NCBI RefSeq assembly: GCF_001463905.1
Contig: NZ_BBWR01000002.1
Coordinates: 310,001-374,000 of the forward strand
DNA: 64,000 nt
Origin: Aureimonas frigidaquae
GTDB taxonomy: Bacteria > Pseudomonadota > Alphaproteobacteria > Rhizobiales > Rhizobiaceae
Reading direction: 5' to 3'
Shown here: positions 1-64,000 of the stretch, in pieces
Layout: the number at the start of each line of letters is the position of its first letter
How positions within the stretch are numbered: position 1 is the first letter of the stretch
Program-made: the position numbers and the translations under genes
Notes under the pieces: generated by a model
Databases searched by the model: none
Told to the model about the DNA's origin: nothing
What the model saw: the letters and a program-made list of their open reading frames with translations, nothing else

Positions 1-383
1 TGCACATCCGCGCCGTAGCTTTCCGGAATGGAGTAGTGCTGCTGATAGGTGGGCAGGACGGAGATGACCCGATCGCCCGGTTCGACCAGCGTTTCATGGA
101 CGAGCGCATTGGCGCCGATGGCGCCGTGGGTGATCGTGACGTTTCGCGCTTCCTGCCGCTCATACTGGGACGCGATCAGGCCGCGCAGCCTGTCGCTCCC
201 CTCGATCGCACCATAGGTCAGCTTCATGGGCAGCAGTTCGTCGAGGATGGTCTGCGTCTTGCCGGCGATGGACAGAAGCTCCTGGACCGTCAGCGATTCC
301 ACGCAGGTTTCCGCCAGGTTCCATTCGCACTGGGTCTCATATCGGTTCATCCATATCTCGACCCCGAAATCCCGGATCTTCAT
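1..383 (-). CDS. PLP-dependent aminotransferase, class I/II (partial)
   Basis: Only the first ~127 residues are present; the gene runs off the left edge of the window. Translation from the ATG at 383 begins MKIRDFGVEIWMNRYE and continues through a stretch with LTYGAIEGSDRLRGLIA and VTITHGAIGANALVHETL. This is the N-terminal arm and the start of the large domain of fold-type I aminotransferases (the Y-G-x-x-x-G-x-x-x-L-R pattern). The PLP lysine lies outside the window. The gene follows the cyclodeaminase-family gene by 32 bases on the same strand, so the two probably form one operon for amino-acid metabolism. The substrate cannot be told. Confidence 0.75.
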   Translation of the reverse strand, partial: MKIRDFGVEIWMNRYETQCEWNLAETCVESLTVQELLSIAGKTQTILDELLPMKLTYGAIEGSDRLRGLIASQYERQEARNVTITHGAIGANALVHETLVEPGDRVISVLPTYQQHYSIPESYGADV

Positions 384-415
384 GGCACTCTCCTGCGGTT
401 CGTAACGTCAGCGTG

Positions 416-1363
416 TCAGTTGCTCATCACCGCCAGGACGGCGGCGGCAGCGGCGATATCTTCAAGGCCAAGGCCGACCGAGCGGAAGAAGGCCGAGCGC
501 TCGCGGCTCGGCAGCGCCGCGCGCCCGCTCACGAGTTCCGGCAGGTCGCCGATCAGCCGGTCGGCGCTCCACACGCCGCTTTCGGTGGCCAGCACCATCT
601 CGCCGGCAACACCGGGCGTCGTCTGCCGATAGTCGCAGTAAACATCCATCGCGCCCAGAAGCTGCGGGTCGATCTCGTGCGCCCTGGGCGCATTGGTGCT
701 GACCGAGGTGACGAGGCAGCGCGCAGGAAGCCGGGCTATGTCGATGACCGGGGCGGCGGCCGATGTGCAAAGCATGACGACGTCCGCCCCTTGGGCCGCA
801 GCGTCGGCATCCGTATGGAAGGTCACGGGGGTGCCGTCGCCGATCGTGCGCGGCGCGGCGTCCCGCCCCCGGCCGGAGCGTGATACGAGGCGGACCTCCC
901 GCCACGGGCGGATCGACGCCGCATGCCGCAGATGGGCAAGCCCCACAGGGCCGGCGCCGACGACGGTCAGGATGCCTGCATCGGCGGCCGCCAGATGCTC
1001 GGCGGCCAAAGCGGTCGTGGCGGCCGTGCGCTCGGTCGTCAGGCGCGCGGCATCGCACACGAGAAGCGGCCGGCCCGTATCCATGGACATGAGCATCGTC
1101 CAGGCGGTGACGATGGCCCCGCTCGGCCCCGGAATATAGGGGGACAGCTTGGCGCCGAAGACCCGTTGCGGCGCCAGCACGCCGAGATAGGTGATGACGT
1201 CCCCACCGCCCTGCGGGAACAGGCTGAGCGTCTGCGGCGGCTGTACGGCGGCGCCATCGGCCAAAGCCGCGAACATCGTGCTCAGCGCGGCGCGCAGGTC
1301 GAGCCGCCCGAGCACCGCGTCCAGCATTTCGGCATCGACGATGCGCGGGGGTTCGACTTTCAT
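416..1363 (-). CDS. Ornithine cyclodeaminase / mu-crystallin family protein
   Basis: The product is a 315-residue protein of the ornithine cyclodeaminase/mu-crystallin family. These NAD(P)-dependent enzymes include ornithine cyclodeaminase, alanine dehydrogenase and ketimine reductases. The Rossmann loop VVGAGPVG lies near residue 136, after the family's N-terminal region with GAKLSPYIPG. The frame can be extended two codons to a TTG at 1369; the ATG at 1363 is preferred, although its ribosome site is weak. It lies upstream of the partial aminotransferase in a likely operon and is divergent from the XRE-cupin regulator at 1472, which may control it. The exact substrate (ornithine, alanine or an imine) is not evident from sequence. 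Confidence 0.85.
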   Translation of the reverse strand: MKVEPPRIVDAEMLDAVLGRLDLRAALSTMFAALADGAAVQPPQTLSLFPQGGGDVITYLGVLAPQRVFGAKLSPYIPGPSGAIVTAWTMLMSMDTGRPLLVCDAARLTTERTAATTALAAEHLAAADAGILTVVGAGPVGLAHLRHAASIRPWREVRLVSRSGRGRDAAPRTIGDGTPVTFHTDADAAAQGADVVMLCTSAAAPVIDIARLPARCLVTSVSTNAPRAHEIDPQLLGAMDVYCDYRQTTPGVAGEMVLATESGVWSADRLIGDLPELVSGRAALPSRERSAFFRSVGLGLEDIAAAAAVLAVMSN

Positions 1364-1471
1364 GTCCAAGGGTCCATGATCGCAAGGGTCGATAATGATG
1401 CCGCCCGGTCCCTGTGGACCGGATCGGAAGAAAGCCTTTGATGCGCCGCGGCATCTGAGCTAGGAAAGCTT

Positions 1472-2041
1472 ATGAGCAGTATATTGCGCAGTCAAGACGG
1501 ATCGGATGTGCTGGCGCATGTTTCGGACAATCTGCGCCGGCTGCGGCTGGCGTCGGGCCTGAGCCAGGCAGCTTTGGCCAAGGCGTCCGGCATCAGCCGC
1601 CGCATGATCGTGTCGGTGGAAGCGGGCGAGGCCAATATCAGCCTGTCGAGCCTCGACAAGCTGGCTGCCGCCATGGGGGTCGGCTTCGTGGACCTGGTGC
1701 GCGACCCGGCGCGCGGATCGCAGGACGACATCGATCAGGTCACCTGGCGCGGCACCGCGCCGGGCAGCTCGGCCGTACTCCTGTGCTCGGCGCCCGCCGC
1801 GCGCGAGGCGCAGATGTGGCATTGGACCCTTGGCCCGGGTGACCGCTACGACGCGGAGCCCGACCCGCAGGGCTGGCACGAAATGATCTTCGTGATCGAA
1901 GGCACGCTCGACCTCGAACTGCACGATGACCTGCGGCGCCAGCCGGCCGGCAGCTATACCGTCTACGGCACCGACCGGGCCTACGCCTATGCCAATCGTG
2001 GCGAGGGGCCGGTGCGCTTCATCCGCAACGTCATTTCCTGA
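1472..2041 (+). CDS. XRE-family transcriptional regulator with C-terminal cupin
   Basis: This 189-residue protein has an N-terminal XRE/Cro helix-turn-helix at about residues 17-70 (LRLASGLSQAALAKASGISR is the core). A C-terminal cupin barrel follows at about residues 110-185, with a GWHEMIFVIEGTLDLEL strand pattern. Such HTH-cupin proteins sense small metabolites and regulate adjacent catabolic or transport genes. An AGGAAAG site precedes the ATG. It is divergent from the cyclodeaminase-aminotransferase pair and 61 bases upstream of the MFS gene, so either may be its target. The ligand is unknown. Confidence 0.88.
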   Translation: MSSILRSQDGSDVLAHVSDNLRRLRLASGLSQAALAKASGISRRMIVSVEAGEANISLSSLDKLAAAMGVGFVDLVRDPARGSQDDIDQVTWRGTAPGSSAVLLCSAPAAREAQMWHWTLGPGDRYDAEPDPQGWHEMIFVIEGTLDLELHDDLRRQPAGSYTVYGTDRAYAYANRGEGPVRFIRNVIS

Positions 2042-2102
2042 ATGGCGGCAGGCACCAGAAAGGCCTATCCTCCCATCCCTCTAGGGAACGGAGGGTGGCC
2101 GC

Positions 2103-3548
2103 ATGGCCGATGACGGGCGGAACACCTCCGGGCAGCGGGCCGTTCTGGCGGCGACGATCCTGGGCTCCAGTCTGACCTTCATCGACGGCGCAGTGGTGAA
2201 TGTGTCGCTGCCAGCGATCGGCGCGCAACTCGGAGCAAGCTTTTCGGCGCTGCAATGGGTCGTCAGCGGTTATATGCTCACTCTGGCCAGCCTGATGCTG
2301 GCGGCCGGTGCGCTGGGCGACCGTTGGGGCCATGCCGTGGCCTTTTCGCGCGGGCTTGTCCTGTTCGGCCTTGCCTCGCTTCTTTGCGCCCTTGCGCCCG
2401 GTGTCGAGGTGCTGATCGGGGCGCGGCTGGCGCAGGGCGCGGCTGCGGCGCTGCTGGTCCCCGCCAGCCTTGCACTCATTGCCGATCATTTCAGCGGCGC
2501 AGCGCGTGGCCGTGCCATCGGCATCTGGGCCGCGGCCAGCGCCATGACGACGGCCATCGCCCCTCTGATCGGCGGCTTCATGATCGATTCCCTGGGCTGG
2601 CCCAGCGTGTTCCTGATCAACCTGCCGCTCGCCGCCGGTGCATGGTGGCTCCTGCGCGCCGCGCCGCCGCAGCCGCAATCGTCCCAGCCGCCGCGCGCCG
2701 ATCTTGCGGGCGCGGCCCTGGCGACGCTGTCGCTCGGCCTGATCAGCTTCGGCCTCATCGCGCTTGGAGAAGGAGCCGGATGGCGGGGCGGCGGTGCGCT
2801 GATTGCCGGGCTCATCGTCCTGGTCGGCTTCGCTCTTCAACAGGTCCGGTCCGCCGATCCGATGATCCCGCCTTCCATGTTCCGAATCCGCCTGTTCGCA
2901 GGCGCCAATCTTCTGACGGTGCTTCTCTATGCCGCCTTTTCGGGCGGGTTGATCATGGTGCCCCTGGTGCTGATCGAAACGTCGGGCTTCTCTGCAGCGG
3001 CGGCCGGTGCGGCGCTCCTGCCAATTTCGATCCTGATGGGCCTGTTCTCCGCAAGCTCGGGGCGGCTTGCCCAGCACATCGGGCCGCGGCTGCCGCTGAC
3101 GGTCGGGCCGCTCCTCTGCGCGGCCGGCTTTGCCATCATGGCGGGAACCGGCCCTTCCTTCGGCTACGCCGTCGGCTTCCTGCCCGGGCTCATCGTCCTC
3201 GGCCTCGGCATGGTGCTGACGGTCCCGCCGCTGACCACGAGCGTCCTGGACGCCGTGCCCGATACGCAGAGCGGCCGCGCCTCCAGCATCAACAACGTGG
3301 CGGCCCGCACGGGCGGCCTTCTGGCCGTCGCGGCCCTGGGGCTGGCAGTTGCAAGCGGGACCGGTGGCGGGATCGCCGGGCCGGCCGTGGGCGCGGCCAT
3401 GCAACGGGTCATGCTTGCGGCGGCGCTCCTGTCGGCCGGCTCGGCGCTGGCGGGCTGGTGGGCGACCGGTCACGCGCCACCTCCTCGGCCAGCCAGTCGT
3501 GGAACAGGCGCAAGGCCGGCCGCGCCGGCCGCTCCGAAGGCCAGGTGA
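2103..3548 (+). CDS. MFS transporter, DHA2 (EmrB/QacA-like) drug exporter type
   Basis: The 481-residue integral membrane protein has about 14 hydrophobic segments. It carries the DHA2-family motifs: ATILGSSLTFIDGAVVNVSL near the N-terminus (motif D1) and a GALGDRWGHA loop between TM2 and TM3 (motif A). Members of this family export drugs or metabolites by proton antiport in the inner membrane. A GGAGGG site lies 7 bases before the ATG. The last ~46 codons, which encode an Ala/Pro/Arg-rich tail, overlap the 3' end of the convergent LysR gene by 140 bases. The substrate is unknown. Confidence 0.9.
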   Translation: MADDGRNTSGQRAVLAATILGSSLTFIDGAVVNVSLPAIGAQLGASFSALQWVVSGYMLTLASLMLAAGALGDRWGHAVAFSRGLVLFGLASLLCALAPGVEVLIGARLAQGAAAALLVPASLALIADHFSGAARGRAIGIWAAASAMTTAIAPLIGGFMIDSLGWPSVFLINLPLAAGAWWLLRAAPPQPQSSQPPRADLAGAALATLSLGLISFGLIALGEGAGWRGGGALIAGLIVLVGFALQQVRSADPMIPPSMFRIRLFAGANLLTVLLYAAFSGGLIMVPLVLIETSGFSAAAAGAALLPISILMGLFSASSGRLAQHIGPRLPLTVGPLLCAAGFAIMAGTGPSFGYAVGFLPGLIVLGLGMVLTVPPLTTSVLDAVPDTQSGRASSINNVAARTGGLLAVAALGLAVASGTGGGIAGPAVGAAMQRVMLAAALLSAGSALAGWWATGHAPPPRPASRGTGARPAAPAAPKAR

Positions 3549-4365
3549 ACCAGTAGGCGTTCGGGCTGCGAAAGCCGATGCCGCCCGCTTCCCGCAGGAG
3601 CCCGGCGGCCAGTTCCTCGGCAATCAGCCGGCGCGGAATCAAAGCCAGCCCCTGCCCCGCAATGGCGGCGCGGATCACCAGCGTATAAAAGCCGAACTCG
3701 ACGATGTGGTTGGGCCGCTCGGGAAGGTCCAGGCCAGTGGCGTGCTGCCTGAGATCGGCCCACCGGTTCGGCGTGCCGGGATGTTCCAGCATGGTCGACG
3801 CCGCCAGCCAACGCTCTGCGCCGAGCATGTCGAGCTTGGCCAGATAGGAGGGTGCGCCGACCAGGCGCACATCCTGTCCGTTCACATACAGGGCATGCTC
3901 CCCGGAAAAGGGCGGTGCACCATACCGAAAGGCCGCGTCCGGCTCAGCCTGGCCCGGCGTGCGGAAGCTCGTGAACTGCACATCCACATGCGGATGGCGC
4001 TCGGCAAAGCGCGCGAAACGCGGCAGGAGCCACCTGTCGCCGAAGATTGGCAGCGTGTGAAGCCGCAGGACATGATCGTCACCCGCCAGCCGGGCGACCT
4101 CCAATGCGGCATCCTCCATGGCCTTGACGGCCAACCGCGCCTGCCGCACGTAGATCTCCCCCGCCGGGCTCAGCCGCAGGCCGGTCGGATCCCGCAGGAA
4201 AAGGGCCGTGCCGACCCGCTCCTCCAGCTTTGTCAGTTGCTTGCTCACAGCGCTCTGGGACAGGTTCACCACATCGGCCGCCGCAACGGTCGAGCCGCGT
4301 TCGGCAAGCGCCAGCAGAACCTTGAGTGATGTGGAGATCGGAAGCCGGGAGGAGAAACTCGTCAT
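3409..4365 (-). CDS. LysR-family transcriptional regulator
   Basis: This 318-residue protein has an N-terminal winged helix (residues ~12-70; GSTVAAADVVNLSQSAVSKQ is the recognition region). A periplasmic-binding-protein-like effector domain follows, with LPIFGDRWLLPRFARF as in GcvA-type members. The C-terminal ~25 residues are Pro/Ser-rich, extend beyond the usual LysR end (FHDWLAEEVA) and overlap the MFS gene antisense. It is divergent from argH, whose start is 117 bases away, and LysR regulators commonly control the divergent operon. It therefore probably regulates the argH-ABC transporter operon. This is inferred from position only. Confidence 0.9.
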   Translation of the reverse strand: MTSFSSRLPISTSLKVLLALAERGSTVAAADVVNLSQSAVSKQLTKLEERVGTALFLRDPTGLRLSPAGEIYVRQARLAVKAMEDAALEVARLAGDDHVLRLHTLPIFGDRWLLPRFARFAERHPHVDVQFTSFRTPGQAEPDAAFRYGAPPFSGEHALYVNGQDVRLVGAPSYLAKLDMLGAERWLAASTMLEHPGTPNRWADLRQHATGLDLPERPNHIVEFGFYTLVIRAAIAGQGLALIPRRLIAEELAAGLLREAGGIGFRSPNAYWFTWPSERPARPALRLFHDWLAEEVARDRSPTSPPAPSRPTGAPPQA

Positions 4366-4482
4366 ACCGATGGCTTAGACCGCCCTATGCCAGAATGGAA
4401 TTCGGGGAGTGAAAAACTTTCATTTCCAGTTGCAGCCGGTCCCTGCCTAGTCTTCGTGCATGATCTTTTAGGAGGCACTCTA

Positions 4483-5897
<1,415 letters not shown>

Positions 5898-5901
<4 letters not shown>

Positions 5902-6752
5902 CGCACAGCGCCCCGATGATCGACCCGCACAGCGGCGCACCGCTCACGGTGATCGCCCGCCGTCATTACGGCCGCTGGCTCGCCACCGCGCTGATCCTGG
6001 CGGCGCTGGCGGGCATTGTGCGCGCCTTCGCCGTCGGGCAGATCGAGTGGCCCGTCGTGGCGCAGTTCTTCACGGCGCCGGCCATCCTGCAGGGCCTCGT
6101 CAACACCATCATCATGGCAATCGTCGCCATGGCGCTCGGCATCACGCTCGGCGTGCTCTTCGCCGTCATGGTCATGTCGCCCAACCCCGTCCTGCGCAAC
6201 AGTGCGCGGGGTTACATCTGGTTCTTCCGCGGCACCCCGCTGATCCTGCAATTGCTGCTGTGGTTCAATCTGGCGCTCGTCTTCCCGACGATCGGGATCC
6301 CCGGCCTGATCGAGTTCCGCACCGTGGACCTCATCACCCCCTTCGTGGCGACGCTCCTCGGGCTCGGCATCAACCAGGGCGCCTATACGGCGGAGGTCGT
6401 GCGCGCGGGCATCCTGTCGGTCGATCACGGCCAGACGGAAGCCGCACAGGCCATCGGCATGGCGCGTCCGGCGGTTCTCCGGCGCATCGTCCTGCCCCAG
6501 GCGATGCGGGTCATCATTCCCCCGGTCGGCAATGAGTTCATCTCGATGGTCAAGCTGACCTCTCTTGCCTCGGTCATCCAGTATTCGGAAATCCTGCGCA
6601 ACGCGCAGACGATCTACTTCGCCAACGGCCGGGTCATCGAGCTCCTGATCGTGGCGGCCATCTGGTACATCGCCGTCGTCTCCGTCCTGTCGGTCGGGCA
6701 GTTCTTCCTGGAGCGCCATTTTTCGCGCGGCTATGCAAAGGGAGGGCGTTGA
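5898..6752 (+). CDS. Polar amino-acid ABC transporter permease (HisM/GlnP family)
   Basis: This 284-residue inner-membrane protein has an N-terminal extension and then the HAAT permease domain, with repeated hydrophobic segments. It contains the family motifs RGTPLILQLLLWF and the EAA loop (EAAQAIGMARPAVLRRIVLP). Its start codon overlaps the argH stop (ATGA), so translation is coupled. A single permease gene is present, so the transporter probably works with a homodimeric channel. It pairs with the ATPase and the binding protein that follow. Confidence 0.93.
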
Positions 6753-6755
6753 ACC

Positions 6756-7529
6756 ATGGCGCAGGCAAAACCCCTGGTCGAAGCCTTCGGCCTGACCAAG
6801 ACCTTCGGCACGCTGCGCGCGCTCGACGATGTCGCTCTGTCCGTGCCGCGCGGCGAGGTCCTGTGCATCATCGGACCTTCGGGCTCGGGCAAGTCCACCC
6901 TTCTGCGCTGCCTCAACCAGATCGAGAGGCCCGATGCCGGGCTGATCCTGATCGATCAGGAATTGGCCGGCTACCGGCGCGATGGTGACAGGCTCTACGA
7001 GCTGGATGACAAGGCCATTGCGCGGCAGCGGCTCGCGGCCGGCATGGTGTTCCAGCGCTTCAACCTTTTCAGCCACATGACCGTCCTGCAGAACGTGATG
7101 GAAGGGCCGGTCACCGTGCTCCGGCGGCGCAAGGCGGAGGTACGCCAGGAGGCGCTCGACCTCCTCGACCGCGTCGGCCTTGCCGACAAGGCGGGCGCCT
7201 ATCCGAGCCAGCTTTCGGGCGGCCAGCAGCAGCGCGTCGCCATCGCCCGTGCGCTTGCCATGCGGCCCAAGCTCATGCTGTTCGACGAGCCGACCTCGGC
7301 CCTCGATCCGGAGCTGGTGGGCGAAGTGCTCACCGTCATGCGCGATCTGGCCGCCACGGGCATGACGATGATCGTCGTCACCCATGAGCTGGGCTTCGCC
7401 CGCGAAGTGGCCGACCGCGTCGTCTTCATGGATGCCGGGCGGATCGTCGAAGCCGGCCCGCCCGAACGCGTCCTGTCGAACCCGCAGGAAGAGCGCACAC
7501 GCAACTTCATCGCAGCCGTCCTGTCCTGA
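6756..7529 (+). CDS. Polar amino-acid ABC transporter ATP-binding protein (GlnQ/HisP type)
   Basis: The 257-residue ABC ATPase has Walker [10 protein letters not shown] at about residue 38 and Q-loop [10 protein letters not shown]. It also has signature [15 protein letters not shown], Walker [13 protein letters not shown] and the switch histidine in VVTHELGFA. This is the classic polar amino-acid uptake type. It starts 3 bases after the permease stop and is followed 22 bases later by the binding-protein gene, so the whole argH-permease-ATPase-binding protein set is one operon. Confidence 0.94.
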
Positions 7530-7551
7530 AGAACCCACAAGGAAACCCGAT

Positions 7552-8391
7552 ATGAAACAGCCCCTCGCCGCCGCCCTGGTCCTGTCCGCTGGCCTCATCA
7601 CGGCCGTGCCGGCAGTCGCACAGGAACTCCCCGCCCGGATCAAGGAAGCCGGCCGGATCGTCGCCGCGACCAACCCGAACTATGCGCCGATCGTCTACAA
7701 GGACCCGGCCACAAACGTCCTGCAGGGGCTCGATATCGACCTCGGCACCGCCATTGCCGAAGAGCTCGGCGTCGAGATCGAATGGCAGGAGACCGAGTTC
7801 GTCCAGATGCTGCCTTCGCTGCAGACGGGGCGCGTCGATATCGCGCTCGCCGGCATGTCGGACATCGCCTCCCGCCGCGATACGGTGGACTTCGTGGACT
7901 ACATGTCGTCCGGCGCGCAGTTCTACACGCTGACGCAGCTTGCCGGGAGCATCAAGGAGCCGACCGATCTTTGCGGCAAGCGGGTCGGCGCATCGCGCAA
8001 CACCAATTGGCCGTCCGACATCACGGCCTGGAGCGAAGCCAACTGCGTGGCGGCCGGGCTGGAGCCGATCGATGTCGTCGGCACGGAGGGCTCGGTGGAC
8101 GCACGCACGCAGCTGCGCAGCCAGCGGCTCGATGCCGCCGTACAGGGCAACGAGACGCTGCCCTATTTCCAGAAGCTGGAACCCGATACCTATGTGTTGA
8201 TCGGCGCGCCGATCACCCGGACGCTGGCCGGCATTCCCACGGTGAAAACGGAAGAAGGGGAACAGATCCGCGATGCGGTCGCCGGCGCCTTGAAGCGCCT
8301 CCAGGACAGCGGCCGCTACCAGGAGATCTTCGCCTCCTACGGGCTGGCCGAAAATGCGGTGGACGATATCCAGATCAACGCGGGCGAGTAG
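7552..8391 (+). CDS. Polar amino-acid ABC transporter substrate-binding protein
   Basis: This 279-residue periplasmic protein has a Sec signal peptide (MKQPLAAALVLSAGLITA, with likely cleavage after AVAQ). The SBP family 3 fold follows, with the pattern G-x-D-I-D-L-G-T-A-I-A-E-E-L and a TGRVDIALAGMSD segment. The ATG at 7552 follows AAGGAAA; an upstream reading frame through the ATPase gene is a shadow. It is the last gene of the argH operon and defines its ligand, probably an amino acid or amino-acid conjugate. The ligand cannot be named from sequence. Confidence 0.93.
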   Translation: MKQPLAAALVLSAGLITAVPAVAQELPARIKEAGRIVAATNPNYAPIVYKDPATNVLQGLDIDLGTAIAEELGVEIEWQETEFVQMLPSLQTGRVDIALAGMSDIASRRDTVDFVDYMSSGAQFYTLTQLAGSIKEPTDLCGKRVGASRNTNWPSDITAWSEANCVAAGLEPIDVVGTEGSVDARTQLRSQRLDAAVQGNETLPYFQKLEPDTYVLIGAPITRTLAGIPTVKTEEGEQIRDAVAGALKRLQDSGRYQEIFASYGLAENAVDDIQINAGE

Positions 8392-8402
8392 ACCGCATCA
8401 GA

Positions 8403-8436
8403 CCCGCCCGTCGGCCGTCTCGGCCGCGCGGGCGGG
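8403..8436 (+). terminator. Hairpin downstream of amino-acid transporter operon
   Basis: Outer arms CCCGCCCG (8403-8410) and CGGGCGGG (8429-8436) enclose a smaller GGCCG-TCT-CGGCC hairpin. It lies 11 bases after the binding-protein stop. No T-run follows, so it is a GC-rich stem rather than a textbook intrinsic terminator. Confidence 0.45.
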
Positions 8437-8462
8437 CTGCAATAGTCTTCAGGTCTTGAGAC

Positions 8463-8488
8463 ACGGCGCGGCGGCAACGCCGCGCCGT
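8463..8488. terminator. Bidirectional hairpin between convergent operon and ssb
   Basis: Perfect 11-bp arms ACGGCGCGGCG (8463-8473) and CGCCGCGCCGT (8478-8488) with a 4-base loop GCAA. It sits between the convergent ends of the transporter operon and ssb, where a shared terminator is expected. There is no strong U-tract on either strand. Confidence 0.5.
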
Positions 8489-8505
8489 TCATGCGGGAAC
8501 GTGGC

Positions 8506-9066
8506 TCAGAAGGGGATCTCATCATCCATGTCGCTGCCGCCCCCACCGCCGCCGCGGCCGCCACGATCGTCATAACCGCCACGGCCGCCGCCGCCTGATC
8601 CACCGCGATCCTCGTAGCCGCCGCGTCCGCCGCCGCCGCCACGGCTGCCGCCGCCCCCGCCGCCGCCGCGATCCTCGTAACCACCGCCGCCTTCGAAGCC
8701 GCCGCCGCCTTCGCCGCGACCGTCGAGCATCTGAAGCTCACCACGGAAGCGTTGGAGCACGACTTCCGTCGTGTAGCGCTTCTGGCCGGACTGGTCTTCC
8801 CAGGAGCGGGTCTGCAACTGGCCCTCGAGATAGACCTTCGCGCCCTTCTTCAAATACTGCTCGGCAACCTTGACGAGGTTCTCGTTGAAGATGACGACAT
8901 TGTGCCACTCGGTGCGCTCCTTGCGCTCGCCCGACTGGCGGTCACGCCAGGTCTCGGACGTGGCGATGCGCAGGTTGACGACGGCATCGCCCGAGTTGAG
9001 GCGGCGAATCTCCGGATCGGCACCGAGATTGCCGACCAGAATGACCTTGTTGACGCTGCCTGCCAT
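8506..9066 (-). CDS. ssb: Single-stranded DNA-binding protein
   Basis: The 186-residue SSB has an N-terminal OB fold (residues ~1-112: [20 protein letters not shown], then [15 protein letters not shown]). A long Gly/Arg-rich linker (~residues 118-180) follows, and the conserved acidic tip MDDEIPF binds partner proteins at replication forks and repair sites. The frame stays open far upstream to 9450, but the ATG at 9066 gives the family N-terminus and is preceded by AAGAGG. A LexA box overlaps this ribosome site, so SOS control is expected. It is divergent from uvrA, a common alphaproteobacterial arrangement. Confidence 0.96.
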
Positions 9067-9069
9067 ATG

Positions 9070-9084
9070 GAACCTCTTGCGAAC
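9070..9084. promoter_or_regulatory. LexA (SOS) box adjacent to ssb start
   Basis: GAAC-CTCTTGC-GAAC is an exact match to the alphaproteobacterial LexA direct-repeat motif GAAC-N7-GAAC. It lies 3 bases upstream of the ssb start codon and covers its AAGAGG ribosome site. Confidence 0.8.
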
Positions 9085-9193
9085 CTGAACTATTCGGATG
9101 TCGGGCCGCGACGCTAGAACATCCGCTTCCGGCGGCCAAGCCAGGCGGAACGCCTTTCCGGGCGCCATCCACATGCGTCGCGACAATTGACTG

Positions 9194-9208
9194 GAACAAA
9201 GAAAGAAC
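9194..9208. promoter_or_regulatory. LexA (SOS) box in ssb-uvrA intergenic region
   Basis: GAAC-AAAGAAA-GAAC is a second exact match to the alphaproteobacterial LexA motif. It lies in an AT-richer patch about 105 bases upstream of the uvrA start and 128 bases upstream of ssb. It is well placed to repress uvrA and perhaps ssb. Confidence 0.82.
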
Positions 9209-9293
9209 ATACAAACGAATGCGTCAAGTGTTCCCGTCAGGCGCCTTTCAACATTGCCTTCCATCACCGATATGGGAGGGAACAGATTTTCCG

Positions 9294-9317
9294 ATGTCAG
9301 ACCCGGCCGGCCGATGA
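9294..9317 (+). other. Mini-ORF (7 codons) overlapping uvrA start
   Basis: ATG at 9294 follows a good GGGAGGG site (9274-9280) and encodes MSDPAGR. Its TGA at 9315-9317 overlaps the likely uvrA ATG at 9314. The uvrA ATG itself has no clear ribosome site, so coupled re-initiation is plausible. The peptide resembles the usual MSD-like UvrA N-terminus one base out of frame. Confidence 0.4.
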
Positions 9318-12190
9318 AAAACGTCATCTCCATTCGCGGTGCCCGCGAGCACAATCTCAAGAATGTCGATCTGGACATTCCCCGCGACAAGCTCGTGGTG
9401 ATGACCGGCCTGTCCGGCTCGGGCAAGTCGTCGCTCGCCTTCGACACCATTTATGCGGAAGGCCAGCGGCGCTATGTCGAGAGCCTGTCGGCCTATGCCC
9501 GCCAGTTCCTGGAGATGATGCAGAAGCCCGATGTCGACCAGATCGACGGGCTCTCCCCCGCCATCTCCATCGAGCAGAAGACCACATCGCGCAATCCCCG
9601 CTCCACGGTCGGCACCGTGACGGAAATCTACGATTACCTGCGCCTTCTCTTCGCGCGTGTCGGCATCCCGTATTCCCCGGCCACCGGCCTGCCCATCGAA
9701 AGCCAGACGGTCAGCCAGATGGTCGACCGCGTGATGGAGCTGCCGGAGGGCACCCGGCTCTACCTGCTGGCGCCCTTCGTGCGCGGCCGCAAGGGCGAGT
9801 ACCGCAAGGAGCTGGCGGAACTGCAGAAGAAGGGCTTCCAGCGCGTCCGCATCGACGGCACCTTCTACGACATTGCCGACGCCCCGGCGCTGGACAAGAA
9901 GTACAAGCACGATATCGACGTCGTCGTCGATCGCATCGTGGTGCGGGGGGATATCAAGTCCCGGCTTGCCGACTCGATGGAAACGGCGTTGAAGCTCGCC
10001 GATGGCATTGCCGTGGCGGAGTTCGCCGACACGCCGGACGATCAGGGAAAGCCGCAGCAGATCGTCTTCTCCGAGAAGTTCGCCTGCCCGGTTTCCGGCT
10101 TCACGATTCCCGAGATCGAGCCGCGCCTCTTTTCCTTCAACAATCCGTTTGGCGCCTGCCCGGTCTGCGACGGGCTCGGCTCGCAGCGCGCCATCGACCC
10201 CAAGCTCATCGTCCCGGATGAGAACCGTACCCTGAAAGCGGGCGCCATCGCGCCCTGGGCCAAGTCGACCTCTCCCTACTACACGCAGACGCTGGACGCG
10301 CTGGCGGCCGAATACGGCTTCAAGCTGACAGATCGCTGGTCAAACCTGCCGGAGGCTGGCCGCAACGCCATCTTGCACGGCACGGGCACGAAGAAGATCC
10401 AGTTCCGCTACAGCGATGGGCTGCGATCCTACAATGCGACCAAGAGTTTCGAGGGCATCGTTCCCAATCTCGAGCGGCGCTGGAAGGAAACCGACAGCGC
10501 CTGGTCGCGTGAGGAGATAGAGCGCTACATGTCGGCGACGCCCTGCCCGGCCTGCAGCGGCTACCGGCTGAAGCCGGAGGCGCTGGCCGTCAAGATCGCC
10601 GGTTGCCATATCGGCGAGGTCACGGCCCTGTCCATCCGTGGCGCCGCGGACTGGTTCGAGGCGCTGCCCGAAAAGCTGACCCAGAAGCAGAACGAGATCG
10701 CCGTCCGCATCCTGAAGGAAATCCGCGAGCGGTTGAAATTCCTGGTGGATGTCGGCCTGGACTATCTGACCTTGTCGCGCAATTCCGGCACCCTGTCGGG
10801 CGGGGAAAGCCAGCGCATTCGCCTGGCCTCGCAGATCGGCTCGGGCCTGACCGGTGTTCTCTATGTGCTGGACGAGCCGTCCATCGGCCTGCACCAGCGC
10901 GACAATGCCCGCCTGTTGGAGACGCTGAAGCACCTGCGCGATATCGGCAACACCGTCATCGTGGTGGAGCATGACGAAGACGCCGTCCTGACGGCGGATT
11001 ATGTGGTGGATATCGGCCCGGCTGCCGGCGTCCATGGCGGCCAGGTCATCGCGGCCGGCACGCCGGATGAGATCATGGCCAATTCGCGCTCTTTGACGGG
11101 CCAGTATCTGTCGGGCGCGCTCGGCGTTCCCGTGCCCCAGAAGCGGCGCAAGCTGCAAAAGGGCAAGGCGATCAAGGTGGTGGGCGCGCGCGGCAACAAT
11201 CTGAAGAACGTGACGGCCGAAGTCCCCATGGGTGTGATGACCTGCGTCACGGGCGTATCGGGCGGCGGCAAGTCCACCTTCCTGATCGAGACCCTGTTCA
11301 AGGCCGCGGCCCGCCGCGTGTCCAATGCGCGCGAGGTTCCGGCCGAGCATGACCGCATCGAGGGGCTGGAGCTCCTGGACAAGGTCATCGATATCGACCA
11401 GTCCCCGATCGGCCGGACGCCCCGCTCCAACCCGGCAACCTATACGGGTGCCTTTACGCCGATCCGCGACTGGTTCGCCGGGCTGCCGGAGGCCAAGGCG
11501 CGCGGCTACCAGCCCGGGCGCTTCTCCTTCAACGTGAAGGGTGGTCGATGCGAGGCATGCCAGGGCGACGGCGTCATCAAGATCGAAATGCACTTCCTGC
11601 CGGACGTCTACGTCACCTGCGACGTGTGTCACGGCAAGCGCTACAACCGCGAGACGCTGGAGGTGACCTTCAAGGAGAAGTCCATCGCCGATGTCCTGGA
11701 CATGACGGTGGAGGAAGCGGTCGACTTCTTCGCCGCCGTGCCGGCCGTGCGCGACAAGCTCGTGACGCTGAAGGAAGTCGGGCTCAGCTACATCAAGGTC
11801 GGCCAGCAGGCGACGACCCTGTCGGGCGGCGAAGCCCAGCGCGTAAAGCTTGCCAAGGAACTGTCGCGCCGCGCCACGGGGCGCACCCTCTATATCCTGG
11901 ACGAGCCGACGACCGGCCTGCATTTCCACGATGTTGCCAAGCTCCTGGAAGTCCTGCATTCGCTGGTGGACCAGGGCAACACGGTTGTCGTCATCGAGCA
12001 CAATCTGGAGGTTATCAAGACGGCCGACTGGGTGATCGATATCGGGCCGGAAGGCGGCGATGGCGGGGGCGAGATCGTCGCCACGGGCACGCCGGAAGAC
12101 GTGGTCAAGGAGGCCCGGTCCTGGACCGGGCGCTTCCTCAAGGAGCTCCTGTCACGCCGGCCAGCCGGGAAGGCTGAAGCCGCAGAGTGA
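9314..12190 (+). CDS. uvrA: Excinuclease ABC subunit A
   Basis: The 958-residue UvrA is the damage-recognition ATPase of nucleotide excision repair. The N-terminus reads [20 protein letters not shown], with Walker [10 protein letters not shown] near residue 35. A first zinc-binding insertion (CPVCDG, then CPACSG) and the first signature [16 protein letters not shown] follow. The C-terminal half has the second Walker [10 protein letters not shown], a CEACQGDG...CDVC zinc module and [15 protein letters not shown]. The ATG at 9314 was chosen because family homology begins there; a TTG at 9254 is an alternative. The 3' end overlaps the convergent nnr by 39 bases. Two LexA boxes upstream imply SOS induction. 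Confidence 0.96.
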
Positions 12191-13684
12191 GTAGAGCGCG
12201 CTGATCGCCCGGGGCATCTGCCCCGGCAGGTCTTCCGCGATCAGGCCGGGCCCGTGCAGGCGCGCGGCCACACCGTGAAGCCAGACCGCGGCGGCCGCCG
12301 CCTCGAAGGCCGGCACGCCATTGGCAAGCTGGGCGCCCACCAGGCCCGCCAGAACATCGCCCGTTCCGGCTGTCGCCAGAGCGGGCGTGCCCGTTTCGTT
12401 GATAAGGGCGCGGCCGTCGGGCGCGGCGATGACCGTGTCGCTTCCCTTCAAGACGATCACCGCGCCGCTCTGCCGCGCCGCGCGGCGGGCCATCTCGACC
12501 TTGCCGGCATTTTGCTCAGCGGCATCCTGCGGGAACAGCCGTGTGAACTCTCCCATATGCGGCGTCAGCACCAAATGGTCGGGCGCGGCAGCGCCGAGCT
12601 GGAACAGGTCGGCCGCATGGTCGGCGAAGGAGCTGATCCCATCGGCATCGAGCACCAGGGCACGACCCGCTTGCAGGATGCCGCGGGCATAGCTTCGCGC
12701 ATCGGGCCCGATTCCGAAGCCCGGCCCCAGGACGAAAGCGTTGAGGCGCGTATCCGACAGATGCCCGGCCAGTTGCTCCGCGTCGTCGCAGCGGCGGAGC
12801 ATGATGGCGGTGAGCTGGGCAGCGTTGACCGCCAGCGCCGAGCCGGGGGACATCAGTGTGACCAGCCCCGCCCCGCCGCGCAGAGCCGCCATCGCAGCCA
12901 GGCGCGCCGCGCCCGTGTGGCTGTGACCACCGGAAAAGACAACCGCGTGCCCGCGCGCATATTTATGCGCTGCGCGCGCCGGCACACTGAGTCGATCCGC
13001 CCATATTGCCGGATGGTTGGCGGCAAGCTGCGGATCGATGCGATCGAGGACGAGGTCTGGAATGCCGATATCGGCCACGTGCAACCGCCCGCACAGCGAC
13101 GCGCCCGGCTCCAGGAGATGGGCCGGCTTGCGGCGAAAGAAGGTGATCGTCTCCGTGGCCGGCGCCGCCGTGCCGAGAATCGATCCTGTCGTCCCGTCGA
13201 CCCCGCTCGGCAGATCGATGGCAAGGATCGGCAGGCCGGAAGCCGCCAGCCGCTCTACTGCCGCCGCATAGATGCCCTCCAGCGGCCGATCGAGCCCTGC
13301 GCCGAACAGGCCGTCTATGGCGAGGACATGGTCGGAGGGATCGAAATCACCGAGCGCGGCGAAGCGACCGCCCTGGATCTTCAACGCCTGCGCCGCATCG
13401 CCGCGCTTGGGGCTGACGTGAAGGAACAGCCGCACGTCGCGCCCCTCCTCGGCCAGGATCGATGCGGCCAGGATCGCGTCTCCGCCGTTGTTCCCGGGCC
13501 CGGCCAGAACGGCGATGGACCCACCGGCGGACAGGGCCTTGGCGCGCTCGGCGACGGCCTGGGCCGCCCGCTGCATCAGCGGGAAGCTGCCCGCGCCCAA
13601 ATTTGCAGCGATATCATCTGCTTGGGCCATCTCCTGCGGCGTCAGCACGGCGTGTTCTTTACAGGAATTGCCCAACCAGATCAT
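12152..13684 (-). CDS. nnr: Bifunctional NAD(P)H-hydrate repair enzyme (epimerase + dehydratase)
   Basis: The ~510-residue protein has an N-terminal YjeF_N epimerase domain ([41 protein letters not shown]). Its C-terminal ribokinase-like ADP/ATP-dependent dehydratase domain has [29 protein letters not shown] and [19 protein letters not shown]. It repairs hydrated NADH/NADPH in the cytoplasm. The start is uncertain: the ATG at 13684 lacks a good ribosome site, and a GTG at 13648 just before LTPQEM would match the usual family length better. It is divergent from glnB and overlaps the uvrA 3' end. Confidence 0.92.
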
Positions 13685-13793
13685 TTTTTGCACAGTCTGC
13701 CCGATATTTTTGCATGAAATTGAACAACAGACGGGCACTTCATCCCTTGCCTGCTGTAGCGTTCAGCATGACGACAGGATAGACAACCAATGA

Positions 13794-14159
<366 letters not shown>

Positions 14160-14203
14160 ACACCGGCCCTCAACGACTACTCGCCCAAACAGGAAGGACC
14201 AAA

Positions 14204-15613
14204 ATGACTTCGGCCAACGACGTTTTGAAGCAGATCAAGGATAACGACGTCAAATTCGTCGACCTGCGCTTCACCGATCCGAAGGGTAAGCTCCAGCACG
14301 TCACGATGGACATTACCCTCGTTGACGAGGACCTCTTCTCCGAAGGCACGATGTTCGACGGCTCGTCGATCGCCGGCTGGAAGGCCATCAACGAGTCGGA
14401 CATGGTTCTCATGCCCGATCCGGACACGGCCCATATGGACCCCTTCTTCGCGCAGTCGACCATGTCGATCTACTGCGACATTCTGGATCCGGTCTCGGGC
14501 GAATCCTACAACCGTGACCCGCGCAGCACGGCCAAGAAGGCCGAAGCCTATCTGCAGCAGTCCGGCATCGGCGACACGGCCTTCTTCGGACCGGAAGCCG
14601 AATTCTTCATCTTCGACGACGTGCGCTACAAGGCCGATCCGTACAACACGGGCTTCAAGCTCGACTCGACCGAACTGCCGTCCAACGACGACACCGAGTA
14701 CGAGACCGGCAACCTCGGCCACCGTCCGCGCGTCAAGGGCGGGTACTTCCCGGTTCCCCCGATCGACTCCTGCCAGGACATGCGCTCCGAAATGCTGACC
14801 GTCATGGCCGAAATGGGCGTGGCCGTCGAGAAGCATCACCACGAAGTGGCGGCGGCGCAGCACGAGCTCGGCATCAAGTTCGACACGCTGGTCCGCAACG
14901 CCGACAAGATGCAGATCTACAAGTACGTGATCCATCAGGTCGCGAACGCCTACGGCAAGACGGCAACCTTCATGCCGAAGCCGATCTTCGGCGATAACGG
15001 CTCGGGCATGCACGTCCACCAGTCGATCTGGAAGGGCGGCAAGCCGATGTTCGCCGGCAATGAATATGCCGGTCTGTCGGAAAACGCGCTCTACTACATC
15101 GGCGGCATCATCAAGCACGCCAAGTCGCTGAACGCCTTCACCAACCCGTCGACCAACTCCTTCAAGCGCCTGGTTCCGGGCTACGAGGCGCCGGTCCTGC
15201 TCGCCTATTCCGCGCGCAACCGCTCGGCCTCCTGCCGTATCCCCTTCGGCCAGTCGCCGAAGGCCAAGCGCGTCGAGGTCCGCTTCCCCGATCCGACGGC
15301 GAACCCGTACCTCGCCTTCGCGGCCATGCTGATGGCCGGCCTCGACGGCATCAAGAACAAGATCCATCCGGGCTCGGCCATGGATAAGGATCTGTACGAC
15401 CTGCCGCCGGAAGAGCTGAAGGAAATCCCGACGGTCTGCCGCTCGCTGCGCGAAGCGCTCGAGGCGCTGGACGCGGATCGCGATTACCTGAAGGCTGGCG
15501 GCGTGTTCGACGACGACCAGATCAACGCCTTCATCGAGCTGAAGATGGCGGAAGTGCTGCGCTTCGAAATGACGCCGCACCCGGTCGAATTCGACATGTA
15601 CTACTCCGTCTAA
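14204..15613 (+). CDS. glnA: Glutamine synthetase type I
   Basis: The 469-residue GSI makes glutamine from glutamate, ammonia and ATP as a cytoplasmic dodecamer. Visible motifs are [11 protein letters not shown], the metal-site region FGPEAEFF, the ATP-binding [10 protein letters not shown] and the Glu flap region [17 protein letters not shown]. The adenylylation site Tyr398 lies in [10 protein letters not shown], so GlnE-type covalent control is expected. AGGAAGGA precedes the ATG. It is encoded directly behind glnB and ends before a strong terminator hairpin. Confidence 0.98.
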
Positions 15614-15660
15614 GACGGGATATGGCAGGCCCCGGCCTGCCCTATCGTCTCCACGGTCCG

Positions 15661-15691
15661 AAGGCCCGGCAGCATCCCGCTGCCGGGCCTT
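15661..15691 (+). terminator. Intrinsic terminator of glnBA
   Basis: A perfect 13-bp stem AAGGCCCGGCAGC (15661-15673) / GCTGCCGGGCCTT (15679-15691) has a 5-base loop and is followed by CTTGCTT. It lies about 48 bases after the glnA stop. Confidence 0.85.
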
Positions 15692-15693
15692 CT

Positions 15694-16017
15694 TGCTTGA
15701 TGCGCCCAACGCCACGGGGCGGCGAGGGCGTCTTGGCGGGACCGCAAAGGTGCGTAGCATCATGCCCGGATCGATGAGGCTTTCGGCGTCGCCGGAGCCC
15801 ATCCAGGGAGTGCCGATCCTTAAAACCTCATGCGCAGAGATGTCAGGGTTTGGCGTTGCTGTCCCGCGAGCGCGCACGATGACATCGGAGCATTCAATGC
15901 CCCAACCGCACCACGCAGCGCGGAGCCTTCCGGCACGCCGCTCCCAACTGGCCGCACTCATGCAAGCGCCGGATACATCGCCTTGCAGCGGTGGCGGCTG
16001 CCGGCGCTCGCGGCCTA
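15694..16017. other. Unassigned ~320-base stretch
   Basis: No convincing gene, RNA or repeat was seen between the glnBA terminator and the small membrane-peptide gene. Open frames on both strands here give low-complexity Arg/Pro/Ser-rich peptides without a ribosome site or recognisable domain. Confidence 0.5.
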
Positions 16018-16113
16018 TCAATCTCCGCCGAAGATGCTGAGCAGCACCGCTGCGGCCAGGCCGAGATAGAATTGCAGGCTGAAATCGCCGAAGAATTCGA
16101 CCATGGATGACAT
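16018..16113 (-). CDS. Small single-pass membrane peptide (31 aa)
   Basis: The ATG at 16113 follows a strong GGGAGG site 6 bases upstream and encodes 31 residues beginning MSSMVEFFGDFS. One hydrophobic helix (about FYLGLAAAVLLSIFGG) follows, and the protein ends GGD. The ribosome site, the start and the clean amphipathic-then-hydrophobic layout support a real small membrane protein. No family is recognised. It lies alone downstream of the alpha/beta hydrolase gene on the same strand, 165 bases away. Confidence 0.55.
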   Translation of the reverse strand: MSSMVEFFGDFSLQFYLGLAAAVLLSIFGGD

Positions 16114-16278
16114 CGCAACCTCCCTGTGCCGGTCTTGCGCCGGTTCGATAGAGTTGGTGCGAAACGGGGCCGGGCCCTCGCCTGTCATGTCATGTGTGGC
16201 GCGAAGGAGCAGCGCCGTTCGCATGAGGTCTATGGTAGCGCAGTTGCGCCTTGATGCAACGATCTCTGCTTGGCGGGC

Positions 16279-17160
16279 TCATGTCCGGGACAAAATCCAG
16301 TTCAGCGTGTCCCGCCAGTCGAGCATGCGGATGGGCGTGCCATGCGTCCCACCGTCGAAGCCGACGAACCGGATCGGATAGGAGGGTTGGCGCGCTGCCT
16401 TCCCCTCCACGATGGCCATTTGCTGGGCCGCGTCATAGACGCGATCCCGCGTTCCGTGCGCAATCAGGATCGGCAAGGCCCGCCCCTGCCGCGCGGCCAG
16501 CGCGCCGGACAGATCCGCCGCGCGGCTCTGTCCGCCCAGGATGACGAGGCCGGAGAGGCGCGGCGCCGCCTGCGGATCCCCCGCCACGCTCCAGCAGACC
16601 TGGCTGCCCATGGAGGCGCAGGCCATGACGATCCGCGTGCTCGGGAAGCGCCGCGCGATGTCTGCAACCAGCGCACTGGCGCGCGTCATATCGGGCGGGC
16701 CGAACAGGCCGGCGCTCATCGTCATGTACAGGCCGCCATTGCGGTCGGCGAGGTTCTTGAGCCGGTTGAAGTTGCCGCCAAAGCTCCAGTCGATCAGGCC
16801 GAGGCTGCGATCCCCGCCCTTGCCATGGACGAACAGGACGACGAAGCCCGGCTGACCGCCGCCACCGACCAGCCCGACCTCCACCGTTCCGGCGCTCGTG
16901 CGCCAGCTTTCCAGGCGCTCATGACGCTGCGGGGCAAGATCGACATAGTTGCGCTGGACACGCCGCTCGGGGACGGCATCCCGCCGGTCGATATCCTGGC
17001 CCTCATCATAGGGAACGTCGAGGATCCGCCCATCCGCGCGGCTTGCCGTTTCCGCGCGGTAGGCAAACAGCGCATCCTTGTACGGCGCGATGGGCTGCCC
17101 CTGCGCGACGGCGCCCGACACCAGGAGCGCAAGAGCGGTAAAGGCGATGGGCGCCTTCAT
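16279..17160 (-). CDS. Secreted alpha/beta-hydrolase-like protein
   Basis: The 293-residue protein has a Sec signal peptide (MKAPIAFTALALLVSGAVAQ). The mature part has an alpha/beta-hydrolase layout: VVLFVHGKGGDRSLG for the oxyanion-hole strand, a nucleophile elbow MACASMGSQVCW, an acid in IAHGTRDRVYDAA and a histidine in FDGGTHGTPI. The elbow has Ala in place of the first Gly of G-x-S-x-G. Its start overlaps the stop of the SHMT-like gene (ATGA), so the two are translated together. A periplasmic esterase or phospholipase/carboxylesterase role is possible but unproven. Confidence 0.7.
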   Translation of the reverse strand: MKAPIAFTALALLVSGAVAQGQPIAPYKDALFAYRAETASRADGRILDVPYDEGQDIDRRDAVPERRVQRNYVDLAPQRHERLESWRTSAGTVEVGLVGGGGQPGFVVLFVHGKGGDRSLGLIDWSFGGNFNRLKNLADRNGGLYMTMSAGLFGPPDMTRASALVADIARRFPSTRIVMACASMGSQVCWSVAGDPQAAPRLSGLVILGGQSRAADLSGALAARQGRALPILIAHGTRDRVYDAAQQMAIVEGKAARQPSYPIRFVGFDGGTHGTPIRMLDWRDTLNWILSRT

Positions 17161-18413
17161 CGATAGATGGGGAACCGGGCGCTGAGCGCGGCGACTTCGG
17201 ACTGTATGCGTGACTGAAGCTGCGTATCCTCCGGGGCGCGCAGCAGATCGACGATGAACTGCGCGATCGTCGCGAACTCCGCTTCCCCAAAACCGCGCGC
17301 CGTGCCGGCATTGGCGGACAGGCGAAGGCCCGAGGGCGCTTCCGGCGGATGCGGATCGAAGGGGATCTGGTTCTTGTTCACCGCCAGGCCCGCGGCCTCC
17401 AGCGTATGGGCGGCGAGATCGCCCCGGATGCCGAGCGGCGACAGATCCGCCAGCATGAGGCCGATATCGGTGCCGCCGGAGACGAGCCTGAGGCCACCCG
17501 CCGCCAGCCCTTCCGCCAGTTGCCGCGCATTGGCGACGACGGCGGCGTTGTAGGTCGTAAAGTCCGGGCGCAGCGCCTCACCGAGCGAAGCGGCCTTGCC
17601 GGCCACGATATGCAGCATGACCGAGCCCTGGACGCCCGGGAAGATGCCGCCATTGATGCGCCGGGACAGCGCCTCGTCGTTCCACAGGACGAGGCCGCCC
17701 CGTGCCCCGCGCAGGGATTTGTACGTCGTCGTGGTGACGACATGCGCATGCGGGAACGGGTGCGGATGCAGGCCCGTTGCGACAAGACCGGCAAAATGGG
17801 CCATGTCGACCAGGAGATACGCGTCCACCGCGTCGGCGATGTCCCGCAGCACTTTGAAATCGATCGCCCGCGGATAGGCCGACCCGCCCGCGACGATCAT
17901 TCGGGGCCGGTGCTCGAACGCCAAAGCGCGCACCTCGTCGTAATCGATCCGCTCGTTCTGCCGCGATACGCCATAGCGCACGATCCGGTAGTCACGCCCC
18001 GTCAGCGTGGCGGGGTGGCCGTGGCTGATATGGCCACCGGCGGCCGTATCCATGGACAGGATGGTATCGCCCAGTTTCAGAAGGCCCAGGAACGTCCCGG
18101 CATTGGCGTTCGAGCCCGAATGCGGCTGCACATTGGCGAAGCGGCAGCCGAACAGGCGCGTCGCGCGTTCGACGGCCAGCGCCTCCACCGCATCGGCAAA
18201 TTCCGCGCCGCCGTAATAGCGCTTGTAGGGCAGTCCTTCGACGGTCTTGTTCGTCAACACGCTGCCCTGCGCTTCCAGCACCAGGCGCGAGACGAGGTTT
18301 TCAGACGCGATCAGCTCGATCCCGTCCTGTTGACGGCGCATCTCGCCCGTGATGGCGCGTTCGAGTTCCGGATCGGCGGAAAGGCCACGGCTGAAGTAAT
18401 CTTGCAGGGACAT
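17157..18413 (-). CDS. Serine hydroxymethyltransferase-like PLP enzyme (atypical)
   Basis: The 418-residue protein covers the whole length of SHMT: IELIASENLVSRLVLEAQGS, LTNKTVEGLPYKRYYGG, VQPHSGSNAN, DMAHFAGLVATGLHP and the PLP-lysine block. That block reads TTTTYKSLRGARGG, whereas canonical GlyA has TTTTHKTLRGPRGG. The His next to the PLP lysine is therefore Tyr and the Pro is Ala. SHMT moves one-carbon units between serine/glycine and tetrahydrofolate; relatives act on alpha-methylserine. The divergence suggests a paralogue with altered substrate, although glyA itself cannot be excluded. The frame is open far upstream, but MSLQDYFSRG at 18413 is the family-like start. Confidence 0.82.
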   Translation of the reverse strand: MSLQDYFSRGLSADPELERAITGEMRRQQDGIELIASENLVSRLVLEAQGSVLTNKTVEGLPYKRYYGGAEFADAVEALAVERATRLFGCRFANVQPHSGSNANAGTFLGLLKLGDTILSMDTAAGGHISHGHPATLTGRDYRIVRYGVSRQNERIDYDEVRALAFEHRPRMIVAGGSAYPRAIDFKVLRDIADAVDAYLLVDMAHFAGLVATGLHPHPFPHAHVVTTTTYKSLRGARGGLVLWNDEALSRRINGGIFPGVQGSVMLHIVAGKAASLGEALRPDFTTYNAAVVANARQLAEGLAAGGLRLVSGGTDIGLMLADLSPLGIRGDLAAHTLEAAGLAVNKNQIPFDPHPPEAPSGLRLSANAGTARGFGEAEFATIAQFIVDLLRAPEDTQLQSRIQSEVAALSARFPIYR

Positions 18414-18578
18414 GATCGACGCATCCAGAATCACGAGCCACGGGAGAACGATCTGAGCGCGGACGCCACCGCTTGTCGAGGCGCGATCCGTCAACCGGCA
18501 CGGCCCGGACATCCGACCGGTACGAAACGCGAACAGGCTTAAGACAATGACTGTGGATTTGCGGCGCGTCCCCTTGTA

Positions 18579-18598
18579 GAACATTTCGTGAAATGTTC
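18579..18598. promoter_or_regulatory. 20-bp perfect palindrome upstream of parE
   Basis: GAACATTTC-GT-GAAATGTTC has 9-bp arms and a 2-base centre. It lies 70 bases upstream of parE and 165 bases upstream of the divergent SHMT-like gene. On each strand it also reads GAAC-N7-GAAA, one base off a LexA box. It is a likely operator, binder unknown. Confidence 0.55.
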
Positions 18599-18668
18599 CC
18601 CTTTGACGGGAGCGTAGCAAAGGATTTGCGCGTGGCGGCAGTCGGGCATCGGACGGAAGGACCATGTC

Positions 18669-20711
18669 ATGAGCGATGACCTGTTCTCCGGTTCGGCCGC
18701 GCGTGCACGCCCGGCCCCCGCTGCCGAGACGCCCGCCCCGCAGCGGTCCCGCTCGGGCGGACGCAACGCGGCGCTCGTGACCGAGACGGACTACACCGCA
18801 GCCGATATCGAGGTTCTGGAAGGGCTCGAACCGGTCCGGCGGCGTCCCGGCATGTATATCGGCGGAACGGACTCCAAAGCCCTGCACCACCTCTTTGCCG
18901 AGGTGATCGACAATTCCATGGACGAAGCGGTGGCCGGCCATGCCACCTTCATCGACGTGGCGCTCGATGCCGGCGGCTTTTTGTCGGTGACCGACAACGG
19001 GCGCGGCATTCCCGTGGACCCGCACCCGAAATACAAGGACAAGTCCGCCCTCGAAGTCATCATGACGACGCTGCATGCGGGCGGCAAGTTCGACTCCAAG
19101 GTCTATGAAACTTCGGGTGGCCTGCACGGCGTGGGCGTGTCCGTCGTCAATGCGCTGTCCGACGTCCTGGAAGTGGAAATCGCCCGCGGACGCCGCCTGT
19201 ACAGGCAGAGCTACGCCCGCGGCCTTGCAACCTCGCCTCTGGAGGAAGTTGGCGAAACCCAGAACCGGCGCGGCACGCGGGTCCGGTTCCGGCCCGATCC
19301 CCAGATCTTCGGGGAAAACGCCACCTTCGATCCGGCGCGGCTCTTCGCCATGGCGCGGTCCAAGGCCTACCTGTTCGGCGGGGTGGAAATCCGCTGGTCC
19401 TGCGACCCATCGCTCCTGGGCGAGGCCGAGGTTCCGCCCAAGGCGACCTTCCACTTCCCCGGCGGGCTCAAGGACTATCTGGAAACCTCGATCGGGTCCG
19501 AGCATCGCGTGACGAGCCAGGCCTTTGCGGGCCGCACACAGAAGATATCGGGCCACGGCGCCGTGGAATGGGCCGTTTGCTGGACCGCCGCCGACGGCGC
19601 CGTCCGCTCCTATTGCAACACCATTCCGACCCCCGAAGGCGGCACGCACGAGGCGGGCTTGCGCAGCGTGCTCTTGCGCGGGATCAAGGCCTTTGCCGAA
19701 GTGTCGGGCAACAAGCGCGCCAGCGTCATCACCGCCGAAGATGTGATGGTCACGGCGTCGGCCATGCTGTCGGTCTTCATCCGGGAGCCCGAATTCGTCG
19801 GCCAGACCAAGGACAGGCTGGCGACGGTCGAGGCGCAACGGATCGTCGAAAACGCCATCCGCGATAGTTTCGACATCTGGCTTGCATCCTCTCCGCAGGA
19901 TGCCGCGCGGCTGATCGACTGGGTCGTGGAGCGCGCGGACGAGCGACTGCGCCGGCGGGCCGAAAAGGAAGTCAGCCGCAAGTCGGCGACCCGCAAGCTG
20001 CGCCTGCCCGGCAAGCTTGCCGACTGCTCACAGAGCGGCGCGGCCGGGGCGGAGATCTTCATCGTCGAGGGTGACTCGGCCGGCGGGTCCGCCAAGCAGG
20101 CCCGCGATCGCATGCGCCAGGCCGTGCTGCCGTTGCGCGGCAAGATCCTGAACGTTGCCAGCGCCGGCCGCGAAAAAATGGGCGCCAACCAGCAGCTTGC
20201 CGATCTGATGCTGGCGTTGGGCTGCGGGACGCGCGGCAAGTACCGCGAAAGCGATCTGCGCTACGAGCGGGTCGTGATCATGACCGACGCGGATGTCGAC
20301 GGCGCGCATATCGCCTCCCTGCTCATCACCTTCTTCTTCCAGGAGATGCCGGAGCTGATCCGCGGCGGGCACCTCTTCCTGGCGGTTCCGCCACTCTATA
20401 AGCTGAGTCAGGGCGGCAAGACCGTCTATGCCCGCGACGATGCCGACCGGGAACGCATCATCGCCCGTGAGTTCAAGGGCAAGGGCAAAGTCGAGATCAG
20501 TCGATTCAAGGGCTTGGGTGAGATGCTTCCATCCCAGCTCAAGGAAACGACCATGGATCCGCGCCGCCGGACCCTCCTGCGCGTCGTCATGGACGATCTG
20601 CCGGAAGCCGGAACCGCATCCGCGGTCGAGGCCTTGATGGGGAACAAGCCCGAGGCACGTTTCCGGTTCATCCAGGAGCGTGCCGCATTCGTTGAGGATC
20701 TGGACGTTTGA
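18669..20711 (+). CDS. parE: DNA topoisomerase IV subunit B
   Basis: The 680-residue type IIA topoisomerase ATPase subunit pairs with ParC to decatenate chromosomes. It has an alphaproteobacterial Ala/Pro-rich N-terminal extension (~40 residues) and then the GHKL ATPase domain (RRRPGMYIGG; VIDNSMDEAVAGHA; TSGGLHGVGVSVVNALS). A transducer domain follows, then a TOPRIM domain with EGDSAGGSAKQARDR at about residue 466 and DADVDGAHI at about 539. The PGKLADCSQ segment fits ParE rather than GyrB. GGAAGGA precedes the ATG. Its stop overlaps the start of the next gene (TGATG). Confidence 0.95.
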   Translation: MSDDLFSGSAARARPAPAAETPAPQRSRSGGRNAALVTETDYTAADIEVLEGLEPVRRRPGMYIGGTDSKALHHLFAEVIDNSMDEAVAGHATFIDVALDAGGFLSVTDNGRGIPVDPHPKYKDKSALEVIMTTLHAGGKFDSKVYETSGGLHGVGVSVVNALSDVLEVEIARGRRLYRQSYARGLATSPLEEVGETQNRRGTRVRFRPDPQIFGENATFDPARLFAMARSKAYLFGGVEIRWSCDPSLLGEAEVPPKATFHFPGGLKDYLETSIGSEHRVTSQAFAGRTQKISGHGAVEWAVCWTAADGAVRSYCNTIPTPEGGTHEAGLRSVLLRGIKAFAEVSGNKRASVITAEDVMVTASAMLSVFIREPEFVGQTKDRLATVEAQRIVENAIRDSFDIWLASSPQDAARLIDWVVERADERLRRRAEKEVSRKSATRKLRLPGKLADCSQSGAAGAEIFIVEGDSAGGSAKQARDRMRQAVLPLRGKILNVASAGREKMGANQQLADLMLALGCGTRGKYRESDLRYERVVIMTDADVDGAHIASLLITFFFQEMPELIRGGHLFLAVPPLYKLSQGGKTVYARDDADRERIIAREFKGKGKVEISRFKGLGEMLPSQLKETTMDPRRRTLLRVVMDDLPEAGTASAVEALMGNKPEARFRFIQERAAFVEDLDV

Positions 20712-21229
20712 TGCCGAACCCTACACGCCGCATCGCCATGATGCTGTGCCTTGCCCTTGCCACGCCCGCATTGGCACAGGCTCCCGCCCCCGAAACATCG
20801 GCGCCCGCTGCCGGCGCAGCGGTCCCGGCGGAGCCGGCAGCGCCTGCCGAACCGGCGGAGATTACGGCTCTTTCACCTTATATCAGCGATGTGCAGGTTC
20901 TCGGCCCCTGGACGGCAGAGAACGCGTCCGGCGTCTGGCGGACGGTGCTTCTGCAAAAGGCAGGCGAGCCCACCGGCAATCGATTCTTCGTCCAGCAACT
21001 CCAGGAAAATGACGGCACACTGTCCCTGGTGAGCTCGACCGAGATTACCGAAGTGGCGGAACTGGACGGCGCCATCGTCGGCTATCGTGCCGACCAGCCG
21101 AGCGAGGACTCCCCGTCCACCCTGTCGCTGTATCTGGACATCGTGCCGCTCGATGGCGAGATTTCCGAAACATACGAACTCTTCATGACCCCGGGTGAAG
21201 CCTATCGGTTCGGGCCGGCATCCAACTGA
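20711..21229 (+). CDS. Hypothetical periplasmic protein coupled to parE
   Basis: This 172-residue protein of unknown function starts at an ATG overlapping the parE stop (TGATG). It has a signal peptide (MPNPTRRIAMMLCLALATPALAQ), then an Ala/Pro/Glu low-complexity spacer (~residues 24-48). A small domain of ~120 residues follows, containing LGPWTAENASGVWRTVLLQK and ending in MTPGEAYRFGPASN. No family could be named. Periplasmic location is predicted from the signal peptide; the coupling to parE is positional and need not mean shared function. Confidence 0.75.
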   Translation: MPNPTRRIAMMLCLALATPALAQAPAPETSAPAAGAAVPAEPAAPAEPAEITALSPYISDVQVLGPWTAENASGVWRTVLLQKAGEPTGNRFFVQQLQENDGTLSLVSSTEITEVAELDGAIVGYRADQPSEDSPSTLSLYLDIVPLDGEISETYELFMTPGEAYRFGPASN

Positions 21230-21268
21230 CCGAATGACGGTGCCGCCGGACCGGCATTCAACCGACCG

Positions 21269-22294
21269 TCAAGCCCGTTTCGGCATCCGCGCCGTGACGG
21301 CTTGCGGCAGGGCATAGAGAAAGCGCAGGCCGGCCCGCTCGGCCACGCTATGCAGGGCCAGCGCTGCAGCGGTCGCCACTATCACCGTGAGTGGAACGCC
21401 CCAATAGCGCAGGAGCGGCAGGTCGGCGGCCTGTGCCGCAAGGAGCGCCGCCAGAAGAGAGACGATGGGGGTGTGCGCCACATAGATCGGTAGCGTGTTT
21501 CGGCCGAAATAGCTGAGCGTGCGCTCGGCTGGTGACCAGCGCGCCGCGAACAGGGCCACAGCGCTTGCCCCGACAAGCGCGGCAGCCGACAGCCCTGCCC
21601 GCGCCGCGCCGTAAGCCGCACCATCGAGCTGCGACACTGCGGCGAGAAGGCCGGCAAAGAGAACGCCGCTGACCAGCAGAAGCGCGCAGGGGCGCTGTGC
21701 CAGGAACGCGACGGCCGGGCGTCCATACCAGGCGCCCGCCATGAAATAGGGCGCGTAGGCGAGCACGTTGTGGTGTGCGAAACTCTCCACCGCCACGATC
21801 TGGCCGAATGTGGCGGCGGACAGGACCACCAGGACGGCAAGCGCCGGCGCGGCCCATGGATACAGTGCCTTTGCGATCAGTGCATAGAGCGCCAGAGCCC
21901 AGATGAACCACAGGCCGGAACTCGGTACGAGCCAGCCGGACAGGAGTTCGGCGTGGTCGGCCCCTTCCGATGGGGTCAGCGTGTTTTCGATCCCATAGCG
22001 GTAGAAGTAGAACCGCAGGATGCTCCACAGCGCAAAGAGGTAGGCAAAGAGCAGAATGCGGCGGCGGAACAGATCGCCCCAGCCACGCTGCAGCATGCCA
22101 GCGGCCAGAAAACCGGATAGGCAGAAAAAGAGTGGCATTCGGACCGGCTCGAGCAGCGTGTTCAGCTGCACGAAGGCGTAGGCCGCCTGCCCCTCGATCC
22201 GCAGGTAAAGCGTGGCGTGGTACACGACCACAAGAAGGATCGATGCGCCCTTCGCTACGTCCACCCACGCCTGGCGCGTGTCCTGTCCCGACAT
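21269..22294 (-). CDS. Acyltransferase 3 family membrane protein
   Basis: The 341-residue integral membrane protein has about ten hydrophobic helices. The N-terminal motif DVAKGASILLVVVYHATLYL carries the catalytic-type histidine, and RMPLFFCLSGFLAA is the second family block. These proteins (OafA/ExoZ/OpgC relatives) transfer acyl groups to surface polysaccharides or glucans. It is convergent with the parE-linked gene and next upstream of the ery operon's 3' end on the same strand, with no evident functional link. Confidence 0.88.
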   Translation of the reverse strand: MSGQDTRQAWVDVAKGASILLVVVYHATLYLRIEGQAAYAFVQLNTLLEPVRMPLFFCLSGFLAAGMLQRGWGDLFRRRILLFAYLFALWSILRFYFYRYGIENTLTPSEGADHAELLSGWLVPSSGLWFIWALALYALIAKALYPWAAPALAVLVVLSAATFGQIVAVESFAHHNVLAYAPYFMAGAWYGRPAVAFLAQRPCALLLVSGVLFAGLLAAVSQLDGAAYGAARAGLSAAALVGASAVALFAARWSPAERTLSYFGRNTLPIYVAHTPIVSLLAALLAAQAADLPLLRYWGVPLTVIVATAAALALHSVAERAGLRFLYALPQAVTARMPKRA

Positions 22295-22385
22295 TGCGAT
22301 CCTCCGTTTGGCTACGCCTTTCGGATGAAGACAACTTCAGGTGTACAACTTTTGGCGACGCAACAGAAGTGGTTGCACCGCAATA

Positions 22386-23318
22386 TCAGCGGTGCAGGTC
22401 GCTTGCTCCGCTGTCGATATGCGGTGCCCAGAAGGCGATGCTTTCGGCGATGGCGGGGATGACCTCCCGGTCATTCGGCTCCCGCTCCTTGAAGGACAGT
22501 TCGAGGCAGATTTCGTTGTCGACCGCCCCGCCCTCGTTCAGCGCCTGCAGGAGCGGCTCGGGCTGGATGCGGCCCGTGGCGTTGTGCCTGGCCGTGAAGG
22601 GCCGGTGCCCGCTCTTGTCCATCGTGCTCTGCTTGATGTGGATGATGGGCGACAGGCGCGGCACGGCGCGGGCCCAGGCGTAAGGGTCGGTATCGTCCGG
22701 ATCGGGCGAGGTGATGTCGCCATGGTCGATATCGGCCATCATCCACATGGGAATGGCCATGTCGGCCGCGCTCAGGCGCTCCTGGAGCGCCAGCGTATCG
22801 CGGATCGTGTGGCCGAACTCCCGCCCGACGGACATCGGCTCCCAGTAGACATAGGAGAGCCCGGCACCCTTGGCATGTTCGGCCACCTCGGCCCAGCAGT
22901 CGATAGCGATGGAAATGAGATCCTCGCGCCGGGTCGGATCGTCGTAATCGGCATAGGTGAAGATGGCGAACTGGGTTCCGACCGCCGTTCCGCCGAGATC
23001 GCCGATGATATCGGCGAAGGTCTTGAACCAGTCCACATAATAGCGCCGAACATCCCTGTCGGGATGGCCGAAATGGTTGAGGCGGCCATAGGGCCCCGTC
23101 ATGCCGGACGTGACGCGGACGCCGGTGCGCGACAGAGCCGCCGACATGGCGCGCGTCAGCCTTCGGATGACGGGCGCCGGCCAGGACGGATTGATGAACT
23201 CATGCGTGAGTTGCAGATCGCGGATCCGCAGGTCACGGGCGACGGTGTCGATCAGATCGTCAGGATCGGCAAAGCGATTGACGAGCGGATTGGTGTTCAA
23301 CGACAAGGTCAGGGGCAT
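22386..23318 (-). CDS. eryC: Tetrulose-4-phosphate racemase (EryC), xylose-isomerase-like TIM barrel
   Basis: The 310-residue protein has the xylose isomerase/AP endonuclease 2 TIM-barrel fold. Metal-ligand type residues appear in YVYWEPMSVGREFGHT, MMADIDHGD, PIIHIKQSTMDKSGH and EICLELSFKER. In Brucella the homologue EryC interconverts L- and D-3-tetrulose 4-phosphate in erythritol breakdown. It is last in the eryD-A-B-C run, 38 bases after eryB. An ATG at 23318 with AGGATG upstream is the likely start; a TTG one codon earlier is possible. The assignment rests on fold plus the ery context. Confidence 0.85.
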   Translation of the reverse strand: MPLTLSLNTNPLVNRFADPDDLIDTVARDLRIRDLQLTHEFINPSWPAPVIRRLTRAMSAALSRTGVRVTSGMTGPYGRLNHFGHPDRDVRRYYVDWFKTFADIIGDLGGTAVGTQFAIFTYADYDDPTRREDLISIAIDCWAEVAEHAKGAGLSYVYWEPMSVGREFGHTIRDTLALQERLSAADMAIPMWMMADIDHGDITSPDPDDTDPYAWARAVPRLSPIIHIKQSTMDKSGHRPFTARHNATGRIQPEPLLQALNEGGAVDNEICLELSFKEREPNDREVIPAIAESIAFWAPHIDSGASDLHR

Positions 23319-23356
23319 CAAATCATCCTGGCGGCTATGGTTAGGTCAGCGGACTA

Positions 23357-24871
23357 TCAGGCCGCCGCGCGATCGGTCTCGTCCATCCACTCTGCGAAAG
23401 CCGCCTTTTCCGCCGGGCTGAGGTGCAGGCCATGCTTGGTCCGGCGCACCAGGATATCGTCCGCGGTGCGTGCCCATTCCTGCGCCATCAGGTAGCGTGC
23501 CTCCGCCTCGTAGAGGTCGCCCCCAAAATGGCGGCCGAGGCCATCCATCCCCGACGCCGTGCCGACCAAGCGCTCGGTCCGCGCTCCGTAGAGCCGCGCA
23601 TAGTGGCGCAGCAGACGCCGCGGCATCCAGGGATAGGTCTGGCGCAGATCTTGCGCAAAGGCGACGAAATCGGCTTGCGCCATTTCTCCGCCGGGCAGCG
23701 GCGCATGCGCCGTCCACGGGCCGGACATCTGCGGGAAGTAGGAGGCGATCTTCTCGACGGCGTGTTCGGCGAGCTTGCGGAAGGTCGTGATCTTGCCGCC
23801 GAAGACGTTCAGGAGCGGCACACCATCCGTTTCGTCGAGGTCGAACGTATAATCGCGCGTGACGGCGGAGGGGTTGCCCTGGCCGTCATCGAAGAGTGGC
23901 CGCACGCCGGAGAAGGCGTGGATGACGTCGGTGCGGCGCAGCTGTTCCTTAAAGTAGCGGTTCACCACCGCCAGGAGATAGGCGATCTCGTCCTCTCCGG
24001 CGGCGACATCCTCCGGGCGCCCTTCATAGGGAATGTCGGTCGTGCCGATCAGCGCCATATCACCTTCATAGGGATTGATGAAGATGACGCGCTTGTCGTG
24101 ATTCTGGACGAGATAGGCCTGCGTGCCCTCCCAGAACTTGGGCACGATGATGTGGCTGCCCTTCACCAGGCGCACATTGCGGGGGCTGTTGCTGCCCGTG
24201 ACCCGCCCGGCAATGTCCTTGACCCAGGGGCCGCCGGCATTGACGAGCACGCGCGCGCGCACCTGGCGCTTGCTGCCCGTCTCGAGGTCCGTGAACTCGA
24301 CGTGCCAGGCCTTGCCGTCGCGCCGCGCGCTGGTGCAGGCGGTGCGTGTCAGCACCTCCGCGCCCTTTTCACGCGCGCCGACGGCGTTCAGCACGACGAG
24401 CCGTGCATCGTCGACCCAGCAGTCGGAATATTCGAAGCCCCGGCGATAGGCGTCCTTGATCGGCGCGCCTTCCGGATCGCGGGCAAGGTCGAGCGTCCGG
24501 GTGCCCGGCAGCTTCTTGCGCCCGCCCAGATGGTCGTAGAGGAACAGGCCCAGCCGGACGAGCCAGGCCGGCCTGTCCTGCGGGCTGTGCGGCAGGACGA
24601 AGCGCATCGGCCAGATGATGTGCGGCGCCGCGTTGAGCAGCACCTCCCGCTCGATCAGCGCTTCGCGCACCAGGCGAAATTCATAATATTCCAGGTAGCG
24701 AAGGCCGCCATGCACGAGCTTCCCCGAGCGCGAGGACGTGCCCTGCGCCAGATCGTCCTTTTCACACAGAATCACGGACAGGCCGCGCCCGGCCGCGTCG
24801 CGCGCAATGCCCGCACCGTTGATGCCGCCGCCGATCACGACGAGATCGATCGTCTCCAAATCGTTCATCAT
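23357..24871 (-). CDS. eryB: Erythritol-4-phosphate dehydrogenase (EryB), GlpD-like flavoprotein
   Basis: The ~504-residue FAD enzyme of the glycerol-3-phosphate dehydrogenase family has the dinucleotide loop VVIGGGINGAGIARDAAGRG near its N-terminus. It also has SSRSGKLVHGGLRYLE, VLVNAGGPWV, LIGTTDIPYEG and FGGKITTFRKLAEHA. EryB oxidises L-erythritol 4-phosphate to L-3-tetrulose 4-phosphate at the membrane, passing electrons to the respiratory chain. The start is one of two adjacent ATGs (24871 or 24868) behind AGGAGAG. The first overlaps the eryA stop. Identity as EryB rather than GlpD comes from its place between eryA and eryC. Confidence 0.9.
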   Translation of the reverse strand: MMNDLETIDLVVIGGGINGAGIARDAAGRGLSVILCEKDDLAQGTSSRSGKLVHGGLRYLEYYEFRLVREALIEREVLLNAAPHIIWPMRFVLPHSPQDRPAWLVRLGLFLYDHLGGRKKLPGTRTLDLARDPEGAPIKDAYRRGFEYSDCWVDDARLVVLNAVGAREKGAEVLTRTACTSARRDGKAWHVEFTDLETGSKRQVRARVLVNAGGPWVKDIAGRVTGSNSPRNVRLVKGSHIIVPKFWEGTQAYLVQNHDKRVIFINPYEGDMALIGTTDIPYEGRPEDVAAGEDEIAYLLAVVNRYFKEQLRRTDVIHAFSGVRPLFDDGQGNPSAVTRDYTFDLDETDGVPLLNVFGGKITTFRKLAEHAVEKIASYFPQMSGPWTAHAPLPGGEMAQADFVAFAQDLRQTYPWMPRRLLRHYARLYGARTERLVGTASGMDGLGRHFGGDLYEAEARYLMAQEWARTADDILVRRTKHGLHLSPAEKAAFAEWMDETDRAAA

Positions 24872-26514
24872 GCACTCTCCTGCGCCGCATCGGCGGCTGC
24901 CATCGTCTGTTCCGTATGTTCGGGGCCCGCCGCAGATTCCATGTCGGCCTGCGGCCGCGATGCGGCCATCTCGTGCCAGACCGGCGCAAGCTGGCGCCGC
25001 GCCAAACGGTAGGCTTCGAAATTGCGGGCATAGAGCTGCGCGAGGCCGGCATCCGGCTCTTCCGGTGCGTCCAGAAGCGGCGTGACCCATTCGGCGATAC
25101 AGGCGTCCATGCTGTCATAGGCGCCGATGGCGACGCTCGCCATCATGGCGGCGCCAGCGGCACCGGCCTCCTCACGCGCGCAGACGCGAACGGGTGCGCC
25201 GACGCAGGCGGACAGCACGGCGCGCAAGGCGCGCGAGCGCGCCGCCCCGCCCGTCAGGCGCAGTTCGGACGGCATCGGCCCCATGGCGGCGTAACAATCG
25301 CGCGTGGCCATGCCGAGACCTTCGACAACCCCGCGCAAGAGGTCGGGGAAGCGGTGCCCGGCCGAAAGACCCAGGAAGCTGGCCCGCGCTTGCGCATCGA
25401 TGAAGGGACCACGCTCCCCCGTATCGGAAATATAGGGATGGTACAGAAGCGCACCGGGCGCGCTGCGGGCCATCCAACCATCGATCCGCGCGACGAGCTC
25501 CCCATGGCTAACCGCCGGCCCGAACTCCTGGATCAGATCACCGGCCAGGCGCAGCGCCCAGTCGATGTTCAGCGTGGCCGCCATGTTGGTCTGGACCTGG
25601 GTGACCATGTGCGGCGCCGGCAGAAGGATCACATAGCCGGTATTCTCGTCGTTCAGCGCAACCTCGTGATCGCGGACGGCGCGCATGTGGACGCCCGTCG
25701 ATCCGACCGTCGAACAGGCGACATCCGCCGCGCCCGTATGGACGCCCGCGCCGAGCGCCGTCATGACCATGTCGACGAAGCCGAGGCTGACCGGCGTGCC
25801 CGCTCGCAGGCCGGTGGCCGCGGCAGCCTCAGCGGTGAGCGGCATGGTTTCACGCGTGCCGTCCAGGATGGGCGGTAGAAGATGGCGGTGGCCCGAAAGC
25901 CCCAGCGCCTCGATGACGGTGTCGTCATAGGCGCGGGTCCGGAAATTGCCGAAGGTGAAGCTGGCTTCGGACGGATCGGTGGCGCGCACGCCCGTGAGCT
26001 GCAGGAAGAGCCAGTCCTTGCAGTGCAGCGCGCACCCCGCCTCTGCCAGGAGCTCCGGGCAGGATTTTGCCATATGGGCAAGCTGCGCACCCTGCTGGCA
26101 GGTGTTGAGACCCGTTCCCGTGGCTTCGAACCTTGCACGCTCCAGCGGGCCGGACTGCAGTCTTGCCACGGTGGGCGCGGCGCGGGCATCCAGCCACAGC
26201 CACGCATCGGTGAAAGGGCGCCCGTCCCGGCCGACCAGCCAGGTTCCATCGCCCTGCCCCGTCACGGACACGGCCGCCACCCGATCGGCAAAGCCGTCAT
26301 GCCGTTCGACAAGCTCGCGTATGGCCTGGGCGCAATCGGCCCAGGTGTCGTCCAGCGACTGGACGGCGGCACCGCCAGGCCCGTGCCGGTAGCGGTTCAA
26401 AACCGATGCGACGCCGAGCTGGCGGCCGGACAGGTCGAAGGCGACAGCCTTGATGACCGACGTTCCGGCATCGATGCCGATGATGATGTCCACACCCTCC
26501 CGACCGATGATCAT
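24868..26514 (-). CDS. eryA: Erythritol kinase (EryA), FGGY family
   Basis: The 548-residue FGGY carbohydrate kinase phosphorylates erythritol as the first step of the ery pathway. It opens with the phosphate-1 motif IIIGIDAGTSVIKAVAFDLS, contains VTGQGDGTWLVGRDG and DAWLWLDARA, and has the second-domain motif LRLTGGAARSRALRAVLS. The N-terminus closely recalls Brucella EryA. The ATG at 26514 follows GGGAGG. The C-terminal ~30 residues are Ala/Glu-rich and longer than needed for the fold. It lies 27 bases after eryD and overlaps eryB. Confidence 0.92.
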   Translation of the reverse strand: MIIGREGVDIIIGIDAGTSVIKAVAFDLSGRQLGVASVLNRYRHGPGGAAVQSLDDTWADCAQAIRELVERHDGFADRVAAVSVTGQGDGTWLVGRDGRPFTDAWLWLDARAAPTVARLQSGPLERARFEATGTGLNTCQQGAQLAHMAKSCPELLAEAGCALHCKDWLFLQLTGVRATDPSEASFTFGNFRTRAYDDTVIEALGLSGHRHLLPPILDGTRETMPLTAEAAAATGLRAGTPVSLGFVDMVMTALGAGVHTGAADVACSTVGSTGVHMRAVRDHEVALNDENTGYVILLPAPHMVTQVQTNMAATLNIDWALRLAGDLIQEFGPAVSHGELVARIDGWMARSAPGALLYHPYISDTGERGPFIDAQARASFLGLSAGHRFPDLLRGVVEGLGMATRDCYAAMGPMPSELRLTGGAARSRALRAVLSACVGAPVRVCAREEAGAAGAAMMASVAIGAYDSMDACIAEWVTPLLDAPEEPDAGLAQLYARNFEAYRLARRQLAPVWHEMAASRPQADMESAAGPEHTEQTMAAADAAQESA

Positions 26515-26541
26515 GCCGCCTCCCGTCCTTTCCCGCTCATA

Positions 26542-27504
26542 TCAGACCTGCCGCTCGTCCAGAATGGCCGCGGCCGTCCCCTCATCCGTGATGAGGCCCG
26601 ACAGGATGCCGCTCGACAGGACCGAGCGGATGCCGTCGATCTTCGCCTCGCCCCCGGCAATGGCCACGACCCGCCGCTGCCGCAGAACATCCAGGCCCGG
26701 AGAAACGGTCCGCGCGGACAGCGCGGTTTCCACCGGCCGCCCGTCACGGTCGAAGAAGTGCCCCAGAAGCTCGCCGACGCCGCCCCCGGCCTGCACTTCC
26801 CGGATCTCGTCGATATCGATCATACGTGAGGCGACGAGCTGCGCATCGGGCTGCGCCGTGCCGACCCCCACCACCATGAGGTCCGCCCGCTCCGCCAACT
26901 GGAACACCTCCTGTACGCCGCGCTGCGCCAGAAGCACGTTCCGATCGGCGACGGTGTTGGCGAAGAACGGAACCGGCAGGACATAGGCGGCCGATCCGGT
27001 GCTCTGCGCCAGGCGGTGCATGACATCGTGCGGATTGGCCGAAAAATTGCGCGTCAGCCCGCCGAGGAGCGACACGAACTGAACCCGCCCCCCATCGATA
27101 TGCGGCATGGAGGCGACAGCGGCAGCCAGGGTCCGCCCATGACCGAACCCGATCACCCCGCCATCCTGCTGCAGCGCCTCGATCTGCCGCCGCAAATATC
27201 CGGCGCCGGCCATGCCGAGCGCCCGCAGCGGCAGCCCGGATTCGTACAGATTGGGCACCACGTCGCAGAAACTCAGGCCGAAGCGGTCGATCAGCCGTTC
27301 CCCGGCCTCCAGACATTCGACCACGGCTCCGTCGATGGACACTTTGACAGCGCCGATCTGGCTCGCACGCGTGACGAGGCGATGGGCCTTGACGCCCGAT
27401 ACGCCCAGCCGGGCGGCAACCTCGGCCTGTGTCAGCCCGGCGCCGTAATGCAACCATGCCGCACGGATGGCCAGACTGTCGTCCGCCGGGCGCCGCGCTA
27501 CCAT
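26542..27504 (-). CDS. eryD: SorC-family regulator of erythritol genes (EryD)
   Basis: The 320-residue SorC/DeoR-type regulator has an N-terminal HTH (GLTQAEVAARLGVSGVKAHR) and a large sugar-phosphate-binding effector domain with GFGHGRTLAAAVASMP and VVGVGTAQPDA. In Brucella EryD represses the ery operon and is relieved by the inducer. Here it is the first gene of the minus-strand operon (order D-A-B-C) and faces the transporter operon across a 474-base divergent control region. It therefore probably governs both. Confidence 0.9.
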   Translation of the reverse strand: MVARRPADDSLAIRAAWLHYGAGLTQAEVAARLGVSGVKAHRLVTRASQIGAVKVSIDGAVVECLEAGERLIDRFGLSFCDVVPNLYESGLPLRALGMAGAGYLRRQIEALQQDGGVIGFGHGRTLAAAVASMPHIDGGRVQFVSLLGGLTRNFSANPHDVMHRLAQSTGSAAYVLPVPFFANTVADRNVLLAQRGVQEVFQLAERADLMVVGVGTAQPDAQLVASRMIDIDEIREVQAGGGVGELLGHFFDRDGRPVETALSARTVSPGLDVLRQRRVVAIAGGEAKIDGIRSVLSSGILSGLITDEGTAAAILDERQV

Positions 27505-27880
27505 GAATTCGTCCTCCGCACCGCGTTCATCCCGGTGAAATTTTTTCTAGCGTGCGAAACTTCTTTCACTTCTAAACAGCCAAGTCAACGCGTCGCTTAC
27601 GGGCAGGGATGCTGGCATGGCGCCGTTCCGGGCGAAAGTCAAAGCCCCATGGTAAGGCATAAGAGGCTGTTATTATTGGCACTTAATGGCACCCCTGATG
27701 CCTCCCAGCGCATCAGCGTCTTCTGAACAACTGCGCCGCAGCAATCCCTCTTAACATCAATGAACGCTCTTATCACACAAAGATATCACATCCTCCGCTT
27801 GCGCCCCGGTGCGTTATCTGGATAATGCGAGCTGTCCGGGCTCGGAGGATTTGCCCGCGACGCATCGGGAGGTTGCCGAC
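27505..27880. promoter_or_regulatory. Divergent control region between eryD and the ery transporter operon
   Basis: This AT-richer non-coding stretch carries several operator-like elements. There is a near-perfect inverted repeat at 27811-27828 (GCGTTATC-TG-GATAATGC, core TTATCTGGATAA). GTGAAA (27535-27540) and TTTCAC (27564-27569) form wide arms just upstream of eryD. The region must hold the promoters of both operons; no exact -35/-10 pair is claimed. Confidence 0.55.
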
Positions 27881-27982
27881 ATGTCCGCTTGCACAGCCCT
27901 GCCGGGTTACGGCCGCCGCTGCGTCGGCGGCATGCGTCCGGCGCCGCTCATGACACCAAGCCAAGGGTGCCCACAGCAATGA
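27881..27982 (+). CDS. Upstream leader ORF (33 aa) coupled to DUF2291 gene
   Basis: The ATG at 27881 stands 8 bases after a strong GGGAGG site (27867-27872). It opens a 33-codon frame starting MSACTALPGYGRRCV. Its TGA (27980-27982) overlaps the ATG of the next gene (27979). The layout is typical of translational coupling. The peptide is rich in Gly, Pro, Arg and Cys and has no recognised domain, so it may be a leader whose translation opens the operon rather than a working protein. Confidence 0.45.
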   Translation: MSACTALPGYGRRCVGGMRPAPLMTPSQGCPQQ

Positions 27983-28635
27983 CGACCAAGGCCGTTTCCG
28001 CACCAACGCAGCGTGGCTTCCTGCGGCCCCGCAACATCGTCCTGACCGTCGCCGGCCTGGCGCTCGTGGCCGCCATGGCGCTGGACACGACCGTCGTGGA
28101 GATCGGCGCCGACAGCGCCTCCCGGGCGCAGGGCTTTTCCGCACAGACCTATGGCCCGCAGGAATTTCCGCGCATCCAGACGGCGATCGAGGGCAAGGCC
28201 GCCGATGCCGTGGCGCTCGCCACCCAGATCGCGCAGGACAAGGACGCTGCGGTTGCCGCCCACGGCACCCCGTCCGGCGTCGGCCCCGTCATGGCCGTGA
28301 CCTTTACCGGCGTGGCGGGGGAAGCACGCTCGGGCGTTTACACCGTGGCCATCGACGGCATGCCGGAAGGCACCAATGTGCGCGTGCAGACCGGCCCGGC
28401 GATCAACGGCACGGAGCTGCGTGACGCGCCGGGCGATATCGCCTTCGGCCAGTTCACGAACCAGATCGAGTATCAGAATGCCGGCGCGGCGCTGAACGAC
28501 GAGATGAAACGGCAGGTTCTGGAAGGGGTGGATACCACCGCCCTGACCGGCAAGACCATCGAGGTGACGGGTGTCTTCCGCCTGATCAACCCCAAGAACT
28601 GGCTCGTCACGCCGGTGCGGATGGCTGTCCGATGA
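27979..28635 (+). CDS. DUF2291 family periplasmic/membrane-anchored protein
   Basis: The 218-residue protein has an N-terminal hydrophobic anchor (FLRPRNIVLTVAGLALVAAMAL) and a periplasmic DUF2291-type domain. That domain includes YGPQEFPRIQTAIEGKAADA, VAVTFTGVAGEARSGVYTV and a C-terminal VTGVFRLINPKNWLVTPV. No lipobox cysteine is present, although relatives are often predicted lipoproteins. Such genes recur beside ribose-type ABC transporters for polyols in rhizobia, but their role is undescribed. Its stop overlaps the ATPase start (ATGA), so it belongs to the transporter operon. Confidence 0.8.
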   Translation: MTTKAVSAPTQRGFLRPRNIVLTVAGLALVAAMALDTTVVEIGADSASRAQGFSAQTYGPQEFPRIQTAIEGKAADAVALATQIAQDKDAAVAAHGTPSGVGPVMAVTFTGVAGEARSGVYTVAIDGMPEGTNVRVQTGPAINGTELRDAPGDIAFGQFTNQIEYQNAGAALNDEMKRQVLEGVDTTALTGKTIEVTGVFRLINPKNWLVTPVRMAVR

Positions 28636-30167
28636 GCGCTTTGGGCAAGGCCGTCGAGGGCCTGGGTGAAACCGTCCTGGCGGCACGCAACGTGGCCAAG
28701 AGCTACGGCAATATCCATGCGCTGAAGGGCGTCAACTTCGAAGTGCGGCGCGGCCAGGTCACGACCCTTTTCGGAGAGAACGGTGCCGGCAAATCGACGC
28801 TGATGCGCATCCTGTCCGGGGTGACGCCGCCCAGCTCCGGGGAGATCCTCCTGGACGGCGTGCCGGTGACCTTCGCCTCGTCCGTCGATGCGCGGGATCG
28901 CGGCGTCTCGATCATCCACCAGGAATTGAGCCTCGCCCCCAATCTGAGTGTGCGCGACAATATCTTCATGGGGCGCGAGCTGCGCGGCCCCACCGGCGTC
29001 GACTTCGCCGAGGAAGAGCGGCAGGCCCGTGCGCTGATGGAGGAGCTGGAAGAGGATATCGACCCGCTCACCCCGGTCGAGGAACTGCGCCTCGGCCAGC
29101 AGCAGATCGTCGAGATCGCGCGCGCTCTGTCGATTAATGCGCGCATCCTGATCATGGACGAGCCGACATCCGCGCTCAGCGCCTCGGAGGTCGAGGTTCT
29201 CTTCAAGGTCATTCGTGACCTGAAGGCGCGCGGCGTGGCGATCGTCTACATCTCGCATCACCTGGAAGAGGCGCTGCAGATCACCGACCATGCGGTCGTT
29301 CTGCGTGACGGCGCCATGACGGCGGCGGCGGAGCGCCGCAACATCGATCTGGAATGGATCGTCCGCCACATGGTGGGCGAGAACTTCGATCTCGGCGCGC
29401 CGCCGACCGGCTATAATTTCGGCCCCGTCGCGCTGTCCGTGCGCGATGTCAGCGTGACCGACAAATCCGGCATCGAGCTGGTGGACAGGCTGAGCCTCGA
29501 CGTCCGCGCCGGAGAGGTCGTCTGCATCTACGGGCTCATGGGCGCGGGGCGGACCGAACTCCTGGAAGCCATCGCCGGACGCCAGGCCCTGTCGGGCGGC
29601 GCGATCGTCCTGGAAGATCGGGACGTCTCCCGGCTGAGCATTGCCGAGCGCATCCAGCGCGGCCTCGTGCTCATTCCGGAAGATCGTCAGCGGGATGGGC
29701 TCGTCCAGACCATGTCGGTGGGCACGAACCTGTCGCTCGCCAGCATCAAGGCCTTCACCCGCGGGCTCTTCACCTCCACCGCGCGGGAGGATGCACTCAT
29801 CGCGGATTCGATCCGCCGCGTGCACATCAAGACCGGCGGCGCCGATCTGCCGATCGGCTCCCTCTCCGGGGGCAACCAGCAGAAGGTGGTCATCGGCAAG
29901 ATGCTCGCCACGCTGCCCCGCGTCGTCCTTTTGGACGAGCCGTCCCGCGGGATCGACATCGGCGCCAAGGCGGAGGTTTTCAAGCTCCTGGCCGAACGCG
30001 CCCGGGACGGCCTCGCCGTCGTCTACTCGACCTCCGAAGTCGGGGAATGCCTGAGCATCGCGCACAGGATCATCGTCATGAGCCGCGGCCGCATCGCGGC
30101 GGAGTTCGGCTCGGACGTCACCAAGGAAAAGATCATGGCCGCGTCGGGCGAGGCCGTCGTCGCATGA
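28632..30167 (+). CDS. eryE: Ribose-type sugar ABC transporter ATPase, probable erythritol importer (EryE)
   Basis: The 511-residue protein is a tandem ABC ATPase of the RbsA/XylG type. The first domain has Walker A GENGAGKST, a signature-like LRLGQQQIVEIARAL and Walker B ILIMDEPTSAL. The second has the usual degenerate Walker A GLMGAGRTE, LSGGNQQKVVIGKML and VVLLDEPSRGIDIG. It powers sugar or polyol import with the permease and binding protein downstream. The gene is coupled to both neighbours by ATGA overlaps. The erythritol assignment is by position beside eryABCD. Confidence 0.87.
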   Translation: MSALGKAVEGLGETVLAARNVAKSYGNIHALKGVNFEVRRGQVTTLFGENGAGKSTLMRILSGVTPPSSGEILLDGVPVTFASSVDARDRGVSIIHQELSLAPNLSVRDNIFMGRELRGPTGVDFAEEERQARALMEELEEDIDPLTPVEELRLGQQQIVEIARALSINARILIMDEPTSALSASEVEVLFKVIRDLKARGVAIVYISHHLEEALQITDHAVVLRDGAMTAAAERRNIDLEWIVRHMVGENFDLGAPPTGYNFGPVALSVRDVSVTDKSGIELVDRLSLDVRAGEVVCIYGLMGAGRTELLEAIAGRQALSGGAIVLEDRDVSRLSIAERIQRGLVLIPEDRQRDGLVQTMSVGTNLSLASIKAFTRGLFTSTAREDALIADSIRRVHIKTGGADLPIGSLSGGNQQKVVIGKMLATLPRVVLLDEPSRGIDIGAKAEVFKLLAERARDGLAVVYSTSEVGECLSIAHRIIVMSRGRIAAEFGSDVTKEKIMAASGEAVVA

Positions 30168-31288
30168 GCAACAGGGAAAAGCGGAGCCAGCCGACCATGT
30201 CCGACACACGTTCAGCTTCCAGCAGGTCCGCCAGCGGCGGCGGAAGCGGTTTCGACGTTGCGCGCCTGCTTCTGGAAGGGCGCGCCTTCTTTGCCCTGAT
30301 CGTCATCATTGCGGTCTTTTCCTTCCTGTCGCCGGTCTACTTCACGGTGAACAACTTCCTGGTCATGTCGTCCCATGTGGCGATCTTCGGCCTGCTCGCC
30401 ATCGGCATGCTGCTCGTCATCCTGACCGGCGGCATCGATCTGTCCGTCGGCTCGACCCTGGGCCTGGCCGGCGTCGTCGCCGGCTACATGATGCAGGGCG
30501 TCAGCCTCGATATGTTCGGCGTCGTCCTGTACCCGCCGGTCTGGGCCGTCGTCGTGCTGACCGTGGCGCTGGGCGCCTTTGTCGGGGCGGTCAACGGGGT
30601 GCTGATCGCCGTCTTCCGGGTGCCGGCCTTCGTGGCGACACTGGGCGTCCTCTATGTGGCGCGTGGCGCGGCGCTGCTGATGACCAACGGCCTGACCTTC
30701 AACAACCTGGCCGGCCGGCCGGAACTCGGCAATACGGGCTTCGACTGGCTCGGCTTCAACCGCCTTTTCACCGTTCCCATCGGCGTCATCATCCTGATCG
30801 TCGTCGCGGTGATCGCCAGCATCATGCTGAACCGCACGGCCTTCGGCCGCTGGATCTATTCGACCGGCGGCAATGCACGCGCCGCCGAACTGTCGGGCGT
30901 GCCCGTCCGGTTCACGACCATGGCCGTCTATATCCTGTCGGGAATGTGCGCGGCGATTGCCGGCCTGGTCCTGTCCTCGCAGCTCACCTCGGCCGGGCCG
31001 ACGGCCGGCACGACCTACGAACTGACGGCCATCGCGGCCGTGGTCGTGGGCGGCGCCGCTTTGACCGGCGGCCGCGGCACGGTGCGCGGCACGCTGCTGG
31101 GCGCCTTCGTGATCGGTTTCCTGGGTGATGGCCTCGTCATCATCGGCGTCTCGTCCTACTGGCAGACGGTCTTTACCGGCGCGGTCATCGTGCTGGCCGT
31201 GCTTCTGAACAGCATCCAGTACGGCCGGCGGCCCAAGCGCGCCGCCGCAACGCAGACCACGGCTCCGGCGGCGCCGACGCGGGCCTGA
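30164..31288 (+). CDS. eryF: Ribose-type sugar ABC transporter permease, probable erythritol importer (EryF)
   Basis: The ~374-residue permease of the RbsC family has 8-10 hydrophobic segments. It contains LLVILTGGIDLSVGSTLGLAGV, the hallmark block of this family, and GGNARAAELSGVPVRFTTMAVY. The ATG at 30164 overlaps the ATPase stop; an alternative ATG at 30197 would remove 11 polar residues. The Ser-rich N-terminus and the Ala/Thr-rich tail are low complexity. It works with EryE and EryG-like partners. Confidence 0.88.
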   Translation: MSNREKRSQPTMSDTRSASSRSASGGGSGFDVARLLLEGRAFFALIVIIAVFSFLSPVYFTVNNFLVMSSHVAIFGLLAIGMLLVILTGGIDLSVGSTLGLAGVVAGYMMQGVSLDMFGVVLYPPVWAVVVLTVALGAFVGAVNGVLIAVFRVPAFVATLGVLYVARGAALLMTNGLTFNNLAGRPELGNTGFDWLGFNRLFTVPIGVIILIVVAVIASIMLNRTAFGRWIYSTGGNARAAELSGVPVRFTTMAVYILSGMCAAIAGLVLSSQLTSAGPTAGTTYELTAIAAVVVGGAALTGGRGTVRGTLLGAFVIGFLGDGLVIIGVSSYWQTVFTGAVIVLAVLLNSIQYGRRPKRAAATQTTAPAAPTRA

Positions 31289-31413
31289 GCGGCCCGCCAA
31301 CCCATGCGGCGGGATGCCGGTCACGGCGTCCCGCTTTCGCAGGCAGACCGGGTATAAGCGCCGCCACAGACAGGGCGGCACCCGGACAGAACACCCAAAG
31401 GGAGAGACAAGGC

Positions 31414-32364
31414 ATGCGCAAATCCATCAAGGCCCTGCTTCTGGCAGGCATGGTCGCGATTTCCCCGTCCTTTGCGGCTTCGGCATCGGCCGAAGGCCTC
31501 ATGACGGTGATCGTCAACGATCCGTCCAACCCCTACTGGTTCACCGAGGGCGAAGTCGCCTCGGCCACCGCCAAGGAGCTCGGCTACGAGGCCGTCGTGT
31601 CGGCCCATCGCGGCGATACGAACACGGAATCGAACCTCATCGACACGGCGATCACCAACCGGTCCGTCGCCATCATCCTGGATCCGGCCAATGCGGACGG
31701 CTCCGTCGGCGCGGTGCGCAAGGCCGTCAATGCCGGCATCCCGGTCTTCCTGGTGAATGCCGAGATCAACCAGGAAGGGCTCGCCAAGTCGCAGCTCGTG
31801 TCCAACAACGCCCAGGGCGCCGCGCTCGGTGCGCAGCAGTGGGTCGAGACGGTCGGCGACTCTGCCAAGTATGTGGAACTGCTCGGCGCGCCGTCCGACA
31901 ACAATGCCGCGACGCGCTCCAACGGCTACACGACGGTGCTCAGCCAGTATCCGGACCTCGAGAAGGTCGGCCAGGATGTCGCCAACTGGGATCGTACCCA
32001 GGGCTTCAACCGCATGCAGAGCCTGCTCCAGGCCAATCCGGACATTAACGGCGTGATCAGCGGCAATGACGAAATGGCGCTCGGCGCCATCGCCGCCCTG
32101 AAGCAGGCCGGCAAGCTGCAGAACGTCACCGTCGGCGGTTTCGACGGCTCGCCCGATGCCGTGGCCGCGATCAAGGCCGACGAACTCGCCTACACCGTGC
32201 TGCAGCCGGTCGCTGTCTTTGCCGAGGAAGCGGTCCGCCAGGCCGACAACTTCATCAAGACGGGCAAGACCGGGGCCGACGCCGAGAAGCAGCTCTTCGA
32301 TTGCGTCCTGATCACCAAGGACAATGTGGACAAGTACACCGCACCCTTCGTGCTCGAGCAGTAA
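31414..32364 (+). CDS. eryG: Ribose-type sugar-binding protein, probable erythritol importer (EryG)
   Basis: The 316-residue periplasmic binding protein of the RbsB family (type 1 fold) has a signal peptide to about residue 28 (ending ASASAEG). The mature start MTVIVNDPSNPYWFTEGEVA and the hinge region VISGNDEMALGAIAALKQAG are typical of pentose/polyol binders. GGGAGAGAC precedes the ATG. It lies 125 bases after the permease and ends before a strong terminator, closing the transporter operon. Confidence 0.88.
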   Translation: MRKSIKALLLAGMVAISPSFAASASAEGLMTVIVNDPSNPYWFTEGEVASATAKELGYEAVVSAHRGDTNTESNLIDTAITNRSVAIILDPANADGSVGAVRKAVNAGIPVFLVNAEINQEGLAKSQLVSNNAQGAALGAQQWVETVGDSAKYVELLGAPSDNNAATRSNGYTTVLSQYPDLEKVGQDVANWDRTQGFNRMQSLLQANPDINGVISGNDEMALGAIAALKQAGKLQNVTVGGFDGSPDAVAAIKADELAYTVLQPVAVFAEEAVRQADNFIKTGKTGADAEKQLFDCVLITKDNVDKYTAPFVLEQ

Positions 32365-32374
32365 GCATCTTGCG

Positions 32375-32399
32375 AAAGGGCGCCGCGAGGCGCCCTTTT
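32375..32399 (+). terminator. Intrinsic terminator of the ery transporter operon
   Basis: Stem AAAGGGCGCC (32375-32384) / GGCGCCCTTT (32389-32398), loop GCGA, followed by TCCTTTTC. It lies 11 bases after the eryG stop. Confidence 0.88.
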
Positions 32400-32459
32400 C
32401 CTTTTCAGGCGTGCGGCCGGAAATACCGCACGTGTGATCGAACGAGTGGGGCACATGGC

Positions 32460-33314
32460 ATGGCCGGCGAAAGACAGGGCAGCACCGAGCCGGAACTCCA
32501 GTCCCTGTTGAGCGACGAGAGCCAGGCCGACACGCGCCAGTCACGCCAGTTGGCGCGCCGCCAATCCATCGCCGAGGCGGTGATGGGCGAAGGCTCCATG
32601 CGGATCGAGGATATCAGCGCACGCTTCGGCATCAGCCTGATGACGGCGCATCGTGACCTCGACGAACTGGCAGGCCGCGGGCTCCTGCGCAAGGCGCGCG
32701 GCGTGGTCTCCGCCGCGCCGACCAGCCTGATCGAATCCAGCGACGTCTATCGTGCCAACCGCCAGCAGGCAGAAAAGGCCGCCATCGCACAGGCCGCCAT
32801 GGCCTTCGTCGAGCCGGGACAAGCGCTGTTCCTGGATGATTCGACCACGGTGCACATGATGGCCGAGCACCTCCCGGCCAAGACGCCGCTGACCTGCATC
32901 ACCAATTCCCTGACGCTCATGACCACGCTCAAGGGCCTGCGCGACATTTCGCTGATCGGGCTGGGCGGGCAATATTACAACTGGTGCAACGCGTTCATGG
33001 GCCGGATGACGACATTGGAGGTCTCGCGGCTGCGGGCCGACACGCTGTTCCTGTCCATGGCCGCGGTGACGGACGACATCGTCTTCCACCAATCGCCCGA
33101 GATGATCGAAACCAAGCGCGCCATGTTCAACGCCGCGGCCCGCCGCATCCTGCTCGTGGACAATACGAAGTTCGAGCGGCGCGCGCTGCATGGCTTTGCA
33201 GCCCTTGCCGAATTCGACACCGTCATCGTGGACGGAAACACCGCGCCCATCCATGTCGAGCGCATGCGCGCCAAGGGGATCGCCGTCGTCGTCGCGCCCA
33301 TGCAGCCCGTGTGA
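32460..33314 (+). CDS. DeoR-family transcriptional regulator
   Basis: The 284-residue protein has a DeoR-type winged helix (MRIEDISARFGISLMTAHRD, residues ~40-75). Its sugar-phosphate sensor domain has LDDSTTVHMMAEHL, ISLIGLGGQYYNW, and a C-terminal RRILLVDNTKFERRALH. An additional ~38-residue polar N-terminus precedes the HTH. It stands between the ery transporter terminator and the kinase cassette, 82 bases upstream of the kinase. It is a paralogue of the regulator at 34926 and probably controls the cassette in response to a phosphorylated polyol. Confidence 0.88.
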   Translation: MAGERQGSTEPELQSLLSDESQADTRQSRQLARRQSIAEAVMGEGSMRIEDISARFGISLMTAHRDLDELAGRGLLRKARGVVSAAPTSLIESSDVYRANRQQAEKAAIAQAAMAFVEPGQALFLDDSTTVHMMAEHLPAKTPLTCITNSLTLMTTLKGLRDISLIGLGGQYYNWCNAFMGRMTTLEVSRLRADTLFLSMAAVTDDIVFHQSPEMIETKRAMFNAAARRILLVDNTKFERRALHGFAALAEFDTVIVDGNTAPIHVERMRAKGIAVVVAPMQPV

Positions 33315-33351
33315 GCGGCAGGGACGTAACATATATTGCTGTGAACTTCCC

Positions 33352-33364
33352 AACATTGTATGTT
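33352..33364. promoter_or_regulatory. Inverted repeat AACAT-TGT-ATGTT upstream of kinase cassette
   Basis: Perfect 5-bp arms lie within an AT-rich patch about 33 bases upstream of the kinase start, in the gap after the DeoR gene. The location is right for a DeoR operator; binding is not shown. Confidence 0.45.
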
Positions 33365-33396
33365 CATATTCGACATGGGGTGGGGAGGCGCGGGCC

Positions 33397-34926
33397 ATGG
33401 TCTGCATTCTGGGTATCGACAGTGGACTGACGGTCACGAAGGCCGTCATCTTCGATGAAACGGGGCAAACCCTTGCCGTCGCGCGGCGGCGGATACCCCA
33501 AAGCATTCCCCGCCCCCGCCATGTCGAGCGCGACATGACCGGCCTGTGGACAGAGACGGCAGCCGCCATCCGGGAGGCGATTGCCGCCAGCGGCCGCCCG
33601 GCCGACGATATCGCGGCCATCGCGGCGACGGCCCATGGTGACGGATTGTATCTTCTGGACCGCAGCCGGCAGCCGCTCGGCCCGGGCATCCTGTCGCTGG
33701 ACAGCCGCGCGGGCCAGATTCTGGATGGATGGAGCCGGTCCGACACCTGCGCGCGCGCCCTGGCGCTCACGGGCCAGGAGCCGCACCTTTCGGCGCCGTC
33801 GACGCTGCTGGCCTGGATCCGCGAAGAGGAGCCGGAGCGCTACGCGCAGATCGGCCATATCGTCGGTTGCAAGGATTGGCTGCGCTTCTGCCTGACAGGC
33901 ACGATCGGCACAGACCGGACGGAGGCAAGCACATCCTTCACCGACGTGCAGAGCCAGGCCTATGCGCCCGAGGCACTTGCGATCTTCGGCCTCACGGCCA
34001 TATCGCATGCGCTGGCGCCGGTGTCCGGCTCCGCCGAGATCGTGGGTCATGTCACGGCTGACGCAGCGCGCCAGACGGGCCTCCTGGAGGGGACGCCGGT
34101 CGCCGCCGGCCTGCACGACGTCACGGCCTCCGCGCTCGGGGTCGGCGGCCAGCGGCTCGGCACGGTGGACATCGTGGCCGGGACCTATTCCATCAACGAA
34201 GTCGTGTCCCATGAGCCGCGGGTCGATCCACGCTGGTTCTGCCGCAACGCGATCCAGCCCGGGCAGTGGAACGCCATGTCCATTTCTCCCGCATCGGCCA
34301 CCAATTACGACTGGTTCCTGGACCGGCTCTGCGGCGCGGAGCGCCAGGCGGCAGACAGGGACGGCACGGACATTCACGCCGCGCTCGCGCGCGGCCTCGA
34401 TGCGGCGCTTGCGCGCCCCTCCACGCTGCTCTTCCATCCCTTCCTGTTCGGCTCCCCCCATGGCAGCAGCGCCAGCGCGGGGTTCGTGGGCCTGCATGGC
34501 TGGCATGACCGCGATGATATGCTGCGCGCCGTGATCGAAGGCATCGCGTTCAACCATCGCTACCATGTCGATGCGCTGCACGACGCCTTCCCCTTCACCG
34601 GCGCGCGGCTGACGGGGGGCATTGCCCGCAACGCGACGGTCGCGCAGCTCTTTGCCGATATTCTAAGCTTGCCGGTGACCGTGTCGCAAACGGAAGAGGC
34701 CGCCGCCTGGGGCGCTGCGCTCTGCGCCGGCGCTGCCATCGGCCTGTTCGAAACGCCGATGGCCGATCCGCGCGGGGCTGCCGCCGACGGCAGGACCTTC
34801 CTGCCGCGCCCCGACCATGCGGCCGCCTATGAGCGCCGCTACACGGCCTATGCCGCGCTGACACAGGCGCTCGCGCCCGTCTGGCCGCAGCTCGAGGCCC
34901 TGGGCGACGCCGGGAGGGCTTCCTGA
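33397..34926 (+). CDS. FGGY-family carbohydrate/polyol kinase of unknown substrate
   Basis: The 509-residue FGGY kinase has the opening ILGIDSGLTVTKAVIFDETG, IAATAHGDGLYLLD, IVGCKDWLRFCLTG and the ATP-domain block ARLTGGIARNATVAQLFADI. It resembles L-xylulose kinase/erythrulose-kinase-like members more than glycerol kinase, but the substrate cannot be read off. GGGGAGG lies 8 bases before the ATG. Its stop overlaps the start of the next DeoR gene (TGATG), which in turn overlaps the FAD dehydrogenase. It is therefore the first step of a compact kinase-regulator-dehydrogenase cassette parallel to eryA-eryB. Confidence 0.87.
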   Translation: MVCILGIDSGLTVTKAVIFDETGQTLAVARRRIPQSIPRPRHVERDMTGLWTETAAAIREAIAASGRPADDIAAIAATAHGDGLYLLDRSRQPLGPGILSLDSRAGQILDGWSRSDTCARALALTGQEPHLSAPSTLLAWIREEEPERYAQIGHIVGCKDWLRFCLTGTIGTDRTEASTSFTDVQSQAYAPEALAIFGLTAISHALAPVSGSAEIVGHVTADAARQTGLLEGTPVAAGLHDVTASALGVGGQRLGTVDIVAGTYSINEVVSHEPRVDPRWFCRNAIQPGQWNAMSISPASATNYDWFLDRLCGAERQAADRDGTDIHAALARGLDAALARPSTLLFHPFLFGSPHGSSASAGFVGLHGWHDRDDMLRAVIEGIAFNHRYHVDALHDAFPFTGARLTGGIARNATVAQLFADILSLPVTVSQTEEAAAWGAALCAGAAIGLFETPMADPRGAAADGRTFLPRPDHAAAYERRYTAYAALTQALAPVWPQLEALGDAGRAS

Positions 34927-35699
34927 TGCGCAGCGGCGACCGGCGCGACGATATCGCAGCCTATGTGATTGCGCATGGACAGGTTCGGATCGACACGCTC
35001 GTCGAGCATTTCGGCGTGTCGCGGATGACGATCCACCGCCATGTCGACCAGCTCGCCGAACGGGGTGTGCTGCGCAAGCTGCATGGCGCCGTCAGCGCCC
35101 AGCCTTCCGGCATCTATGAAAGCCTGTTCCAGTTCCGGACCGGCCTTGCCCAGAAGGAGAAGCTGGCTTTGGCCGAAGCCGCGCTCGCCTATGTCGAGCC
35201 CGGACAGGTCGTGATGCTGGACGATTCGACGACGGTCGCGGCCCTGGCGCCGCGTCTTGCCGCGCAGGCCCCGCTGACCGTCGTCACCAACAGCCTCGGC
35301 GCGGCGCAGGTGCTGAAAGCCGCGGACGGGATCGAGCTTCTCTGCCCGGGCGGCCAGTACCATGCCACCTACGATGCCTATATCGGTCATGTTTGCGAGA
35401 CCGCCCTTACACGCATGCGGGCGGATGTGGCCGTGTGTTCGGCTTCCGCTGTGGATGGGCTGGACTGCTTCATCCAGGATGCCGGGGTCGTGCGCGTCAA
35501 GCAGGCCATGCTGGCCTCGGCCCGCACGCGCATCCTTCTGGTCGATCAGTCGAAGTTCGGCCGCACCGCCCTGCACCACTTCGCGCGGCTCGACATGTTC
35601 ACCCATGTCCTCGTTGCCGGCGGCCTGCCGCCCGCGACGAGCCGCAAGCTCACCGAAGCAGGCATCCCGTTCAGAGAAGTCGGAAAGCGATCGACATGA
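34926..35699 (+). CDS. DeoR-family transcriptional regulator inside the kinase cassette
   Basis: The 257-residue DeoR regulator has an HTH at residues ~5-40 (VRIDTLVEHFGVSRMTIHRH). Its effector domain has LDDSTTVAALAPRL, IELLCPGGQYHATYDAYIG and TRILLVDQSKFGRTALHHF. It is clearly related to the 32460 regulator in layout. Its start overlaps the kinase stop and its stop overlaps the dehydrogenase start, so it is made in step with the enzymes, as expected for autoregulation. The ligand is probably the kinase product, by inference. Confidence 0.88.
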   Translation: MRSGDRRDDIAAYVIAHGQVRIDTLVEHFGVSRMTIHRHVDQLAERGVLRKLHGAVSAQPSGIYESLFQFRTGLAQKEKLALAEAALAYVEPGQVVMLDDSTTVAALAPRLAAQAPLTVVTNSLGAAQVLKAADGIELLCPGGQYHATYDAYIGHVCETALTRMRADVAVCSASAVDGLDCFIQDAGVVRVKQAMLASARTRILLVDQSKFGRTALHHFARLDMFTHVLVAGGLPPATSRKLTEAGIPFREVGKRST

Positions 35700-37357
35700 G
35701 TTCCAACGTGCAAAGCTACGACGTGGTGATCTTGGGCGCGGGCGTGAACGGGGCCGGCCTGTTCCGCGATCTGTGCGAGCAGGGCTTGTCCTGCCTGATC
35801 GTCGACAAGGGGGATTTCGGCGGCGGCACGAGCGCGGCGCCGTCGCGCCTGATCCATGGCGGCATCAAATATCTGGAAACCGGGGAGTTCGGCCTGGTCC
35901 GGCAATCCACGCTGGAGCGCAACCTGCTTCTGCGCAACGCGCCGCATTGCGTCTACCCGCTGCCGACGCTCATCCCGATCTTCTCCTGGACGCGGGGTGC
36001 CTGGGCGGCCGTGCGAACGCTGTTCGGCTCGGCGACCGCACCGCGCAGCCGGGGCGCGGCCATCGTGAAGATCGGACTGTCGCTTTATGATCTCTATGGC
36101 GCGCGCCACCGTGTGATGCCGCGTCACAGGGTCCTGTCGCGGCGCAAGGCCCTGGCGGCGATCCCCGCGTTGACCCCCGCCATCGTGGCGGCCGGCACCT
36201 ATTACGATGCCTGGATCGCACGGCCGGAGCGGCTGGTCTTCGAACTCGTCGCGGATGGCATTGCGGCCTCGCCGGGCTCGAAAGCCATGAGTTGGACCAG
36301 CATCCTCGGGCTCGAAGCGGACCGTATCGCGCTGGTGGCGGAGGATGGGCAGGAGGATACGGTGTCCGCCCGGATCATCGTCAATGCGGCCGGCCCCTGG
36401 ATCGATCACGTCAACGCTGCGCTCGGCACGCCGAGCCGTCTGATCGGCGGCACCAAGGGGTCGCACATCCTCATGGACCATCCTGAGCTTGTGAAGATGC
36501 TCAGCGGCCGGATGATCTATTTCGAGGCCGATGACGGGCGCATATGCCTCGTCTACGACTATCTCGGCCGCGCGCTTGTCGGATCGACGGACATCAAGGC
36601 CGACAATCCCGACAGCGTGACCTGCGAGGATGCGGAGATTGACTACCTCCTGGCAAGCCTGAAAGGGCTCTTGCCGGGCCTCTCCTTCGACCGCTCGCAG
36701 ATCGTCTACGCCTATAGCGGCATCCGCCCCCTGCCCGCCTCCGACGCGGCCAATGTTGGGCTGATCAGCCGCGATCATTCCGCGCCCGTGCTGGAGCCTG
36801 CGGGCGGGCGGACCGTCCCGATCATATCTCTGGTGGGCGGCAAGTGGACCACCTTCCGGGGCTTTGCCGCGGAGGTGGCCGACACGATCCTCGAGCGGCT
36901 CGGCCAGACGCGGCGCCGATCGACCGAGACGCTGCCTATCGGAGGTGGGCGGGACTATCCCGCCAACGGAGCCGCACGCCGGGCATGGTGCGCGGACTGT
37001 TCGCGGGAAACGGGGCTGGCGCCGGACCGGATCGCCACGCTCCTGGCGCGCTATGGATCGACGGCACGGGATATCGCGCGTCATGAGGCGCAGTTCGGCA
37101 GTGAAAGACTGGCCAATGCGCACGATTATGGGCTGGCCGAGATCGACTACATTCTTGCGAAGGAACAGGTGAAACACCTGTCCGACATCGTTCTGCGCCG
37201 CACGACGCTGGCCGTGACGGGCGCCCTCACCATGCGGGATATGCAAGCCATCGCACAGCGCGCCGCGCAGGTGCTGGGGTGGAGCGACGACCGGCTTGAC
37301 GAGGAGGTCACGCAGACCGCCGCATGGTTGCGGGAAAGCGGACGCCTGCGTCTGTAA
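35696..37357 (+). CDS. GlpD/EryB-like FAD-dependent polyol-phosphate dehydrogenase
   Basis: The 553-residue flavoprotein of the glycerol-3-phosphate dehydrogenase family has the FAD loop VVILGAGVNGAGLFRDLCEQ. It also has GGGTSAAPSRLIHGGIKYLE, IIVNAAGPWIDHV, LVGSTDIKAD, YSGIRPLP and GGKWTTFRGFAAEV, plus a helical C-terminal domain. It is about 50 residues longer than the EryB copy here, mainly through an insertion after the second block (IFSWTRGAWAAVRTLFGSAT). That insertion may be a membrane-contact element. It is coupled to the upstream DeoR gene by ATGA. It would oxidise the phosphorylated product of the adjacent kinase; glycerol 3-phosphate is an alternative substrate. Confidence 0.88.
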   Translation: MSSNVQSYDVVILGAGVNGAGLFRDLCEQGLSCLIVDKGDFGGGTSAAPSRLIHGGIKYLETGEFGLVRQSTLERNLLLRNAPHCVYPLPTLIPIFSWTRGAWAAVRTLFGSATAPRSRGAAIVKIGLSLYDLYGARHRVMPRHRVLSRRKALAAIPALTPAIVAAGTYYDAWIARPERLVFELVADGIAASPGSKAMSWTSILGLEADRIALVAEDGQEDTVSARIIVNAAGPWIDHVNAALGTPSRLIGGTKGSHILMDHPELVKMLSGRMIYFEADDGRICLVYDYLGRALVGSTDIKADNPDSVTCEDAEIDYLLASLKGLLPGLSFDRSQIVYAYSGIRPLPASDAANVGLISRDHSAPVLEPAGGRTVPIISLVGGKWTTFRGFAAEVADTILERLGQTRRRSTETLPIGGGRDYPANGAARRAWCADCSRETGLAPDRIATLLARYGSTARDIARHEAQFGSERLANAHDYGLAEIDYILAKEQVKHLSDIVLRRTTLAVTGALTMRDMQAIAQRAAQVLGWSDDRLDEEVTQTAAWLRESGRLRL

Positions 37358-37369
37358 GCAACGCCTTCC

Positions 37370-37389
37370 AGCCGGGCACAGACCCGGCT
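37370..37389. terminator. Hairpin after the dehydrogenase gene
   Basis: AGCCGGG (37370-37376) pairs with CCCGGCT (37383-37389) around a 6-base loop, 12 bases after the stop codon. Only a weak T-rich tail follows. It probably separates the cassette from the adhesin gene. Confidence 0.45.
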
Positions 37390-37442
37390 TACATCTATCG
37401 TAAGTCTTATATCATGCGAAGGAATCCAACAGGAGACCTCGT

Positions 37443-40400
37443 ATGGCCAAGCTCGATTCCGGAACCGCAGCGCCGAAGTTCGTCATCGTTTCTGATGGTC
37501 ATCGGGTGGATGCTGCACAGGGCATGTCGACACGCGTCCGCGTCAAGGCAGGCGGCCGTTACAAGCTGCTGCAGACCGTCGAAGGATCGGGCGATCTCAA
37601 GCCTGTCGAGGACGTCGTCGCCGTTGCCTCCGGCAAGAATGACGGCGGCGATCTGATCCTGCTCCTCGACGGCAAGACCCAGATCGTGCTCGACGATTTC
37701 CTGACGCTTTGCAAGAATTCCAAGTGCTCGATCGAGCTGCCGGGAAAGGATGGCCACTCAGCGGTGCTGGACGGCAGTTCCGTGCCGCTGTCCAAAGCAT
37801 CGGACGGCTCTGCGATCTACCACATCGCTGGTTCGGCAAGCAGCGTGACGGGGCTGACCCATGCCTTCGGCGATACGTTCATGGTGCTGAACGATCACGA
37901 CACCGCCGGCACGTCCCTCCTGCACGATAACCGCATTCCCATCGTGCTCGGCGCGCTGGCAGCCGGCGGCGGCGTCGCACTGGCCGCAGGCGGCGGCTCC
38001 GGCTCGTCCCATTCGGTCACGCCCGATCCGGTCGATCCGGTCACGAGCACCGTATCCTTCCGCGTCGTGGCCGGCCCGGTCGCCGGACCGGTTCACTACC
38101 GGATCATCGGTGCGAAAGGGCTGGTGGCGGAGGGTGATACGGACGCTGACGGCAACGCGCGCGTGGTTCTGACAGGGGATCATTCCGGCCCCCTGATGAT
38201 CGTGGCCAGCAACATCACACACACAGACGAAACGACGGGCCAGGCGACGCAGCTTTCCACTCCGCTCCGCAGCGTCTTCGTGATGGGCACCGCTGACAAG
38301 AGCGTCGTCGTATCGCCAGTGACGGAACTCGTCGCCCAGAAGCTCGGCATCGCTGGCGAGGGTCTTGCCGTCACGGCTGACCAGGTGACCTCGGTGACTG
38401 CTGCGGTCGCCTCCGCACTCGGCCTCGATGCGTCGGCCGGCGCGGTCACCGTCCTCGACGCTGCCTACAATGAAGCCGACGGGGTCAGCGCTGCCGAACT
38501 CTATGGCCAGCTCCTCGCCCGCCTGTCCGGGCTCGATCAAAGAACCGGCAGCGTGGCGGACACACTGGCGTTGCTGGCATCCGAGATCAGCGTCAGCGGC
38601 TCGACGGGAAGCCTGTCCGGCACCGGCGTCGCACTGCTCGACCAGGGAGCGGCGATCTTCGAGTCCGGCGTCAATAAAGAAGCGGCAACGATCATCAAGC
38701 CGGACGTGGCACTGGACGTTCCGGCCGCGAAGCTGACGGTCACCTTTCCGTCCAATAATCAGAACTCGCTGGAAGACTTCATCGCAACCCAGGCGCCGAT
38801 CAACCGGCTGGTTGCGGACTTCATGGACGAAAATGTGGTGGCGCGCGTCAAGCTTCCGACGAACGCTGTCGCCGGCGACAGTCTGCGTGTCGTCATCAAC
38901 GGGCACGAGACAAAGGTTCTGCAACTGACGCAGAAGCAGGTCGTGGCGGGGCGGGTCAATGTGGATATCAGCTTCGCCGATGTCCTCGACATCGGTGAGG
39001 GCATCGCCACCATCGACATCACGCTGAGCAATGGCGGGCCTGTCTCAGCCAAGTATTCGGCCAGCCTGGCGATCGACGTGACGGCCCCTGCCGCGCCAAC
39101 GGCGGCGCTTCACCAGGATACGGGCGGTCTCGACACGGACTTCATCACCGGCAACGGTCGTGTCGATGTGAGTGGCCTTGAGAATGGCGGCCGCTGGGAA
39201 TACTCGCTCGATGGCGGTGGAAGCTGGACGGCGGGTTCCGGCTCGTTTTTCGAACTTGCGCCGGGCAATCACCCCCAAGGTTCGGTTCGCGTGCGCCAGT
39301 ACGACGCGGTAGACAACGCGAGCGAGCCTTTCGTAATGCCGGCGGTGCAGGTTCTTGCGCCACCCACGCTGGCCATCAGCGTCGACAGATCCACACTTCT
39401 CGCGGGTCAGACGGCTCAGGTCACCTTTACCTTCAGTAGCGCTCCGTCCAACTTCGCGTTGACGGATGTCGAAGTTGCCAACGGCACGCTGAGCGACCTT
39501 GTGGCGACAGGGTCCCCTACCGTCTTTACCGCCACGCTTACGCCGGCGGCGAATGTACAGGATGGCACCATCACCATAGCCGTCGCACAAGGCGCTTATG
39601 ACGATCTGGCTGGCAATAGTGGCGCGGCCGCCAATCTGGCTGCACCGATCGTAGTCGATACGTCTGCGCCGTCTATCGTGTCCATTGCTTCCACCGCGTC
39701 AAGCGGCGGGATTGCCGGGCATTACAATGCGGGAGACACGATAGACTTCACCGTCACCTTCGACCAGGCCGTATCCTTCGCCGCAGATGGTCCGGAACCG
39801 GGCCTTCCACTCAATGTTTCTGGTGCTTTACGCGCAGCCTCCTATGTCGGGGGCAATGGGACCAGTGAACTCGTGTTCCGTTACACGGTGCAGGCAGGCG
39901 ACCATGCCGAGGACGGACTGACCATCCCCGAGAATGCCCTTTCCACTCATGCCCCCCTCTTCAGGGACGCGTCGGGCAACGCCGCGTCACTGGACAGCCC
40001 CGCACAGGAATACATCGCGAGCCTGATCATCGACAACAGCGAACCGGAGCTCGAACTTACCAAGCCTGCGGATCAGGCGGCGCTGCGCAGCGACACGATC
40101 GTCCTGACCTTCGATGGTCCGGTCAGTGCGGGAACGGGTGCGATCCATATCAGCGACGGTGCGGGTGAGGTCCGAGACATCCCGATCAATGACAGTCAGG
40201 TCGTCATTTCCGGCAGCAAGGTCACCATCACGCTGTCAACGCCTCTGACCAATGGCGTCAGCTACCAGCTGACCATGCCGGCGGGCGTGCTGACGGACGT
40301 GGCCGGCAACAGTTTTCAGGGCATCGCTGCGGGAGGCTATGCCTTTACCCGCGAAGCGCCCATCGACCTGAATCTTAGCCAGGTTTATTCGGACAATCTC

Positions 40401-42425
40401 GGCTTCCGGATCGTCCCGGAAGGTCCGGAAGAAGTCCTGGGCTCGAAAGTTACCTATGCGGGGGATATCAACGGTGACGGCATAGACGACATATTCGTCG
40501 CTGCAGCAAACAACGATACCGGCTTCCTGAACGCCGGGCGTGGCTATGTCATTTTCGGCAAGGTCGGCGGGCTCGGCAGCGAGGTGCAACTCTCCAATAT
40601 CGCCGCCGGCAGCGGTGGCTTCGCGATTACCGGAGAAGGTGCCATCAACCGACCTGGTGCCTATGCAGCGGCGCCGGCCGGCGACGTGAACGGCGACGGA
40701 TATGACGATCTTGTTCTCGGTGGCGCGACCAACACACCCTATACCGGCGGCGGCCGCGCCTATGTCGTATTCGGAAAATCCGATGGAGCCGAAGTCAAGA
40801 TTTCGAGCGTGAGCTCCGGCAATGGTGGCTTTGCCATCATAAGCGAGATGACCATGGCCGGCGCTGGCTACTCCGTTGGCGGTCTGGGTGACGTGAACGG
40901 CGACGGGCTGTCCGATGTTCTGATCTCCTCCTACATGACCGATAATAAGGCCGGTCGTGTGCATGTCGTCTACGGCAAGAGGGATGGGACGGCCGTCAAC
41001 CTTTCGGACGTCACGGGCAGGAATGGTGGTTTTGCCATCATCTCAGAGGGAAATTCGAGCCTGGCGGGGTATGCGGTTGCGTCGGCTGGCGACGTCAACG
41101 GAGACAACATTGCCGATATGTTGATTTCGGCGACCGACGCCATAGGCGACAGCGGCACACGGAGCGGCGTGACCTACGTCGTGTTCGGAACAAGGCAGCC
41201 TACCGCAAACATCCAGCTTTCCGCCATTGCCGCGGGACAAGGCGGCTTCGTCATCCAATCCGGCGCCAGCAACACGGAAGCAGGTTACTCGGTCTCCACG
41301 GCGGGCGATGTAAACGGCGACGGTTATGCCGATATCCTCTTGGGCGACTTGGGATACGACGTCATCGGTCGCGCCTATGTCATCTTCGGCAAGAGCGATA
41401 CCTCGGCGGTCCACCTGTCCTCGGTTTCGGCCGGCACGGGTGGGTTCGCGATCGCCGGGCACTGCAACTACGATGGCGTCGGCATCTCCGTATCCTACGC
41501 CGGCGACATGAATGGCGACGGCTTGAGCGATATCGTGGTCGGCGCTCGCCAAAGTGGTGATAATGGGCGGATGGTCGTTGTCTTCGGAAAGCACGATACA
41601 TCCATCGTCGATATCAACACGGTGAAGGATGGCATCGGCGGCTTCGCTTTTCTTGGTGAAAGCGTGAGTTCCACGGCCGGCGCAATGGTGTCCTACGCCG
41701 GCGATTTGAACGGCGACGGTTTGTCTGACGTGATCGTGGCAGCCCCGTACATGGAGATTGACGGCGACATAAACACCGGGCGGGCCTATGTCGTCTTCGG
41801 AACGACGAGCGCTGATGTCTATACGACCGCGGTCGACAAGATGGGTGGCAACGGAGCGGACACCCTGTCCGATGATGGTGTTGCTAAAACACTGGTCGGC
41901 GGCGCTGGCAATGACGAGTTGAGCCTCAGCGCGAAGGGAAGCGTGGCGTATGCGGGCGCCGGCGACGACGTGATCATCGTTACACGTCAGGTGCTCGACG
42001 GCCTCATGGACCCGCAGACCAACCTCGATACAGTCTCGCGTATCGATGGTGGCGGGGGGATCGATACGCTCAAGATCGACGGAACGGGGTTGAACCGTGT
42101 GATCGACCTGAGCGAGATACTGCGTGGCGGCATCCTGAACGAAGGACGGCTCGCAAATATCGAAGTCATCGATATGACCGATGGAGGAACGAACACCCTC
42201 AGGCTGGCAGAGGCGGACGTTCTGTCTCTATCGTCCTTCAACGTCTTTGAGACTAACGGGAAGGCGCAGTTGCGTATTCTCGGCACTGCTGACACCACAC
42301 TGGACCTGACACACACAGTGGCAACCGCCACCGTTACGGATATCGGCAACGGGTGGAACGCCGTCGATTTCACGAATATCCGACTTTACGTCCAGCAGGC
42401 CGTCCATATCGAGTTGCCCGTCTGA
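37443..42425 (+). CDS. Large FG-GAP/Ig-like surface protein (adhesin-like)
   Basis: The 1660-residue protein has an N-terminal domain of ~150 residues. A Gly/Ala hydrophobic stretch (~165-190) resembles the N-terminal module of BapA/LapA-type adhesins. Bacterial Ig-like segments follow (~590-980; for example VVDTSAPSIVSIAS and LTNGVSYQLTMPAGVLTDVAGN). Seven FG-GAP repeats come next (~1000-1460), each with a calcium-type DxNGDxxxD loop such as YAGDINGDGIDD and ending VxFGK. This is the number needed for one seven-bladed integrin-type propeller. The end has RTX-like GGAGNDELS (~1487) and a glycine-aspartate-rich tail typical of type I secretion. No secretion genes are adjacent. AGGAGA precedes the ATG. 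Confidence 0.85.
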   Translation: MAKLDSGTAAPKFVIVSDGHRVDAAQGMSTRVRVKAGGRYKLLQTVEGSGDLKPVEDVVAVASGKNDGGDLILLLDGKTQIVLDDFLTLCKNSKCSIELPGKDGHSAVLDGSSVPLSKASDGSAIYHIAGSASSVTGLTHAFGDTFMVLNDHDTAGTSLLHDNRIPIVLGALAAGGGVALAAGGGSGSSHSVTPDPVDPVTSTVSFRVVAGPVAGPVHYRIIGAKGLVAEGDTDADGNARVVLTGDHSGPLMIVASNITHTDETTGQATQLSTPLRSVFVMGTADKSVVVSPVTELVAQKLGIAGEGLAVTADQVTSVTAAVASALGLDASAGAVTVLDAAYNEADGVSAAELYGQLLARLSGLDQRTGSVADTLALLASEISVSGSTGSLSGTGVALLDQGAAIFESGVNKEAATIIKPDVALDVPAAKLTVTFPSNNQNSLEDFIATQAPINRLVADFMDENVVARVKLPTNAVAGDSLRVVINGHETKVLQLTQKQVVAGRVNVDISFADVLDIGEGIATIDITLSNGGPVSAKYSASLAIDVTAPAAPTAALHQDTGGLDTDFITGNGRVDVSGLENGGRWEYSLDGGGSWTAGSGSFFELAPGNHPQGSVRVRQYDAVDNASEPFVMPAVQVLAPPTLAISVDRSTLLAGQTAQVTFTFSSAPSNFALTDVEVANGTLSDLVATGSPTVFTATLTPAANVQDGTITIAVAQGAYDDLAGNSGAAANLAAPIVVDTSAPSIVSIASTASSGGIAGHYNAGDTIDFTVTFDQAVSFAADGPEPGLPLNVSGALRAASYVGGNGTSELVFRYTVQAGDHAEDGLTIPENALSTHAPLFRDASGNAASLDSPAQEYIASLIIDNSEPELELTKPADQAALRSDTIVLTFDGPVSAGTGAIHISDGAGEVRDIPINDSQVVISGSKVTITLSTPLTNGVSYQLTMPAGVLTDVAGNSFQGIAAGGYAFTREAPIDLNLSQVYSDNLGFRIVPEGPEEVLGSKVTYAGDINGDGIDDIFVAAANNDTGFLNAGRGYVIFGKVGGLGSEVQLSNIAAGSGGFAITGEGAINRPGAYAAAPAGDVNGDGYDDLVLGGATNTPYTGGGRAYVVFGKSDGAEVKISSVSSGNGGFAIISEMTMAGAGYSVGGLGDVNGDGLSDVLISSYMTDNKAGRVHVVYGKRDGTAVNLSDVTGRNGGFAIISEGNSSLAGYAVASAGDVNGDNIADMLISATDAIGDSGTRSGVTYVVFGTRQPTANIQLSAIAAGQGGFVIQSGASNTEAGYSVSTAGDVNGDGYADILLGDLGYDVIGRAYVIFGKSDTSAVHLSSVSAGTGGFAIAGHCNYDGVGISVSYAGDMNGDGLSDIVVGARQSGDNGRMVVVFGKHDTSIVDINTVKDGIGGFAFLGESVSSTAGAMVSYAGDLNGDGLSDVIVAAPYMEIDGDINTGRAYVVFGTTSADVYTTAVDKMGGNGADTLSDDGVAKTLVGGAGNDELSLSAKGSVAYAGAGDDVIIVTRQVLDGLMDPQTNLDTVSRIDGGGGIDTLKIDGTGLNRVIDLSEILRGGILNEGRLANIEVIDMTDGGTNTLRLAEADVLSLSSFNVFETNGKAQLRILGTADTTLDLTHTVATATVTDIGNGWNAVDFTNIRLYVQQAVHIELPV

Positions 42426-42447
42426 TACGGGCGCTCGATCGCCGCTT

Positions 42448-42471
42448 CGGCCGGGCCGGCTGGCCCGGCCG
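42448..42471. terminator. Convergent hairpin between adhesin and ribH2
   Basis: Perfect 10-bp arms CGGCCGGGCC (42448-42457) / GGCCCGGCCG (42462-42471) with loop GGCT, located between two convergent gene ends. There is no U-tract, so a bidirectional stem-type terminator is only probable. Confidence 0.5.
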
Positions 42472-42490
42472 CTCACGGCGTGCAGGCCGA

Positions 42491-42928
42491 TCACATGTCG
42501 AGCGCGGCGATATCCAGAACGGCCCTCGCCGCCTCCTGCCCCTTCTTCACGAAATGGGCGGAGAAAAAGTCCCGATGTTCCGGCGTCGGCTGGAAGTGAT
42601 GCGGTGTCAGCGATACGGAAAATGTGGGCACGCCCGTCGCCAATTGCGCCTGCATGAGCCCGTCGACCACGGCGGCCGCGACGAAATCATGCCGGTAGAT
42701 GCCGCCATCGACGACGAGCGCCGCCGCGACGATCGCGTCGAAGCGCCCCGTGCGTCCGAGCTTTTGTGCCAGTAGCGGCATTTCGAATGCGCCGGGCACG
42801 TCGTAGACCTGGATTTCGGCCCCGGGCGCCGATGCGTCCATGGCCTGGCGGAAGCCGTCCAGGGCCTTGTCGACAATATCCGCGTGCCAGCGCGCCTTGA
42901 TGAATGCGATTTTGAGTGGTCGTGTCAT
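42491..42928 (-). CDS. ribH2: 6,7-dimethyl-8-ribityllumazine synthase 2 (RibH2 type)
   Basis: The 145-residue lumazine synthase catalyses the penultimate step of riboflavin synthesis. LKIAFIKARWHADIVDKALD, VPGAFEMPLLAQKL, GGIYRHDFVAAAVVDGLMQ with the catalytic His, and LTPHHFQPTPEHRDFFSAHF match the Brucella RibH2 subtype. That subtype is decameric and differs from the housekeeping RibH1. The ATG at 42928 is preceded by GGAAG. An FMN riboswitch lies about 80 bases upstream on the same strand, so expression should fall when FMN is plentiful. It stands alone, downstream of the eryR-tpi-rpiB operon. Confidence 0.94.
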   Translation of the reverse strand: MTRPLKIAFIKARWHADIVDKALDGFRQAMDASAPGAEIQVYDVPGAFEMPLLAQKLGRTGRFDAIVAAALVVDGGIYRHDFVAAAVVDGLMQAQLATGVPTFSVSLTPHHFQPTPEHRDFFSAHFVKKGQEAARAVLDIAALDM

Positions 42929-43010
42929 TGCGGCTTCCATCAGTTGCTGAAGGGAAATCGGGCCGCAAACAGGATTTGGGCATGCGCAAGCGCACGCCGT
43001 CTGCCCGTTC

Positions 43011-43130
43011 TCTCTCATCCGGACTATACCGTCGGCGCCGGAGTTTCACCGGACTCTGCTGACCCTGCCATGGGCAGGCGCTCGCGGGCTGTGACCGCCG
43101 GTGGGGAATTGCACCCCGCCCCGAGAACCG
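43011..43130 (-). promoter_or_regulatory. FMN riboswitch (RFN element)
   Basis: Read on the minus strand, the element has the conserved blocks GGGGCGGGGTGCAATTCCCC, ACCGGCGGT, AGCCCGCGAGC, GTCCGGTGAAACTCCGGCGCC and TAGTCCGGATGAGAGAGA, in RFN order. It controls ribH2. A following hairpin (42980-42999, GGCGTGCGC/GCGCATGCC on the minus strand) has no U-run, so translational rather than transcriptional control is more likely. Confidence 0.95.
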
Positions 43131-43133
43131 ACA

Positions 43134-43193
43134 CACCCGGCACGAATCGCCGGGTGCATCACTCATGATTATGCCCGGACGATCCGCCCGGGC
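43134..43193 (-). terminator. Two hairpins between rpiB and the FMN riboswitch
   Basis: GCCCGG (43173-43178) pairs with CCGGGC (43188-43193), and CACCCGGC (43134-43141) pairs with GCCGGGTG (43149-43156). The pair separates the eryR-tpi-rpiB operon from the riboswitch transcript. No long U-run follows either stem. Confidence 0.5.
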
Positions 43194-43200
43194 AAAGTCG

Positions 43201-43662
43201 TCATGCGGAATGATACTTCCGGTCGAGCGCGTCGATAGCGTCGACATTGTCGGCCGACTTTCCATTCGGGTCGAAGCTGACGGAAAGGTAGGCGTCAGCG
43301 ATGGACTTCGCCAGTTCCGCACCGATCACCCGCGCACCCATGGTGATGATCTGCGCATTGTTCGACAGGGCTGCCCGCTCGGCCGAATAGGTGTCGTGCG
43401 TCTGAGCCGCGCGGATACCCGGAACCTTGTTGGCCGACAGCGCCACGCCGATGCCGGTGCCGCAGCACAGGATGGCGCGGTCATAGGTGCCGTCGAGCAC
43501 GCCGCTCGCGACGCGTTCGGACAGGTTGGCGTAGAGTTCGGACGAACCGGCGGGCGGCGTGCTCACATCCGACACTTCCAGCCCGGCCTTGCCGGACAGG
43601 TGTTCGGCAAGGGCCTTGGCCAGCGGCGCCCCGGCACTGTCACCGGCGATTGCGATCTTCAT
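43201..43662 (-). CDS. eryI: RpiB-type isomerase, probable D-erythrose-4-phosphate isomerase (EryI)
   Basis: The 153-residue sugar-phosphate isomerase of the RpiB/LacA family begins [20 protein letters not shown]. It contains the active-site block [20 protein letters not shown] and [20 protein letters not shown]. In Brucella and rhizobia the RpiB encoded with TpiA2 converts the tetrose intermediate to D-erythrose 4-phosphate (renamed EryI). It is the last gene of the eryR-tpiA2-rpiB operon, 17 bases after tpiA2. Classic ribose-5-phosphate isomerase activity is the alternative. Confidence 0.9.
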
Positions 43663-43679
43663 GTCTGTCTTCCTTCTTG

Positions 43680-44444
43680 TCAGAGCGATGCGGCGCAACG
43701 GTCGAGTATGTCGAGATAGCCTTCGACATCCCAGGCCGAGCGCCCGATGAACAGGCCGTCGATATGTGGGCAAGCGATCAGTTCGACGCAATTGCCCGGA
43801 TTGACACTCCCGCCATAGAGGCAGGGAATGCGATGGCCCGTGACGGAGCGGGCGATCTCGATGATGCGGGCCTGGCGGTCATCGGCATAGTCGGCCGTGG
43901 CCGGCTTGCCATGTTCGCCGATGGCCCAGACCGGCTCGTAGGCGATCAGGATGGGACGCGCGGCCTGATCTGCGCCGAGCTTGCCGAGCGCTCCTTCGAC
44001 CTGCCGGGCCAGGACGGCATCGGCTTGTCCAGCCTCTTTCTCCTCCTCCGTCTCACCGACGCAGATGAGCGGGATGAGCCCATGCGCCACGGCAGCGGCC
44101 ACCTTCAGGCCAACGGTTTCGTCGGTCTCTCCGAAGTAAGCGCGGCGCTCTGAATGGCCGAGCTCCACGATGTCGAGCTTGCAATCGACCAGCATCGGCG
44201 CGGACACTTCACCCGTCCAGGCGCCAGCCTCCGCCCAATGCATGTTCTGCGCGCCGACCTTCACGTCGCTGTTTGACAAAAGGGCCTTCACCTCCCGCAC
44301 CAGCGTGAAAGGCGGGACGATGAACCGCTGGATGCGCGGGTCCGCGGGCGCTTGCGCCAGCCGTTCGGCATAGGCGCGCCCTTCCGCCAGCGTCTTGTTC
44401 ATTTTCCAACTCGTACCGATCCAGAGCCGGTTCGTCTGCGACAT
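43680..44444 (-). CDS. eryH: Triose-phosphate isomerase homologue TpiA2 (EryH)
   Basis: The 254-residue TIM barrel has all catalytic residues of the triose-phosphate isomerase family: Lys in GTSWKMNKT, His in [13 protein letters not shown] and Glu in [12 protein letters not shown], plus the phosphate loop YGGSVNPGN. In Brucella the second TIM, encoded with rpiB, is the D-3-tetrulose-4-phosphate isomerase EryH. It starts 3 bases after the eryR stop. The EryH role follows from context; a true TpiA role cannot be excluded from sequence. Confidence 0.88.
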
Positions 44445-44447
44445 GAT

Positions 44448-45230
44448 CTAATCCTTGTGCGCGAAGAAAAGTTTGATGCCCTCGTCCATCAGGGCCGTCG
44501 CCTTGTCGCCCGGGAGCGCATCCGAGGTGATGACGCCATCGAAGACGCTGAGGTCCGATAGGCGGTGCAGTGCGGTCCGCCCGAACTTGCGATGATCAAC
44601 CATCAGGTAATGCACCGAGGACGAGGCGATCATGCCGCGCTTGACCTCAAGCACCTCCTGGTCCTGGTGAAAGGCCGTCCGCCCGTCGATGGCCGAACTC
44701 GACAGGAAGGCGACATCCGCGCGCAGCTCGGCAATGGCCTTTTCCGCGACCGTGCCGAAGAAACCGTTGAACTTCTTGGAGAAGCTGCCGCCCAGCGCCA
44801 GAAGGTCGATGCCCGGTTCCCCGGCCAGGCCTGTGATCAAGGCGAGATTGTTGGTGATGACTGTTAGCGGGCGCTTGTCGATCAGATGGGGGGCGATCAT
44901 CTGCGAGGTCGACCCGTCATCCACCATGACGATCATGCGCCGCTCGATAAAGTCGGCGGCACGCTGTGCGATGCGGCGCTTCTCGTCGGCCGCGACGCGC
45001 GCGCGGTACCGGAAATCACTCTCGAACTGCCCACCGGCCTCGATCGTGGCTCCGCCGCGGATCTTGCGCAAGAGGCCGGCCGACTCCAGTTCGTCCAGAT
45101 CGCGGTGGATGGTCATGGTCGACACGTCGAAGCAGCTCGCCAACGCCTCCAGCGTTACCGAACCTTCCCGGATCAGCATCTCGATGATCTCATGCCTGCG
45201 CTGTTCGGGCCGCACTGCGATCTCCTCCAC
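44448..45230 (-). CDS. eryR: DeoR-family regulator (EryR-like)
   Basis: The 260-residue DeoR regulator has an HTH at residues ~15-50 (GSVTLEALASCFDVSTMTIHRD). Its sugar-phosphate sensor domain has VMVDDGSTSQMIAPHL, IDLLALGGSFSKKFNGFFG and VHYLMVDHRKFGRTALHRLS. It heads the operon eryR-eryH-eryI, as in Brucella, where a DeoR gene stands before tpiA2 and rpiB. It is divergent from the class II aldolase, across an AT-rich region with nested palindromes that may be its operator. Confidence 0.88.
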   Translation of the reverse strand: MEEIAVRPEQRRHEIIEMLIREGSVTLEALASCFDVSTMTIHRDLDELESAGLLRKIRGGATIEAGGQFESDFRYRARVAADEKRRIAQRAADFIERRMIVMVDDGSTSQMIAPHLIDKRPLTVITNNLALITGLAGEPGIDLLALGGSFSKKFNGFFGTVAEKAIAELRADVAFLSSSAIDGRTAFHQDQEVLEVKRGMIASSSVHYLMVDHRKFGRTALHRLSDLSVFDGVITSDALPGDKATALMDEGIKLFFAHKD

Positions 45231-45242
45231 CTGAAAGCAGAT

Positions 45243-45282
45243 ATAACACGCACTTTGAAATTTTCAACAATTATCATGTTAT
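45243..45282. promoter_or_regulatory. Nested palindromes in the eryR-aldolase divergent region
   Basis: TTGAAA-T-TTTCAA (45255-45267) lies almost centrally inside wider arms ATAACA (45243-45248) and TGTTAT (45277-45282). The patch is strikingly AT-rich for this genome and lies between two divergent starts. It is a probable EryR operator/promoter zone, inferred from position. Confidence 0.5.
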
Positions 45283-45376
45283 TTTGAGACCCAACTTGTG
45301 AAGTTTGCCTGTGCGCCCTATCCTCCCGCAGGAGACGGCGGGAAGAGGTCCGCCAGCGCCCAGGGGGGAGAGTTTT

Positions 45377-46414
45377 TTGGCCCGCATCTCGTTGAGACAG
45401 CTTCTCGATCACGCCGCAGAGAACGCCTATGGCGTCCCGGCCTTCAACATCAGCAACATGGAACAGGGCCTGGCCATCATGGCCGCGGCGGATGAGGCTG
45501 ACGCCCCTGTCATCCTGCAGGCCAGCCGCGGCGCGCGCGCCTATGCCAACGACATCGTTCTCAAACACCTGATCGACGGGCTCGTGGCGCTCTACCCGCA
45601 TATTCCCGTCTGCATGCATCTGGACCACGGCAACGGGCTCGCCACCTGCGTGACGGCCATCCAGAGCGGCTTCACCTCCGTCATGATGGACGGCTCGCTG
45701 AAGGCGGACGGCGCCACCCCGGCCGACTTCGCCTACAATGTCGACATTACCCGCAAGGTCGTCGAGGTTGCCCATTCCTGCGGCGTGTCGGTGGAGGGCG
45801 AACTCGGTGTCCTCGGCTCGCTCGAAACCGGCATGGGCGATCAGGAAGACGGCCATGGCGCGACGGGAACCCTGTCGCATGACCAGCTCCTGACCGATCC
45901 GGACGAGGCCGAGCGTTTCGTGGAAGCCACCGGCGTCGACGCCCTCGCCGTTGCCATGGGCACAAGCCATGGCGCCTACAAATTCTCGCGCAAGCCCGAT
46001 GGCGACGTGCTTGCGATGGACCGGATCGAAGAAATCCACCGCCGGCTCCCCAACACGCATCTTGTCATGCACGGGTCGTCCTCGGTGCCGGAGGATCTGC
46101 AGGCCGTGATCAACGCACATGGCGGCGACCTGAAGCCGACCTGGGGCGTACCGGTCGAGGAGATCCAGCGCGGCATCCGCCACGGCGTGCGCAAGATCAA
46201 CATCGATACGGACCTGCGCCTTGCCGCAACCGGCGCGATCCGCCGCGTCCTGTGGACGGACGCGGCCGAGTTCGACCCGCGGCGCTACATGAAGCCCGCC
46301 ATGGAAGCCATGACGGCCGTCTGCCTGGACCGCTTCGACGCCTTCGGCACAGCCGGCCGCGCCGCCAGCATCCGCCCGCTCTCGTTGACGGCCATGGCGC
46401 GCAGCTATGGCTGA
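45377..46414 (+). CDS. Class II fructose-bisphosphate aldolase family protein
   Basis: The 345-residue zinc-dependent aldolase of the CbbA/FbaA type has the zinc and catalytic blocks [40 protein letters not shown] and [13 protein letters not shown], and the phosphate site [16 protein letters not shown]. The start is a TTG at 45377 behind GGGGGGAG; it gives the expected [11 protein letters not shown]-terminus. It would cleave or form fructose 1,6-bisphosphate, or a related ketose bisphosphate. It is divergent from eryR, which suggests a link to polyol metabolism. Confidence 0.9.
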
Positions 46415-46417
46415 GCG

Positions 46418-47389
46418 TCAGTCCGCCCCGGCATAGGGTACCGCAAAGCTGTATGCCGGATCGTCGTGCAGAGCCCAGTAGCTTTCCCATATGGCGCGGG
46501 TGATCGGCCCGACCTGACCATCCCCGACGGGCTTTGCGTCGAGCATGGCAATCGGCATGATGCCACCTGCCGTTGTGCAGAGGAATATCTCGTCGGCCTT
46601 GTAGGCCAGGTCGACGGGCACGTGTTCGATCCGGACGCTTAAGGAGCGCGCCGCGGCGATGTCCAACACCGTATGACGCGTTATACCCTCCAGAACCCCG
46701 CGCTCCGGTGTGTAGAGGACCCCGTCCTTGACGATGAAGAGATTATAGCCGCCGCCTTCGGTCAGGTTGCCATCTCCGTCCGGCAGGATCGGCAAGGCAG
46801 CGCCCCGGTCGCGCGCTTCAAAAAGACCGCGGATGAAATCGCCCCATTGCAGGTTCTTGACCTTCGGATCGATCGCCCCGGGCGGAACGCGCCGCACGGT
46901 CCGGGTCACGATCGCGGTCCCGCCGACGCGCTGGATCTCCGGAGGCATGGCCCAGACATAGGGGACGGCAAAAAGGTAGAGCGCATTCTGCATCGTATCG
47001 GGATCGGCGCCACGCACGAAGCTGAGTCCGCGCGTGACGATAATCTCCACGAAGGCGTCCCTCATGCCGCTGACGGCCACCATATCGATCAGCTGCTCGC
47101 GCAGCGCCGCCCGTTCGACCGGCAGACGCATCCGCAACGTCCTGCAGCTTGCTTCCAGCCGGTCCAGATGATCGTCCAGCCGGAAGTAGCGACCATTCCA
47201 CACTGCCGGAACATCGTAGGTCAGGTCGGAGTGCAGGAAGCCCTGATCGAGCAGCGGGATCCGGGCTTGTTCGATCGGCGTGTAGGCCCCATCGATCCAG
47301 GCGATGCCATGACGGTAGGGCGTCGGCGCTAGAGCAAAGGCCTGCAGCCGCTGCTCATAAGCGTGGATCATGGCATCCATGGCGACCAT
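46418..47389 (-). CDS. Class IV aminotransferase (D-amino acid/branched-chain type)
   Basis: The ~323-residue PLP enzyme is of fold type IV. The N-terminal strand pattern is [24 protein letters not shown], the PLP-lysine region [20 protein letters not shown], and the cofactor loop [20 protein letters not shown]. The family covers branched-chain aminotransferase, D-alanine aminotransferase, 4-amino-4-deoxychorismate lyase and R-selective amine transaminases. The particular activity is not evident. The ATG at 47389 follows GGAGGG. It is convergent with the aldolase, 3 bases from its stop. Confidence 0.85.
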
Positions 47390-47443
47390 ATTTCCCTCCG
47401 GGAGGTTCGACAGATGGGAGCGGCTAACCCGCAAGCATAAGCA

Positions 47444-47908
47444 TCACCCCCGCCCGCGATAGGGCGGCACGCCCTGGTCCGGGAGGAAGATTCCGGCGGG
47501 CACCGGACCGGTCTGCCAGAACACGTCGATGGGAATGCCCCCGCGCGGGTACCAGTAGCCGCCGATGCGCAGCCATTGCGGCTCCAGGAGCGTTACGAGG
47601 CGCCTTGCGATGGTGATGGTGCAGTCCTCGTGAAAGGCGCCGTGGTTGCGGAAGGAGCCGAGGAAGAGTTTCAGGGATTTGCTTTCGACGAGCCAGTCCT
47701 GCGGCACATAATCGATGACGATATGCGCAAAGTCGGGCTGGCCGGTCATGGGGCAGAGCGAGGTGAATTCCGGCGCGGTGAACCGCACGCAATAGGCAAT
47801 GCCGGCTTGCGGGTTCGGCACGCGTTCCAGCCGGGCCGAATCCGGATCGGTCGGCAGAGGCGTATCGTGGCCCAGTTGCGTCAGGCCTGCGGTGATATCG
47901 GGGTTCAT
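47444..47908 (-). CDS. queF: NADPH-dependent 7-cyano-7-deazaguanine reductase (QueF)
   Basis: The 154-residue short-form QueF reduces preQ0 to preQ1 in queuosine tRNA modification. The catalytic cysteine lies in [20 protein letters not shown], with the conserved [20 protein letters not shown] block containing the NADPH/His-Glu motif, and [13 protein letters not shown] near the end. An internal ATG at 47908 gives the family start; the frame is open 18 codons further upstream. No preQ1 riboswitch was recognised. Confidence 0.95.
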
Positions 47909-47992
47909 CGAACTTGCTTCCTGAATGGTTTCCCGAGCGCGATACCATGGGATGAGCGGCACATCACGCCTGCCCAGGTGCCGCCTTTCGCC

Positions 47993-49792
47993 TCACTCGG
48001 CGGCCTGGCGCTCGCGCTCGCGGCCCTGGCGCGGCTTGACCAGCGGTTCGGGGCGCGGCTGCACATGGAGCTTTTCCCCGGCGGAGAAGATATCGCCCTG
48101 GCACTGCGCCTGAAGGCGCTCTTCATCCATCTGCCGGATATCGGCGGCAACCTCGTCCACGTCCAGGGCTATCATTCCAAGCGCACGCAGGCCTTCGGCG
48201 CCGAAGGTGATGGCGGATTCCACCGTTTCGCGCAGTTCGTAATCGACACCGGCGCGCCGCAACCGAATGGAATGTCCACGGTCATAGGCGCGCACGAGCA
48301 GCTTGCAGCCAGGGAAGTTCTCCCGCACCAGCTCCACGATCCGGTCGGCAGCGGCGGGCTTGTCCACACAGACCATGATGATGTCGGCCGTCGCAGCGCC
48401 GGACTGGCGCAGGATATCGAGCCGCGTGCCGTCGCCGTAAAAGACGGTGAAGCCGAACCGGCTCGCTTCCCGCACGCGGTCCGGATCGTTGTCGATCAGG
48501 GATACGTTCACGCTCTGCGCCAGGAGAAGCTGCGAGGCGACCTGTCCGAAACGGCCGAAGCCGATCATCAGGACCCTGCCCTTCAGGCCGTCCGGTTCAA
48601 CGACACCGTCCAGGGATACGGCATCGTCCTTGAGCAGCCGATCGGCAGCAATGCCGATCAGCGGCGAAATGGCCATGGACAGAATGACCACGCTGGAGAA
48701 AATGGCGCTCTCCACCGTGCTGATGACACCCCCGCCCAGCGCGGCCGAATAGAGAACGAAGGCAAACTCGCCGCCCTGCGCGAACAGGGCCACCCGCCGG
48801 AGCGAATCCTTGTTTCCCGCACCGAACAGCCGTGCGACGAGGTAGATCCCGACCGCCTTGACCAATATGTACAGGGCCAGGAGCCCGATGATGATGGGCC
48901 AGCGTGCGCCGACCACGCCGAGGTCGAGCGACATGCCGACCGCCAGGAAGAACAGGCCCATCAGGAGCCCCTTGAAGGGCTCGATATCGGTTTCGATTTG
49001 GTGCCGGTAGCTCGACCCCGACAGCATCACACCGGCCAGGAACGCGCCCATGGCCATGGACAGGCCGGCCAGTTCCATGATGAGCGCAGCGCCCAGAACC
49101 ACGAGCAGCGCACCGGCGGTCAGGACCTCCGAAATGCGCGCCCGGGCGAGGAGCGCGAAGAAGGGATCGAGCAGCCAACGCCCCGCGGCGATCAGGAGGA
49201 CGACGGCAGACAGCCCTATGGCAACCGCGCGCAGCCCCGAAGCGCCGTCGGCCGCCGCCGTCGACGCGCCGAGGAAGGTGACGATGGCCAGGAGCGGCAC
49301 GATCATCAGGTCTTCCAGAAGCAGGATCGACACGGCGCGCTGCCCCTGCCCGGTCGCCATTTCCCCACGCTCCTGCAGCGCCGACATGATGACGGCCGTC
49401 GACGACAGGACGAAGCCCGCACCGGCGATGAAGGCGACGGGCGCGGCAAAGCCGGCCACCATGCCCGCCCCCGTCAGGAGCGCGGTGCACAGGACGACCT
49501 GCGACAGGCCGAGCCCGAAGATCTGGCTGCGCATGGCCCATAATTTATGGGGCCGCATCTCCAGCCCGATGAGGAAGAGGAACATCACCACGCCGAGCTC
49601 GGACACGTGGAGAATGGTGGAGGGTTCCGTAAAGATGCCCAGGATGGACGGGCCGACCAGCAGCCCGCCGGCGAAATAGCCGAGCACCGAGCCAAGACCC
49701 AGCCGCCGGAAGAGCGGCACCGCGATGACGGCCGACGCCAGAAGAACCACCGCCGGACCGACGGTCTGCGACAAACCTGCTTCCGCTGCCAT
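47993..49792 (-). CDS. Kef-type K+/H+ antiporter (CPA2 family with RCK domain)
   Basis: The 599-residue inner-membrane protein has a CPA2 exchanger domain of ~12-13 helices (residues ~1-390; for example VLGYFAGGLLVGPSILG, LIGLEMRPHKLW). A cytosolic RCK/TrkA-N domain follows, with NAD-type loop VLMIGFGRFGQVASQLLL and IDNDPDRVREASRFGFTVFY. Such proteins exchange potassium or sodium for protons, often gated by nucleotides or glutathione adducts. There is no KefF/KefG partner nearby. The C-terminal ~40 residues are Arg/Glu-rich. Confidence 0.93.
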   Translation of the reverse strand: MAAEAGLSQTVGPAVVLLASAVIAVPLFRRLGLGSVLGYFAGGLLVGPSILGIFTEPSTILHVSELGVVMFLFLIGLEMRPHKLWAMRSQIFGLGLSQVVLCTALLTGAGMVAGFAAPVAFIAGAGFVLSSTAVIMSALQERGEMATGQGQRAVSILLLEDLMIVPLLAIVTFLGASTAAADGASGLRAVAIGLSAVVLLIAAGRWLLDPFFALLARARISEVLTAGALLVVLGAALIMELAGLSMAMGAFLAGVMLSGSSYRHQIETDIEPFKGLLMGLFFLAVGMSLDLGVVGARWPIIIGLLALYILVKAVGIYLVARLFGAGNKDSLRRVALFAQGGEFAFVLYSAALGGGVISTVESAIFSSVVILSMAISPLIGIAADRLLKDDAVSLDGVVEPDGLKGRVLMIGFGRFGQVASQLLLAQSVNVSLIDNDPDRVREASRFGFTVFYGDGTRLDILRQSGAATADIIMVCVDKPAAADRIVELVRENFPGCKLLVRAYDRGHSIRLRRAGVDYELRETVESAITFGAEGLRALGMIALDVDEVAADIRQMDEERLQAQCQGDIFSAGEKLHVQPRPEPLVKPRQGRERERQAAE

Positions 49793-49837
49793 GCAAGCTC
49801 TCCACGCCCCGCCGACTGAAGACGGGGTGGGAGTGCC

Positions 49838-50512
49838 TCAACGGCGGCCGCCCACCTCGTCGATATGCACCAGGAGATCGGCTGGATCGGCATAGACCCG
49901 AAAGGCGCCGGCCTTCTGGAGTTCCTCGCAGCCGTAGCCTCCACTCAGGAGGCCGATGCCGAGGGCACGGGCGCGAGTCGCCGCAAGCATATCCCAGATT
50001 GCGTCACCGACCACCATTGCCGAGCCGATCGGCGCGCCGAGCCGTTCCGCCGCCGCCAGGAAGAGATCGGGATCGGGCTTGGCGTAGCGCACCTGATCGC
50101 GCGTGACGACCACGGCCTCGTCCGGATCCACCCCCAGCGCCTCGAGGTTGACCCGCGCCGTTTCCATCCGGCCGCTGGTGGCGATGGCCCAGGGGATGCG
50201 GTTCTCACTCAGCCAGTGCAGCAGTTCCCGGGCGCCCGGCAGCGGCTGCACGCTGGCCCTTTGCGCGCGATAGGCTTGTGCATGCAGATGGCGCAGGCGT
50301 TCGGCCTTCTCCACCGTCAGTTCCTGGCCCGTTTCACGCAGGAGCTGGTCGGTGAACAGGCCACCGCTCATCCCGATCCTTCGGTGGATCCGCCAGACGG
50401 ACAGTGAAATGCCTTCATGATCCAGGGCCTGCTTCCAGGCAAGAACATGTTGATAGACGCTATCGACCAGCGTTCCGTCAAGATCGAAGAGGAAGACGGT
50501 GTCCATGCGCAT
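49838..50512 (-). CDS. HAD-superfamily phosphatase
   Basis: The 224-residue HAD hydrolase has motif I FLFDLDGTLVDS at the N-terminus and a helical cap. Motif II is AIATSGRMETAR, motif III lies around KPDPDLFLAAAERLG, and motif IV is MVVGDAIWDMLAA. Relatives include phosphoglycolate and sugar phosphatases; the substrate is unknown. AGGAG before the ATG at 50512 fixes the start; the frame remains open upstream without family similarity. It is divergent from the YqaA-like gene. Confidence 0.9.
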   Translation of the reverse strand: MRMDTVFLFDLDGTLVDSVYQHVLAWKQALDHEGISLSVWRIHRRIGMSGGLFTDQLLRETGQELTVEKAERLRHLHAQAYRAQRASVQPLPGARELLHWLSENRIPWAIATSGRMETARVNLEALGVDPDEAVVVTRDQVRYAKPDPDLFLAAAERLGAPIGSAMVVGDAIWDMLAATRARALGIGLLSGGYGCEELQKAGAFRVYADPADLLVHIDEVGGRR

Positions 50513-50706
50513 GGCATGCTCCTGTGTTGTCGATCGAAGGACGATCCCCTCAACATAGTCCCACAGGCCCGTGTGACCAATTCGTGCGACGAGCCCCCGC
50601 TGTACGACGCGCCGATGAACGGCTATGGCGTCGGCACCGGCCACCTGGACCCCGATGTCATGCCGTTTGAAGACCCACAGCGCGGTGACGCGCGGCGGTG
50701 CCGAGC

Positions 50707-51153
50707 ATGAGCGAGATCGCCGCCTATGGCGCCATGTTCTGGACGGCCCTCCTGGCCGCGACGATCCTGCCCGGCGCCTCCGAGGTCATGTTCGTCGCCT
50801 TCCTTCTGTCGAAGACCGGCGATCCCTGGATCATGCTGGCCTGCGCAACGCTCGGCAATACGGCGGGGTCGGTCGTCAACTGGTGTTGCGGGCGGTTCCT
50901 GGCAGCCTTTTCGGACAGGCGCTGGTTCCCGGTCCCGCAAAGCCAGCTCACCCGGTGGTCCTACCTCTTCGAGCGCTATGGCCTTGTCAGCCTTCTGTTC
51001 AGCTGGGCGCCGGTCGTCGGCGATGTTCTGACGGTGGCGGCCGGCATCCTGCGGGTGCCGCTCGGCCGCTTCATCGCCCTCGTCTTCATCGGAAAGCTGC
51101 TGCGCTACCTCGTCGTGGCAGCCGGCGTGCGGGCCGCCTTCGCGGCGGGCTAG
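50707..51153 (+). CDS. YqaA/DedA-like (VTT) membrane protein
   Basis: The 148-residue membrane protein has about four hydrophobic helices. The start MSEIAAYGAMFWTALLAATI is typical of YqaA-type DedA relatives, as are VMFVAFLLSKTGDPWIMLAC, NTAGSVVNWCCGR, FSWAPVVGDVLTVAAGILR and a final basic stretch. Members of the VTT superfamily move lipids or affect membrane homeostasis; the specific role is unknown. Its stop codon overlaps that of the convergent ribokinase in the palindrome CTAG. Confidence 0.85.
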   Translation: MSEIAAYGAMFWTALLAATILPGASEVMFVAFLLSKTGDPWIMLACATLGNTAGSVVNWCCGRFLAAFSDRRWFPVPQSQLTRWSYLFERYGLVSLLFSWAPVVGDVLTVAAGILRVPLGRFIALVFIGKLLRYLVVAAGVRAAFAAG

Positions 51154-52040
51154 GCGAAGACGTCGACTTGCGCGCCGGGGCGGGTCACGGCGATGGAAGC
51201 GGCGTTGCAGGCCGCAGCGATGGCCTCGTCCAGCGGCACTTTGCCGGCAATGCGCGCGGCAAGCGTGCCGGTGAAGAGATCACCCGCGCCGGTCGTATCG
51301 ACGACATCCACCTTCGGGGCATCGAAATGCCGGAAGCGCCCGTCCCGCGCGAAAAGATCGACGCCCGCACCCCCCTTCGTCACCACGAGGTCCAGGCCGA
51401 GCGCCGTTGCCAGCTGCGCGAAATCATGGGCTCCGTCGCCGGCGATCCGGCCCGCCACTTCGGCCTCGTGCTCATTGACCACAAAAATGTCGGTGCGTGA
51501 CAGAAGCGCCTTCAGCGCCACCGGATCGGTATCGTCCTCGGCCGGGGCGAAGTTGAAGATGAGGCGCGTTTCGTCCGGCAAACCTTGCGCGAAGGCGAGG
51601 TTCTCGACCATCGGCACTTCCATCTGCAGGACGGCCGCGCGAGCGCCGAGGCAGGCTGCCTGTGGCACTGCGCCGGCGGACAGATGCCGGTTCGCGCCGC
51701 TGGCAACGGTGATGGCGTTTTCCGCCTGCGCATCCACCGAGATGAAGGCCACCCCGGTCCGCTCATGGCTGCGCTGGACACCCGCTATGTCCACACCCGC
51801 TGCGTCCATGTTGCTCAGGCACTGATCCCCGAACGCGTCGCGCCCGACGGCGCCCAGCATGGCCACGCTCAGCCCATGCCCGCGCGCGGCATGTGCGGCG
51901 GCCACGGCCTGGTTGGCGCCCTTGCCGCCGAAATGCGTGTCGTAGCTTGGCGACAGGACGGTTTCACCCGGTCGGGCGATATGCGCGACCTTGGACACGA
52001 GATCCACATTGATGGAACCGAAGACGACGATGTGAGCCAT
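51150..52040 (-). CDS. rbsK: Ribokinase (PfkB family)
   Basis: The 296-residue PfkB-family kinase has signature 1 HFGGKGANQAVAAAHAARG and signature 2 VVDTTGAGDLFTGTLAARIA with the catalytic Asp. The N-terminus IVVFGSINVDLVSKVAHIA is that of ribokinase. It phosphorylates ribose or a related sugar in the cytoplasm. It is encoded away from any rbs transporter; the nearby polyol genes make a pentose-linked role plausible. The stop overlaps the convergent YqaA-like stop. Confidence 0.9.
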   Translation of the reverse strand: MAHIVVFGSINVDLVSKVAHIARPGETVLSPSYDTHFGGKGANQAVAAAHAARGHGLSVAMLGAVGRDAFGDQCLSNMDAAGVDIAGVQRSHERTGVAFISVDAQAENAITVASGANRHLSAGAVPQAACLGARAAVLQMEVPMVENLAFAQGLPDETRLIFNFAPAEDDTDPVALKALLSRTDIFVVNEHEAEVAGRIAGDGAHDFAQLATALGLDLVVTKGGAGVDLFARDGRFRHFDAPKVDVVDTTGAGDLFTGTLAARIAGKVPLDEAIAAACNAASIAVTRPGAQVDVFA

Positions 52041-52079
52041 GAGAAAGGTCCGTGGGACGAGAGGATGCTTCGACGGGTC

Positions 52080-53570
52080 TTAAGCCCTGTTGCGCCGTTG
52101 CGCGAGATCGCGGTGGTAGGCACGCTTGGCCTCGTACATCGCGCGGTCGGCGCGGCGTGCGGTCGATTCCAGGCTTTCGCCGTCCCGGTGCGTGGCAAGC
52201 CCGGCCGACAGGCTGAGATTGATCTGCGAGACGGAGTGAAACTGGTTGTTCAGCTCGCACAGTTCGTTCAGATCGGCCAGGACCTTCCGGCCGTCGGCTT
52301 CGTCGAGGCCGGGCAGGATCAGCGCGAACTCGTCGCCGCCGATCCGCGCAGCACTGGAGGGTGGCTCCACCAGCTTGCCCAGAACCTCTCCGGCCCGGCG
52401 CAGAAGGTCGTCGCCGGCCGAATGGCCGTGCGTATCGTTGACCTCCTTCAGATTGTTCAGATCCATGATCATGACGCTGACCGGGACGGTAACGTTGCGC
52501 TGAAGGCGGTTCAACTCGTCCACATAGAAGGAGCGGTTGTAGAGCTTGGTCAGCGGGTCATGCCGGCCAAGGAATTCGAGATAGGCTTCCGCTGCCTTGC
52601 GCGCCGTGATGTCCGTCAGCGCGACCTGCACGAGTGACCAGTCGTTCTCGGCCCCCGGCAGGACGGAGAATTGCAGCATCAGATGCAGTTCGCGGCCGTC
52701 CACCGTATAATTGACGACTTCCCGCATCTGGAAGAGCTGCCCGTTCCACAGGTCGATGAGCTGTTCCTTGAAGGGGTTGGTCATGCGGTCGCGGAAGACG
52801 CGCGGCAGGTTGTTCAGCAGCGTGCGCTTATCGGGCGCGCCGAAGAGGCGAATGGTCGCGTTGTTTACGTCGATCACGCGGATTTCGCTCATGCAACGGG
52901 TCACGAATTCCGGATGCACGTCGGTGAAGACACGAAAGTCCAGAATGCCCTGCCGCCGCACCTCGTCGATCAGGGTCTTGATTGCGGAAAAATCCTCGAC
53001 CCACAGGGATACGGGGGAATGTTCGAACAGACCCCGGGCGAAGCGCTCGCTGCCGGCCAGGGCCTTGCGCGCGGACTCCCGCTCGGTCACGTTTTCCGTC
53101 GTGACAAGCACGCGCGACCAGTCTTCCTCGTGCCCCGGCAGGATGCGGCCGGACAGCTGGATGTTCAGCCGCTCGCCGGTCGCCGTGTAGTTGATCGCAT
53201 GGCTGGAAAAGCGGGTCTGCCCGTTCCACAGCATCTCGAGTTCGCGGGCATGGGTGGTCAGCATATCGGCGCTGAAGATCGTATCGAGCCTGGCGACGAG
53301 TTCCTCGTGGTCGGCAACCTTGTAAAGGCTCAGCACCTGCGAGTTGACCTTGAGCACCCGGATCCTTTGGGAGCATGCGCGCACACGCTCCAGGTCCTGC
53401 ATCAGGTGCGCATGGATATCGGTGACCCCATCGGCGCGCCACGTGTCGAACAGTTCGCGGACGGCGCTGTAATCTTCCAGCCACAGCGGCGACGGCGCCA
53501 GTTCGAAGTAATCCACCCCGCCCTCCTCACTCCCTCCGGAGGACACGATGGTCCCGTCGATGCTTCCCAT
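52080..53570 (-). CDS. Diguanylate cyclase with tandem PAS-like domains
   Basis: The ~496-residue cytoplasmic protein has two similar PAS-like sensor modules of ~130 residues. Each begins SPLWLEDYSAVR or SPVSLWVEDFSAIK and contains an IRVLKVN or IRVIDVN strand and an LWNGQ loop. A GGDEF cyclase domain follows, with RIGGDEFALILPG at about residues 409-421. The usual inhibitory RxxD I-site before GGDEF is absent (SSAARIGGDEF). It makes cyclic di-GMP in response to an unknown signal. No transmembrane segment is seen. MGSIDGTIV at 53570 is the most likely start. Confidence 0.9.
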   Translation of the reverse strand: MGSIDGTIVSSGGSEEGGVDYFELAPSPLWLEDYSAVRELFDTWRADGVTDIHAHLMQDLERVRACSQRIRVLKVNSQVLSLYKVADHEELVARLDTIFSADMLTTHARELEMLWNGQTRFSSHAINYTATGERLNIQLSGRILPGHEEDWSRVLVTTENVTERESARKALAGSERFARGLFEHSPVSLWVEDFSAIKTLIDEVRRQGILDFRVFTDVHPEFVTRCMSEIRVIDVNNATIRLFGAPDKRTLLNNLPRVFRDRMTNPFKEQLIDLWNGQLFQMREVVNYTVDGRELHLMLQFSVLPGAENDWSLVQVALTDITARKAAEAYLEFLGRHDPLTKLYNRSFYVDELNRLQRNVTVPVSVMIMDLNNLKEVNDTHGHSAGDDLLRRAGEVLGKLVEPPSSAARIGGDEFALILPGLDEADGRKVLADLNELCELNNQFHSVSQINLSLSAGLATHRDGESLESTARRADRAMYEAKRAYHRDLAQRRNRA

Positions 53571-53687
53571 ACTGATCCGCCGCTCACAACCTGCGTCCCC
53601 AACCCTTCGATAATCGGTTCCCGTGCACATAAACAAGCACAAACGCGCAACCTTGGGTTGCAAGTCCGGCACGGCTCGCGCCTCGGC

Positions 53688-55160
53688 TCAGGCGAAAGGG
53701 TCTTCGATACGGGGCCAGATGGGACGCAGCATCTTGCGATAGGGCGTCGTCGCTGGGTTGGTCGGATAGGTCGACGGCGCGGCGATGTAGAGAATATCGG
53801 CGGCGATCGGTGCGAAGCCGGCGTGAAAGTGATTGGTTGACTTGACCAGCAATATCTCTTTGCCGGCAAAGTCCACGCCGAGATTGGTGAAGATGTCCGG
53901 CTCGTAAGTCTGGGTGCGGCTGGTGATCAGCACCACGTCCACCTCTGTCCCGGCAAATCGCACCACCGCCGCGCGGCCCAGCGTGACGCGGCTGTTGCGA
54001 AAGCTCTGCCAGCCCTCCTCCACGATCGCCTGAACCACCACATCGGCATCGATAGGCTCGCCCGACGCATCGCTGCACTTGCCCCCGATGCGCATGCGCA
54101 GCGACGCGCCGACGCCTGCGGCATGGGCGAAGGTCACCGCGACAGGATCCCAGATGGTCGCAACGCCGATGCTGCGATGGCCGCGCGCCAGAAGCGCCCG
54201 TAACAGATGCGTTCCGTCACCCGCCACGCCGCCACCCGGATTGTCCCATATGTCGCTGACGACGACGGGCCGCCGCTCAGCCCGCTGCACAGCCTCTGCC
54301 ACCGCATCCATGCCGGGTTCGAGCTCCAGGATCGGCATGGCGGCGCGGCCGCGCATGGCAAAGAGTTCGGCGCCGAGCTCCGCCGCCAGCCTGTCGCCGG
54401 CCGGCCTGTCATCATCGCTCACCACCACGACGCGGCTTCCCATCTCGGGAACGTCGCCCGCCATGAAACCATGGATGAGAGAGATGGACAGGATGCGGTC
54501 GGTTCCCTGCAGGGCGCGGACACGATCCACCAGCCCACGCATGGGCTCGCGGCTCGTCGGGAAGATGTCGATCATCCGGCAGTCGTAGGAGGAGACCACG
54601 GGCCGGATCTCCCCGCGCAGCGTGCGCAGGGCCAGATCGACGACATGTTCGCCCCGCTCCTCGAAATCCGTATGGGGAAATTCGAGAAAGGCGGCAAAGA
54701 GATCGAGCGCCTTGACCCGCCGTTCCGTCAGGTGGGAATGCGGATCGAACTCGGCCGCCACCAGCACGTCGGGGCCGACACGGGCGCGCACCCGGTCCAG
54801 AAGATCGCCCTCCGGATCGTCGTAGCCCTGCGCGACCATGGCCCCGTGCAGCCCCAGCACGACCGCATCGACCGGCATGGCCGCGTCGAGCTGGCTTAAG
54901 ATCTCGTCGCGCAGGCTTTCATAGGCGTCCTGACGGATCAGGCCGGCCGGCTCGGCCCAGCAGGCCGTGCCCTCGACCACCTCGAACCCCTCCGCGCGCC
55001 CGCGCCGCCGCAGGATCGGAATGGGAGAGGAGCACAGTGTCGGCGTGTCGGGGTGCTGGCCGGGGGGCGCATAGAAGGCGGCCTCGAAGGAGGAGCGATC
55101 CGTCGGAACCGGGGAGAAGGTGTTCGTCTCGGTGGCGAGAGAGGCGGTGAAGATGCGCAT
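53688..55160 (-). CDS. M81-family (microcystinase C/MlrC-like) metallohydrolase
   Basis: The 490-residue protein is of the MlrC/M81 family: RIFTASLATETNTFSPVPTD at the N-terminus, VVLGLHGAMVAQGYDDPEGD, VAAEFDPHSHLTERRV with presumed metal ligands, and VSDIWDNPGGGVAGDGTHLL. MlrC was named for the last step of microcystin breakdown. Most homologues stand in ABC transporter operons of proteobacteria, with unknown substrates. It follows the second permease by 9 bases and ends the SBP-permease-permease operon, so it probably acts on the imported compound. Confidence 0.88.
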   Translation of the reverse strand: MRIFTASLATETNTFSPVPTDRSSFEAAFYAPPGQHPDTPTLCSSPIPILRRRGRAEGFEVVEGTACWAEPAGLIRQDAYESLRDEILSQLDAAMPVDAVVLGLHGAMVAQGYDDPEGDLLDRVRARVGPDVLVAAEFDPHSHLTERRVKALDLFAAFLEFPHTDFEERGEHVVDLALRTLRGEIRPVVSSYDCRMIDIFPTSREPMRGLVDRVRALQGTDRILSISLIHGFMAGDVPEMGSRVVVVSDDDRPAGDRLAAELGAELFAMRGRAAMPILELEPGMDAVAEAVQRAERRPVVVSDIWDNPGGGVAGDGTHLLRALLARGHRSIGVATIWDPVAVTFAHAAGVGASLRMRIGGKCSDASGEPIDADVVVQAIVEEGWQSFRNSRVTLGRAAVVRFAGTEVDVVLITSRTQTYEPDIFTNLGVDFAGKEILLVKSTNHFHAGFAPIAADILYIAAPSTYPTNPATTPYRKMLRPIWPRIEDPFA

Positions 55161-55169
55161 GGGGAGCCA

Positions 55170-56000
55170 CTACTTTACGGCGCCGATGGACAGGCCGCGC
55201 ACCAGGTAGCGCTGCAGCCAGGCGAAAGCGATGGCGACGGGGATCGTCGCCACGAAGGTCGCAGCCATGACGTGATGCCACTCGACCGTGTAGCGCCCGG
55301 CCACGAGCGAGAAGATCTGGATCGGCAGCGTGTAGCTGGCCTGGGTGCGCAGCATGGTTAGCGCAATGACGAACTCGTTCCAGGCATTGATGAAGGCGAA
55401 GATGGCCGTGACCACCGTGGCGGGCGCGGCCAGGGGCAAAAACACGCGGATCAGCGTCTTCCAGCGGCTGGCGCCCTCCATGAAGGCCGCTTCCTCCAGA
55501 TCGCGCGGGATGGTGGCGAAGTAGCTCTGCAGCATCCAGACCGTGAAGGCGATGTTGAAAGCGGCATAGACCATGGCGACGGTGCTGACGCTGTCGATCA
55601 GGCCGGCCCAGGCGACGAGGCGGAACAGCCCGATGACGAGGACGATGGGCGACAGCATCTGCGTGACGATCAGAAATATGCGGAAGGCCGAGCGCCCGGC
55701 AAAGGTGAAGCGCCCCAGCGCATAGGCGGCGGGGATGGAGACGATCAGCGCCGCCGCCGTCGACAGGACGGAAATGATGAGCGAGTTCATCAAAGCCGGC
55801 CCGAAATTCGTGGCGCGCCACATGGTGACGAAATTCTCGAAAGCCAGCCTCGATGGCCACCAGGTCGGGTTCAACACTTCCTGCGCCGGCTTCAGCGCCG
55901 AGATCACCATGACCGCAAAGGGGAACAGCGCGACCACCACGATCGGCGACAGGCACAGCCAGCAAACCAGGCTGCGTCGCAGCTTCGCCGTGTCCATCAT
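55170..56000 (-). CDS. Carbohydrate ABC transporter permease (MalG type)
   Basis: The 276-residue inner-membrane permease of the MalG/UgpE family has six hydrophobic helices. The EAA loop contains [21 protein letters not shown], and the [11 protein letters not shown] segment is typical. The C-terminus ends in [13 protein letters not shown]. Its start overlaps the MalF-type permease stop (ATGA). It forms the channel with that partner, served by the ATPase at 59169. Confidence 0.93.
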
Positions 56001-56872
56001 GCCACCTCCCGGCGCGTCGTCAGGCGCACATAGACGAGTGTGAACAGGAGCAGCATGGCGAACATCACCAAAGAGACCGCCGAAGCTTCCCCCAGCTTTC
56101 CGAGCCGGAAGCCGAGCTTGTAGAGATAGGTCACCAGAATGTCGGTGGAGTTGGCCGGCCCACCCTGTGTCGTGACCCAGATGATAGGAAAGGAGTTGAA
56201 GACGTAGATCGTGTTCAGCACCATGGCGATGTTGAGGAACGGCTTGAGCAGCGGCAGGGTGATCTTGCGGAACATGGCGAAGCGTCCCGCACCCTCCAGC
56301 GCCGCCGCCTCATAGAGATCGTCGGGGATCGAGGACAGGCCGCCGAGAAGGATGGTGACCGTGAATGGCACCGTCACCACGATGGCAATGAAGATCTGCA
56401 TCGGGAAGGCCGTCGCGGCAGAGGCGAGCCACTGGATATTGCTGTCGATGAGGCCAAGGCCCATCAGGGCCGAGTTGAGCATGCCGCTTTCGCCCGACAG
56501 CGCCCAGCGCCAGACGATGGCCGTCATGGTCAGCGAAACGGCCCAGGGCAGCATCACGATGACCCGTGCGACATTGCGCCCGTAGAAGTCCTCGTTCAGG
56601 ACCAGCGCCACCGGAACGGCGACGATGAGGGCGCCGAAGACGACGGCCGCCGTCCAGACGAGCGTGCGCCAGACCGCCGCGATGAAATCGGGATCGGCGA
56701 AGAGGCTTTGGAAATTGGCGAGCCCGACAAAATCGCGGATCTGGCCGAAGCGGTTGACGCTGTGGCTGGCGAGCTCCGACAGTTCGACGATGGGCCAGAC
56801 GACGATCGCCGCCGCCAGAAGGAGGCTCGGCGCAATCATCAAATAGGGCAGGAAGGCCCGCTCTGCGCGCAT
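55997..56872 (-). CDS. Carbohydrate ABC transporter permease (MalF/UgpA type)
   Basis: The 291-residue permease has about six transmembrane segments and the EAA-loop region [19 protein letters not shown], followed by [18 protein letters not shown]. This is the MalF-like half of a CUT1 importer. The ATG at 56872 follows CGGAGAG; a TTG six codons earlier is less likely. It lies 97 bases after the binding-protein gene and is coupled to the MalG-type partner. Confidence 0.92.
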
Positions 56873-56969
56873 GATCGGCTCTCCGGGCAAAGTCGAAGGG
56901 TCGGATAGGTCCAGGACGGGCCGCCCCTATGGCGCCCCGTCCGTGACGTGGTGGTTCAGCGCAGAGGCA

Positions 56970-58211
56970 TTATTGCGCCAGGATGGCGTCTGCCCGTTCG
57001 GCGGCGGCTTTCAATGCGGCATCCGGCTCCGCCTGGCCGAGATAGACGGACTGGAGCGCATTGGTGGTGATGTCGGCGATCTCTTCCCATCCGGCGATCA
57101 CGGGCGCGAAACGGGCGTCCGCAAGCAGGCTGGTGAAGACTTTCAGATCGGCATCGTCCACGAAATGCGGATCGGCCGCCTCTTCCTTTTCGACCGGCAG
57201 GAAGCCTTCATTGACCGTGAAGGCGACACGCTGCGGCGTCTGGAACAGGAAATCCAGGAACTGGAACGCCTCGTCCTTATTCTGCGAGTTCTGGAACATG
57301 ATGATGGAATCGGTCACCCCGTAGGTGCCGCGGGCGCCGCCTTCGCCGGCCGGGATCGGCGCCACGCCATATTGCAGGTCGGGCGCCTCGTCGCGGATCT
57401 GGTTCGACAGGAAGGGCGCCGTCATGACCATTCCGAGCTTGCCCTGCTTGAACAGGTTCTGCACGTCCTCCCGCGAGTAGGAGGTGACGCCCGGCTGCGT
57501 GGCCCCCTCGTCGATCAGGCGCTTGTAGAGACGCGCAGCCTCCAGCGCGCCGGGCGATGACAGGCCGGACTTGCCGTCCATCAGGATCTCGGCGCCCTGC
57601 GACCACATGCCATAATAGTAATAGACGTCCGTCTCGATCTCCTTGCCCTGGAGTCCGAAGCCGAAGCGGCCATCGCCGAGCGCCGATATCTTCTTGGCGT
57701 CTTCCTCCAGCTCGGCCCATGTGGCCGGCGGAGCGTCGATCCCGGCTTCCTCGAACAGGGTCTTGTTGTAGTAAAGGGCGCGGGCCGAGGCGGCGATGGG
57801 CAGGCCGTAGGTCTTGTCGTCCATGACGGAGGGGGTCAGGAAGGTCGGGATGAACCGGTCCTTGAAGGCCGCGTCCATATAGCCGTCCAGTGGCTCGGCG
57901 ATCCCCTGCTCCACGAAGTCCACGAGCCAGCGCGTGCCGATGATCGACAGGTCCGCATTGGCCCCGGCCGAAATATCGGTCGTCAGCTTCTGCAGGAGGT
58001 TGTCCCAGGGCACGACCTCGATCTCGACATCGATATCCGGATGGGCCGCCTCGAACTTCTCGACGACCTCCTGGAAATAGGGTCCGGTCTTGGCGGAATA
58101 CTCCGCCACCGTGACGCGGACCGTCCCGGCCTGCGCCACGCCCGCAACGGCCAGAAGGGCCGTCGATGCGAGCGCCAGGGTCTTCATGCGTGTTCCGATG
58201 CTGCCAGACAT
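56970..58211 (-). CDS. Carbohydrate ABC transporter substrate-binding protein (CUT1)
   Basis: The 413-residue family 1 extracellular solute-binding protein has a signal peptide (MKTLALASTALLAVAGVAQA within the first 28 residues). The mature pattern includes VEKFEAAHPDIDVEIEVVPW, TYGLPIAASARALYYNKTLF and TYGVTDSIIMFQNSQNKDEA. The ATG at 58211 follows GAGGAGAGG; a second ATG at 58187 would start directly at the signal peptide. It leads the SBP-permease-permease-M81 operon, divergent from the SDR-ATPase-RpiR operon. The ligand is probably a sugar or polyol. Confidence 0.92.
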   Translation of the reverse strand: MSGSIGTRMKTLALASTALLAVAGVAQAGTVRVTVAEYSAKTGPYFQEVVEKFEAAHPDIDVEIEVVPWDNLLQKLTTDISAGANADLSIIGTRWLVDFVEQGIAEPLDGYMDAAFKDRFIPTFLTPSVMDDKTYGLPIAASARALYYNKTLFEEAGIDAPPATWAELEEDAKKISALGDGRFGFGLQGKEIETDVYYYYGMWSQGAEILMDGKSGLSSPGALEAARLYKRLIDEGATQPGVTSYSREDVQNLFKQGKLGMVMTAPFLSNQIRDEAPDLQYGVAPIPAGEGGARGTYGVTDSIIMFQNSQNKDEAFQFLDFLFQTPQRVAFTVNEGFLPVEKEEAADPHFVDDADLKVFTSLLADARFAPVIAGWEEIADITTNALQSVYLGQAEPDAALKAAAERADAILAQ

Positions 58212-58289
58212 GGGGCCTCTCCTCGCAGATCAATCGCGCCGGCGCCCTCCCAGGATGACGCCTGTGACGACGCATCATGGACCTGTAAT

Positions 58290-58348
58290 TTTATTTCGCA
58301 AGATGGAAATTCGCGGCACCCGACCGCCGTTTTCTGTTGCTTTATTTC
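58290..58348. promoter_or_regulatory. Direct repeats TTTATTTC in the divergent transporter promoter region
   Basis: TTTATTTC occurs at 58290-58297 (followed by GCAAG) and 58341-58348 (followed by ATTTGCAAGG), 51 bases apart. Both are in the AT-rich gap between the binding-protein gene and the SDR gene. They are candidate operator half-sites for the RpiR-family regulator of this cluster. Confidence 0.4.
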
Positions 58349-58402
58349 ATTTGCAAGGTCAGTCTTCCGTCTCATCGACCCATTCCCGGAGGCGTGCGGC
58401 GG

Positions 58403-59155
58403 ATGTTCAGGCTTGAGGACCGGCTCGTCGTTCTGACGGGCGCCACGGGCGGGATCGGCTCCGTGCTGGCCAGGCGCCTGGCAGATGCCGGCGCCCGGAT
58501 CGTCCTGGCCGACCGCACACCGCCACTGCCGTCGGAGGGCACCATCGGCGCCCTCACCTTCGACATGGCCGAGCGCGGCGCCTGCGCGGCCGCAGCCGCC
58601 GAACTCCAGGAGCGGTTCGGGCTGCCCGACATCGTCATCTCCAATGCGGGGTTCACGCGGGCCGAAACGCTTGAGACGACGGATGGAGACGCCTGGGAGG
58701 CCGAGCTTGCCATCAACCTGTCCGGCGCCCGTCATTTCACCGATCCGCTTGTGGCGGGAATGCGAAAGCGCGGCCATGGGGCGCTCGTCTTCATCTCCTC
58801 GGTCAATGCGCTCGCCCACTACGGCAATCCGGCCTATGCCGCGGCCAAGGCCGGGCTTCTGGCCTATATGCGGGCCATCGCCGTGGAGGCCGGCCCGGAC
58901 GGGGTGCGCGCCAATGCGGTCTGCCCCGGCTCCGTGCGCACACCGGCCTGGGATCACCGTTTCGAAAAATCGCCCGACATCGCGGCGGCCATCGTCCCGC
59001 TCTATCCGCTCGGCCGCATGGTGCGGCCGGAAGAGGTGGCCGATGCCGTCCTGTTCCTGGCCAGCGACGCGGCGTCGGGCATCACCGGCGTGGCGCTTCC
59101 GGTGGATGCCGGCCTGACGGCCGGCAATACCGCATTCATCAGGGCAATCGGCTGA
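58403..59155 (+). CDS. SDR-family oxidoreductase (classical)
   Basis: The 250-residue short-chain dehydrogenase has the cofactor motif TGATGGIGSVLARRL at the N-terminus, NAG in VISNAGFTRAE, the catalytic Ser in VFISSVNALAHYG and the Y-x-x-x-K pair in NPAYAAAKAGLLAY. It probably oxidises or reduces a sugar or polyol brought in by the adjacent transporter. The frame continues upstream, but MFRLEDRLVVLTG at 58403 is the family start. It begins the plus-strand operon with the ATPase and RpiR genes. Confidence 0.88.
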   Translation: MFRLEDRLVVLTGATGGIGSVLARRLADAGARIVLADRTPPLPSEGTIGALTFDMAERGACAAAAAELQERFGLPDIVISNAGFTRAETLETTDGDAWEAELAINLSGARHFTDPLVAGMRKRGHGALVFISSVNALAHYGNPAYAAAKAGLLAYMRAIAVEAGPDGVRANAVCPGSVRTPAWDHRFEKSPDIAAAIVPLYPLGRMVRPEEVADAVLFLASDAASGITGVALPVDAGLTAGNTAFIRAIG

Positions 59156-59168
59156 CGGAGGACGAGCC

Positions 59169-60239
59169 ATGGCGGATTTGTCGCTGGAGCGCATCGGCAA
59201 GAATTTCGGGCCGGTCGAGGTTATCCACGCGCTGGACCTGATGGTTCGCGACGGGGAGTTCGTCGTGCTGGTGGGGCCATCGGGCTGCGGCAAGTCGACC
59301 CTTCTGCGCATGATCGCCGGGCTCGACACGATCAGCCGCGGCCGCCTGCATATTGGCGGGCGCGATGCCAGCGCCCTGCCACCGCAGAAGCGCAACATCG
59401 CCATGGTCTTCCAGTCCTATGCGCTGTTTCCGCATATGACGGTGCGCGAGAACATCCTGTTCGGCCCGGGCATTCGCGGCGATGCGCGGGCGCTGGCCGA
59501 GGAGCGGCTGGCAGCGGCGGCGCAGATGCTCAATCTCACCCCCTATCTGGACCGCAAACCCGGCCAGCTTTCCGGCGGACAGCGCCAGCGGGTGGCCATG
59601 GGCCGCGCCGTGATGCGCGAGCCGGACCTGTTCCTCTTCGACGAACCCCTGTCCAATCTCGATGCGCAGCTGCGCGTCCAGATGCGCACCGAGATCAAGG
59701 CGCTGCACCAGAAGCTTGGCACCACCATCATCTATGTGACGCACGACCAGATCGAAGCCATGACGATGGCCGACCGGATCGTGGTGATGAATGGCGGCCG
59801 GATCGAACAGGAAGGCAAGCCGCTGGAGCTTTACGACCGTCCGGCCAACACCTTCGTGGCGGGCTTCCTGGGCTCGCCGCCCATGAACCTCCTTGCGGCG
59901 CGGCTGGAGGGCGGCCAGATCCGGCTGGCCGACGGCGCAAGCCTTGCGACCGCCTTCCAGGGTGCGGCTGCCGGGGACGTCATCATGGGTGTGCGGCCGG
60001 AACGCTTCCGCCCGGCCGATGGCGGGCCTCTCGGGCTGGAGGTGGAGGTCGTCGAGCCGACGGGCGCCGAAACGCACCTCTTCGGAACGCTGGCGGGAAC
60101 GCCGGTGCGGATCGTCGTCGCGGACCGGCTCGCCGCGCGGCCGGGCCAGCGCCTGGCGCTCGACGTATCGCCGGGGGATATCCACCTCTTCGATGCGGGG
60201 AGCGGTCGGCGCATCGAGGCGCCGACCCGCGCGGCATGA
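59169..60239 (+). CDS. Carbohydrate ABC transporter ATPase (MalK/UgpC type)
   Basis: The 356-residue ATPase has Walker A GPSGCGKST, Q-loop FQSYALFPHMTV, signature LSGGQRQRVAMGRAVM, Walker B LFLFDEPLSNLD and a C-terminal TOBE domain (~235-350; DVIMGVRPERFRPADGG). It completes the CUT1 importer whose membrane and binding components are encoded divergently from 58211. It lies 13 bases after the SDR gene and is coupled to the RpiR gene by ATGA. Confidence 0.94.
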   Translation: MADLSLERIGKNFGPVEVIHALDLMVRDGEFVVLVGPSGCGKSTLLRMIAGLDTISRGRLHIGGRDASALPPQKRNIAMVFQSYALFPHMTVRENILFGPGIRGDARALAEERLAAAAQMLNLTPYLDRKPGQLSGGQRQRVAMGRAVMREPDLFLFDEPLSNLDAQLRVQMRTEIKALHQKLGTTIIYVTHDQIEAMTMADRIVVMNGGRIEQEGKPLELYDRPANTFVAGFLGSPPMNLLAARLEGGQIRLADGASLATAFQGAAAGDVIMGVRPERFRPADGGPLGLEVEVVEPTGAETHLFGTLAGTPVRIVVADRLAARPGQRLALDVSPGDIHLFDAGSGRRIEAPTRAA

Positions 60240-61144
60240 GTGCGCCGCCCCCGGACAAGCCGGCGCCGATCGCCTTCGACCTGATCGCGCGATTGCGGGC
60301 GATGGCCGAGGACGGCCCGCGCACGGCCCGTCATCTGGCGGCCTTCGCGCTGGAGAACCCGCATTTCGCCTCCACCGCCGCCATCGCCGAGATTGCCGGC
60401 CGGACCGGCACGAGCGAGCCGAGCGTCACCCGCTTTGCCCGGGCGCTCGGCTGCACCGGCATGGCCGACTTCAAGCTGCGGCTGGCACAGGCCATGGCTG
60501 TCGGCGGGCTCTACGTCAATGCCGCGCCGCCCAGCCCGGAAGAGCGCGAAACGCTCGTACTGCACGCGGTCTGCGATGCCGCACAGGCGGCCGTGGAACG
60601 GGCTCGCCGCCTGGCGGACATGGCTGCCATGTCCCGCGCCGCGAGCATCCTTGCGCAGAGCCGCCGCGTGTTGTGCTTCGGTTCGGGCGGCACGTCCTCG
60701 CTCCTGGCCATGGAAATGCAGAACAGGCTGTTCCGGCTGGGCCTCGACGTGCGGGCCGAAACCGACGGCCATATGCAGGCCATGCTGGCATCCGTCGCCG
60801 ACCGCAGGACGAGCGTGATCGCGTTTTCGGTGTCCGGCCGCAACCGTCCGCTCCTGCGGGCCAACGCCATTGCCCGTGATTACGGCGCGCAGATCATCGC
60901 CGTGACGGCGCACGGCACGCCGCTCGCCGAAGCCTGCGACGTGGCGCTGGAATACGCCTTCCCGGAAGACGGCAACATCTACAAGCCGAGCAGCGGCCGC
61001 TTCGGCCTGCTGGCCACGGCCGACATCCTGGCCATGGCGACGGCCCAGACAATCGGCCCATCGATGCTGGAAGGCATTCGCCGCATCAAGCAGACCCTCA
61101 ACACCCACCTTGCCGCCGATCCGAACCTGCCGGTCGGCGACTGA
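60236..61144 (+). CDS. RpiR/MurR-family transcriptional regulator
   Basis: The 302-residue regulator has an N-terminal RpiR HTH (ASTAAIAEIAGRTGTSEPSV, residues ~40-75). A C-terminal SIS sugar-phosphate-binding domain follows, with VLCFGSGGTSSLLAMEMQNR and SVIAFSVSGRNRPLL. It probably senses a phosphorylated sugar and controls the divergent ABC transporter operons. Its start overlaps the ATPase stop. Confidence 0.93.
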   Translation: MSAPPPDKPAPIAFDLIARLRAMAEDGPRTARHLAAFALENPHFASTAAIAEIAGRTGTSEPSVTRFARALGCTGMADFKLRLAQAMAVGGLYVNAAPPSPEERETLVLHAVCDAAQAAVERARRLADMAAMSRAASILAQSRRVLCFGSGGTSSLLAMEMQNRLFRLGLDVRAETDGHMQAMLASVADRRTSVIAFSVSGRNRPLLRANAIARDYGAQIIAVTAHGTPLAEACDVALEYAFPEDGNIYKPSSGRFGLLATADILAMATAQTIGPSMLEGIRRIKQTLNTHLAADPNLPVGD

Positions 61145-61161
61145 CCGAAAAAGGACGCCCC

Positions 61162-61656
61162 ATGGCCCCGACGCAGAACCCCTTCCCGCCCCAGGATCCT
61201 GACCGCCACGCCATCTGGGAGATGCTTGTGGAGCGCGATATCGACGCCTTCCTGGCGGCCGATTGGAGCATGGTCGAACAGGACTTCGTGCCCGACCGGT
61301 TCTTCGGGCTGGATGCCGGAAAATCCGAAATTCCCGATAGCTGGCGGCTGGGCTTCCCGACGCTCGACATCTACCGCGACGAATGGCTGCGCCAGGCCCG
61401 CGCCGCGCAGGGCGTGGCCTATGCCGAGCCCGTCCGGGAGGCGTTGTTCCGGGCCACCAATCTGCGGGACATCGATGTGGCGGGCGACAAGGCGGTGGCG
61501 CACAAGAAGTTTGACGGCACCATCGCACGGGCCGATGGCGGACAGGACATCCTGTCTTGGCAGACGCTGTACTTCTGCGCCAAGGTCGCGGGCACGTGGA
61601 AGCTGACGGGCTTCGTCGGCTACATGCCGTTCCCGCTTGGGCGCGCGCGCGGTTGA
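61162..61656 (+). CDS. SnoaL/NTF2-like small protein
   Basis: The 164-residue protein has a probable NTF2-like alpha+beta fold (IWEMLVERDIDAFLAADWSM, an FGLDAGKSEIPDSW middle, and a C-terminal YFCAKVAGTWKLTGFVGYMP strand pair). These folds act as isomerases, hydrolases or ligand binders; no catalytic role can be assigned. It lies 17 bases after the RpiR gene, so it belongs to the transporter-associated operon, and its cargo is probably a metabolite of the same pathway. Confidence 0.65.
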   Translation: MAPTQNPFPPQDPDRHAIWEMLVERDIDAFLAADWSMVEQDFVPDRFFGLDAGKSEIPDSWRLGFPTLDIYRDEWLRQARAAQGVAYAEPVREALFRATNLRDIDVAGDKAVAHKKFDGTIARADGGQDILSWQTLYFCAKVAGTWKLTGFVGYMPFPLGRARG

Positions 61657-61740
61657 AAAGCGGCGCGGCGGCCGTGTCCATAGCTGACAAGCGTGGCGGG
61701 CCTCCTGTATGACGGGCCAATCGTCCGAGGAGAAGTCCGC

Positions 61741-62784
61741 ATGGCACAGCAAACAGCATTGGTTCTGGAAAAGCAGCACGAGCTCCGCATCCGCGAGATC
61801 GATCTGCCGCTCGAGGTCGGTCCGCTCGATGTCCGCATCAAGATCCACACGGTCGGCGTCTGCGGCTCCGACGTGCACTATTACACCCACGGGCGGATCG
61901 GCAATTTCATCGTCAACGAGCCCATGGTGCTCGGCCACGAAGCGTCGGGAACCGTGGTGGAAGTCGGTTCGGACGTGCGCCACCTGAGTGTCGGCGACCG
62001 TGTCTGCATGGAGCCGGGCGTTCCGGACCCCAATTCGCGCGCGTCCCTCCTCGGCATCTACAATGTCGATCCGGCGGTGACGTTCTGGGCGACACCCCCC
62101 GTCCACGGCGTCCTGGTGGGCGAAGTCGTGCATCCGGCCAACTTCACCTTCCGCCTGCCCGACAACGTCTCCTTTGCGGAAGGCGCCATGGTCGAGCCCT
62201 TCGCGGTCGGCCTGCAGGCGGCGCAGAAGGCGCGGATCGCGCCCGGTGACGTCGGCGTGGTGATCGGCGCCGGCCCCATCGGCATCATGATCGCGCTGGC
62301 GGCGCTGGCCGGCGGCTGCGCGACGGTCTTCGTCGCCGACCTGATGGACGAGAAGCTGGAGATTGCCGGGCGCTATCCCGGGATCGTGCCGATCAACATC
62401 CGCAACCAGAGCCTGAAGGATGCCGTGAACGCGCAGACCAACGGCTGGGGCGCGGATGTCGTCTTCGAGGCGAGTGGCTCGCCCAAGGCCTGGGAAACCC
62501 TTCTGGAACTGCCGCGTCCGGCGGGCGTGGTGGTGGTGGTCGGCCTGCCGGTCCATCCGACGCCGATGGACTGGGCCACGGCCTCCACCAAGGAAGTGCG
62601 CTTCGAAACCGTGTTCCGCTACGCGCACCAATATCCGCGCGCCATTCAGATGATGGCGTCGGGCAAGGTGGACCTGAAACCCCTGATCAGCGAAACGATG
62701 CCCTTCGAGCGGGCCATCGAAGCCTTCGAGCGCGCGGCCGAAGGCCGCCCGACGGACGTGAAGCTCCAGATCACCATGCCCTGA
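61741..62784 (+). CDS. Zinc-dependent polyol dehydrogenase (xylitol/D-xylulose reductase type)
   Basis: The 347-residue medium-chain dehydrogenase has the catalytic zinc site [17 protein letters not shown] with [12 protein letters not shown], and NAD loop [14 protein letters not shown]. The four-cysteine structural-zinc lobe of sorbitol dehydrogenases is replaced by a region with [18 protein letters not shown], as in rhizobial xylitol dehydrogenases. It would interconvert a polyol and a ketose (xylitol/D-xylulose) using NAD. GAGGAG precedes the ATG. It is followed by another SDR gene, suggesting a polyol oxidation step for the transporter cargo. Confidence 0.88.
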
Positions 62785-62819
62785 GGGCAGTGGATACCAG
62801 CGGCGGAGGGACTGCCAGC

Positions 62820-63521
62820 ATGACGACCAGGGTTGCCATCATCACCGCCGCAGGAAGCGGCATGGGCGAGGCTGCGGCGCGCCGGCTCGCACAGGACGGT
62901 TTCGGCGTGGCTATCCTGTCCTCATCGGGGCGCGGAGCGGCCATCGCGGAGGAACTCGGCGGTGTCGGCGTAACCGGATCGAACCAGTCCAACGACGATC
63001 TGCAGCGCCTCGTCGATGCCGCCATGGACCGATGGGGGCGCGTGGACGCCCTCGTCAACAGCGCAGGGCATGGTCCCCGCGCCCCGATCCTCGACCTGAC
63101 GGACGAGGACTGGCACCGTGGGCTGGACGTGTATCTGCTGAACGTGGTGCGGGCGACGCGCCTCGTCGCGCCCATTATGGTGGCGCAGAAGGGCGGCACC
63201 ATCGTGAACATCTCGACCTTCGCGGCCTTCGAGCCGGACCCTGTCTTCCCGACATCGGCCGTCTTCCGCGCGGGCCTTGCCTCCTACGCCAAGCTCTTCG
63301 CCGACCGTTACGCTGCCGACAATGTGCGCATGAACAATGTCCTGCCCGGCTTCATCGACAGTCTGGCGGAGAAGGCCGAGTTCCGCGAGCGCATTCCCAT
63401 GGGGCGCTATGGTCGGGCAGACGAAATCGCGGCGACCATCGCCTTTCTCTGCTCTGCCGGCGGCGGATACATCACCGGCCAGAACATAAGGGTCGACGGC
63501 GGCATCACCCGCGCGGTCTGA
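62820..63521 (+). CDS. SDR-family protein with altered catalytic motif
   Basis: The 233-residue SDR-fold protein has cofactor-binding ITAAGSGMGEAAARRLA and NSAGHGPRAP, plus Ser in VNISTFAAFEP. The expected Y-x-x-x-K is replaced: the stretch TSAVFRAGLASYAK has Ser and Arg where Tyr and Lys should stand. The C-terminus PGFIDSLAEKAEF and YITGQNIRVDGGITRAV is standard. It may be a divergent oxidoreductase or a binding protein. GGAGGG lies 9 bases before the ATG. It is last in the polyol cluster, 35 bases after the dehydrogenase and 29 before mazG. Confidence 0.85.
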   Translation: MTTRVAIITAAGSGMGEAAARRLAQDGFGVAILSSSGRGAAIAEELGGVGVTGSNQSNDDLQRLVDAAMDRWGRVDALVNSAGHGPRAPILDLTDEDWHRGLDVYLLNVVRATRLVAPIMVAQKGGTIVNISTFAAFEPDPVFPTSAVFRAGLASYAKLFADRYAADNVRMNNVLPGFIDSLAEKAEFRERIPMGRYGRADEIAATIAFLCSAGGGYITGQNIRVDGGITRAV

Positions 63522-63550
63522 CCCATAGCCATCAGGAACGAGCACGCCAC

Positions 63551-64000
63551 ATGATCCCATCGCGCGATATCCAACGCCTGATCGACATCATGGCGGCTCT
63601 GAGGACGCCCGTGACCGGTTGCCCCTGGGATCTGGAGCAAAGCTTCGACAGCATCATTCCCTACACGATCGAGGAGACCTTCGAGGTCGTGGATGCGATC
63701 GAGCGGCGTGATGCGGACGATCTCAAGGAGGAACTGGGGGATTTGCTCCTGCAGGTCGTCTACTACTGCCAGCTTGCGCAGGAAGCCGGCCTCTTCGCCT
63801 TTCCAGACGTGGTCGAGGGCATTACCGCAAAGATGATCCGCCGCCATCCACACGTCTTCGGGGATGCGCAGGCGCGCAGCGCCGGCAGTGCCAAGGGCCA
63901 GTGGAACCGCATCAAGGCCGAGGAAAAAGAGCTCAAGGCCAGGCAGCGCGCCGAGCGGGTGCAGTCCTCTGCGGCCGATCCGGAATGGGCACCCAAAACG
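63551..64000 (+). CDS. mazG: Nucleoside triphosphate pyrophosphohydrolase MazG (partial)
   Basis: The first 150 codons are in the window; the gene runs off the right edge. The product has the MazG N-terminal domain with MAALRTPVTGCPWDLEQSFD, the metal-binding E-x-x-E pattern in YTIEETFEVVDAIERRDADD, LKEELGDLLLQVVYYCQLAQ and IRRHPHVFGD. MazG hydrolyses dNTPs/NTPs to monophosphates and pyrophosphate. It follows the SDR gene by 29 bases but is probably a separate housekeeping gene. Confidence 0.92.
   Translation, partial: MIPSRDIQRLIDIMAALRTPVTGCPWDLEQSFDSIIPYTIEETFEVVDAIERRDADDLKEELGDLLLQVVYYCQLAQEAGLFAFPDVVEGITAKMIRRHPHVFGDAQARSAGSAKGQWNRIKAEEKELKARQRAERVQSSAADPEWAPKT

Follow-up and report, generated by a model that had tools for sequence, protein, structure and literature searches.

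The described systems closest to the genes treated here degrade erythritol, threitol and glycerol. In Brucella, Ochrobactrum and Rhizobium, erythritol is broken down by EryA, EryB, EryC, EryH and EryI, a pathway in which a kinase acts first and a GlpD-family FAD dehydrogenase second. The accessible text of one report states that E. coli can grow on erythritol with the Ochrobactrum eryABCHI genes alone (PMC10190533), and available portions of another describe a pathway block downstream of EryA as toxic in itself in Brucella (PMC11508834). L-Erythrulose 1-phosphate is the EryH substrate in the pathway as drawn in the accessible parts of two reports (PMC10733421, PMC11508834). Mycobacterium smegmatis has pathways for D-threitol, L-threitol and erythritol involving EltD, LerK, LerI and DerI, according to the available sections of the relevant papers (PMC10733421, PMC12780249). 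Glycerol kinase (GlpK) and aerobic GlpD carry out chemistry of the type discussed below with members of the same superfamilies. LerK and DerK are linked to the DAK family.

Organization of the locus

We analyzed a 64,000-nucleotide stretch of the Aureimonas frigidaquae genome (the window). The initial annotation had described an FGGY kinase, a DeoR regulator and an FAD dehydrogenase joined by TGATG and ATGA overlaps, and direct reading of the ORFs gives the same picture. On the plus strand, the kinase gene, KIN (33397..34926), runs from an ATG at 33397 to a TGA at 34924-34926, which overlaps the ATG of the regulator DeoR2 (34926..35699, +) at 34926 as TGATG. The DeoR2 stop (35697-35699) in turn overlaps the ATG of the dehydrogenase gene, GPDL (35696..37357, +), at 35696 as ATGA. 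The family scan places DeoR2 in the DeoR family, and it is the predicted regulator of the cassette. The DeoR paralog that had been noted just upstream is DeoR1 (32460..33314, +), identified by family scan and 44% identical to DeoR2 over 242 residues.

The cassette lies between two arms of the erythritol pathway, eryABCD/eryEFG on one side and eryR-eryH-eryI on the other, and both arms were located where the initial annotation had implied them, as were the EryA and EryB already credited to the window. On the minus strand, the first arm holds EryC, a tetrulose-phosphate epimerase/racemase (22386..23321), EryB (23357..24868), the EryA ORF (24868..26514) and the EryD regulator (26542..27504). A transporter block on the plus strand (27979-32364) follows, consisting of a DUF2291 predicted periplasmic lipoprotein encoded by the first gene of the operon (27979..28635), the ABC transporter ATP-binding protein EryE (28632..30167), the ABC permease EryF (ORF 30047..31288, with the true start probably further in) and the substrate-binding protein EryG (31414..32364). 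The second arm, on the minus strand, comprises the DeoR-family regulator EryR (44448..45230), which precedes eryH-eryI, the isomerase EryH (TpiB; 43680..44444) and EryI (43201..43662, start set by eye), an RpiB-type isomerase giving D-erythrose 4-phosphate.

A GC-rich hairpin and then a T-rich stretch lie 3' of eryG (32372..32401, +) and may represent a terminator; the hairpin is absent from the terminator-scan output. An 82-bp gap upstream of KIN (33315..33396, +) carries GTAACA/TGTTAC-like half-sites, which also precede the kinase in three further loci (L027-L029), and our guess is that this gap serves as an operator. An operator common to the cassette and eryR was considered and rejected, the kinase-side pattern falling within chance (5 found in the window, 3.06 expected) and the eryR-side site being spaced differently from it.

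Relationships of the kinase and the dehydrogenase

KIN is an FGGY kinase, with FGGY-family models covering residues 5-489 and hence the full-length fold. Its top NCBIfam model, XylB, scored 211 bits, below the cut-off of 380, and the GlpK model scored 134 bits against a cut-off of 590. Asp D241, which we take to be the catalytic Asp of FGGY kinases, is present in 49/49 aligned rows. GPDL matches GlpD-type FAD dehydrogenases over its full length, at 260 bits against the GlpD-family cut-off of 360. The GlpD residues H50, Y55, H233, R317, R332 and K354, presumably catalytic, are kept in 23/23 GPDL rows. However, their conservation does not prove the handedness of the reaction, and the pocket also bears fixed changes relative to GlpD (R54K, T270S, T331S, Y334H and L355W). 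AlphaFold models of KIN and GPDL were of low confidence (mean pLDDT 63 and 60, respectively).

The initial annotation held that the cassette duplicates the first two steps of the erythritol pathway. The types of step are indeed the same, but "duplicate" is a loose term for proteins that share 33% (KIN and EryA) and 34% (GPDL and EryB) identity and fall into separate lineages. Phylogenetically, KIN forms a sister clade to EryA, outside it and far from GlpK, and the GPDL clade branches outside EryB plus GlpD. Branching with GlpK and GlpD, the outcome that the initial annotation had set against its own proposal, is thus not observed, and on the trees we reject a glycerol duplicate. Six KIN pocket residues (H80, H240, Y264, N267, S297 and P298) are fixed in 49/49 rows, and these positions differ from EryA in 41/41, suggesting a pocket distinct from that of EryA.

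Distribution and gene neighborhood

The KIN-GPDL cassette with a regulator occurs in numerous rhizobia and related bacteria; in a class-wide sample, it was found in 1/385, the genome of the window itself. Gene neighborhoods were counted in 57 loci chosen for the presence of KIN; in all 57, KIN and GPDL adjoin on one strand. The co-directional run with KIN includes DeoR2 in 31/57 loci, DeoR1 in 24/57 and eryE in 42/57, and EryD, EryF, DUF2291 and RibH2 were also among the run members counted. In most loci, the window included, the cassette is co-directional with eryEFG and may therefore not be controlled separately. Runs that include the cassette hold EryH in 6/57 loci and EryI in 5/57; the order in two loci (L036 and L052) is EryR-EryH-EryI-KIN-GPDL-DAK, and DAK-type kinases are present in 8 of the 57 stretches.

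The cassette can exist apart from the erythritol enzymes. Seven Mesorhizobium loci, and likewise a short contig (L016), show KIN-DeoR-GPDL-DUF2291-eryEFG with none of the ery enzymes in the fetched stretch, and in one genome (G1009) KIN-DeoR-GPDL stands alone, approximately 250 kb from eryABCD. The cassette together with EryH and without EryC was seen in one genome, G283. Its cassette adjoins EryH (64%), and no EryC was found in that genome at an E value of ≤1e-5. The G283 EryA and EryB lie in a locus matching the S. fredii polyol locus, a second TIM shows 55% identity, the transporter beside the cassette is only 31 to 33% identical to EryE/EryF, and the single RpiB match (47%) is on a different contig.

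Rhizobium leguminosarum (johnstonii) 3841, which has served in published transposon screens, carries the cassette in its ery locus (KIN is RL_RS33910 and GPDL is RL_RS33905). The words DeoR, glycerol and dehydrogenase are absent from a 2013 survey of erythritol loci that included strain 3841, and "kinase" occurs there once, for EryA. In the literature searched, pRL120197-199 are unnamed and we found no phenotype for the cassette genes.

Proposed pathway and alternatives

We propose, at about an even chance of being right, that the cassette serves the breakdown of a tetritol distinct from erythritol, with L-threitol the likeliest substrate, and that it feeds EryH and EryI and skips EryC. The polyol would be imported by EryEFG. 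KIN, the predicted L-threitol (tetritol) kinase, would form L-threitol 4-phosphate, and GPDL would oxidize the carbinol next to the phosphate to give L-erythrulose 1-phosphate (the same compound as D-3-tetrulose 4-phosphate). EryH, the predicted entry point, and then EryI would convert this product to D-erythrose 4-phosphate, leaving EryA, EryB and EryC dispensable for the route. Control would be by DeoR2, with DeoR1. The chemistry follows if GPDL has the handedness of GlpD and EryB, since L-threitol 4-phosphate is then oxidized to the EryH substrate L-erythrulose 1-phosphate. What the analysis shows directly is the gene content, the pairing of KIN with GPDL, their clades, the conserved GlpD-type residues and the co-occurrence, whereas the substrate, handedness, transport and regulation are inferred from these. 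The initial suggestion, that another polyol is handled and its oxidized phosphate enters the same isomerases, gains support from the sister cassettes with aldolases, the runs with eryH-eryI and G283; we would narrow "another polyol" to a tetritol, with L-threitol as the first candidate. The chief results that weigh against the L-threitol proposal are four cassette genomes that have EryC without a recognizable EryH and the more frequent location of EryC than of EryH close to the cassette, both described below; the run in L057 and the single-genome nature of the G283 case also count against it.

Among the alternatives, the one that survives best, though still unlikely, is that the substrate is a pentitol or some different polyol (such as arabitol, ribitol, xylitol, or a deoxy- or branched compound) and that its ketose-1-phosphate is split by an aldolase whose gene lies at another site in the genome. 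Sister kinase and GlpD-like dehydrogenase pairs are accompanied by DeoC/LacD or Aldolase_II aldolases, which fits a ketose-1-phosphate as the product. Such pairs occur in S. meliloti 1021 pSymB (L078), in Parasedimentitalea (L081) and in L051 and L054; they differ from the cassette in having LacD/DeoC-type aldolases and other transporters, and L051 and L054 additionally have an Aldolase_II-SDR fusion. EryH and EryI had no match within these four stretches. An fba gene adjoins the cassette itself in R. leguminosarum, R. ruizarguesonis and L064. However, neither the window nor the Mesorhizobium loci that have their own transporter showed an aldolase in or beside the cassette, and the recurring link to the erythritol transporter, together with the runs containing eryHI, also speaks against this alternative.

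Next, and improbable, is a second, epimerase-free route for erythritol itself, in which KIN would phosphorylate the other end to give D-erythritol 4-phosphate and a GPDL of opposite handedness would yield L-erythrulose 1-phosphate directly. The transporter and entry point would be identical, and G283, lacking a detected EryC, would be accounted for as well. This route requires a handedness opposite to that of GlpD and EryB despite the kept catalytic residues, and it would be unneeded, as eryABCHI are enough for erythritol growth of E. coli in the accessible text on Ochrobactrum (PMC10190533). The available portions of a further report indicate that eryB is important in the rhizosphere for the cassette-bearing strain 3841 (PMC11103875), a weak point against the route because interrupting the pathway downstream of EryA is toxic to Brucella in its own right, according to the accessible parts of a report (PMC11508834).

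D-Threitol, with oxidation by GPDL to D-erythrulose 1-phosphate and entry at EryC, ranks behind it and is again improbable. EryC is present in 77/79 cassette genomes. A TIM-family match is also found in 77/79, but in 4 of these (G013, G016, G019 and G836, all with EryC) it is only a 53 to 54% triose-phosphate isomerase distant from the cassette, with no clear EryH. EryC is also the more frequent neighbor of the cassette: in the 65 genomes for which the kinase position is known, EryC lies within 30 kb of the kinase in 55, EryA in 55 and EryH in 44, and EryC is the nearer in 39, EryH in 17. Nevertheless, EryC shares a co-directional run with the cassette in only 1/57 loci (L057), where EryC stands behind EryA-EryB within a single run that also takes in the cassette. 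With a gap limit of 700 bp, EryH is in 7 runs and EryC in 2. Because both of these EryC-containing runs carry EryA-EryB too, and EryH is in 6 runs under the narrower limit, the odds of the explanations do not change. D-Threitol would again require opposite handedness, and G283 has the cassette and EryH without a detected EryC. A redundant glycerol kinase and glycerol-3-phosphate dehydrogenase pair is very improbable, the GlpD-family match and similar chemistry being outweighed by the tree positions, a separate GlpD-like gene elsewhere in the genome (C19:76237-77730) and a distribution that tracks the erythritol genes.

Comparison with known polyol pathways

Searches of the accessible literature on threitol pathways, kinases and the locus turned up no account of the cassette. 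It would extend known tetritol catabolism with a phosphorylation-first version that is undescribed in the literature searched. If the L-threitol proposal is true, it provides a phosphorylation-first threitol route, a reason why many erythritol loci appear duplicated, and a kinase/dehydrogenase pair for channeling tetritols into erythrose 4-phosphate. More tentatively, KIN and GPDL may be a portable polyol to ketose-1-phosphate module, into which alphaproteobacteria plug EryH-EryI (threitol) or aldolases (longer or deoxy polyols). Erythrulose 1-phosphate would then be a hub for erythritol, threitol, free erythrulose (through DAK-type kinases) and apionate-type degradation.

Compared with GlpK and GlpD, the cassette retains the GlpD active-site residues, but KIN is not in the GlpK clade and GPDL has 553 residues versus 501 for GlpD. 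The erythritol pathway shares with the cassette the order of kinase and FAD dehydrogenase, the transporter region and, we infer, the last two isomerases; the cassette enzymes differ in belonging to other clades with fixed pocket motifs and, under the L-threitol proposal, in omitting the epimerase step. M. smegmatis, as described in the accessible text (PMC10733421, PMC12780249), takes L-threitol through L-erythrulose 1-phosphate to erythrose 4-phosphate with two isomerases, as proposed here. There, however, oxidation precedes phosphorylation, whereas the cassette would phosphorylate first and use an FAD-type dehydrogenase on the phosphate.

Organization of the cassette

Direct reading of the sequence placed the three cassette genes (all on the forward strand) and both of their overlaps where the initial annotation had put them: a kinase (KIN, 33397 to 34926), a regulator (34926 to 35699), and a dehydrogenase (GPDL, 35696 to 37357). 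A family scan identified KIN as an FGGY kinase over its full length, the protein between as a DeoR regulator, and GPDL as a GlpD-family FAD dehydrogenase; none of the three reached the curated cutoff of any NCBIfam model it matched. On the 5' side lie DUF2291-eryEFG and the second DeoR gene that had been noted upstream, and eryDABC is on the opposite strand. Downstream, an FG-GAP/Ig-like repeat protein of 1660 residues (37443 to 42425) separates the cassette from eryR-eryH-eryI-ribH2, whereas in relatives L027 to L029 ribH2 directly follows the dehydrogenase gene. A lumazine synthase (DMRL synthase) gene (42491 to 43018) is grouped with eryI-eryH-eryR here and in L027 to L029; locus L057 has a copy after eryC. 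The A. frigidaquae genome also encodes a GlpD away from the cassette.

Identity of the kinase and dehydrogenase

KIN is 33% identical to EryA, and GPDL is 34% identical to EryB. In a 51-row tree, KIN, its orthologues, and the sister cassettes form a single clade (SH-aLRT 97) beside EryA (joint fork, 95) and distant from E. coli GlpK, XylB, LsrK, FucK, RhaB, and AraB; because these outgroups have long branches, we rely only on the separation of the clade from EryA and GlpK. A 44-row dehydrogenase tree, rooted with a long-branched GlpA outgroup, splits EryB and GlpD (99) from GPDL and its relatives (99). With KIN apart from GlpK, and GPDL across the split from EryB and GlpD, a glycerol kinase/GlpD identity is very unlikely. 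The GlpD columns that we take to matter for the active site are preserved in all 23 GPDL orthologues. Fixed changes are R54K, T270S, T331S, Y334H, and L355W; EryB has the E. coli GlpD letters at these positions, except L355I. Six KIN pocket columns are fixed in 49/49 rows and unlike EryA in 41/41.

Distribution and genomic context

Strong kinase matches (E ≤ 1e-100 among relatives, 1e-110 in other samples, A. frigidaquae being counted where sampled) occurred in 11 of 61 relatives, 18/397 genomes of the order, 46/346 of the family, 4/69 of the family of genome G283, and 1/385 of the class, A. frigidaquae itself. In seven genomes (G036, G222, G300, G907, G1026, G1071, and G1108), the alignment to the kinase was marked as containing a single internal stop. 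Holders include Mesorhizobium, Cypionkella, Allorhizobium, and Fuscibacter; the cassette is plasmid borne in Rhizobium, Pararhizobium, Paracoccus, and Shinella, and in R. leguminosarum (johnstonii) 3841 it is inside the erythritol locus. Tags pRL120197 to pRL120199, interpolated between pRL120196 (aldolase) and pRL120200 (eryG), are named in none of the papers searched. The passage on rhizosphere growth by RB-TnSeq in PMC11103875 lists eryB, eryR, tpiA2, and rpiB2 and names no cassette genes. The cassette is a genuine module that recurs among genomes, and the literature searched contained no description of it.

We compared 57 loci, namely the window and 56 fetched stretches, two from one genome and some from close strains. 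KIN adjoins GPDL in all 57, the loci having been chosen for KIN. Since stretch lengths differ, presence counts are lower bounds: at least 50 stretches contain EryE, 42 EryA, 26 EryC, 23 EryH, 21 EryI, and 8 a DAK-type kinase. Codirectional runs with KIN (gaps of <450 bp) include EryE in 42/57, EryH in 6/57, EryI in 5/57, the DAK-type kinase in 4/57, and EryC in 1/57 (L057, EryA-EryB-EryC-RibH2-EryD-KIN-GPDL); with gaps of <700 bp, EryH is in 7/57 and EryC in 2/57 (L056 and L057). Of 79 genomes searched in full, 77 encode EryC, 77 have a TIM-family match to EryH, and 78 encode EryA; the cassette therefore lives with the erythritol pathway. Within 30 kb of the cassette, in 65 genomes, EryA occurs in 55, EryC in 55, and EryH in 44, and these distances give EryH no advantage over EryC.

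The cassette is also separable. In seven Mesorhizobium loci (and in L016, a truncated stretch) it leads KIN-DeoR-GPDL-DUF2291-eryEFG, downstream of dihydrofolate reductase, HflK/HflC-like, and protease genes; EryA, EryC, and EryH are absent from the fetched stretches and encoded elsewhere in the genomes (all searched but that of L018). KIN-DeoR-GPDL stands on its own in genomes G1009 and G882, and in G1009 eryABCD/eryEFG is ∼250 kb away, with eryR-eryH-eryI at a third site. In Shinella zoogloeoides (L080, 13449 to 28945), genes for a DAK-type kinase, another ribose-type transporter accompanied by DUF2291, and an OiaX resembling RuBisCO come after the cassette; this arrangement is a possible hub on erythrulose 1-phosphate.

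Proposed substrate

In G283, KIN-DeoR-GPDL comes after genes for a binding protein and ABC components, and a divergent EryH (64%) lies alongside; the genome yielded no EryC at E ≤ 1e-5. The cassette product is thus presumably usable without EryC. A polyol locus there, with EryA (52%) and EryB (69%), resembles one of S. fredii, and a second TIM (55%) is probably the housekeeping enzyme. Against entry of the product at EryH speak four genomes (G013, G016, G019, and G836) with both cassette and EryC and no clear EryH, only a triose-phosphate isomerase at 53 to 54%.

Sister kinase/GlpD-like cassettes in L051, L054, L078, and L081, one on S. meliloti 1021 pSymB, carry LacD/DeoC aldolases and their own transporters, with an additional Aldolase_II-SDR fusion in L051 and L054, and probably serve other polyol pathways. 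The G1079 cassette and the second copy in G1090 are of the sister type with LacD/DeoC aldolase and Aldolase_II-SDR fusion; those of S. meliloti pSymB (L078) and Parasedimentitalea (L081), which have a LacD/DeoC aldolase, are more distantly related. Aldolases of the LacD/DeoC and Aldolase_II types usually cleave sugar phosphates, in keeping with a GlpD-type product that carries its ketone beside the phosphate.

The cassette is most likely a phosphorylation-first tetritol route. The initial annotation suggested a polyol other than erythritol, and L-threitol is our best single guess, because of a presumed GlpD/EryB handedness, G283, and the runs with eryHI. A dehydrogenase of handedness opposite to that of GlpD/EryB would be needed if the substrate were D-threitol, or if erythritol were phosphorylated at its other end. 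With L-threitol, by scripted Fischer bookkeeping, an enzyme of GlpD/EryB handedness would oxidize L-threitol 4-phosphate to D-3-tetrulose 4-phosphate, i.e., L-erythrulose 1-phosphate, the substrate of EryH. In the known pathway, as given in passages of PMC11508834 and PMC10733421, the EryB product is L-3-tetrulose 4-phosphate (D-erythrulose 1-phosphate), which EryC inverts and EryH and EryI convert to erythrose 4-phosphate.
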